Position numbers and translations under genes: made by a program. Source: a virus. From it: a stretch of DNA of 37,761 bases. The notes under the pieces were generated by a model. That model did not search any database and was not told where the DNA came from. It saw nothing but the letters and a program-made list of their open reading frames with translations. This document shows, one piece after another, positions 1-37,761 of the stretch (its first letter is position 1; each line of letters starts with the position of its first letter). The stretch is from positions 1-37,761 of IMG/VR virus record IMGVR_UViG_3300001847_000319, one strand, 5' to 3'.

Positions 1-348
1 CTCCTGGTTCTGTTCGAGTCCCTAAAGGTTTCAGGATACTCTTCCTCAGATATATCGACATCGTTCAAGAAGAAGATCCTTAGGAGATGGGAAAGATCGA
101 AGTTTCCTCAACGCCACGAGGATCTGTGGGATAAGGCTTCTGGCGCAACTTTCAGCTCCGGCATCGAGCTAGCGGTCCCAGAGATCAAGGAACATGCCGG
201 TGTAAAAGTATTAAGAAACGACGGACAGATAACGATAGATACCGCGCTCAAGATGGTAACAGACGACGACGTGATCGAGCGAATGATGCGCGAGTACGAA
301 GAGATCATGAAACAGGGTCCACGAGTCGGAGTGTTAGATGATGAGTGA
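1..348 (+). CDS. Unrecognised protein, 3' end only
   Basis: The reading frame is open from the first base to a TGA at 346-348, giving at least 115 residues with no start inside the window. The visible part is charged and mostly helical in character. It has a basic stretch near the left edge (FKKKILRRWERSK) and an acidic, Met-rich end (ERMMREYEEIMK, then VLDDE). The last 11 bases overlap the start of the helicase gene, so the two are probably translationally coupled. Its place just upstream of a replicative-type helicase suggests a DNA metabolism role, but I recognise no motif and assign no function. Confidence 0.8.
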   Translation, partial: LLVLFESLKVSGYSSSDISTSFKKKILRRWERSKFPQRHEDLWDKASGATFSSGIELAVPEIKEHAGVKVLRNDGQITIDTALKMVTDDDVIERMMREYEEIMKQGPRVGVLDDE

Positions 349-1405
349 GCTTAAGATAAATTCTAAGGTCGAGCTGTTTGAGGCAAAACAGGAGCTAGAA
401 AAAGCTAAGGTTCAAGAAGGAATATCTAAGCTTAACCAGAAAAAAGCTCTTCAAGAAAGGCTAGAGAATTATTCGTTGACCGAGATCGAGTCCAGAAAAG
501 GGTCTGGACACGCTAAGCGTCTCGTTGGTGTTCTAGAACGAGATGCAGATCTCATACGCAAAGCCGTGCCTTTCATCAACTCGGCCTTAAGCATGGTCTG
601 TCCGCTGTGTCCGGGCGGCATATATCTCATGGGTGCAGCTAGTGGTACCGGTAAGTCTACTACGACTGCTGCTATAGCACATGGCTTGTACGCGCAAGGC
701 ATGAGGACCTTCATCGTGTCAAACGAAGAGACCGAAGCAAAGATACTTGCTCGAGTAGCGTGTGTAGAGCTCGGGATCGACTTTAACCTTTACGTGCAGG
801 ACAAGCTTCCTACTACCTTTAGAAAGCAGATCGCGCACAAGATCCTCGAGATCGAGCCGTTCATAACCGTCATGGACGATCCGATAGCTAGCACCACACT
901 GGAGAAGATCGAGTCGATCTTAAAAGAGGTCGATGAGTCCGGCAGGTACAACGCCGTAATCGTAGACTTCCTCCAGAGAATAAATAAGTCCGTCGTTGTT
1001 CCTGGAATCGAGAGAACCGACGCGCTTTATAGGTTTAAGGATATCGCGACCGATTACGCGCAGCATGCGAAGGTTCCAGTGATAATAATGACGCAGCTGA
1101 TACCGATATCGTCGGACGAGACCGAGAGAAACTTCGAGAGTCGTATCAAGTGGGCTAAGGGTTGGATTGAGGCTGCGGCTGCAGCAGTTGAGATCATTAA
1201 GGTTAAGGGTATTCCGGTATCTAACTTCTATGTTGCCAAGGGTCGATTCTCTAAAGCTGAAGTTACCGTTTCGTGTAAATACGAAAACGGAAGATTTTCT
1301 TACATATCGAAAAAAGATCTTCAAGACATCAAAGATCAGGCACAAATCGACGCCATAAACGATATGGTTTCAAAGATAGAAGACAAAGGAGACGACAATG
1401 AATAA
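338..1405 (+). CDS. DnaB/RecA-family phage helicase (ATPase core only)
   Basis: A 355-aa ATPase of the DnaB/RecA superfamily, probably the phage replicative helicase. Residues 1-90 are a charged helical lead. Walker A is GAASGTGKST at residues 99-108, followed by a helix and a strand ending in VSNEE, as in DnaB-type helicases. Walker B is NAVIVDF with Asp near residue 210, and the sensor-like strand IIMTQL lies near residues 249-254, with the Gln that is typical of the family. It is shorter than bacterial DnaB (about 450-470 aa) and no separate primase-binding N-terminal domain is evident. ATG at 338 or 341 could start it; a GGAG at 328-331 precedes both. RadA/KaiC-like ATPase is the main alternative. 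Confidence 0.85.
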   Translation: MMSELKINSKVELFEAKQELEKAKVQEGISKLNQKKALQERLENYSLTEIESRKGSGHAKRLVGVLERDADLIRKAVPFINSALSMVCPLCPGGIYLMGAASGTGKSTTTAAIAHGLYAQGMRTFIVSNEETEAKILARVACVELGIDFNLYVQDKLPTTFRKQIAHKILEIEPFITVMDDPIASTTLEKIESILKEVDESGRYNAVIVDFLQRINKSVVVPGIERTDALYRFKDIATDYAQHAKVPVIIMTQLIPISSDETERNFESRIKWAKGWIEAAAAAVEIIKVKGIPVSNFYVAKGRFSKAEVTVSCKYENGRFSYISKKDLQDIKDQAQIDAINDMVSKIEDKGDDNE

Positions 1406-1583
1406 GATCATCTTTATTGCAGTAATTTTAACTGGTTGTACAACTAACCCGTACGCTCATTTAACCGAGGTGGTCGCAGATAACGGAATCTCCCGATTCG
1501 AGGACAAGAGATTCGATGTCAACTGTTACATCTACCGAGACAGCGACGGAAGTTCAATATCTTGCGTTAAGGTTGGACAATGA
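1398..1583 (+). CDS. Small lipoprotein
   Basis: A 61-aa predicted lipoprotein. MNKIIFIAVILTGC has a Lys, a short hydrophobic core and a lipobox (LTGC) with the acylated Cys at residue 14, so the mature chain is about 48 residues. The mature part has two further Cys (NCYIY and ISCVK), which could form a disulfide. GGAG at 1389-1392 is the ribosome site, and the start overlaps the end of the helicase gene by 8 bases. Phage lipoproteins of this size include outer spanins and superinfection-exclusion proteins. It is not proline-rich as Rz1-type spanins often are, and no inner spanin is seen beside it, so function is open. Confidence 0.72.
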   Translation: MNKIIFIAVILTGCTTNPYAHLTEVVADNGISRFEDKRFDVNCYIYRDSDGSSISCVKVGQ

Positions 1584-1930
1584 AGAGTACCCCAAGAGAG
1601 CTGGTTCAAGCTGCGATAAGAAGAAAGATCGCAAAAGCTAAAAAGGTAAACGACACCTCGGCTGAGACGCCGAAAGAAGTATGCATACAGTTCTTGAGGG
1701 ACTTTGACGACGAGATATCGAAGACCAAAAGTGCGGTCGCTCGATACTTTCTGATAGAAGAAAAACCCGACGTACTCATCAAGCGTCTGATGAAGTTCGA
1801 TCCTGCCGTGACCGTTGAGCTTGTATGGCACGGCGACGAGGTAGAGGATCTGAGACTTGAGGGCATAAGAGCTAAGATCCGCGGAGAGACGTTAGTAGTA
1901 AGCGTAGTCGATTTAATATTCGAGGTGTAA
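1580..1930 (+). CDS. Unknown 116-aa cytoplasmic protein
   Basis: A soluble 116-aa protein with no signal peptide or membrane segment. The first 25 residues are strongly basic (AAIRRKIAKAKK), followed by an acidic helix and a C-terminal part that looks beta-stranded (VTVELVWHG, then ETLVVSVVDLIFEV). The start ATG overlaps the TGA of the lipoprotein gene (ATGA), so it is likely translated by coupling. The next gene begins one base after its stop. I do not recognise the family. Confidence 0.7.
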   Translation: MKSTPRELVQAAIRRKIAKAKKVNDTSAETPKEVCIQFLRDFDDEISKTKSAVARYFLIEEKPDVLIKRLMKFDPAVTVELVWHGDEVEDLRLEGIRAKIRGETLVVSVVDLIFEV

Positions 1931-1931
1931 C

Positions 1932-2255
1932 GTGCCTGTTGTAGTGCCAGTGTTAAGCATAATGATAGTCTTATCGATATACTGGTACTACTGTAAGCTG
2001 GTATTTTCTGGTTCTAGTATATGGCTAGGCTTGCTGGCTGCGATCATGATGAACCTAGTGTGGATCATGCTGGCTAGATGGTTATCTAAGCCATCGTGGA
2101 TATCTTTTTACGGGATGATATGGGAGCTTGGCTTGGTGGTGTTAACTGCCATGTATCCGTACTTCGTCAAGAACATGGTCGTAAACAACTTCTTCTGGGT
2201 AGGTGTAGGCTTCACGATATTGGCGGTAATTTTTCTATACGCGGGCGTTGAGTAG
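1932..2255 (+). CDS. Four-helix integral membrane protein
   Basis: A 107-aa protein that is mostly hydrophobic. Four membrane segments are visible at about residues 2-20, 29-49, 57-77 and 86-105, joined by short loops (for example ARWLSKPSW). The start is GTG at 1932, with GAGGTG at 1922-1927 as ribosome site; that site overlaps the end of the preceding gene. Size and topology allow a holin or a small inner-membrane exclusion protein, but no endolysin lies next to it and no family motif is seen, so neither role is assigned. Confidence 0.7.
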   Translation: MPVVVPVLSIMIVLSIYWYYCKLVFSGSSIWLGLLAAIMMNLVWIMLARWLSKPSWISFYGMIWELGLVVLTAMYPYFVKNMVVNNFFWVGVGFTILAVIFLYAGVE

Positions 2256-2287
2256 AATCTAGAAAAGACAACGTATCGGAGACGACG

Positions 2288-2623
2288 ATGGCGAGAGCTC
2301 CTAAGGTTAAAAAGGGAAGAAGACCCAAGGGTTTTCCATCGTTTATTTCCATATACGGATATGACGTAGAGATCTTATATTGCACCGTCATGCCTAAAGG
2401 ATACGACGATACGTTCGGCATAACGTACCATAACGAGAAACGCATCTACATCAACCTAGATCAGCCTAGGGATGAGATGGAGCGCACGGTGTTCCATGAG
2501 ATATGTCATATGGTTCTGTTCCTCAGCGGTCACAAATACGCGATGGAGGACGGTCAAGAAGAAGCAGTCATAAGGGCACTAGAGCACGGGCTATTGCCGC
2601 TTTACAGGAGAAAGATGCGATGA
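2288..2623 (+). CDS. Small zinc-peptidase-like protein (HExxH)
   Basis: A 111-aa protein with the metallopeptidase signature HEICH at about residues 69-73, followed about 18 residues on by acidic residues in an EEAVIRALEHGL context that could supply the third zinc ligand. This resembles the minimal phage members of the ImmA/IrrE-like or related gluzincin groups. The N-terminus is very basic (KVKKGRRPKG). GGAG at 2279-2282 precedes ATG 2288. There is no signal peptide, so a cytoplasmic role (protein processing or repressor cleavage) is more likely than cell-wall lysis. Its end overlaps the next gene by 4 bases. Confidence 0.72.
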   Translation: MARAPKVKKGRRPKGFPSFISIYGYDVEILYCTVMPKGYDDTFGITYHNEKRIYINLDQPRDEMERTVFHEICHMVLFLSGHKYAMEDGQEEAVIRALEHGLLPLYRRKMR

Positions 2624-3051
2624 GACTTTTACTGTTTATGTTTCTTATGTTCGCTTCTAATGCAGAAGCGCAGTATCTTGAGCTCGATAAATTTTCGCTG
2701 GACATCATGAAGTTCGGCGACAACCGAGAACCGATGACGCCGGATATAAAACGCGAAGACTACCTAGGAAGAGTTGCGACTAACTTCGACATCTCGATAC
2801 TTAACAGAGGGTTTTGGCGAAACAACGTACACGCCGAAGGCACGCATGTTAAGTTCATGACTGTCGGATGGCATTTTGATATGGGTGTTAAACTAGATCA
2901 GTTTGAGTTATTTTACAGTCATCACAGTAGACACACTATGGATAGAGATCAGCCGATGTACTTTGATGAGGAGGTTGGTCAGCCTTATCGAGGAGCGTTT
3001 CCGGTAGAGGACTCATATGGTGTGCGCATAATCTTGTACGAGAAGAAGTGA
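2620..3051 (+). CDS. Secreted/periplasmic protein with signal peptide
   Basis: A 143-aa protein starting with a Sec signal peptide, MRLLLFMFLMFASNAEA, with a likely cut after residue 17. I chose ATG 2620 over upstream in-frame starts because it has AGGAG at 2606-2610, an ATGA overlap with the preceding stop, and an immediate signal sequence. Upstream codons run antiparallel to no known motif and overlap the peptidase gene. The mature part is rich in His and aromatic residues (FYSHHSRHTMD) and ends in a beta-like strand (YGVRIILYEKK). No family is recognised. It is the third envelope-directed product in this operon, and the last gene before the shared terminator. Confidence 0.7.
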   Translation: MRLLLFMFLMFASNAEAQYLELDKFSLDIMKFGDNREPMTPDIKREDYLGRVATNFDISILNRGFWRNNVHAEGTHVKFMTVGWHFDMGVKLDQFELFYSHHSRHTMDRDQPMYFDEEVGQPYRGAFPVEDSYGVRIILYEKK

Positions 3052-3073
3052 AAGCTTATAGCTAGATGATACG

Positions 3074-3122
3074 AAAAATCCCCTATCGATGACACAGAGC
3101 GTTGCCGATAGGAGATCTTTTA
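3074..3122. terminator. Bidirectional intrinsic terminator
   Basis: An inverted repeat, ATCCCCTATCG at 3078-3088 and CGATAGGAGAT at 3106-3116, pairs with one mismatch. It is preceded by AAAAA (3074-3078) and followed by a T-rich tract (3117-3122), so it reads as an intrinsic terminator on both strands. It lies between the stop of the + strand operon (3051) and the stop of the - strand tail operon (3127), where a shared terminator is expected. Confidence 0.75.
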
Positions 3123-3126
3123 TTGG

Positions 3127-3714
3127 TTAGGCGATGCGGATTGCAACCAATTGGCCAGTAATAGTAGTTGTGCCTGAAGTTCTATAACATTTTACGTATC
3201 CATATACAGTTTGACCAGTGCCAACTGTATAAATTTGAGCATTAAGAGTTATTTCACCATTAAATGTTCCGTTTGGAGCAAAAAATGATTGAGATATAAT
3301 GTTATTATCTTGAGTAGGAGCTGAAGAACTAGTTGAAAGAGCAAGAAGAACGTTTTGCATAGTATTATTAGAAGTAAAATATGCTCTTCCAATAACAAGC
3401 CAAATCCCTGTTCCTATAGCTATCGAACCAGCATTATATAGTGCATTATCTCCAGCACCAATATTAGTTGATAAATTTTGTGTTTTAACTTCTCCGACCA
3501 TTCCGCTTCCTGTAGTGGTAGCAGTAGTAGCATTTGCACCGGTAAGACCTGTGTTTAAAATGCCTCCTGAAGCAGTTAATGCTCCACTAACTGTTAAACT
3601 GCTACTAGCAGTTAATGCACCACTAAACGTCTTCGCTCCCGTTACGGTCTGCGCCGTATTTTGCTCTAGCTCACCGCTGTTAGTAGCGCTCGCTGGTTTT
3701 CTTACTAGTTCCAT
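3127..3714 (-). CDS. Short tail fibre / receptor-binding tip protein
   Basis: A 195-aa fibre-like protein, the last gene of the tail operon. The N-terminal 60 residues contain the common fibre motif QTVTGAKTFSG and Ala/Ser/Thr-rich repeats (GALTASSSLTVSGALTASGG). The C-terminal domain starts at GSGMVGEV (about residue 67). It has alternating strands with a GIWLVIGRAYF core and ends in AIRIA, an ending shared with the proteins at 5960-7321 and 7357-8166 (the latter VRIA). Such domains are known at the tips of phage fibres, where they bind receptors. The ribosome site is weak (AAAGAAAG). The distal part is visibly more A+T rich than the first 120 bases. Confidence 0.75.
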   Translation of the reverse strand: MELVRKPASATNSGELEQNTAQTVTGAKTFSGALTASSSLTVSGALTASGGILNTGLTGANATTATTTGSGMVGEVKTQNLSTNIGAGDNALYNAGSIAIGTGIWLVIGRAYFTSNNTMQNVLLALSTSSSAPTQDNNIISQSFFAPNGTFNGEITLNAQIYTVGTGQTVYGYVKCYRTSGTTTITGQLVAIRIA

Positions 3715-3722
3715 GATATTTT

Positions 3723-3776
3723 GCTTTCTTTAAGTTAAAGTTTTAGTTAGTTAAAGTTATTAGAGTTCGGCAGAAA
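3723..3776. repeat. Direct repeat, copy A, bordering fibre cassette
   Basis: Two blocks recur at 4759-4839. The first is GCTTTCTTTAAGTTAAA at 3723-3739, then a near-identical TTTAGTTAGTTAA ending at 3754. The second, GTTATTAGAGTTCGGC at 3756-3771, covers the tandem TAA stops and the SAEL coding end. Together with the other copy it brackets the gene at 3760-4746. Confidence 0.75.
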
Positions 3777-4746
3777 CATCAATATAGTTAGCACTGCTGT
3801 TGTTGTTTTGAAGAATTGCAACAGTACCAGAAGCTGCAGCTGTTGACGCAATAGTACAATCTACTTGAAATGCGATCGTATTGTGATAAGTTGTACCTAA
3901 AGCGGTTATGCTCACTCCTGGAGAATAACCAGGCTGAATAGTCGGTGTTCCAACTAATGTTGTAGTAGGAGATATTCTCATAGCTACTGGATGTATTGAG
4001 GTTAGTCGCCAAAGACTAGTTGAAAGACTACCTATAGTACCAATCGCGTGGCGACATTGATAATAATACCTCTGACACAAACTCAGTTCCAACCCAATAG
4101 GACGCTGTTCAAAAGCTGTGGCGACCGAGCCTTTTTCTAGTTGTAAATCAGCAATCTGAAAGTATTTTCCGCTAACAGCGCCAACTGGAAAATTTATTAC
4201 TATTGCCAATCCGTTGGACGCATCCGTTGAGCCTAAAGTCACCGTCCAGGTGAATTTTGTTCTTGTGGATGTAGGTAAAGATATGCCAGTTCCGTATAAA
4301 AAAGTCTGCCCTGTATAATTATCCACTGCCGTTGGTTTATACAAATTTAATGTTGGGGATAACGTGCTGCCGGTATCCTGGTACAGAGATACTGACAGTG
4401 TAACTGTTTTTCCATTTAAATCCGCACAATTTGCTGCTTCTATTCTATGTACGAATCCAATGGTACCAGACCCAGTAGTCGTAGCTTGGAACTGTTGCAC
4501 ATATCCAGATGCTGAAACTCCACTTCCAACTCCTCCGCCTTGGGAGATTGTACCGCTAACAGTAGTAAAACTTCCTGTTTGCACGGCTATTCTGTCACAA
4601 CCACCGTAAGCAAACGTATTACTTGCAATCGCTACGCTACCTCTTTGAGCTACCACACATGAACCATTTATAACTCTATTCCTAAACGACACACCAGACG
4701 TGATAACGTTGTTCATGTCCTGTATCGTTGGGCTTATCTTAGCCAT
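3760..4746 (-). CDS. Tail fibre protein with RNxxINGxxxxxQRG / CQRYY architecture
   Basis: A 328-aa fibre or adhesin protein. FRNRVINGSCVVAQRGS (from about residue 22) matches the start of a carbohydrate-binding-like beta-sandwich found in many phage fibre proteins. That sandwich ends in the usual LQLEKGSVATAFEQRP followed by ELSLCQRYYYQCR (about residues 203-233). The rest is a beta-rich C-terminal domain ending in VSAEL. The neighbour at 4823-5905 has the same layout and ending, so the two are paralogues. The leader before its ATG has only a weak ribosome site (AAAGAAAG), as in the gene at 3127-3714. Function (surface glycan binding) is inferred from the family. Confidence 0.8.
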   Translation of the reverse strand: MAKISPTIQDMNNVITSGVSFRNRVINGSCVVAQRGSVAIASNTFAYGGCDRIAVQTGSFTTVSGTISQGGGVGSGVSASGYVQQFQATTTGSGTIGFVHRIEAANCADLNGKTVTLSVSLYQDTGSTLSPTLNLYKPTAVDNYTGQTFLYGTGISLPTSTRTKFTWTVTLGSTDASNGLAIVINFPVGAVSGKYFQIADLQLEKGSVATAFEQRPIGLELSLCQRYYYQCRHAIGTIGSLSTSLWRLTSIHPVAMRISPTTTLVGTPTIQPGYSPGVSITALGTTYHNTIAFQVDCTIASTAAASGTVAILQNNNSSANYIDVSAEL

Positions 4747-4758
4747 ATCTTTAATCTC

Positions 4759-4839
4759 GCTTTCTTTAAGTTAAAATTTAGTTAGTTAAGGGCCGTCCAA
4801 ACTAGCCAGGCGACCTGAGTTATTAGAGTTCGGCGGAAA
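4759..4839. repeat. Direct repeat, copy B, bordering fibre cassette
   Basis: This is the second copy of the blocks at 3723-3776. GCTTTCTTTAAGTTAAA lies at 4759-4775, then TTTAGTTAGTTAA, and GTTATTAGAGTTCGGC at 4819-4834. Here the two blocks are separated by about 30 extra bases not found in copy A. Confidence 0.7.
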
Positions 4840-5905
4840 GTCCAAATTGACCGGTGGTGGGTCCTCTAAAGATACAAAAAGAACCCTGAGTAAGTGCCGG
4901 TGAAAAAGAAGCACATTGAAATTCAAAAGAAGTTGGCGTACTTGTATTTACTGCATCGACCGAACCGCCTGTAAAAATGCTATTTGAAGAAGCCTGCCAT
5001 GCCTTAAAGCTAGCTCCTCCTCCACCGGCACTCGGACCTATTCGCATTGTTGTTGGAAGATTTATAGTAAAAAATATAACTGTAGGTGATGCGGCTGCAC
5101 CCGTAATTTGACCAGATTGTATTACTTGATAATATCTCTGACACAAACTTGTCTCTAGTCCAATCGATCTCTGCTCAAACGCTGTAGCAGTAGAACCTTT
5201 TTCAATCTGTACTTGACTCAAGTCAAGATACGGTGTTGTCGACCATGTTCCAATTGCTCCAAGCGTGTCGCCCCATATTGTGTTGTCCTGTTTATATAGG
5301 ACAAAATTTAATTCCAGCATATCATTAGCTGTACCTACTGTTTTGCCGCTAATACTTGGAACGGTAAAAGTGATGCTAAATTTTTGCCAAGCTGACGTTA
5401 CGGAAAAAGTAGATTGACCGGCTGTTACGTTTGAAGAGCCGCCTGTTCCAAAGATTTGAGTCAATATAACTGCATAAGTTCTTGTCGTATCGGCTTTAGC
5501 CCAAAAGCTTAAAGTACATGTTTGTCCAGCAAATGTTCTTACACTTTCAATTCTTTGTGTCGCTCTTATCATAGAACCAGTACCACCTTGGGTTCCTACC
5601 GCACTTGCGTTAAATCTACAAAAATATACTGGCTCTGACGGTACTGCAATTTGACCAGCAGTAAACACTTGCTGAGCTATTGAAAAGTTTGTTGTGCCTG
5701 AGCCTGCTGAACCTGCATATGCTTGTGCAAACCATCTGTCGGCCGAAGCGTACCCACTAGCGTTTGTCGCAGAACCTCCACCAACTCCAGAATAACTTGT
5801 TGCACGCTGCCAAATATCAAAGTTACCGTTAATTATCTTATTCCTAAAGGAAAGCGGTCCGGTGGTTCCGTTCTCGATGTTTTCAATTCTTGGAGCGAGT
5901 CCCAT
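4823..5905 (-). CDS. Tail fibre protein, paralogue of the 3760-4746 product
   Basis: A 360-aa fibre protein. After a short N-terminal segment comes LSFRNKIINGNFDIWQRAT (about residue 18 on), then a jelly-roll-like sandwich with TCTLSFWAKAD (about residue 134 on). It closes with VQIEKGSTATAFEQRS and ETSLCQRYYQ (about residues 233-261). These are hallmark pieces of the glycan-binding-like fibre family. The C-terminal domain ends in LSAEL, as in its neighbour. GAAAGGAAAT precedes the ATG. The two proteins share layout and short blocks but differ over most of their length, as expected for diverging receptor-binding proteins. Confidence 0.82.
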   Translation of the reverse strand: MGLAPRIENIENGTTGPLSFRNKIINGNFDIWQRATSYSGVGGGSATNASGYASADRWFAQAYAGSAGSGTTNFSIAQQVFTAGQIAVPSEPVYFCRFNASAVGTQGGTGSMIRATQRIESVRTFAGQTCTLSFWAKADTTRTYAVILTQIFGTGGSSNVTAGQSTFSVTSAWQKFSITFTVPSISGKTVGTANDMLELNFVLYKQDNTIWGDTLGAIGTWSTTPYLDLSQVQIEKGSTATAFEQRSIGLETSLCQRYYQVIQSGQITGAAASPTVIFFTINLPTTMRIGPSAGGGGASFKAWQASSNSIFTGGSVDAVNTSTPTSFEFQCASFSPALTQGSFCIFRGPTTGQFGLSAEL

Positions 5906-5922
5906 TTTATATTTCCTTTCGT

Positions 5923-5944
5923 GCGGAACCTAAGGGGTATCCGC
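5923..5944 (-). other. Intergenic hairpin between fibre genes
   Basis: In RNA from the - strand, GCGGA-T-ACC pairs with GGT-TCCGC around a 5-base loop, giving 8 pairs with a one-base bulge. No T tract follows, so it is not a standard terminator. It could be an RNA stability or processing element ahead of the gene starting at 5905. Confidence 0.35.
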
Positions 5945-5949
5945 GATGA

Positions 5950-5973
5950 GTTTAAGTTATTAGGCGATGCGGA
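5950..5973. repeat. 24-bp direct repeat, copy 1
   Basis: This is identical over 24 bases to 7347-7370. It begins GTTTAAGTTATTAGG and covers intergenic bases, the tandem TAA stops and the codons for the C-terminal IRIA. Its inner 14 bases (TTAGGCGATGCGGA) recur at 3127-3140. Confidence 0.85.
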
Positions 5974-7321
5974 TGGCGTATAAATCACTAAGTGAGTTAC
6001 CGGTGTTAAATAAAACACCCGAGTTAGTTCCATTGGCGTTATATAGCAACGCGCGTATCTTATATGTTGTAGTTGACGGCACTACCACTATGCAATGTAT
6101 ATTTAAATAGGCTTCAATAGCATTTGATACTGCCGCAACTGTTTTAATTGCGAGTTGTCTTGTCTGACCTGCAATTACATTGTTTAATGAATCCGTTAAT
6201 TTAATATAAACTGCGACCTGATTTCCTGCTGTAGCGCCTGTTGTTAATTGTACGTTTATACTTCCAGTAATTACCCAAATCCCTGTCGTCAATGGCAATG
6301 TTGCGCTAGGCCAATCTGCCTCTGAAGTAGTTACAGTATAGTTGCTTGGAGAAGGCCAAGAAATCTTTTCACCGATATACCCAGCCGCAATCGCGCTTCC
6401 ACTAGTGTTACCTACTAAATTCTGCGCTACGGTCCAGGTGTTGCTCTGGTTAGTTAAAGCTGCATAGTTTTTAAGGTTCACCAAAGCATTACCAGCCGAC
6501 AACAGATCTACGTTGTTAGGTGCCGCGTAGAAGTTGCTTGTAGGTACACCTGCAACGTTAGCCAAAGTCTGAATTACCAGGTCTTGCTGTCCTGCTAGAG
6601 TCTCTACCGTAGCCTTGATGCTGCCGGAAGGTTGCTCTACCATCGTTCCGTTGCTGACGACCATAACGATACGGTTGTTTAGGATGTCGACTTGGTTGAA
6701 GCGAATGACGCTCGAGTAGCCGCTACCAGAGTCCACTTCCTGATAGTTACCGTCGGCCGATACGCCAGCAGTAGCGTTGCTCGTGTTTCTGAGCATCAGC
6801 TGACCGTCTAGATATACGAGCACCGCGCCGAGCTGTGTGCTAGGGTTTGCGTTGGTGACGAACGGCGTTCCGACGTTGAAGTCAGTGGTGTTGGCTGCCA
6901 AGGTTCCGGTTACCACGATCTGGCTGGTAGCAGGAAGATTGACGCCGTCGCGGCTGGTGCCGTCGATCGTACCTACGAAGATCTCGCCTGGAAGTGCGGT
7001 ACCGAATGAGTCGGTGAAGTTGATCTGCGTGGACGAAGCTACGACGTAGGACATGTACGGTACGAGTACGCCGCGCAAGGACGAAGTGAGTACCAGGTTC
7101 TTCTGGTTGAAGAGGATCTGACCCGCTGCGAGCTGTGCCTGCGAAGGTTGCACGAAGCCCGGCATCTCTGCGGAAGGCGTAGTCAGCGAGGTTAAGTTGA
7201 TGCCGGTCTCACTGCCCGACGCCTTATGGGCGAACTGGACTTTGATGTATGCGCCGGCGGATTTGTCCGAGGTTAGATCGGATTTCCGTAAAGATAAGGA
7301 TGAGGTTCCCGTAAGTGACAT
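5960..7321 (-). CDS. Tail fibre protein
   Basis: A 453-aa fibre protein. The N-terminal half contains SAGAYIKVQFAH and a LVYLDGQ segment. The first resembles part of the 663-aa neighbour (SSGNYIKVLFAL); the second resembles the LNGQ modules of the 1619-aa protein, so this half probably attaches to the rest of the fibre complex. The C-terminal domain begins at SGSAIAAGYIGE (about residue 308), continues with TTGIWVITGSINV and ends in AIRIA. GAGGAT lies before the ATG and tandem TAA codons close it. The DNA for roughly the last 150 residues is clearly more A+T rich than the first two thirds, suggesting a replaced tip domain. Confidence 0.78.
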   Translation of the reverse strand: MSLTGTSSLSLRKSDLTSDKSAGAYIKVQFAHKASGSETGINLTSLTTPSAEMPGFVQPSQAQLAAGQILFNQKNLVLTSSLRGVLVPYMSYVVASSTQINFTDSFGTALPGEIFVGTIDGTSRDGVNLPATSQIVVTGTLAANTTDFNVGTPFVTNANPSTQLGAVLVYLDGQLMLRNTSNATAGVSADGNYQEVDSGSGYSSVIRFNQVDILNNRIVMVVSNGTMVEQPSGSIKATVETLAGQQDLVIQTLANVAGVPTSNFYAAPNNVDLLSAGNALVNLKNYAALTNQSNTWTVAQNLVGNTSGSAIAAGYIGEKISWPSPSNYTVTTSEADWPSATLPLTTGIWVITGSINVQLTTGATAGNQVAVYIKLTDSLNNVIAGQTRQLAIKTVAAVSNAIEAYLNIHCIVVVPSTTTYKIRALLYNANGTNSGVLFNTGNSLSDLYAIRIA

Positions 7322-7346
7322 ATATTTTATCCTCGCGTGTTTTTAG

Positions 7347-7370
7347 GTTTAAGTTATTAGGCGATGCGGA
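7347..7370. repeat. 24-bp direct repeat, copy 2
   Basis: Exact copy of 5950-5973. The spacing between copies is 1397 bp, so the pair exactly brackets the fibre gene at 5960-7321 plus its leader. Confidence 0.85.
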
Positions 7371-8166
7371 CTACCCAAAGTTCGTGTGAATTACTTGCAG
7401 AAGTACCAACGTCTATGCCACCATAAACGGAAACAGTAGTCCCGTCCGCAGACACAACAATTGGTAGACTATTAGTACAAGTCCCAAACACAGTGGTCGA
7501 CGCGTATCCTCGAGTAGATTGTGCTTCTACTGGAGTACCCCCTACTTGTAATATTGCATTCATGTTTAATGCAACGGAACCGGAACAATGTAATTTGTAA
7601 GAAGCAATATACACACCTTTGTTTAAAGATACACTTAATATGGTCGAAGGCGTCGTTGTTAGCGCAGTTATGCTTCTAGTTGAATAGCTAAAACCATTAT
7701 TACCGCTCCTAGGCGCTCCTACCATCTCCCCCACATACCCAGCGGGTACTGCACTTCCGCTAAGTGATCCAGCAATAGGCGTCCATTGATCTTCATCTTG
7801 TACGACAGAGTTCATCACATAGTTTATTGCAGCAGAACCCGACTGTGTTCTAAATGATCCGATCTGACGCCACTGCGTAAAACCAGTAGGACCAGTACTA
7901 GGTGCATTAACGCTCGCTACTAAGCCTACGACGTTGGCGCTTACTGCCGCGTAGACGTAATACAAAGTGTTTGCCGCTAAGGATCCGGTATCAAGTCCGC
8001 CTAAGCCGGTGCTAGCGGTACTAAGGATCAAAGCAGAGTTAAGCTTATATCCTTGGCCCATGACCTGCAGTCTCGTAGGCTGACCGAGGTAGGTAGCAGG
8101 AAGACTAACTTGGGTAGTCGAATCCAAGTTAAGGTACGGTATGTTCTCGCCTAGAAACTGTCCCAT
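7357..8166 (-). CDS. Tail fibre protein
   Basis: A 269-aa fibre protein. The N-terminal half includes LAANTLYYVYAAVS and FTQWRQIGSFRTQ, a strand pattern common in fibre proteins. At about residue 137 the SGSAVPAGYVGEMVG motif opens a C-terminal beta domain (LNKGVYIASYKLHCSG) ending in WVVRIA, homologous in layout to the tips of the 3127-3714 and 5960-7321 products. AAGGAT about 10 bases before the ATG is the ribosome site. As in those genes, the tip-coding part is more A+T rich than the start, pointing to exchange of the tip. Confidence 0.77.
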   Translation of the reverse strand: MGQFLGENIPYLNLDSTTQVSLPATYLGQPTRLQVMGQGYKLNSALILSTASTGLGGLDTGSLAANTLYYVYAAVSANVVGLVASVNAPSTGPTGFTQWRQIGSFRTQSGSAAINYVMNSVVQDEDQWTPIAGSLSGSAVPAGYVGEMVGAPRSGNNGFSYSTRSITALTTTPSTILSVSLNKGVYIASYKLHCSGSVALNMNAILQVGGTPVEAQSTRGYASTTVFGTCTNSLPIVVSADGTTVSVYGGIDVGTSASNSHELWVVRIA

Positions 8167-8222
8167 TGCTTATCCATCCTTTTAGGAGGTTTGATCGTTT
8201 GTGTTTAAGTACCGGTTCCTAA

Positions 8223-8243
8223 TTCTACGCCAGAACCGTAGAA
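8223..8243 (-). other. Intergenic hairpin after the 8252-10123 gene
   Basis: A perfect 7-bp inverted repeat (TTCTACG/CGTAGAA) with a 7-base loop starts 8 bases after the stop of the upstream gene. An alternative pairing GGTTC/GAACC overlaps it. No T tract follows, so termination would be weak; RNA protection or processing is equally possible. Confidence 0.4.
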
Positions 8244-8251
8244 GCGTTAAA

Positions 8252-10123
8252 TTAGTAAGCCCAAGTTGGCTTAGAATCGAGCTCTACGTCTCCTGAAAAA
8301 TTTAATCCAGCGCAAGTTATTGCCGATACCAAATCTGCCCTACAAGTATTAGAATTTTCGCCAACGAACGCCCTACCAATGGTATTATTACCTTGAAACA
8401 TACTGATAATAGCTTGCGAAAACCCAGTTACGTTTTTGCTTAAAATTCCGTTAATATTAACATTGATTGTGCTAATTGAGGCAGATGTAAAAGTCGCCGC
8501 AAAGTTAAAGCGGAGTCTCCATGTTCCATCTTGCATCTGATAGGGAACAAACACTGCTCTGGTTACAACAAAACCGGCTTGAGCGCACGTTACAGTAGGA
8601 GCATTACCGCCGCTGTAAGTGGTACCGTGCAGATATTGCTTCAGTCCCAATTTGGTTGCCGTGGAGTCATCTAACTGCGAAGTCAGACTGGGCATCAGAC
8701 CGGCACCGTTAGCTAAGCTTACCAGACCAAATCCTACAGGACTTGATGCTTTAACCTTACGAACTCTGTAGTAACATGCTCCACCTCCAGAAGCCCAAGG
8801 TTGTCCGGCTGAAGCAAAAGTTGTTCCATTCGCAATTGAGTAAGTTCCAAAACCTATGTCTAAATCAATTACGTTTGATGCAATTGGTATAATCCTGCCA
8901 ATTCCATAATCAACATTATTTTGCCTAGTCCATTGCGTGATTGCACCACCATTAGTTGCCCAAAAACTTTGATCTAATGTAATCCACTTTATCCTGTCTT
9001 CAGAAACTTGAACTTCAATTAAATCATCTACTTGGATAGGATATTGGAATCTAACTCTGCGAGTCAATGCTGTTGTTATATTTTGTATTTGAGCGCCTTG
9101 AGGTCCATAACCAAACGAAGTAGTATCAGAAGCAGAAGTGCTTGTTGATGTATTAAAAGCATATTCCACCTGCGCACCCGGTCCCAGGTTGACCGTACCG
9201 GAACCAGCCCATTCAGCGATTGGAACGATGACTCTCGCATAATAAGAATCATTAAGTGCTAAATTTGAACCAGCAACCGCGCCACCTACCGTATTTCCAA
9301 TTATAAATCCGTTAGTAGTACCTGATACGTTACGTGCATAAAGTGCAGTTCCTGTGGTTCCAACTGATACGTATCGCCAAGCAGTGCCCAGCATACTATC
9401 ACTTGATGCCAATGCTGCAGTATTTATAGTAAAACCAGCTGGTAAAGGAATAGTAACACTACTTGCACCACTACCAGCGCCGCTTACTGAAAATTGATAG
9501 GTGATCTCCATTGAGCTACCGACACGGCGATACTGCCTAACTAAATATGTGAAGGTGGCTGTTCCGCCGTTTGTTACAGTATCAGTATAAGGAATCCACT
9601 CGCTTACTGCCGCACCCTGTACGATCGTTCCAGGACCAACTAGGAAGTTGTTTACCCATAGTGCAGTACCGCTGCCGGCCGCATAGTTAACTCTTACTTC
9701 GATGTAAGGTGCAGATGCCCCTGGTGCGTCGAACGTGGTCGTAAAGGTGCCGGTTACCGCAGGGATGCTGCTGGTCTGTAGTGTAAGCTGCGTGCTGGTT
9801 CCGTTATAAGCTGATGCAGTGTTCGAGTAAACGCTGACCGTATAGTCACCCGCACTTCCTGCGTACTTTTGATCGAGCTGCAACAACAGCTTTTTCGAGT
9901 AATCAGCTGCATCTAATGTAAATCTGTAGTAGGCGTAACCTGTTGCACTACTTAAGAACTTAATACCACTACCGACCGATGCATCAGGAAGGTTTGCTGC
10001 AACGATCTCGTTTGCTATCGTCATAGCACCCGATACAGACCAGTTAGTTATGCTGTTAGGTGAGCCAACATAGTTTTTAGTACCGATTCCGCCACCGCCG
10101 ATGGTCTTTACTATTGATCCCAT
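8252..10123 (-). CDS. Tail fibre / adhesin protein with jelly-roll-like N-terminus
   Basis: A 623-aa fibre protein. Residues 1-180 look like a carbohydrate-binding jelly roll, closing with NNFLVGPGTIVQG and SEWIPYT. Next come YLVRQYRRVGSSMEITYQF and SVTIPLPAGF, a pair of motifs that follow such jelly rolls in many phage fibre proteins. A middle region (about 310-450) and a C-terminal beta domain ending KPTWAY complete it. TAGGAG lies before the ATG. The ending is unlike the IRIA and SAEL families. The first 500 bases of the gene are more G+C rich than the rest. Confidence 0.75.
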   Translation of the reverse strand: MGSIVKTIGGGGIGTKNYVGSPNSITNWSVSGAMTIANEIVAANLPDASVGSGIKFLSSATGYAYYRFTLDAADYSKKLLLQLDQKYAGSAGDYTVSVYSNTASAYNGTSTQLTLQTSSIPAVTGTFTTTFDAPGASAPYIEVRVNYAAGSGTALWVNNFLVGPGTIVQGAAVSEWIPYTDTVTNGGTATFTYLVRQYRRVGSSMEITYQFSVSGAGSGASSVTIPLPAGFTINTAALASSDSMLGTAWRYVSVGTTGTALYARNVSGTTNGFIIGNTVGGAVAGSNLALNDSYYARVIVPIAEWAGSGTVNLGPGAQVEYAFNTSTSTSASDTTSFGYGPQGAQIQNITTALTRRVRFQYPIQVDDLIEVQVSEDRIKWITLDQSFWATNGGAITQWTRQNNVDYGIGRIIPIASNVIDLDIGFGTYSIANGTTFASAGQPWASGGGACYYRVRKVKASSPVGFGLVSLANGAGLMPSLTSQLDDSTATKLGLKQYLHGTTYSGGNAPTVTCAQAGFVVTRAVFVPYQMQDGTWRLRFNFAATFTSASISTINVNINGILSKNVTGFSQAIISMFQGNNTIGRAFVGENSNTCRADLVSAITCAGLNFSGDVELDSKPTWAY

Positions 10124-10144
10124 TTATTTCGCTCCTATAGCGTA

Positions 10145-12136
10145 TTACGGTACGCTGCTGATTATGATGTTATCGGATGAGTCAAGTGCGATCTGGCGTA
10201 AGTTACCAGCTGCATTTCTCAAAAATATACCTTGACCACTTACAGACTTATCAAGACTAGCGCTTGTCGAACCAAGGTTATTTGAAGCAAGCAACGCCGC
10301 ATTTGCATCGCTGTTGTCGAACGAGCCTTTGCCGCTCTGATCGAACACCAACGTAACTGTACTTGTTACCCCACCGTTGTTGAAGGAGTTGACTGGAAAC
10401 GTTACGGTGTATCCGTTCAAGCTGAACGCGCCGAACCTGAAAGCCTGACCGCCTTCTACGTAGTATACGGTCAGAAGATCAGGATCTGGCAAGAAGCCGA
10501 TCGTGAAGCTGTTAGTATTTGCAGTGCTCAAGAATTGTTTGACGTCGAGTTTCTTTCCTGAGGTGCTGATACCGCTGAAAGTCGGGTAGTAGTAAACTGC
10601 TACTCCGTCAATCGAAACGTTAGAAGTGCCACTAGTGATCCTGGCGCGAAGATCGAGATCGCGGCCTAGAATGGTGATCTGTGGAACGCTGATTGTTCCA
10701 GTACTCCAAACACCAGTGCTTGCGTTATAGAGCTGACCTGTTGTTCCAGATGCTGCGCGTGTTACTACTACTTCGTTTACGCCGGCACTAAAGCTACCGT
10801 AATCTGCTCTTAGCACAACTGCGTAGCTTGTTCCTGCGTTTAAGATCGCAGGACCCAAGTTGAAAGTGTATGCGGTAGCAGATCCAGTAAGCGTACTCAT
10901 ATCAAATGGACCAGAACTTGCGAGTACGTCTGCAGGATCTGTTGATGGCAAACTTCCGCTTAATCTAACGATAGATGCGTAAAGATAACCAGTAGGAGAT
11001 CCTGTCTTAGCTAGCGTAAACTGAACCTGACGAACTGCAGCATTAAGCGTTGCGGATGTTAGAGATATTGGTCCAGCGATTCTTGCTGCAGTAGTTTGAT
11101 TTAGCGATGTTGTTGCGCCTGTTCCGCCTGCTGTTCCTTTGCTTACCGCTGTATCTTCAGATGTCCAAGTATATTCGCCACTGAAGGTATCGGTTGCATT
11201 ACCGATGCGAGACATTGTAACGGTTTTCCAGTTGGCTCCGCCGTCGCGGCTGACTTCGTAAGTTGCAGCAGCATCAACGCTACCTGCAGTCCACATCGTC
11301 TGCAACATTACTTTGTTAACGTCTAAATTCTGACCCAAGAATTCGTTCGCATCCAGCATCTGCTTGGATACATACTTGTTGCCTACGGAAGGCAAGGTGT
11401 ACGAGTTCGTGATGTATGAGTAAGATCCTGTAGAAGTTCCATCAACCAGGTTCGTTAAGTTTACGCTGAAGATATTAGGAGTAACGAGGTTATAGACGCT
11501 CGCGCCGAGTGTGTTCTTGACGGTCTCGAGTATGGGGTTTCCGGTGCCGCTTCCGCCTGCTCCTCCGCCGCCCATGAACTGGTGAATGTTGGCGTCAGTT
11601 ACACTTTGAATTGTTCCTGCGACGTTCTGAAGGACAACGTAACCGATAGCATAAGCGTTAGTCTGAGCAACTGGCATAGTAGCAGCAGCCGCAGATGCAC
11701 CTTGCACGCCGAACGACAACGCGATCTGGCCTGTGCTTGTCAGTGCAAACAGAACCTTGATGTAGTTGCCTGAGCTTACAGTAAGGGTGTAAGAGGTCTG
11801 AAGGGTGAAACCGCTAGATGTAATGCTTCCGCCGCTGGTCGAAGGAAACGTGACGTAACCAGGAGTGAAAGTCGGCAATTGACCTTGAATCGGCTGGATA
11901 GTGCGGTTGCGGCTAGTTCCTTGTGTGGTGCCAGAGCTCGAGTCGGTGGTCGTGATCTCGATGGCGCCGATGTTTAGGTTTAAGCTGGGAGTTGCGTCCG
12001 CTTTTAAACGAAGCGGCATGGTAAGTTCGCTGTTGATGAGGTTCAAAAGGACGTCTAGACGTAGACCTGTGCTGTTGCTTAACTGATCTAGCGCTGATAA
12101 TTGGCGTGACTGGCGTGAGTCCATGCGCACTGTCAT
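10145..12136 (-). CDS. Tail fibre or baseplate-attached structural protein
   Basis: A 663-aa protein. The first 45 residues are helical (RQSRQLSALDQLSN, then LDVLLNLINSEL), likely an oligomerisation or attachment helix. A beta-rich body follows with SSGNYIKVLFAL, a glycine-rich linker (MGGGGAGGSGTG, about residue 186), and a long Ser/Thr-rich region including a YEVSRDGGANWKTVTM fibronectin-like strand pair. Gene position, directly downstream of the 1619-aa protein, suits a fibre or fibre-adaptor. Its ribosome site lies inside a hairpin (12146-12170). The exact structural role is not established. Confidence 0.72.
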   Translation of the reverse strand: MTVRMDSRQSRQLSALDQLSNSTGLRLDVLLNLINSELTMPLRLKADATPSLNLNIGAIEITTTDSSSGTTQGTSRNRTIQPIQGQLPTFTPGYVTFPSTSGGSITSSGFTLQTSYTLTVSSGNYIKVLFALTSTGQIALSFGVQGASAAAATMPVAQTNAYAIGYVVLQNVAGTIQSVTDANIHQFMGGGGAGGSGTGNPILETVKNTLGASVYNLVTPNIFSVNLTNLVDGTSTGSYSYITNSYTLPSVGNKYVSKQMLDANEFLGQNLDVNKVMLQTMWTAGSVDAAATYEVSRDGGANWKTVTMSRIGNATDTFSGEYTWTSEDTAVSKGTAGGTGATTSLNQTTAARIAGPISLTSATLNAAVRQVQFTLAKTGSPTGYLYASIVRLSGSLPSTDPADVLASSGPFDMSTLTGSATAYTFNLGPAILNAGTSYAVVLRADYGSFSAGVNEVVVTRAASGTTGQLYNASTGVWSTGTISVPQITILGRDLDLRARITSGTSNVSIDGVAVYYYPTFSGISTSGKKLDVKQFLSTANTNSFTIGFLPDPDLLTVYYVEGGQAFRFGAFSLNGYTVTFPVNSFNNGGVTSTVTLVFDQSGKGSFDNSDANAALLASNNLGSTSASLDKSVSGQGIFLRNAAGNLRQIALDSSDNIIISSVP

Positions 12137-12145
12137 CGTCGTTGT

Positions 12146-12170
12146 CTCCCTAACTGCTATGTGTAGGGAG
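12146..12170 (-). promoter_or_regulatory. Hairpin sequestering the ribosome site of the 10145-12136 gene
   Basis: On the - strand CTCCCTA (12170-12164) pairs perfectly with TAGGGAG (12152-12146) around an 11-base loop. The 3' arm contains GGGAG, the only good Shine-Dalgarno site for the ATG at 12136, nine bases away. Folding would hide the site, so translation may be damped or timed. Confidence 0.5.
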
Positions 12171-12229
12171 CAATATACGACAAACGCGACAGATGCGCCT
12201 CGTTAGCTCCCCGAGAACGTGTCTTAGAT

Positions 12230-12238
12230 ATAATACCA
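12230..12238 (-). promoter_or_regulatory. Candidate extended -10 promoter
   Basis: TGGTATTAT on the - strand fits an extended -10 element (TGnTATnnT). It lies in the 144-bp gap ahead of the 10145-12136 gene, the longest gap in the tail operon. No clear -35 hexamer is present. A similar TGGTATAAG lies at 36704-36712. Both may be chance matches. Confidence 0.3.
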
Positions 12239-12280
12239 CAAAGCAACCTTAGCGATACACTAACTACAGCAAGCCATACA

Positions 12281-15200
12281 TCAGGTCATAGAAAGCAAAG
12301 ATCTTGCAAGTGCTTGCGCCGCTTCTATCCTGAATTCAAGCTTATCGCCGTCTACCAAGCCATCTTCGCGAGTTATGGTGATCTGATTAGAATCAGCACC
12401 TGCGCTGCCGACTTCTGAGTAGTCGTCTCCGCCTGGTTCAAGCAGCTGGCCGTTTAGGTAAACGCTTAGATAGCCTTGACCCACGACATAGTAACGGGTT
12501 GCACCGCCTGCGCGAGAGTCCACAGGAAGAGTTACTGTTCCGCCTGTTGCCAACGCACCAGACTGAATATATTTTTCGCGATAGATATTTGTGTTGACTG
12601 CTATGAACTGCGGCTGCATCGCGACCGTACTAGAAGACGTAGCGACGCCCAACATGAATATAGGGGTTCCGTACGTGGTCGGTCTTGTGCTGGTTACGCC
12701 ACCTGGAGTCGTTGGGTCAAAGTAAACCGGTTTGCCTACTGTCAAGCTACTGCTGCTAACCGTTGCGATACCTGCAGTTTGAACCTGACCTGAGGTGCCG
12801 TTTGCTATAGTCGCGTATGCGACGCCAACAAACTTTGTTGCACTAGCAAGCGTATTCGATGAAACTAGAGCGATCTGACCCGTAGTCGTATCGCCCGCAA
12901 CGATCGATCCTGCTGCGATGCTGGATCCACTGTTGTTAGTGAACGTAGATAATAAGTTAGGAACGCCTGACACAACAAGTTGATTACTTTGAATCTTTAT
13001 CGATGTTCCGTCTACAGCAATTTTTAAGCCGGCAGATCCGGTTACGATCGCGCCGGCAGCGTCAAGCTTTGCTCCTAGTTGGTTGGCGCTTATCTGAAGC
13101 GTAGGATTGCTTGATTCTAGATTTACACCTAAGCCTGAAGCACCTGATGTTATGGCGCGTGCTGCATCTAATTTGGCGTCTAACGCATTTGCTGTAATTG
13201 CTAAGCCTGGATTGGTAGCATTTAGGTTTACGCCTAAACCAGAAGCGCCTGACGTGATTGCTCTACTTCCATCAAGTTTAGTATCGAGTGCATTTGCTGT
13301 AATGGCTAAGCCTGGATTTGTGGCATTTAAGTTTACGCCGATACCGCTGGTGCCGGTGGTTATGGCTCTGCTACCATCTAGTTTTGCGCCTAGCTGATTA
13401 CTGCTTATCTGAAGTGTAGGGTTACTGGTCTCGAGGTTTACGCCGATACCACTAGCACCTTTGACGATGGCGCCCGATCCGTCTACTTTTACACCTAATA
13501 TGCTAGACGTGACCTGCATCGATGTAGCGTCGGTGTTTAGAATGATGCCTGTTGCATCGCGAGCCAAAGGTCCTGCTGCAGGCAGCATTACTCTCAGTGC
13601 TGCCGAGTTAAACTCAAGACCAGAGTTCGTATCGAGGTTCGTGAAAATAGTAGCGGTACTTATGCCGATACCGTTACCTGCAGTAAGGAAGGTACTTGGG
13701 TTCGTTATCGACTGCGTAATGTTTACGCTTACCGGCGTTTTACCTGGTCTAGCTTGGTTTAGGTTTCCGCTTGTGTCGATCCATAAGCCGTCCTTTGATC
13801 CAAGCGGATTTGCAGCCTGTTCCGTGAACGCGATACCAGTAGGATCGATAACGCCGGTCACGCCGAGATCGCCGTTGATCTGAAGCGCCTTATAGCCTGC
13901 GCTTGAGCTAACCGTCATAGGAGATCCGTCTATGGTCGTTACGGTTCTGCCTTGGTTATAAGCTTGTTGCAGTGTTGTCGTGGTTCCGCCGTCGATGGTG
14001 TAGATGCCGCCTTTTGAAGCAAGCCTGAAGCATAGAATATCGCCATCAACTAAACCATAATCGCGCGTAAAGGTCACCGAAGACTGCGCGGTATTTACGG
14101 TACCGTTCTCTGTGTAATCTTCGCCTACTTTCTGTCGCTGGCCGTTCAAGAATATCTCGAGCTGACCTGCACCTTTGATGTAGTAAGCTTGCACGCTTCC
14201 GTTTCTAGAATCTAGAGGAAGCGTCACAAGATACGGTGACGCGTGGTTGCCGGATACGGTGATGTACTCTTCATATATCGTGCTTCTACTGGTGTCTGCA
14301 TTATGATGACGCAGAAGAACGCCTGGTGTGCCTTGAACCGAGTAAAGAACGATAGTGTCTTGATTAGTTGGAACAGATGAGCTAGCAGTAACGTAGACGC
14401 TACCGGCTGCATCGCTATCTTCGTACGAAGACGAAGTCTGAAGGTTCGTGAAGGTCTTGTTTGCTCGACGGTTTATCTTTACCCAAGCAGACTGACCGTC
14501 GGTTATCGATATACCGCTCGTGAAGTTAGAAACATCGATGCGGTTGTAGTAATTGCTGCCAGGGATGTTGATGTAGACGTAGCCTATTGCAGTAAGGAAG
14601 TTTATCTTGCTGCCGTCATAATAAGTTCCTACTTGCTCGTTTACGATGATGTTCTTATTCTGAGTGATCTCAGTCTCGTTGCTCGTCCACGACGCAGCAG
14701 GATGTATGCGGTTGCCGTCCCACGTTTGAACGTATGAATCGCTTAATCGATAGAGAAGTACGATGCGGTTCTCTTGCAACAAATAATTTGAGTCAAATGC
14801 AACGACAGTAGGAGTAAGCGTGCCAGATCCGTTGCGATCGATATCGACTACTAGGGCAGTATTAACAGCCAACGGGTAAGGCGAAGACCAGGTTGCGGTT
14901 TGGCTAGAAGATCCAGGCTTAACGACGGTAAGATTATCGCCGGCTACTGTTATGAGCTGATTTGATCCAGACGTAGTGTTGCGGAACGTGGTCTTGCCGA
15001 TCAGCTTGATGCCGCGATCTTGCACACGATCCGCCATCATCGCAGTCAAGCGAGATACGCGAGCTGTCAGACTGTCGGTTGCAGAGCTATTGTAGTCCGA
15101 TGCACCTGCGAGCATGTTGTTGTTGACATCGCTCGGCACCACGTAAACTGGGTTAGTTTGAGCCAGCGAGTCCATACCGATAAAGCCGAGCAAGTTTTTC

Positions 15201-17140
15201 GTGTCCGGCTCGTTGATGTTGATGCTTTCACCCTGAACAACCTCAACCGATCCTAGGTCAGTCTTGAGGATGACTTTTGCGCACGTCGCGGTCGCATTGG
15301 TTACTATTGCTGTGCTAGTGCTTCCGCTGTACGGGATCTGAAACTGCGTGGAACTTCTTACGTTTATAAGATAGTTGCCGTTGACCGCGGTGTTTCCTGT
15401 TACACCAGCAATAGCGACGTTCTGACCATTAGCGAAACCATGGTTGGCGGATTCAATCTGAAAGGTACTTCCAGCAGTTCTAGCAATAGTCGTAACTACT
15501 GCCCACATCACAGTAGCAGTTACCGTGCCAGTTACTGTAGTTTGAATCGTTACTTTAGTCGAACTATATACCTCGACTACATAGGTGCCGTCGAATACTG
15601 TGCCGCCAGATATAACGATCTGATCGCCGTTATATAGACCGTGAGCACCGGTAAATGTAACCATGGCACTTTTGCCGTCTGCATTGTCTACGACAGAAGA
15701 AGTGTAATTTAAGATGGTGATTCCACCGACTCTTTGAATCGTATCGGATCGGTTTGCGAGCCAGTAAAGATTTCCGCCTGCGTTGTAAGTATTAAAATCT
15801 GTTCTGTCTGTTGTCTGTATCTCAGATCCAGAGTATACACCTTTTGTGTAAACTGCGTTCTCAAGTCCACCTAGTCCTGTATAGTTCTTCTCGAGCTGTA
15901 TCGATTTTGCTTCGCTAGGATTTGTAGTTACAGATCCACCGCCACTAGCTTCAGTCCAGAAGTTAACGACGCGAGTGTACATGTAATCGGGATCGCCTTT
16001 TGCCTTTACCCAGTCGCCTAAGTTGAGATTAGAGAAACCGCCAGCTATGATGCTTAAACCTACAGCAGGACCGTTGACGTAAACGCTGCTGTTGAAGAAA
16101 GTTACAGGAGTATCAAGCGGGTTGATCTTCTTGCTTCGCAGCATCTGTATCCACATGACCTGCTCGTTGAGCAAGGTCTTCGTTCCTGCTCTTACGATGA
16201 TCTCGCGCGGATCGTTCATCTTGCGATATACGATGTCCTCGGTCCAAGTAACTTGACCAACCGTACTGTTGCTGTGCTGCCATGTTCCTTTTGATTTTAA
16301 GCTGGAGCCAAGCGCATCATCGTAGACGTTAACTAAGCTAAGATCACTTGTGGTCTCGTACCAGTAAGTCGTACCTGACAACTCAGCCAGCTTCGTCATA
16401 ACGGCATCCATCCAGTCTTTTAAGGTCTGGATGTTCTTGTCACCGCCGAAGAAAGGTGTAGGAAACGACGGGCTGTTTATGGTTGACGAAGGTTCACTTC
16501 TAGCATACTGTGTTGATGGTAATGCTGGAAACTGAAAACGTGCGTTTGGGTCAGGAGAAGTTCCGCCGGTTCCAAGTCGGAACATAAGATTGCGGCAGTC
16601 AGTGATGTCAGTGATCGACGTGCTATAGCCAATCTTAGCGACCGGTATCGTGCCCTGCGGAAATCCTGCTGTCGATACTCCAGCTTGAACTACAAGTACG
16701 GCTTCTGTATTGATGGTCTGGTTGAACTCACCGCCCTCTCCGCCGTTTAGATCAACGTCCCAGAAGGCGCGTGTATCTTGTGCTGTTCCAGTAGTTGTTA
16801 GAGTCAAATATATATAGTTAGTGGCACCAGGGCGAAGTTCCTGACCTAAGACTAAAGGTTGAGATAGTGCATTACCTTCTGGAAGGCCAGAGAAAAAACT
16901 ACCAGCTGCTGATGTAGGATCATAAAGTACAGAATCTGCTACCTTTATAGATACACTGTTAGTGCCTATAGCGTTAGGAGCGTCAACAATCTCGAAGCCT
17001 TTGAGAATTATGGGTCTGCTGCCGACGAAACTTTTTACAAGTTCTTTAAAGTCAGAAGCAACATAAGATTGCACGGACAAGAAGTCGGCCAAGTCTACGC
17101 GCTGCTGCGAACCGACGAGTAAGCGCCCAAGAACGGCCAT
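12281..17140 (-). CDS. Giant fibre/baseplate-adaptor protein (1619 aa)
   Basis: A 1619-aa virion protein. The N-terminus (MAVLGRLLVGSQQRVDLADF, then IILKGFEIVD) resembles the baseplate-attaching start of large phage fibre/wedge proteins; a DUF4815-type relation is possible. Residues 484-622 hold two FCCH-like modules (GAHGLYNGDQIVISGG; NHGFANGQNVAIAG). Residues about 969-1040 and 1532-1607 are an internal duplication with LPxDSR, FLNGQ/YLNGQ, DYxE and GLVDGD. Between them, residues about 1200-1375 are 35-aa tandem repeats typical of a trimeric fibre shaft. AGGAG precedes ATG 17140; a 5-bp hairpin (17150-17162) abuts it. Its place after the gpI-position gene suggests it bridges baseplate and fibres. 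Confidence 0.75.
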   Translation of the reverse strand: MAVLGRLLVGSQQRVDLADFLSVQSYVASDFKELVKSFVGSRPIILKGFEIVDAPNAIGTNSVSIKVADSVLYDPTSAAGSFFSGLPEGNALSQPLVLGQELRPGATNYIYLTLTTTGTAQDTRAFWDVDLNGGEGGEFNQTINTEAVLVVQAGVSTAGFPQGTIPVAKIGYSTSITDITDCRNLMFRLGTGGTSPDPNARFQFPALPSTQYARSEPSSTINSPSFPTPFFGGDKNIQTLKDWMDAVMTKLAELSGTTYWYETTSDLSLVNVYDDALGSSLKSKGTWQHSNSTVGQVTWTEDIVYRKMNDPREIIVRAGTKTLLNEQVMWIQMLRSKKINPLDTPVTFFNSSVYVNGPAVGLSIIAGGFSNLNLGDWVKAKGDPDYMYTRVVNFWTEASGGGSVTTNPSEAKSIQLEKNYTGLGGLENAVYTKGVYSGSEIQTTDRTDFNTYNAGGNLYWLANRSDTIQRVGGITILNYTSSVVDNADGKSAMVTFTGAHGLYNGDQIVISGGTVFDGTYVVEVYSSTKVTIQTTVTGTVTATVMWAVVTTIARTAGSTFQIESANHGFANGQNVAIAGVTGNTAVNGNYLINVRSSTQFQIPYSGSTSTAIVTNATATCAKVILKTDLGSVEVVQGESININEPDTKNLLGFIGMDSLAQTNPVYVVPSDVNNNMLAGASDYNSSATDSLTARVSRLTAMMADRVQDRGIKLIGKTTFRNTTSGSNQLITVAGDNLTVVKPGSSSQTATWSSPYPLAVNTALVVDIDRNGSGTLTPTVVAFDSNYLLQENRIVLLYRLSDSYVQTWDGNRIHPAASWTSNETEITQNKNIIVNEQVGTYYDGSKINFLTAIGYVYINIPGSNYYNRIDVSNFTSGISITDGQSAWVKINRRANKTFTNLQTSSSYEDSDAAGSVYVTASSSVPTNQDTIVLYSVQGTPGVLLRHHNADTSRSTIYEEYITVSGNHASPYLVTLPLDSRNGSVQAYYIKGAGQLEIFLNGQRQKVGEDYTENGTVNTAQSSVTFTRDYGLVDGDILCFRLASKGGIYTIDGGTTTTLQQAYNQGRTVTTIDGSPMTVSSSAGYKALQINGDLGVTGVIDPTGIAFTEQAANPLGSKDGLWIDTSGNLNQARPGKTPVSVNITQSITNPSTFLTAGNGIGISTATIFTNLDTNSGLEFNSAALRVMLPAAGPLARDATGIILNTDATSMQVTSSILGVKVDGSGAIVKGASGIGVNLETSNPTLQISSNQLGAKLDGSRAITTGTSGIGVNLNATNPGLAITANALDTKLDGSRAITSGASGLGVNLNATNPGLAITANALDAKLDAARAITSGASGLGVNLESSNPTLQISANQLGAKLDAAGAIVTGSAGLKIAVDGTSIKIQSNQLVVSGVPNLLSTFTNNSGSSIAAGSIVAGDTTTGQIALVSSNTLASATKFVGVAYATIANGTSGQVQTAGIATVSSSSLTVGKPVYFDPTTPGGVTSTRPTTYGTPIFMLGVATSSSTVAMQPQFIAVNTNIYREKYIQSGALATGGTVTLPVDSRAGGATRYYVVGQGYLSVYLNGQLLEPGGDDYSEVGSAGADSNQITITREDGLVDGDKLEFRIEAAQALARSLLSMT
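13016..13540 (-). repeat. 105-bp tandem repeats (35-aa fibre-shaft units)
   Basis: The anchor GTTTACGCC or its variant ATTTACACC recurs at 13121, 13226, 13331 and 13436, exactly 105 bases apart, with weaker units on both sides. Each unit encodes a 35-aa pattern NPxLxIxxNxLxxKLDxxxAI followed by GxSGxGVNL. The two middle units are nearly identical in protein, which suggests recent duplication or gene conversion. Confidence 0.85.
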
Positions 17141-17236
17141 ATCTAACTCCTAAGAATCTTAGAGTATTTTAAATCAATTGCTGCCATATCTACTTCCATA
17201 CACAACTGTTAAATTATACAGCATTTACCGTCAGCT

Positions 17237-19387
17237 CTATAGGCCAAGAAGAATCTCATTCTCACTTGTCTCAGAGTACACGTCATATTCAGAATAATAC
17301 AAAGTTGGATATCTAATTATATACTTAAGAAACAAACCCACACTTTTGACTTGAGATATCAGATCTTGTAATATCTGTCGAGCCTTAGCTGGATCAGACA
17401 CGTAGAACGCGTATTCTTTTCCCAAACCACCCATAACAACGGCACCTTTTCTCCTGATGGCGGTAATAGTGGTTCCTACTGAGTGATTGTACTTAAAAAC
17501 ATAAGCTGGATCAAGCGCAATCATTCCACTTGAAGCCTTATAAAGATATCTAACAGGGCCTTCCTGAGAGTTTAAGCCATAGTCAAATATTATGTAACCT
17601 TCTTCGTTTGGAATATTATTTGGAGTGTTTATCTGAAGATTAAGAACGATGTTTCCTGCTCGTATCTCTTGCGAGCTTGTCCCTACATACGATGACACTA
17701 TAAAAGGAGCCAGTGTGTCGTACATATAAGGACCTAATATCCCTGAGTTTGCTATAGAAGAAGTGAGATAAACAGGAGATCCCGCATCTGCCAGACCGAT
17801 TCGCTCGATCCTAACGTTTCCACTACCTATAGGTGCGGTAGCATTACTACTAGATTGACATGTAAAAGTGTGATCGTCAACAACATCTATGACATCGAAT
17901 ATGCCGTTTAAAGAAGTTGCTGGACTAGGAACATTGTAGACCTTAACTGATCCTATAGCTGCTATTCGATGCGCAGTTGTAGTAGTTATAGTAAGTACGC
18001 CTTTAGAATCAGACTGCGCAGACGCGATCAAAAGTTCTTGAACACCTGCAGCTACAGGCAGAGATGGTGATATGCCAGATAATATATATCCGCCAGTGAC
18101 CTGTGTTTTTGACGTATAAGAGAACCTGCTATGATCGATGTCAAAGTTAGTATCGATGGTCTGAGTAGTAACTTCATCCACTGTCGGTGTTATTATGCGA
18201 CACTTAACTTCGTCTATGTGCTGTATGACAAACTGCCCACTACTAGGCCACTCATTGGCGCGATCGTCTACCGTTATCGACGTATCAGAGTTTCTAGTAA
18301 CCATATTGGTTACGGGACCGTTTAAGTGAGCTGATCCTTTAAGTTTTCTTCTTACAACAGGCGGAGTCGACGGCATCTCTATGATGATCTCTCCTGGAGT
18401 CACTTCCCATACCACAGAACGATTGTCGCGCGTGTATACCACAGACCTTTCAGGCCGCACAAATCTTACATAATATCCAGGATTTGTCGCATGATCAAAT
18501 GATCCAGGTGTAGCAAAAAGATTCTGAAAATCAAAGTATGAGTCTGCTATATTAACATTTAATATAGTAAAAGTCCCACTATTGCCAGGCATATCTATTA
18601 CAACGTTGTCTCCAACCTCTATTAAGAATAGGTTTGCGCCTGTTCCGCCTGCGTAAGTTAATCTAGCCGTATCGCCTATTTTACTAATAGTCCATTGCGT
18701 ATCTATTCCAGAACCAGCTCCGTCGACTATGCCAGGAAATTTAAGCGATATATCGGCTCTACCGCCTTTAATCTCAATAGATCCCTTAGATCCTATTGTA
18801 TTAGTAAACAGTCTAACGTAGTCGCGTCTTGCTACTTTATCGCTAAATACAACTGCAAAACTATGCTTAGCTTGACGATTTATTGCTGTTACTATTTCTT
18901 CTGCTGTTGCATTTAAAGGATCGTTGAAGTCGAGTGATGAGAAAATTATGTTTTCTTCATTTGATCCATCGATCAGATACTGAAGATCCCAGCTATCTTT
19001 AATTATAAAAGGACCGTAAACGCTAGTCTGCGTAAAAGCAGTTGTTGATTCTTTAAAAAAGAATATATCAAGTAACTGATCAACTATGCTTTTAACTTGT
19101 TTTGGTTGATAAGCCAATATGGGAACGTATTTTCTAAGTGTTGCGTCATCCATACCGACAACTTTAGGCCTGGATATCTTGTAATTTGCAGCAAGTCTGT
19201 CTAGATATGGCCTATAGGCGCTACTTATAAAAAATTGTTTTCTAACTTCTTCTATAAGATCGGCTATGTCTTGATCAGATTCGCCTATGGCCTCAATTAT
19301 AGCCTTCCAGTTAGGATTGACTCTGGTATTAAAATACGGATTAAGCTGATCGTGTAGGTTGTCTACGGCTTTGCGATTATTTGCCAT
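17237..19387 (-). CDS. Baseplate wedge protein in gpI/XkdU position
   Basis: A 716-aa protein directly downstream of the J gene, the position of gpI/XkdU. Its first 110 residues are helical (NPYFNTRVNPNWKAIIEAIG; AYRPYLDRLAANY), as expected of a wedge protein that docks on J. A middle module (about residues 165-215) has AEEIVTAINRQAKHSF and GSKGSIEIKGGRAD, a pattern also present in the J protein. An FCCH-like module with TTTTAHRIAAIGSVKV and LNGIFDVIDV spans about residues 459-529. The end is charged and aromatic (YIIRYPTLYYSEYDVYSE). GAGGTGAAAG precedes the ATG. It is several times longer than P2 gpI. Family membership rests mainly on position. Confidence 0.68.
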   Translation of the reverse strand: MANNRKAVDNLHDQLNPYFNTRVNPNWKAIIEAIGESDQDIADLIEEVRKQFFISSAYRPYLDRLAANYKISRPKVVGMDDATLRKYVPILAYQPKQVKSIVDQLLDIFFFKESTTAFTQTSVYGPFIIKDSWDLQYLIDGSNEENIIFSSLDFNDPLNATAEEIVTAINRQAKHSFAVVFSDKVARRDYVRLFTNTIGSKGSIEIKGGRADISLKFPGIVDGAGSGIDTQWTISKIGDTARLTYAGGTGANLFLIEVGDNVVIDMPGNSGTFTILNVNIADSYFDFQNLFATPGSFDHATNPGYYVRFVRPERSVVYTRDNRSVVWEVTPGEIIIEMPSTPPVVRRKLKGSAHLNGPVTNMVTRNSDTSITVDDRANEWPSSGQFVIQHIDEVKCRIITPTVDEVTTQTIDTNFDIDHSRFSYTSKTQVTGGYILSGISPSLPVAAGVQELLIASAQSDSKGVLTITTTTAHRIAAIGSVKVYNVPSPATSLNGIFDVIDVVDDHTFTCQSSSNATAPIGSGNVRIERIGLADAGSPVYLTSSIANSGILGPYMYDTLAPFIVSSYVGTSSQEIRAGNIVLNLQINTPNNIPNEEGYIIFDYGLNSQEGPVRYLYKASSGMIALDPAYVFKYNHSVGTTITAIRRKGAVVMGGLGKEYAFYVSDPAKARQILQDLISQVKSVGLFLKYIIRYPTLYYSEYDVYSETSENEILLGL

Positions 19388-19395
19388 CTTTCACC

Positions 19396-22300
19396 TCATG
19401 ATAAGCTTATAAGATCTGGCGATGTTATAGCTTTTTCGTTGTCGTAAATTGAAACTCTTTCCCCGTTGTTGTCAGGCGTAGTCTTTGTAATTGTTACAGC
19501 ATCTACGCCAGTAATATCTTTTACTCGTCTTACGATCTCGGACAGAACCACGTCTTGTCCAACGCCCAACGAAGATATATAACTAATAACTGTTGATTTA
19601 ATATCATTTGTAATATCGTTTAAATTTACACCATCTTTTGTAGAGATCTTCAGCGCAACGCTGATTTGTTTAACTAATGGAGGAAGTGACTCGATATTAG
19701 AGCCGACCGCCCGCCGTCCTGGGTATGTCTCAGAATCTGGCTCATATCCATCAATGATGCGCTGCACAGTTCGCATTAGCCCTGTATAGTAAGAATATCC
19801 GTCAACGCCTGTAGCAGTGTCTGTTGGGAAAGCTATCTTGCCCATCGACATTATTTTGGTACCATAGTCGCTAGACATTTTATATGATCTATCGCTTGTT
19901 GTTACGTATAGTATACGTTGATCGAAATTAAAACGGCTAATAGACGCGTTCTCGACTGTTCTAACTGTTTCGTATAAAGCAGAGCTGGATTCTAAAAGAT
20001 AAAAACCTGTTAAGTCTGCTGCCAAACTAACGCTAGTCTGCGATAGGCCACTAGTGTTTGTTACCTTAACGTATTGGCGACGATCTGTAGCATCACTTCC
20101 CCATTCAGTTGTTTCTCGTTTACCAGTATTTAACTTATTAAACCATGTGCTATCTGTTATAGAGTTTATAACAAGACTATCGCCTACAAGTGCAGAATCG
20201 CACTCGTATACCTGTAGATCGTCAATGTTAAGAAGTTCTGTCCCTAAGCCTACGCCGTTTTCAAAGTCTGCTACAAGACCAACGCTCGTGCTAGTTGCAC
20301 CTCTATAGGTTTGACCAAGCGTTACTGATGTAGCCAGTGACGGCGTTAAAGAGTTCATTGCAATAACTTGAACAAATGCTGCGTCATCATCGTCTATGCT
20401 ACGTATCCAAGATCCAACGCTAACGTTCTTAAAAGAGCCTGCAGTGCCAGAAACTGTACTCGAACCTGAGTTCCATGTTGCTGTAATATCTGTGTAGTTC
20501 ATTAACTTATAGGTATCGAGCTCTTCTTTTCCGTTTGCGTTTTGAATAACTATTGAATCGTTGTCAACTGACAATATTCTAAATCGACCCCTATTATCAG
20601 CTTTAAATGTGCTGCCTGAGATCTGAACGAAGTCATCGACGCAGACGCCACAGTCAGCAAACTTAGGACTATCGCCTAGTGCTGCCTGGATTCTGAAAAG
20701 ATCCTTGAAGCCAAGACTGCTTATCTTGTATCGCGTTGTTGTTGAGCTAGACAATGTGCAGTTACCGTTAGTCGTGCTCGCGCTGACGCTGGACAAGAAC
20801 TTAAAAGAAGTCGATGTTGGAGTCTCAGTTACAGTTACGGTTCCGTCGACGGTTCCGGTATCGCTGATGACCACGCTGTCGCCTATGCTGAAACCATGAG
20901 GAATCGACGTCGTTGCTGTAGCTGTAGTTCCGTTAAGAACAATAGTCGTAGCACGTCTAAGTGCAGAATGCTTAAGCCTGAATCTTGTGGATATAGCTGG
21001 TGATATTGACATCCCACCGGTTTCGCTGACGAACTTGTTGCTCATCGCTCTTCCGTTGGGATTTATGACGTCCATATAGCTGCTGCTTGGATTGACGCTC
21101 AGAACCGGAAGACCAGATACAGTGAGTGCACCTGAGGTTTGCGACTGATTGCCCATGGGCCAGTTTGCGATAAGGCTAGTGTCACCACTCTTTGGCCACA
21201 CGTTAACGATATCGCCAGGCTGAACGTTAGCAAGGCTTGTTCCTGAGGTAAGAGAAGAAACCATGAAAGATGCCAGATTTACGTCAGAAGACAACGCAGC
21301 AGAAAGCTTAGAAACAATAGTGTTTACAGAATCACCGCTCAGCACGCTTACCTTTGTCTTATAGGTTGCAAGATTATATGGTTTTCCAGCCATGTTGCTA
21401 GGAGTGGTTCCGGCTCCATCGACGTCGAACCATACCGCAAATGTAGGAGTGGATCCTGGCGAGTTGAAAGATGGACCTGTTATGACGAAGTAATCTGCTT
21501 GAGTTGGAACTTGATCGACGGTCAGAGACAACGACATCGGAGATGCGCTGTTGCCTTCAAAGAAGTCAAAAGCATGTATTCTAGTAGACAGTGACGTTCC
21601 ATCTGCCGCATATGCTTGAGTATGAGTGCTTTGTGCTTCAACCGAAGCAAGACTTCCGCCTACACTTACTGCATTTGAACCGGTACACTGAAATTGGAAC
21701 GTGTTGGTTCCAGGACTTAGAACGGTCCATGTGCCGTTCAAGGACGGAACATCGATGATGCCCGATATAACGACGATCTGTCCCGCAAGAAGGTTGTGAT
21801 TTGAAGAAAGCGTGACTGTCGCTGTGCTGTAAGGTGCGCCGTAAACTCTAGTTATTGAGCTGATGTTGTAGCTCTGCACAAGTCCGCTTACAACAGCCTT
21901 AGCACCAGACGGCGTATGCGCCCAGCGCCAGATGGTACCAGTTGCTGCACTATAACTAGAAGAAACATCGGTTATGTTCCAGCGAGTATACGGGTTAAAG
22001 TTAAACGCACGAGAGCCTATAAAATATTTAACATTACCAAGTGAGTCATTTTGAACTTGAACAGTAGTATTTAAATCTGGCAAAAACTTGCGTTTAGCAG
22101 GAAGATCGTTGTATATCTTGATCGTGTCTCCCTTACTGAAGACGTTTGGATAAGCTTGTACTGCTAATTTTAAGTATTCGATATTTGAGTCGGTATTTAC
22201 GTCAATACCAGCTGATCCTATTATGCTGAGCTCTGCCGAGTTAGCACGACCGCCTACGACCTCAACAGCGCCTGCTGTACCAAGTTTCTTTGACTTAATT

Positions 22301-25300
22301 TGTATCCTTCTAAAATCACCCGCAATATCCACGTCTGCAACTATAGGTAGCTGAGACATGGCTTTATGCGTAAGCTGATGTTTAACGTTGTCTACCGTCC
22401 TAGGAATCAATTTGAAAAACTCACCTACGTCAGTTGTTCCAGGATTAGGACAAGACGACATGTCGTAGATACTTGGTTGCAACCCTTGAAGTATCAAGCT
22501 TTTCTTTAGCACAAACTCTGGATCTGCGTTTGAAAAACTCTTAACAAAAGATTCGCCGTCGAACATCTTAACGAAGTTACTTAGACCTGACAATGGATCT
22601 GGATTGTGAGCGTACGAAACGGCAAGAAGCTCTTCCTTAGTCGCTGTATCGATAATATCAGTAGCGTTACCAACGTATGCGGCAGTCATAGTTTGGCTAG
22701 TATTTATAACATCGCATATGTCGCTTACTGCAGTCGACAACAATGGATATATAAGTATACCAGTGCTAGATGAAGTTATATTATAGCTATTATTTTGTCC
22801 AATTTGAGTTACAGCAACTGTAAAACCAGTAGCATAAGGCGAAACGCCATCAGAAGCTGTCCCTCTTGCGCCGTTGTAGTAATTTGATATCGTAACTTGA
22901 GATCCACTTGATATTGCAACAAACTCAGAATCAGCATTCATGTATGCAGCAATTTTACTAGCCACTGTATTGGCAGAGTCTGTTGAGTTTAATATAACCT
23001 GAATAGCTCTATCGCACCCATGGGGAGGAATAGCATCGCCGTTCACGTTCAGCCATACTGCGACGGTAGATGTGATGCCGTCGTATAATTTAAAATACTT
23101 ACCGCCAATAGGATTTCCGGAATTTGTCGTAGCAAAAGTAAAAGACGTACCAGACCCGTTAGATGCCGCAATAACTGGACCAATGAAAGAATTAGTAAGT
23201 GTAAAAGAACTGCCTGATGAGTACGTGGTAATAAATTGAGAGTCTGCATCTATAGCAGATGCTGTCGCAGATGCGACTGCACTATTAGAACTGGAACTTG
23301 TTAGTCCAGAGATCTTTATATATCTAATCGCACCAGGAACCGAAGGCGTAGGAGTAGAACCCGTCAAATCATACCACACCACAACAAGACCAGCTTGATC
23401 GTATATGTTAAAGTATCCGCCTGTTGTTATTGAGGAGCCAGACGTGACCGTAACGGTTTGCGTCATGTTTGTTCCAGCTGCTACAATATTACTAACCTGT
23501 GCAACGTCAACAACGCCTGCTGTAGTCTGTGTGGCATTTGGATTATATACGTCAACATATTTAAGCACATCGCTGACTGCATTTATTTTAAAAGTACCGT
23601 AGTTGCCTGGAGAAATACTGCTTCCTAACGTGCTTGCTATTGATAGTATGTCGCCAATATCAACTGTGCTTAGATCAATAGTAGATTCAAAACCGTATCT
23701 GCACATGTTTGTAGACATATTGAAAACGAATCCTAAACCACTTTGACTAGGCGCAGGAGTTGATATGTCGAAATTGTTAGTTATGGATACAACATTTTGA
23801 AAAGATGTGGCAACAAAACTGTCATCGTTGTCAATTGCAACAGCTGTTTTAGCAGCAACATTAGTCGCACTATCACCTGTCACGATAGATCCTATTCTCC
23901 AATATCGACTTACAGTAACGCCAGGAATAGACACTGTTGGCTGAGACGTGCTATCGTTATTTACAGCATACCAGAAAACGACCACGCTATTTGTGCTGTT
24001 GTATAGATAAAAATAATCACCACTTGATACTTGGCCAGTGCTTGAACCTTGTGCAGTCGTAGTAATAGTTTTGATATTGCGAACCGTAAATCTAGAACCA
24101 CTATTAAATCCAGTAGCTTTAGCGTCATCTGATCCAAAGTAATAAGTTGTTGTCGTGTATTCAGAATTGTTATCGTGTAATATTTTTGCTGATTGATTTT
24201 TATAAGAAGGATAATCGATGACAAATCTATGAGAATCACCGATTGGACCATATTCTTTTGCGCGCAATATCAAGGTTCCATCACTAGAAGAAACGCCGCC
24301 TGTTCTATACCAGTTGCGACTTCTAAACCATACTGCGTAATCATCAAAGTTTGTATTTATAGGAGATGAGGTCGACCATACTGTAGGGCTTCCAAAAGTA
24401 ACGCCTGATTCGTTGTCTGCATCATAAGCAGAAAATTGATTATTAGTAGGGGCTATAAAAGAACCTACTCTTCCTGTACGCCAAAAGTTTACGTTGATTG
24501 TTCTATTTACAGCGTCGTTGTCTAAGATAAATATAACTGAATCATCTGAAGAAAAAGTAAGAGATTTCACCAATTGAAGAGAATCACCAGAAAGATAATC
24601 AAAAGAAGCATTAGGAGTTGCATCGCGTATCTCTAAAATATTGCTAGGTTGAATCTCTACTGGGGTTTTAAACAGCGATTTATTGGCACCAGATGTGATG
24701 TTTACAACGTCGCTGTACGCAAGACTAGAAGTGTTAAATAAAGAAGAGCTTAACGAGGCAGCATTGTCAAGTGCATTAGCAGAGATACCACCGGTAACGT
24801 CTGCATATCTAACGCGATCTTTAAGAAGAGTGTTTGTACTTATTAAGTCGCCTACGCGCTCTATATATGAGCCACGCTTGAACCATGTAAGCATATCCGC
24901 ACTGGCAATTCTAGTTGCGACGTGAGATTGATTACCCAGCTCTGATCCTTGAGCTGTATCAAATATAAAGGACAACTTTCCTATAGAAACCGGCACAGCT
25001 ATTGCGCCATCGTTCTCTGTGGTGCTTGTCATCTTTAACGAGCTTGTCTTAAATATAGAACCTTTAACGTTTGCAAGATCACTGCCAAAAGACGATATCA
25101 TCTGCTGAAGAGTGATCGGCACAGAAGTTGAAACATAAGATGCTTTCCATATCTGCGGATACGCGTCAGATCCGAAGGTCTGAACGTCTTGCTCTAAGCT
25201 TGTTTTATGAAAGTCTAAAGCAGGATCCGCTGACGCACTTACGTTGATAACGTCAACGAAGGTGTCAACTCCAGATGTTGTGTGTTTGCCTTTTTTTACT

Positions 25301-27522
25301 ATCTTAAATAAACCGGTATTGTTTAAGCTAAACCAGTCAGCAGAAAGTTGCTTATACGCTATGTATATATAATCGCCTACCCTAGCATTCTGAAGTGTTG
25401 CGGTAGTATCTGCGAGTATGCGCATGCATCCCGTCTGAATAGACGAATTTCCAGGACTACTGTCTGTGGTTAGAATTTTAAGACCGCTACCTACTGCAGG
25501 CATGGCGTCTGATCTAGGCTCTACAGCGATTCCGTCTGCTACGACGACCATCTCCGATGGACGTCCGTCTCCGTCTGCGCTAAGATCATATGTTCCAGTA
25601 TTTGTCGATGCAGAGGTTACGTATCCTTTAGCATCTGCATTTCCAGCGGTGATAGAGTCGCCTTTGGTTGCAGGCGCGGTTAGCATGACATTTCCAGTCT
25701 GACGATTGATACTAAAATCAGACGAAGTACCTACATCGTAAGTAGGTAGTCCAGCAAACCAGTCATTTACGTATGTTCCACCGATAATCTCAATTGACGA
25801 TCCCGACCCAGTCTTATTGGAAGATATTTGAATCTTACCGTTGGATGTTGCTGTTGCTGTTATGCCAGCAAATTTAGAGTTAATTGCAGTAGCCCATTGA
25901 AGTGGCGATACTGCAGATATAGGTGTTCCACCAAAATCAGCAGTACTGAACGACTGATTCTGTGGAGGTGTTCCATCTACAGATATAACTAATGTTCCAT
26001 CCGTTATAAGCGATGTCCATGGTGCAGAAAGAGTTGTTAATGTTGCAACTCTTTCTTTTGACTTAAGAAGTACATTATTTTTATAAAGTGATATATATGA
26101 GTAAATATTAGTAGAAAATTTAATAGCATCGTTAGCATTAACGGAGCCACTTGAGAGTGTACCTAAAACTTGAATAAATTCAGCAGCTGAATCTGTTGGA
26201 TATAGAAGCAAGCGAGTAGATTCATCTGATAGTCTACAGCGAAAGTTGTAATTATTTATGTTTGCTTGCGTGTTGATTGCTGATGCTATCTCTACTAGGG
26301 TGGCAGATGCTACGTTTGCATAATCAGTCGAGTATATTATAATTTCTTGCTCAACGCCGTCTACCGAGACAACGAGCGTAGATCCTGCCGTAAGTTCTAC
26401 AGGTCCTGATACTTCATTTTTTACTTGAGATCTAGGAAGCGGATAATTCGACAACTGAAGAAACTGCTCTCCACCGCTAGCAGAAGTCAGCAAAACATCT
26501 ACTGACTGACCTTGAGTAGACGGCTGAAATCCAGATCCGTCATCCACGTACACTATCGAAGGCTCGCCATAAGCGGCTGGCTCTTGAATTACGGCCGATG
26601 AAACCTGCTTCCCATCGCTGGAGTCAGACACGCCTACTACAGCTGCCAAGATTGCAGCCCTTGTTCCACGAGAGAGTGTTGCTGAATAGTTTTTAAGTCT
26701 TTCGCGAAGGTCGTCGTCTGATTCCGTGTCGCGTCCGTCAGATAGAACCGACGTATTGGAAACTATCGCAGTGGCAAAAGGAAGCGCGTCAAACATCGTG
26801 ATCGAGTTAATGCCGGCATTACCCTGGACGCCTGAGTTTTCAGCGATTATCGAGATATCGCTCACGGTGTCTTCGCCTGCTGCCAGCACAGCATCGCGCA
26901 GCGTAATGTATCTGATCTCAGGAGAAAGATTGTTTGACGGTATCTTTACCGCAGTTCCAGACGGGATGAGGCGATCGATGGCTCCTTGAGCATCGATGAC
27001 CGTGTCTGATGTCAAATGGTCTTTCTGCAAGGCAGACGCAAGATTTATTGTGTAAAAACTTCCGTTACTAACTACGGATGTATACGATATCGGCCCTTCG
27101 AACTGCTGGGTGCCGCGACCTATAAACAATGTTCCAGTTGACGACCAAGATGAGGCGTCGTTTACGTATATCTTAGTGGCTCCAGCTATTGGGGCTGGTT
27201 TTACTGCATAAAGGGTAGTTGCACGCTTTGTGATACTAGAATCTTGTATCTTGATAAAACCAGTTGCTTTTACTGAAGTTTTTCTAGCAAGACCGTAGTC
27301 GGCGGCTCTTGCATCAAGATCAGAGTTCTTGAGTGCGTCTATGTTTAAAGTCTCTAATACGCTAAGTATGCTAGCGTTATTCTCGAAGTCCTGAGATGCT
27401 ACAGCTTCAAGCAGAGTCAACAAGACAGATCCTGGATTCAAGTCGTTAACAGGCGTATCTGCGATTATCTTGCGGGCCAGTTTTCCAAGAATCTCATTGT
27501 AACTTTGAAGACTTATAGCCAT
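19396..27522 (-). CDS. Giant baseplate J family protein (2708 aa)
   Basis: Baseplate wedge protein of the gpJ/gp47/XkdT family, greatly enlarged. N-terminal J features: helices with NDLNPGSVLLTLLEAVA (about 25-45), RLIPSGTAVKIPS (about 183), SGVQGNAGINSI (about 228) and DTESDDDLRERLKNY (about 262). The family's C-terminal helical-strand region appears only near residues 2610-2680 (VKQISVALKIS; SSLGVGQDVVLSEIVRRVKD; GVDAVTI). The roughly 2200 residues between are beta-rich and modular: four copies of one unit, two FCCH-like modules and several GSIEIxGG-type units. P2 gpJ is about 300 aa and T4 gp6 660 aa. The frame is uninterrupted, so it is probably one protein; processing cannot be judged. 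Confidence 0.85.
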   Translation of the reverse strand: MAISLQSYNEILGKLARKIIADTPVNDLNPGSVLLTLLEAVASQDFENNASILSVLETLNIDALKNSDLDARAADYGLARKTSVKATGFIKIQDSSITKRATTLYAVKPAPIAGATKIYVNDASSWSSTGTLFIGRGTQQFEGPISYTSVVSNGSFYTINLASALQKDHLTSDTVIDAQGAIDRLIPSGTAVKIPSNNLSPEIRYITLRDAVLAAGEDTVSDISIIAENSGVQGNAGINSITMFDALPFATAIVSNTSVLSDGRDTESDDDLRERLKNYSATLSRGTRAAILAAVVGVSDSSDGKQVSSAVIQEPAAYGEPSIVYVDDGSGFQPSTQGQSVDVLLTSASGGEQFLQLSNYPLPRSQVKNEVSGPVELTAGSTLVVSVDGVEQEIIIYSTDYANVASATLVEIASAINTQANINNYNFRCRLSDESTRLLLYPTDSAAEFIQVLGTLSSGSVNANDAIKFSTNIYSYISLYKNNVLLKSKERVATLTTLSAPWTSLITDGTLVISVDGTPPQNQSFSTADFGGTPISAVSPLQWATAINSKFAGITATATSNGKIQISSNKTGSGSSIEIIGGTYVNDWFAGLPTYDVGTSSDFSINRQTGNVMLTAPATKGDSITAGNADAKGYVTSASTNTGTYDLSADGDGRPSEMVVVADGIAVEPRSDAMPAVGSGLKILTTDSSPGNSSIQTGCMRILADTTATLQNARVGDYIYIAYKQLSADWFSLNNTGLFKIVKKGKHTTSGVDTFVDVINVSASADPALDFHKTSLEQDVQTFGSDAYPQIWKASYVSTSVPITLQQMISSFGSDLANVKGSIFKTSSLKMTSTTENDGAIAVPVSIGKLSFIFDTAQGSELGNQSHVATRIASADMLTWFKRGSYIERVGDLISTNTLLKDRVRYADVTGGISANALDNAASLSSSLFNTSSLAYSDVVNITSGANKSLFKTPVEIQPSNILEIRDATPNASFDYLSGDSLQLVKSLTFSSDDSVIFILDNDAVNRTINVNFWRTGRVGSFIAPTNNQFSAYDADNESGVTFGSPTVWSTSSPINTNFDDYAVWFRSRNWYRTGGVSSSDGTLILRAKEYGPIGDSHRFVIDYPSYKNQSAKILHDNNSEYTTTTYYFGSDDAKATGFNSGSRFTVRNIKTITTTAQGSSTGQVSSGDYFYLYNSTNSVVVFWYAVNNDSTSQPTVSIPGVTVSRYWRIGSIVTGDSATNVAAKTAVAIDNDDSFVATSFQNVVSITNNFDISTPAPSQSGLGFVFNMSTNMCRYGFESTIDLSTVDIGDILSIASTLGSSISPGNYGTFKINAVSDVLKYVDVYNPNATQTTAGVVDVAQVSNIVAAGTNMTQTVTVTSGSSITTGGYFNIYDQAGLVVVWYDLTGSTPTPSVPGAIRYIKISGLTSSSSNSAVASATASAIDADSQFITTYSSGSSFTLTNSFIGPVIAASNGSGTSFTFATTNSGNPIGGKYFKLYDGITSTVAVWLNVNGDAIPPHGCDRAIQVILNSTDSANTVASKIAAYMNADSEFVAISSGSQVTISNYYNGARGTASDGVSPYATGFTVAVTQIGQNNSYNITSSSTGILIYPLLSTAVSDICDVINTSQTMTAAYVGNATDIIDTATKEELLAVSYAHNPDPLSGLSNFVKMFDGESFVKSFSNADPEFVLKKSLILQGLQPSIYDMSSCPNPGTTDVGEFFKLIPRTVDNVKHQLTHKAMSQLPIVADVDIAGDFRRIQIKSKKLGTAGAVEVVGGRANSAELSIIGSAGIDVNTDSNIEYLKLAVQAYPNVFSKGDTIKIYNDLPAKRKFLPDLNTTVQVQNDSLGNVKYFIGSRAFNFNPYTRWNITDVSSSYSAATGTIWRWAHTPSGAKAVVSGLVQSYNISSITRVYGAPYSTATVTLSSNHNLLAGQIVVISGIIDVPSLNGTWTVLSPGTNTFQFQCTGSNAVSVGGSLASVEAQSTHTQAYAADGTSLSTRIHAFDFFEGNSASPMSLSLTVDQVPTQADYFVITGPSFNSPGSTPTFAVWFDVDGAGTTPSNMAGKPYNLATYKTKVSVLSGDSVNTIVSKLSAALSSDVNLASFMVSSLTSGTSLANVQPGDIVNVWPKSGDTSLIANWPMGNQSQTSGALTVSGLPVLSVNPSSSYMDVINPNGRAMSNKFVSETGGMSISPAISTRFRLKHSALRRATTIVLNGTTATATTSIPHGFSIGDSVVISDTGTVDGTVTVTETPTSTSFKFLSSVSASTTNGNCTLSSSTTTRYKISSLGFKDLFRIQAALGDSPKFADCGVCVDDFVQISGSTFKADNRGRFRILSVDNDSIVIQNANGKEELDTYKLMNYTDITATWNSGSSTVSGTAGSFKNVSVGSWIRSIDDDDAAFVQVIAMNSLTPSLATSVTLGQTYRGATSTSVGLVADFENGVGLGTELLNIDDLQVYECDSALVGDSLVINSITDSTWFNKLNTGKRETTEWGSDATDRRQYVKVTNTSGLSQTSVSLAADLTGFYLLESSSALYETVRTVENASISRFNFDQRILYVTTSDRSYKMSSDYGTKIMSMGKIAFPTDTATGVDGYSYYTGLMRTVQRIIDGYEPDSETYPGRRAVGSNIESLPPLVKQISVALKISTKDGVNLNDITNDIKSTVISYISSLGVGQDVVLSEIVRRVKDITGVDAVTITKTTPDNNGERVSIYDNEKAITSPDLISLS
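21235..24021 (-). repeat. Four copies of an ~85-aa module inside the J protein
   Basis: Copies lie at about 23770-24021, 23170-23421, 22870-23106 and 21235-21495 (diverged). Each starts with a YF-(K/N/Y)-(L/I)-Y or YFVI strand, then V(V/A)(V/F)W(Y/L/F), a Pro-rich turn, a strand, DSxxxVxxKxxxAxxxD, and in the first three a final strand with (T/S)N. Protein similarity is clear, but the DNA copies have drifted. Confidence 0.75.
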
Positions 27523-27532
27523 TACCTGCCTC

Positions 27533-29143
27533 TTACTGCGGTACGTTTACGCTGAAGGATATGGGAATAACGTTGCCTGCGCCTCCGGCAAGAACAACAC
27601 CAAGTTTTATCATATAGCCAGAAGGCCCAACAGATCCTTGGCTTAGATATTCTACCGTTAAGAACTCTAATCTACTGAAACGAGGGTCGCTAGTTATCTG
27701 TCTAGATATGTTTTCAGCTATGGTGGCCCTAAGCCCATCTGGATCGACGTTGCGTATTCCGGCAAAATCAGGAATACCGTACTCGAAGTGTCTAATGAGA
27801 CTACCCGTAGAAGTTGACATTAGTATCTTTAGGGCCTGCATAGCGTTGTCTGCACCGTACGAAAGCCTAAAATCGCCGGCTTCGCTGATCGCTATATCGC
27901 CATCGTTGCTTAATAAAAAGTCAACACCCGCACTCTTCTCGTCTTCTCCCTTGTTGCTCAAGAACCAGGGCGTGGGTTTGTTAAGTTCTGCTGGAGCTGG
28001 ATTGTCCGATGGGATTAAAACGTAAAAATTACTGTTGATCGTATTTGGTGCAAAGACCCTAATATAAGCGTTATCTGTAGACTTATATTTATCTAAGTCT
28101 TTAGATCCACTTAGTTGAATAATTAGTTCGCCAGACACAGGAATTTCTTTTATGGCTATTATAGTTCTTTGATCTGGCATCACTTCAACGTCTGATTGAA
28201 GTATAACTATTTGATTTATATAAATTTTATCTTTATTTGGCATCGAACTAGAATCTGTAGCCGCTATGTTAACGGTATCGCTCCTAGCACTCGACGCAAG
28301 CGGTATCTTTATCCCTACTTCGTCTATGTACGGAGGCTTTAAACCGTTAGCGATGGCTATCTCTACCCATCGCTGCTCGTCGCCCATAGTTCTTAAAGCT
28401 AAAGTTTGGAGCGATTCATTATAGTTAAGTTTAACAAGTGATCCGGAAGAATAGGTCTTTATATCTATTGCAGGGTTGTTCGCGTTTGCTCTAGCGAACG
28501 CAAAGGGATCAACATATGCCGAAGAGTTTAAGATGGTCTCATTCGCCAGTATTGACTCTATTAAGTATAGTGACTGATGAAAAAGATACGAAGTGGATAT
28601 TTCTGGTATCGACTTATTTAAAAGCTTAGGCAAAGAACTTCTATTGTATATGTCGTTGTACGTTGCATCGGATGCACCGATAGAGTCCGCTATAGCATCA
28701 CGTCCTGCGATTATCAGTTTTCGCAAGTTTAAAAATGTGTTCTTTTTAAAGCTGTTGACTCTATCGATCTCTGCTTGAACAAGATCTTCTTCTGCGTTAG
28801 AAGCGTTGAGATCGTTCACGTACATATTATCAAAAACAGAATAATAAGATGCCACCATGCTTTTGTTGTTGGCAGCTTGTTTTACAGTCGTAGTTTGTGT
28901 CTGCATGATACTTACAAACTTATCAAACTCGTCTAGTTCGTGCGTGAACTTTTTTAAATCATAATAGTCAGATGCATTAGATACGACAGTGTCCCTTATC
29001 GAACTCCAGTTGTCTAGTATGTATTGAAAACGCAAGTTTGCTATTGCAGGAACATCTGACAACTTTAAGCTATCGCCGCTCTGAACCTTAGTCCAAAGCG
29101 ACAAGTCTGATAGTGCTCCATATGCTGCGTTTATGGCGTCCAT
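27533..29143 (-). CDS. LysM-like / gp25-like baseplate wedge fusion
   Basis: A 536-aa baseplate protein. The C-terminal 120 residues (about 413-536) carry the gp25/gpW-like signature: FRLSYGADNAMQALKILMST, RHFEYGIPDF, then a helix and ITSDPRFSRLEFLTVEYL. This family forms the wedge-sheath contact in contractile tails. Residues about 230-278 look like a LysM-type module (YNESLQTLALRTMGDEQRWV, IAIANGL, GIKIPL). The first 200 residues are helical with no recognised fold. Stand-alone gp25 proteins are about 130 aa, so this is an extended fusion. The start ATG shares one base with the preceding stop (TAATG). Confidence 0.8.
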   Translation of the reverse strand: MDAINAAYGALSDLSLWTKVQSGDSLKLSDVPAIANLRFQYILDNWSSIRDTVVSNASDYYDLKKFTHELDEFDKFVSIMQTQTTTVKQAANNKSMVASYYSVFDNMYVNDLNASNAEEDLVQAEIDRVNSFKKNTFLNLRKLIIAGRDAIADSIGASDATYNDIYNRSSLPKLLNKSIPEISTSYLFHQSLYLIESILANETILNSSAYVDPFAFARANANNPAIDIKTYSSGSLVKLNYNESLQTLALRTMGDEQRWVEIAIANGLKPPYIDEVGIKIPLASSARSDTVNIAATDSSSMPNKDKIYINQIVILQSDVEVMPDQRTIIAIKEIPVSGELIIQLSGSKDLDKYKSTDNAYIRVFAPNTINSNFYVLIPSDNPAPAELNKPTPWFLSNKGEDEKSAGVDFLLSNDGDIAISEAGDFRLSYGADNAMQALKILMSTSTGSLIRHFEYGIPDFAGIRNVDPDGLRATIAENISRQITSDPRFSRLEFLTVEYLSQGSVGPSGYMIKLGVVLAGGAGNVIPISFSVNVPQ

Positions 29144-30111
29144 TATATTCCACGTATATTTTTAAGTGTATTTAATAAGCCCTTGCTGTTGCTTACTGCA
29201 CCCTTAAAAGAAGATGCTATAGAAGCCGTGCTGCCGTCAAGACCCAAAGCAGTAAGTCTTGCTGCAGCTACATTAGTCACCGTTGGTGCTACTGCGGGTG
29301 ATATATTGTAAGCTCGCAACTGAATGTTATAGTTATAGAGCATTGGTTGATTGGCTGATCTTTCAAGCGTGAATCTTTGTACGACACAGGAGTATTTGTT
29401 GTTATCTTTAAAGTTGATGAAATAAAGAGGAGTTGGGTCTTTGCTTAGATCGTTTAGATTTTCGCTGCCTATATTCGCGCTCATCTTTCCACTGGACGCA
29501 TATTTCTTATGCGCTAGCAGAAATCTATACAGGTTATGAAATGCAGCATAGCCGCTTCTAGAGACGCTAACTCCTGCCTGAAATTGACCGTCTGTTGTTC
29601 CACTTATAGATTTGTATATGTCTTTTGCTTGTTGCGCCGCTTTGTTAAGTTTACCTATTAGACCTGACGCGAAACCGTATATGCTTGATGACATGAACGC
29701 AGTAGAAGCAAAACTCTCTCTTCCAGCAGATGGAATCTGTTGATTCTGGTCGTAAAAAGCAGGACTGAAGCCTGTCGTTCCCTGTATCGCGATGTCAAAA
29801 TATCGCTGCTCAGAATGTTCTTCTACGGTTCCGTATAAAGTTGCGATAGTGTTGGTTGCAAAGTATGTAGATATTGTTAGATTTTGAGGGCTTATAGGTA
29901 AATAAAACGTCCTTTGTTTGCCCTCTATGTTTGCCTGAAATGCATAAGGAGCAGACTTTAGCCAGTTATTATTTTTACTATAATCAGGTTTGTATATAGC
30001 ATCTACAATTTTATCATATTCTGCTTCAGAACTAACTGATGATCCGCTATTCTTGTCTGGATGCGCAAAGTCGCTCACATATTTTGCTATTGCATTCCAC
30101 GGGTTTGCCAT
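29143..30111 (-). CDS. XkdP-like baseplate / tube-end protein
   Basis: A 322-aa protein between spike and gp25 genes. Residues about 69-115 have RTFYLPISPQNLTIS, then TLYGTVEEHSEQRYFDIAIQG, the pattern of the N-terminal domain of PBSX XkdP-type proteins that cap the tube end in the baseplate. A second beta segment (TPLYFINFKDNNKYSCVVQR, then MLYNYNIQLRAYNI) follows at about residues 225-270. It lacks a LysM module, which here appears in the neighbouring gp25 fusion, so the usual XkdP parts may be split differently. GGAGG precedes ATG 30111. Confidence 0.65.
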   Translation of the reverse strand: MANPWNAIAKYVSDFAHPDKNSGSSVSSEAEYDKIVDAIYKPDYSKNNNWLKSAPYAFQANIEGKQRTFYLPISPQNLTISTYFATNTIATLYGTVEEHSEQRYFDIAIQGTTGFSPAFYDQNQQIPSAGRESFASTAFMSSSIYGFASGLIGKLNKAAQQAKDIYKSISGTTDGQFQAGVSVSRSGYAAFHNLYRFLLAHKKYASSGKMSANIGSENLNDLSKDPTPLYFINFKDNNKYSCVVQRFTLERSANQPMLYNYNIQLRAYNISPAVAPTVTNVAAARLTALGLDGSTASIASSFKGAVSNSKGLLNTLKNIRGI

Positions 30112-30144
30112 AAAAACCTCCAGCTATAATGATAACATGAAAGA

Positions 30145-31125
30145 CTATAAGCTTCCTTTTATAGACGACAGTTTGCTCTTGATGGCCTCAATCTGGCTCC
30201 AAGTTGGAGCAGACTGAACGGGCGAGCAAGGCCCAACTGGAGAGTTTACCACAAGTGTGCCTAATCCGTCTATAAGCTTAATCAAGCTATCCAGTAGCTC
30301 AACGCCGCCAGAGCCTATGGCGATCTTTGCCCCTTTAATTTTTACTGCCTTACTAGAGTTTATAGCAAATTCTTGAGTTTTTATTGAAGTTGATTTTTCT
30401 GTCTCAATCGTAAGCGTTGAAGACTTAAGAGCTACCGACTTGTCTTCTTTTTTCAGCGTTATGGCGATATCGCCTGAGATTATCGTTAGCGTTTTTGCCT
30501 GTTTATCTATCTTGATGGACTGCGGTTTTTCGGCACCGTCGCTTACTTCGTATGCGCCCTTGGCGTCGAAGGTGAAGTATGAGCCTGCGACCTTATCATC
30601 GTACTTAGCCTCTGGAAGTTTCTTGTCTCCGCTGATGGACTTTAAGTTGGCAACCGTTGTCGGCGTGCCTTGAAACTTTATCTTATAAGCACCAGCATCT
30701 GAGATCGTAGTCTCTAAGCCGTTGAACTCAGAAGCATATGCTACGCCTGACTTGATCTTGCACTTATGCGCAGGATGACGGATCGATCCTAATATAAGAC
30801 CTTCATTAGGTGTTTGGTTTATATGAACAACAGCAACCATTTCTCCTACTCGATTAGAGTAAGATCTAGGGATGGGGTCTTTGGACGTATAATCCCAAGT
30901 TCTTAAACCCATCTCCTCGTAATTGTAAACATCACCAAATTTTGCTATAGTTCTGCAGTTCAGTATATAGCGCATACCCTTGTATTGAACTTCAACGGTG
31001 TAGACCACAGAATCTATGTCGTCGTGATATTTTGCGAACCTAACTATGCCGATACGCACGTCTGCGCCTATAGGAAGCGCAGATGCGCTTGGACTGCCGT
31101 ATATAGATGAGTCTCTTATTATCAT
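30145..31125 (-). CDS. Baseplate central spike (gpV/gp5-like)
   Basis: A 326-aa spike protein. Residues about 18-130 form an OB-fold-like domain (IGADVRIGIVRF; RVGEMVAVVHINQTPNEGLI; GSIRHPAHKC). Residues about 200-275 are short alternating strands (TLTIISGDIAITLKKED; VALKSSTLTIETEK; AVKIKGAKIAIGSGG) typical of the trimeric beta-helix needle. The end has VVNSPVGPCSP and a helix with IKSKLSSIKGS, close in style to P2 gpV-like spikes. No HxH iron-binding tip is seen. It overlaps the hub gene by 4 bases (ATGA), consistent with the hub-spike partnership. Confidence 0.85.
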   Translation of the reverse strand: MIIRDSSIYGSPSASALPIGADVRIGIVRFAKYHDDIDSVVYTVEVQYKGMRYILNCRTIAKFGDVYNYEEMGLRTWDYTSKDPIPRSYSNRVGEMVAVVHINQTPNEGLILGSIRHPAHKCKIKSGVAYASEFNGLETTISDAGAYKIKFQGTPTTVANLKSISGDKKLPEAKYDDKVAGSYFTFDAKGAYEVSDGAEKPQSIKIDKQAKTLTIISGDIAITLKKEDKSVALKSSTLTIETEKSTSIKTQEFAINSSKAVKIKGAKIAIGSGGVELLDSLIKLIDGLGTLVVNSPVGPCSPVQSAPTWSQIEAIKSKLSSIKGSL

Positions 31126-32888
31126 TTTGTAGCCTCATCTTTATATGAGACGTTAGATCTACTTTTATCTTTAACGTCTGATGATTCGGTCGCGATACCG
31201 AACGATTTAGAGCCTATAAGATTTTCACCTTTGGCATCCGTCATTATTCCACGCACGAAACTGATTGTGGTTACAAACGATCTAGATCCGTTCTCGATGT
31301 ACGAGAACCTATGAGACACAGACTGAACGTGCGCAAGTATCTTTATATCAGAGGGTTTCTTGCCAACTTCTTCTTTGACATAGTTAAGATCACCGAAGAT
31401 CTCTGAATCCATAAGAATGTTGTCGCCTACGCCTATGTAGTTATTTTGCCCAATTATAGTCACGGTTCCGTTGAGCATCTTGTGACAGTCAAAGAACCAT
31501 CCCCTAAGCACCGGTAACCATCGATCAAGCGCAGACATCTCTGGTCCACCTTTTGAGCTTGCTGGAAAGAATAACGTAGAATAAAACATGGGCTTTATTC
31601 CGTATCTTGCGAATGATGCGGGATCGTGAGTTGCACTTTTATTTTTAGCGGTAGCAAGTACAGCTATATCAACGTCGTATCCTGCAGGAACTTGAGGCAC
31701 TATTTCTATGAAGTTTATTATGTCTTCTGCGTTGTCTCCGGTTTCTATAGAAAGAACATGCTGTTTTGATATATTGACTTTTCTTACGTTGAAGAAACTA
31801 GACTTGATTTTAGGGTCGCCTCCTGGTGTTTTTGTAGCCTGATTTGGCAACCAGAAAGGTTTAATTCTTTTATATAGTGCAAATTCTGGATACGCCTTTT
31901 CATTGGGCCATCTTAGATCTGCAACTAATTCATTAACCACATCATTGCAGTGAACATTAAGTAGTTGCCAAAGCGTATTAGTGCCAATTATGCGCTGAGG
32001 ATCTATCAGGCCTACAGATTCCATCTCATCGCCAGAATACATGTTGTATTTAATCAATCTACCATCGATCAGTTTTATGGATTTTGCTAAGCTGTTCATT
32101 TTAGCATCAATCTTGTTAGACAACTCTATAGGCAATAAGAATTCCGATATAGGGGCATATCTGCTTATATTTACAGATTTTGAGATAGCAGATTTGTTAG
32201 ATTGGTTTAAGAATTTATCAAAACTTCCAACTTCAGGTGAGGGTTTTTGCTGACCTGTGTTTGTTTGAGGAAGAATTCTTTGCGCAACTTCTTTTTGATT
32301 TTTGCTATTAGAGATCGACGATATTCCCCAGTAAGAAATTATTTTCATTACTAGATTTGAGCTACTAAACTTGCCGGCCCATGCTTGTTCTTTTAAAGAT
32401 AGAAAAAGTTTAGCAAAACCCAGTCGAAGCGCTGCCTCAAGTGGAGAATCATTTCTATCAGTTATAGCGGAATCTACATAGACGTAAGATTCTAATGCTG
32501 CGCCCCAATCGCGCCCTACTATTGAGTATGTCGTTATTCTCGCACCTGTACTCTGATCCACCGACACGCTCATTCTAACCGAATCAATCATTCCTATAAG
32601 CTTTAATGTCTCTATAGACGAAGCCTCTAAGTCGGACTGCGTTAATACCTTAGGAGACATGTGAATCTCTATCCAACTTCCGATTGAGATCTCAGAGATC
32701 CAGTTCTTTGTTGGCGCTAAAGTAATCTCAAATTTGCCCGAAGGAGAGGACTTATTCTTAGCGGTCCCTATTGACATTATAGACTTAGTGATGTAGATCT
32801 TTTCGGTTTGCTGAGATGATATGTCTACAGAACCACCGCGTTCTTTGTAGTTGTATATCACTATTCCAGCTGTAGGGTTACGTACCAT
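31122..32888 (-). CDS. Baseplate hub (gp27 / gpD / XkdQ-like)
   Basis: A 588-aa hub protein expected to form the trimeric ring between tube and spike. Early strands (GKFEITLAPTKNW; IGSWIEIHMSP; LKLIGMIDSV) and TYSIVGRDWGAALESY near residue 126 match the first beta-barrel of the gp27/late-control-D fold. The second barrel appears near residues 450-545 (DRWLPVLRGWFFDCHKMLNG; HVQSVSHRFSY; RSFVTTISFVRG). The middle holds a long insertion with an HCNDVVNELVADLRW helix. Order tape measure-hub-spike-gp25-J supports the call strongly. Confidence 0.8.
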   Translation of the reverse strand: MVRNPTAGIVIYNYKERGGSVDISSQQTEKIYITKSIMSIGTAKNKSSPSGKFEITLAPTKNWISEISIGSWIEIHMSPKVLTQSDLEASSIETLKLIGMIDSVRMSVSVDQSTGARITTYSIVGRDWGAALESYVYVDSAITDRNDSPLEAALRLGFAKLFLSLKEQAWAGKFSSSNLVMKIISYWGISSISNSKNQKEVAQRILPQTNTGQQKPSPEVGSFDKFLNQSNKSAISKSVNISRYAPISEFLLPIELSNKIDAKMNSLAKSIKLIDGRLIKYNMYSGDEMESVGLIDPQRIIGTNTLWQLLNVHCNDVVNELVADLRWPNEKAYPEFALYKRIKPFWLPNQATKTPGGDPKIKSSFFNVRKVNISKQHVLSIETGDNAEDIINFIEIVPQVPAGYDVDIAVLATAKNKSATHDPASFARYGIKPMFYSTLFFPASSKGGPEMSALDRWLPVLRGWFFDCHKMLNGTVTIIGQNNYIGVGDNILMDSEIFGDLNYVKEEVGKKPSDIKILAHVQSVSHRFSYIENGSRSFVTTISFVRGIMTDAKGENLIGSKSFGIATESSDVKDKSRSNVSYKDEATK

Positions 32889-32891
32889 TTA

Positions 32892-35849
32892 CTATAAGCC
32901 TTGTTTTGCTCTAAACTTTTGATCCGACATTCCAGATCCTATTGGGGCTACTGCATTAACCAAAATGCCAACAGCGTCCTTAAAATCCCTAACTCCATCA
33001 TTGAAACCTTTAGTATCTAATTTCATCGACGCAGCTGCTTTTGTGGACTCTATTGCTGATTGTACTGCGCTGGTCATTTCTGCAGTCTTAGTCATGTGTT
33101 CGCTTATAGCGGCGGCTAAATTATCCATGCCGCCAGCCAGTCTACCTGCATCTAATATCTGACCTACTTGCCCAGCTGCTCCAGCTATCATTGCATCTTG
33201 AGCCGATTTTGCACCGCCGGTCAATGGTTGAAATTCTTTAAACTTATCTTTTGAAAAACTTTCTGTACCAAACGCGCCGCCTACTATCGCAGCTGTTCCC
33301 GTCATGCCTGCCTGAGTTTCAGAAATTGCTAATTGTTCTGGTGTAGTTAATTTACTGATGTCGCCTTTAGCTTCTATAAGCTTTTTAACTGCAGAACTGA
33401 TCTCGGGACTATAGGCATATCGTCCTGCGATCTGATTGACTAATTTTTCGCTCATTATCTTTTCGACGTCTTCGTAATTTCTTAATTCGCCACGTTTGTT
33501 GACGAAAGCTTCTGGCACTTCCATGGCCGCAATTTCAGACGGACTTAAAACTTGACCCGGCATCTTGCCTGATCGTCTTAATTGCTGCAGCTGAGCGCCT
33601 AAAACGGAAACACTGGTACCCGCAATCTTTCCCAATCCCTGAGGGGATACACCAGGAAGAATTCCTGTTAAACCTGCCATAGTGGACATCGTGCTAAAGT
33701 CGACGCCTGTCGAAGTGGTCATTCTTTCTGCTACAGAAAGTCCGCTCAACACTTGAGCTTGTTTTAATGCTTCGTCTTTAGCGCTGCCTCTGAGCATCTC
33801 CATGCCGAACATCATCTGAGCACCGACTATCGGAGCAACGCCTACGCCTTTAGATGCGGCGTCCCTAGACAGCGCCTGAATACCCTCAAACATACCGCTG
33901 AGAGATTTTGCGTCATCGACACCTCGCGCGACAGCATTAGCCAGTACGTCTTCGACGTCTTTCTGCGAACCGCCTGTCTGAGCCATCTGACCTATTCGGC
34001 CCATGTACTCTTGAGCGCTCATCACGCCCAATGCTTGAAGCTGTCCGGCTCTAGACACCATGCCCAGCCGAGTGTCAGCACTAGCTCTAGTAAAGCTTGC
34101 ACCTATAGACCTGGCGCCGAAGCCGAACAGCGCAGCGCCTTCTTCAGGGCCAAGGCCTTGAGCCGCCAAAGTCTCTAGTGCTTTTTGCGAAGTTGCGCCT
34201 GCGTACATTCCAGAAAACGCAGAACCAGCGCCCATCATCGACTGATACGCGCCCATTCTGTAGTCGAAGAATCTCTGACGTGCAGCATCAGGAATTGCGT
34301 TTACCGTGTCCATGAGATGCTGATACTGGTTTGCAGACATCTGCTGCTGCTGACCATACGTAACGCCTTTTCCTATCGATACGGCTTTGTTTGTCGCGTA
34401 TACTGCTCCGCCTATGGCACCGATTATTCCGGCAGGTACGGCAGTTACTCCACCAAAAGGTGCGGCTAATGCTGCGGCAGTCGTTCCACCCGCTATTGCT
34501 CCAGCTATTCCAACGCCTATTTCTCCAGCAGATATCGCAGTCTCTCTTTGGCCGTACGCTCTGCCGTATGCGGCTGCTGCATCTTGCTGTCGTTGAGTAA
34601 CTCGACGAAGTGCAGCCATGTCGCCTTGGGTCGCGGCTAACTGATCTGTGTATCGCTGATTAGCGAACTGAGCTGCACCTATGCGCACGTTCATCTGCTG
34701 AACGTCAGACGTTACAAATCCATATCTAGCAGCGTCTAGTAGTGGACCGCCGATCTGAGAAACCATGGTCATGGCGCGACCGAACCTTCCGCCTCCGCCT
34801 CCGCCTTGTCTTTTTATCTCATCGACTACTTTTTGTTGTTCTTCTATAGAATTTCTAGCGTTATTAAATGATTTGCGGAGATCTTCGGAAGCTTGAGCGG
34901 TTTCTTTAAATTCTTTGTTTATTTTTATAAATGCATCTTCAAGTTCAGTTAATTTAGATGTTGCACTGCTTAGAGAGCCAGCTGATCCAGAGGCGACGCG
35001 TTTACTTAGTTCTTCTCTTTCTCGTCTTTCTAATATAGTCGATTGGATTAGTTCGCCACTTTCTTTCATCTTTTCCTTGGTCAAACCAGCGCGTTCTTGC
35101 AATCTTAATGCGCCATATAGTGCAGCTTCTTGTTGCGAGTGGTAGGCAAAATCCTTAGCTCGTATATTAAAATCTTTTTGTCCGCCTTCCTGAAATATAT
35201 CCTCTGCCTTTTTTTCTAATGAAATAGTAGAGCGATAACGAGCAGATTTACTGTGTTCGTATTTTTTTCTTAGTTGATCTTCTGTATAAGAGGCAGCGTA
35301 TTTTTCAGCCATCTCCATTATGTTTGGATCTGAGAGCGCACTCCTCATGCTCCTCTCTGATCCGGCAACGCTAATAACTTTATTAGAAAATATACGAGCT
35401 GCATTAACTTGCGCTCGTTCTTTTAAGTTAGAATACTCAGATTGATAGCGTTTTTCTCGAGCATCTAGTCTGACGCCATATTTATCTACCGCAGTCGTAT
35501 AAGCTTTGGCAAGTTGATTTGGTGATGAAGAAAGTTCTGTAACAAACTCAGAAGCGAGACTCGGTCTTACTCCCGCTTCTACAAACATCTGCTCAGTAGG
35601 AACCAGCTGGCCGATAGCCGCCAATGCATATCTTATCGCATTTTCTTTTCTAATGCGATGAATGTCTTCTATACGCTGCTGAAGACGACGCATCTCTACG
35701 GTCTCGATAGCAGCACGACGCTCCATTAAGGCTACATCGTTTAATAAAGATGATTTAATGTCGTTCCTAGACCCGATCTTGTCTAGTTTGTTTGGTTCGC
35801 GATTGAGGATCGAGCCATGTGGACGATTCTTGTCGTTGTCGTTTGCCAT
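32892..35849 (-). CDS. Tail tape measure protein
   Basis: A 985-aa tape measure protein. The first 340 residues are Arg/Glu/Lys-rich and largely coiled coil (ERRAAIETVEMRRLQQRIED). A six-glycine run near residue 350 precedes a hydrophobic, Gly/Ala-rich stretch at about 440-483 (GEIGVGIAGAIAGGTTAAAL) that could insert in the membrane on ejection. The C-terminal half is helical and Met/Ala-rich. It lies after the chaperone pair and before the hub, the conserved place. At about 1.5 angstrom per residue it implies a tail near 150 nm. No lytic or peptidase motif is visible. Confidence 0.85.
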   Translation of the reverse strand: MANDNDKNRPHGSILNREPNKLDKIGSRNDIKSSLLNDVALMERRAAIETVEMRRLQQRIEDIHRIRKENAIRYALAAIGQLVPTEQMFVEAGVRPSLASEFVTELSSSPNQLAKAYTTAVDKYGVRLDAREKRYQSEYSNLKERAQVNAARIFSNKVISVAGSERSMRSALSDPNIMEMAEKYAASYTEDQLRKKYEHSKSARYRSTISLEKKAEDIFQEGGQKDFNIRAKDFAYHSQQEAALYGALRLQERAGLTKEKMKESGELIQSTILERREREELSKRVASGSAGSLSSATSKLTELEDAFIKINKEFKETAQASEDLRKSFNNARNSIEEQQKVVDEIKRQGGGGGGRFGRAMTMVSQIGGPLLDAARYGFVTSDVQQMNVRIGAAQFANQRYTDQLAATQGDMAALRRVTQRQQDAAAAYGRAYGQRETAISAGEIGVGIAGAIAGGTTAAALAAPFGGVTAVPAGIIGAIGGAVYATNKAVSIGKGVTYGQQQQMSANQYQHLMDTVNAIPDAARQRFFDYRMGAYQSMMGAGSAFSGMYAGATSQKALETLAAQGLGPEEGAALFGFGARSIGASFTRASADTRLGMVSRAGQLQALGVMSAQEYMGRIGQMAQTGGSQKDVEDVLANAVARGVDDAKSLSGMFEGIQALSRDAASKGVGVAPIVGAQMMFGMEMLRGSAKDEALKQAQVLSGLSVAERMTTSTGVDFSTMSTMAGLTGILPGVSPQGLGKIAGTSVSVLGAQLQQLRRSGKMPGQVLSPSEIAAMEVPEAFVNKRGELRNYEDVEKIMSEKLVNQIAGRYAYSPEISSAVKKLIEAKGDISKLTTPEQLAISETQAGMTGTAAIVGGAFGTESFSKDKFKEFQPLTGGAKSAQDAMIAGAAGQVGQILDAGRLAGGMDNLAAAISEHMTKTAEMTSAVQSAIESTKAAASMKLDTKGFNDGVRDFKDAVGILVNAVAPIGSGMSDQKFRAKQGL

Positions 35850-35851
35850 CG

Positions 35852-36217
35852 TTAAAACTCTTCGTTGATGTCCTCGCCGAAGTCATCGCCGAACTCTTCT
35901 TTGGCTTGCTGAAGTTCTTTCTCCATCCAGGCTTTGTCTTCTTCTGAAGGAAGCCACGTGTTGCCGTTGGAGTCTGTTTTTCCTTCGCTTTCGGCCTTCT
36001 CTTCTGCCTCTGCCCAAGCCAGAGCGTCGTCGATCTTCTCTTGCTCTATATTATCAGCTTTTTGCTCTGCGGCCTCTTGTGCGGCCTTTTCTCGCTCGAT
36101 ACGGTCGCGATATTCGTAATATAGTTCTTCTAATGTGTATTCTTGTAGTAAAGGATCTTTTAGCGGTCTTGAGTAAGTCTTAGACCACCAAGACATCAAG
36201 AAGCGCATCTGAGACAC
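35852..36217 (-). CDS. Tail assembly chaperone, frameshift extension (T-like)
   Basis: The second chaperone frame, highly acidic and helical (AAQEAAEQKADNIEQ; AWAEAEEKAESEGK; EEFGDDFGEDINEEF). An in-frame GTG at 36217 could start a 121-aa product, but no good ribosome site precedes it or the ATG at 36208. The frame has no stop back to 36298. A -1 slip there joins it to the upstream gene and gives a 273-aa fusion reading 36672-36298, then 36298-35852. In lambda, gpGT made this way recruits tube subunits to the tape measure. I infer that expression is mainly as the fusion. The tape measure gene starts two bases after its stop. Confidence 0.8.
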   Translation of the reverse strand: MSQMRFLMSWWSKTYSRPLKDPLLQEYTLEELYYEYRDRIEREKAAQEAAEQKADNIEQEKIDDALAWAEAEEKAESEGKTDSNGNTWLPSEEDKAWMEKELQQAKEEFGDDFGEDINEEF

Positions 36218-36273
36218 TTCAGTGTTTAGTGGTTCTCTTGCTCTGTATTCTACGATATCATCGATGTGCGAGA

Positions 36274-36304
36274 ATGCCGACTCCTGGTCGGCATCTATTT
36301 TCCC
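36274..36304 (-). promoter_or_regulatory. -1 programmed ribosomal frameshift signal
   Basis: On the - strand the heptamer G GGA AAA (36304-36298) sits in the right phase: codons TTG GGA AAA then TAG. It fits X XXY YYZ and is close to lambda's GGGAAAG. Three bases on, ATGCCGAC and GTCGGCAT (36294-36287 and 36281-36274) form a perfect 8-bp hairpin with a 5-base loop. After slipping, the frame reads IDADQESAF and stays open into the downstream chaperone frame. Confidence 0.88.
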
Positions 36305-36672
36305 AACTCTTCTCGAGCCTTAGCTGCTTTGTCGGCTAGCTCTTTTCTCCACTCCATGCACTCGGTCTCTACCTTTTCGAACAAGGCCACAAGCACGTCT
36401 TCGTCCTCGATGTTCATGCCTTTGCCCTGGATCCACCAGTTAGGACCGTCTACGATTCTTACTCTAAGGGTACTTAGAGCAATAGCAAGCCCCATCAGTC
36501 CGTTGCTTGGATTTAGCATATCGGACATCAAGCGGCTTTTCTCAAGCTCAAGTTGATATTTTTCAGAGACGTTTAGTTTACATTTTATAGTAAAAGTGCC
36601 TTCGTATGTAAGGCTGCTCTCTTCGCTGACGTGGTTAAAAGAAAACGTGCGTTCTTTCTTTGGGAGGTCCAT
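36295..36672 (-). CDS. Tail assembly chaperone (G-like)
   Basis: A 125-aa chaperone lying between tube and tape measure genes, the standard place. The N-terminal half is beta-rich (TFSFNHVSEESSLTYEGTFT, then IKCKLNVSEKY) and the C-terminal half helical (EDVLVALFEKVETECMEWRK, ending AKAREELGK), as in phage chaperones that keep the tape measure soluble during tail assembly. AGGAG stands about 6 bases before ATG 36672. The final codons GGA AAA TAG are part of the slippery site, so a fraction of ribosomes should extend this product into the downstream frame. Confidence 0.82.
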   Translation of the reverse strand: MDLPKKERTFSFNHVSEESSLTYEGTFTIKCKLNVSEKYQLELEKSRLMSDMLNPSNGLMGLAIALSTLRVRIVDGPNWWIQGKGMNIEDEDVLVALFEKVETECMEWRKELADKAAKAREELGK

Positions 36673-36684
36673 GTACTGCTCCTG

Positions 36685-36704
36685 GATAAGGGTTTCCCGT
36701 TATC
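36685..36704 (-). other. Hairpin between tube and chaperone genes
   Basis: On the - strand GATAA-C-GGG pairs with CCC-TTATC around AAA: eight pairs with one bulged base. No T tract follows. It sits just before the ribosome site of the chaperone gene, so it could lower chaperone expression relative to the abundant tube protein, or protect the tube mRNA end. Confidence 0.45.
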
Positions 36705-36712
36705 TTATACCA
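36704..36712 (-). promoter_or_regulatory. Candidate extended -10 promoter
   Basis: TGGTATAAG lies just after the tube gene stop and reads toward the chaperone and tape measure genes. It resembles TGGTATTAT at 12230-12238. No convincing -35 is visible, and the 3' end overlaps the hairpin at 36685-36704, so support is weak. Confidence 0.25.
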
Positions 36713-36714
36713 GA

Positions 36715-37278
36715 TTAAGGATTTGGATCTAGAGGCTTATAGCTTGCTTCAGCTTGCCAACCTACAGCTCGCCATGAAAGACTATACGTCGATATTCTTT
36801 CAGAATTGACATCAGCTTGAAGTGAAGTCATCATCGCGGTGGTGGTTTTAAACAAGACAGAGTCGGTAGAGGAATCTTTTACTTCTATAGTTATATATTT
36901 ATTAGCTAAAAAGGAGCTAAGATCCGTCATTATGCCTGAATACACAGGAGAGTTTCCAGGTATCTGGAATAGGCCAAGCGTGCCGCTGACCGATACTCGC
37001 TGAGGTGCGATCTCCCACGGTGCGATGTCGTCTATCGTATATATCGGCACAGTTTCGTTTTGAACGTTCCACGTTACCTGAAAAGCAAAACCTATTATTG
37101 TATCGTTTACCTTGACTACGGTTCTAGCCCCGGTCATGTACTTTGCACTTGGACGATTAAATGCTATCGCGCTGGCAGCCTCATTAGTTAGTTCTTTAAC
37201 CAATTGACGCGTTGCGATAGTCGCAGCATTTCCAGAATCACGGTCAAATCCTCTTCTGCCTACTTTTTGACCAGCCAT
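36715..37278 (-). CDS. Tail tube-like protein
   Basis: A 187-aa beta-rich protein. After about 55 residues comes a segment VVKVNDTIIGFAFQVTWNV, then VSVSGTLGLFQIPG, ITIEVKDSSTDSVLFKTTTA and ERISTYSLSWRAVGW. This succession of long strands with a late YSLSWRAVGW strand fits the tube fold (gp19/XkdM/FII type) in which subunits form stacked hexamers. Position directly before the tail chaperone gene supports it. AGGAG precedes the ATG. Since a second tube-like gene lies next to it, one may instead be a tube initiator or terminator. Confidence 0.65.
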   Translation of the reverse strand: MAGQKVGRRGFDRDSGNAATIATRQLVKELTNEAASAIAFNRPSAKYMTGARTVVKVNDTIIGFAFQVTWNVQNETVPIYTIDDIAPWEIAPQRVSVSGTLGLFQIPGNSPVYSGIMTDLSSFLANKYITIEVKDSSTDSVLFKTTTAMMTSLQADVNSERISTYSLSWRAVGWQAEASYKPLDPNP

Positions 37279-37281
37279 AAA

Positions 37282-37761
37282 TTAGCCCGCTCCTGAAGAA
37301 TCAGCTATAAAACTATCTTCGTCTAAGTATAATGCTGCAAATTGAAAACTTTGAACCATAGTTCCGCGTTTAGTGATCGATGATCCCATGCTCATGATCC
37401 TAGCGCTTCTTACCCTAGCAATACCAGTGAGGCTTCCGTCTGGCAATTTTTGATACACTTCTATATCAAAAGTTATTGCGTCGCTTAATCTAGAAGGATC
37501 TAATGCTTCGTTGGCGCGACCATCTGATGCGGATATGTTTTTAATGGACGCATTTCTTCCAGCAAAAGGAGACCAACCTCCAAGACCGTTTCCTAAATTG
37601 CTTACGCCGCTGGGTACTGCATAGCCTAATTTTTCCATCTTTTGCTTTAAGCCGTCGACATATCTTACTACGTCAAACGATCCGCTGACGTCGTAGCTCA
37701 ACGGCTCTAGCGAGTTCGACTCGTAGCTTCCTAGATTCTTAGGTCTTGCGTGAGGAATTGA
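37282..37761 (-). CDS. Tail tube-like or tail-completion protein, 5' end outside window
   Basis: The frame ends at TAA 37282-37284 and stays open to the right edge, giving at least 159 residues. A TTG at 37699-37701 could be a start, but the codons before it read smoothly as protein (HARPKNLGSYESNSLEPLSY) and no clear ribosome site precedes it, so the true start is probably beyond the window. The visible part has AITFDIEVYQK, TGIARVRSARIMSMG and TMVQSFQFAALYLDED, strand patterns like those of tube or tube-terminator proteins. The next gene starts three bases after its stop. Confidence 0.6.
   Translation of the reverse strand, partial: SIPHARPKNLGSYESNSLEPLSYDVSGSFDVVRYVDGLKQKMEKLGYAVPSGVSNLGNGLGGWSPFAGRNASIKNISASDGRANEALDPSRLSDAITFDIEVYQKLPDGSLTGIARVRSARIMSMGSSITKRGTMVQSFQFAALYLDEDSFIADSSGAG

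Follow-up and report, generated by a model that had tools for sequence, protein, structure and literature searches.

The window analysed here, a stretch of 37,761 nucleotides of viral DNA of environmental origin (IMG/VR record IMGVR_UViG_3300001847_000319, positions 1 to 37,761), encodes a tail baseplate J protein about five times the usual J size, in which recognisable J-family ends flank a giant insertion of beta modules. The gene is one unbroken frame on the minus strand with an ATG at 27522 and a stop at 19396-19398, and its product has 2708 aa and a mass of 286.7 kDa. An independent contig (L004) was identical to this protein over residues 1-2460, and every complete relative had a single uninterrupted frame, which together exclude an assembly artefact or chance. 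The 2708-aa J protein proposed at 19396-27522 in the preliminary description was thus borne out. The gene order around it was hub, spike, tube initiator, gp25-like protein, J, gpI-like protein, and fibres, and the gp25-J-I order is shared with HRTV-25. The main features were as follows.

19396..27522, minus strand: giant J-family baseplate wedge protein, 2708 aa (open reading frame, PF04865, PHROG 6)
26518..27522, minus strand: N-terminal J part, residues 1-335, helices and J core (PF04865, PHROG 6, fold)
26980..27231, minus strand: small first insertion, a beta domain, residues 98-181 (absent from the compact relatives L052-L054, present in L051)
19843..26502, minus strand: giant insertion, residues about 341-2560, 235 kDa (comparison with relatives, mass calculation)
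19399..19842, minus strand: C-terminal J part, residues about 2561-2708 (profile and fold match)
27533..29143, minus strand: gp25-like baseplate protein, 536 aa (PHROG 975, GPW_gp25)
17237..19387, minus strand: gpI-like baseplate protein, 716 aa (PHROG 1160), with IN-like, small-barrel, and FCCH modules as in J
12281..17140, minus strand: fibre protein, 1619 aa, with FCCH and PFKNV modules (Pfam, module profiles)

The profile search separated the two J ends from the insert. Pfam Baseplate_J (PF04865) matched the protein above the cut-off (E = 7e-13) in two collinear pieces, namely model positions 30-132 at residues 179-286 and positions 179-253 near the C-terminus, the latter lying below the Pfam cut-off when taken alone (E 2.2e-5, 18.3 bits). 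When the relatives were searched with profiles, PF04865 was found at E<0.01 in 43 of 43 homologous N-terminal halves and in 30 of 44 C-terminal halves. PHROG 6 (baseplate wedge) also matched the protein (1.6e-21), with its best stretch at residues 184-399. Profiles of the ends were needed, since the whole protein gave no match to the PDB by direct sequence comparison; no NCBIfam match was obtained either.

AlphaFold models built on 43 and 44 aligned viral sequences covered residues 1-1165 and, distally, 1540-2708, and their confidence was moderate (pLDDT 72.5 and pTM 0.36 for the former, 78.6 and 0.67 for the latter). Residues 59-335 superposed on A-1(L) gp31 (8kea_d, Z 13.4), phiCD508 gp65 (9g8s_A, Z 13.1), phi812 ORF62 (Z 12.1), Mu gp47 (Z 10.4), and T4 gp6 (Z 8.8). 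Residues 2614-2708 superposed on J C-terminal domains including that of phiCD508 gp65 (Z about 9-11, rmsd 1.8-3.0) and that of phi812 ORF62 (9euf_I, Z 10.7, rmsd 1.8), and the C-terminal domain of pyocin PA0618 (5ces) gave Z 9.3. Both ends therefore matched the same solved wedge chains, such as 9g8s_A and 9euf_I, and the J core and C-terminal domain were likewise shared with phi812 ORF62 (9euf), phiCD508 gp65 (9g8s/9gb2), A-1(L) gp31 (8kea), and Mu gp47 (9ki1), which are about 350-390 aa long. Both ends belong to the J family by profile and by fold, which makes this a true J-family wedge protein (gpJ, Mu gp47, T4 gp6-like) from a contractile phage tail.

The insertion lies at one place in the J fold. 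The motifs YVDDGSG (residues 325-331) and YYTGL (residue 2578) are 2246 residues apart, in accordance with the preliminary estimate of about 2200 inserted residues, whereas the YVDDG strand and the Y.YY.GLI helix are separated by 95-178 residues in four compact relatives that share both J ends (L051-L054 from viral contigs, with open frames of 510-635 codons). The J proteins of HF2, HRTV-25, LysYB1, phiMa, and PHB04 (354-411 aa) have essentially no residues at this site. By fold comparison, the J protein of phiCD508 was aligned up to residue 248 and again from 282, and that of phi812 up to 233 and from 257, so that about 2280 residues separate the aligned parts in the window's protein versus 24-34 in these two phages. 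The site of the giant insert is a naturally variable point within J. A motif near residue 605 (LN..tG.i.l) was suggestive of the giant block being nested inside the small middle domain of the compact relatives; the similarity was not significant, and this arrangement was not adopted. The small first insertion at residues 98-181 resembled K1 lyase and tail-tube domains in fold (Z about 10), and lies at roughly the same place as residues 81-180 of A-1(L) gp31, an insertion domain that in that phage contacts the hub and also holds a fibre (PMC10966104).

The module families of the giant insert were found with iterated profiles, whose matches to IN-like modules 1 and 2 span residues 385-454 and 513-583, and are arranged as follows.

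26101..26433, minus strand: IN-like module 1, residues 364-474 (profile; Vibrio flagellin domain fold, Z about 10)
25720..26058, minus strand: IN-like module 2, residues 489-601 (profile; 7kh1_A6, Z 11.7, rmsd 2.3 over 104 residues; FliD D2-D3, Z 8-9, and FliD 6kty, Z 9.3)
25228..25428, minus strand: small beta-barrel module 1, residues 699-765 (profile)
24979..25131, minus strand: IN-like module 3, partial, residues 798-848 (profile)
24208..24555, minus strand: LDND module, residues 990-1105, a single copy in every relative (profile)
23749..24021, minus strand: WYDVD module 1, residues 1168-1258, missing from most relatives (profile)
23524..23712, minus strand: small beta-barrel module 2, residues 1271-1333 (profile)
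23155..23421, minus strand: WYDVD module 2, residues 1368-1456 (profile)
22846..23103, minus strand: WYDVD module 3, residues 1474-1559 (profile)
22246..22422, minus strand: IN-like module 4, residues 1701-1759 (profile)
21664..21819, minus strand: FCCH-like beta-barrel 1, residues 1902-1953, its site empty in nearly all relatives (profile, fold)
21208..21501, minus strand: WYDVD module 4, residues 2008-2105 (profile)
21052..21264, minus strand: small beta-barrel module 3, residues 2087-2157 (profile)
20773..20919, minus strand: FCCH-like beta-barrel 2, residues 2202-2250 (profile)
20512..20733, minus strand: small beta-barrel module 4, residues 2264-2337 (profile)
20278..20481, minus strand: PFKNV module, residues 2348-2415 (profile; also in fibre protein P0004, residues 346-426)
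20044..20199, minus strand: small beta-barrel module 5, residues 2442-2493 (profile)

The predicted folds agreed with a block of beta modules. IN-like modules 1 and 2 share their fold with flagellin, FliD D2-D3, and a phage tail sheath domain, and differ from these in being repeated inside a wedge protein; one relative also gave a Pfam Flagellin_IN match. The FCCH barrel (residues 342-424 of the distal model) matched the FCCH domain of the UBA6 E1 enzyme (Z 10.8, rmsd 1.9) as well as a domain of the phi92 endosialidase (4hiz, Z 9.7), and the Pfam FCCH family (PF16190) matched the window's protein weakly, below the cut-off (E 0.12). Neither Pfam nor the top fold matches revealed a convincing carbohydrate-binding or enzyme family in the insert, most of whose domains were barely tested. 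Single, weak, and isolated matches to Toxin_R_bind_C and Peripla_BP_4 in relatives were set aside. Modules of the J insert also occur in the gpI-like protein and the 1619-aa fibre, so baseplate and fibre genes have them in common.

Scans of viral contigs yielded 44 distinct complete giant J proteins (less than 95% identity, counting those of the window and of Myxococcus phage Mx1) of 1845-2730 aa with a median of 2376, plus one of 3881 aa, and the contigs carrying the relatives reach 165-176 kb. Bacterial and archaeal genome contigs scanned with the N-terminal profile gave no cellular homologue at the sensitivity used. Across the relatives, the scaffold of the insert was conserved: the LDND module was constant and the IN-like set nearly so (2-4 copies found), with gain and loss concentrated in hotspots at residues of about 1150-1300, 1850-2050, and 2150-2250. 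The number of WYDVD copies varied from 0 to 8 and tracked protein length (r = 0.91, and 0.85 within the close clade, both computed across relatives uncorrected for shared ancestry), a correlation by which the count of inserted modules, WYDVD above all, would determine the length of the arm. The longest relative, the 3881-aa J in L114:42-11687 (the record behind L030), carries the WYDVD module eight times; in G002 (L115) this gene is divided in two, with products of 850 and 3009 aa.

Proteins of this kind have already been deposited in databases as 'baseplate J-like'. The 'baseplate protein J-like protein' of phage Mx1 (WNM70274.1, OR576727) has the same architecture from end to end at about 30% identity, with the J ends, four IN-like modules, the LDND module, and FCCH and small barrels; it differs in its length of 1925 aa and in that no WYDVD or PFKNV modules were detected. 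A 'Baseplate protein J-like' of an uncultured Caudovirales phage (A0A6J5KUV1; BFVD piece 2, 1189 aa) showed 34% identity and aligned with the distal model over 1146 columns at a TM of 0.59. BFVD also holds other J-like proteins of more than 1000 aa. No paper on giant J proteins or on Mx1 was found in the literature.

Next to its closest relative, the N-terminal J part retained 78-95% identity, and most of the insert 57-82%, falling to 43-47% at residues 1901-2100. The corresponding values were 80% for the gpI-like protein, 73% for the gp25-like protein and the spike, and 60-63% for the hub (60%) and the tube initiator (62%). Among the fibres, two proteins (62-66%) have diverged no more quickly than the insert, and the downstream fibre protein P0010 retained 32%; this comparison covers only some of the fibres, as the loci of the closest relatives stop before the last fibre genes. 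Synonymous sites were saturated, and hence only nonsynonymous differences were used in place of a dN/dS ratio. These differences amounted to 0.19 for the giant J overall, 0.08 for the J core, and 0.18-0.30 for the insert, with a maximum at residues 1851-2260 (pN 0.30). The low nonsynonymous difference despite saturated synonymous sites shows that the insert is maintained as protein, with purifying selection throughout the giant J. Judged by the same sequence comparisons, the insert on the whole is no more variable than internal tail parts such as the hub and the tube initiator.

J belongs to the iris through which contact with the cell is coupled to contraction of the sheath. On balance, we favour an account in which the giant J has a ring core and a long arm of modules with a platform role, a reading that rests on anatomy and evolutionary rates. 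The J core of about 490 residues, identified by profile and fold, would build the baseplate ring as in other phages, and about 2220 residues of beta modules would leave and re-enter the ring between this core and the C-terminal domain, so that each copy would bear a long multi-domain arm. The arms may build a skirt or platform around the periphery, bracing the baseplate and seating the several fibre proteins encoded next door, and they may also touch the cell surface as a secondary contact and swing outward as the ring opens on firing. Insertions in J serving as an outer structure or a fibre holder have precedents in the cage of Alg11 (PMC8894135) and the insertion domain of A-1(L) gp31 (PMC10966104). 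The ring probably contains two J copies per wedge, by homology with the (gp16)2-gp17 wedge of XM1 (PMC10457771) and the (gp31)2-gp32 wedge of A-1(L) (PMC10966104). With copy numbers taken from these homologues, the calculated mass of J is 1.7 MDa at 6 copies and 3.4 MDa at 12; the very large added baseplate mass foreseen in the preliminary description thus stands in principle, if the protein enters the ring like other J proteins.

That description also offered a built-in adhesin array, in which the arm tips (WYDVD and FCCH modules) would be the primary receptor-binding part and gain avidity from their many copies. The gain and loss of modules in discrete hotspots, the divergence of residues 1851-2260 relative to the J core (pN 0.30 versus 0.08), and the phi92 endosialidase match of the FCCH-type barrel would fit such an array, whereas the insert as a whole is not hypervariable and is under purifying selection, Pfam found no receptor- or carbohydrate-binding family in it, and several separate fibre genes lie downstream. 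The insert changes at about the rate of the hub and tube initiator while P0010 is far more variable, which argues for a built-in peripheral arm rather than a primary adhesin; we regard the array as unlikely, and primary host recognition is more likely to belong to the downstream, faster-varying fibre genes. A decorated collar, suggested in the same place, is a possible reading of the insert.

The insert could also enclose the central spike and open as a second trigger of firing, as in AlgoCIS Alg11 (7aeb) and Anabaena Cis11 (7b5h), which are likewise J-like wedge proteins with large insertions, and whose insertions surround the spike as a cage (PMC8894135, PMC8894136). A massive insertion in a J-family protein and the precedent of cages with stepwise firing (PMC8894135, PMC8894136, PMC13314943) speak for this arrangement. 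However, the giant insert is six times larger than that of Alg11 (about 366 residues, 278-643, with carbohydrate-binding folds), and showed no CBM match among the Pfam hits or top fold matches. The insertion sites also appear to differ: Alg11 residues 155..809 align to model positions 83..264 (first and last aligned residues only), which would place its domain IV (278-643) before the giant insert, near the small 98-181 domain. We therefore consider a spike cage improbable. Cleavage of the product, or release of the insert after assembly, would leave an ordinary-sized mature wedge, and large phage precursors are sometimes processed; this general precedent is what favours it, whereas the frame is uninterrupted in all complete relatives, and the one gene that is split, in G002, is matched by an intact, closely related gene in L114. 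Such processing seems very unlikely.

The range of 300-660 aa that had been given for known J proteins needs correction, as the J-like chains of contractile injection systems reach about 1000-1230 residues (7aeb_G 1011, 7b5h_AH 1227). The giant J is accordingly an extreme case and not a class apart. Returning to the peripheral arm, we tentatively suggest, at a lower level of confidence, that a widespread group of phages may have a baseplate ring bearing as many as twelve very large arms, two for each wedge, that emerge from one point of the J fold, with a length tuned by module gain and loss (whole protein 1845 to 3881 aa), and thus a baseplate periphery that has no described counterpart. A ring protein of five to eight times the normal size would mean that the baseplate can be enlarged far without loss of the ring. 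The conserved insertion site and the variation of length by module count mark the giant J family, whose members, from the 1925 aa of the named phage Mx1 up to 3881 aa, form a natural series for studying the role of J insertions beyond what the cages of contractile injection systems have shown.

Several other genes of the window showed features of their own. The 1619-aa fibre (12281-17140) contains a cement-protein-like stretch and, in five places, matches to the repeat model of the avian adenovirus fibre (E 2.6e-31). Three late proteins (3127-3714, 5960-7321, and 7357-8166) have a common ...RIA ending and may share a C-terminal fibre-tip domain; the last of these, a tail protein, matched the second domain of Bordetella phage Mtd just below the cut-off (E 6.9e-5). 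Two adjoining proteins at 3760-5905 have FRN..INGxx-type motifs near their start, one with a weak match to the carbohydrate-binding family CBM_4_9. Genes for a DnaB-like helicase and for a small M78-type peptidase-like protein lie at 338-3051 on the plus strand, opposite the tail genes.
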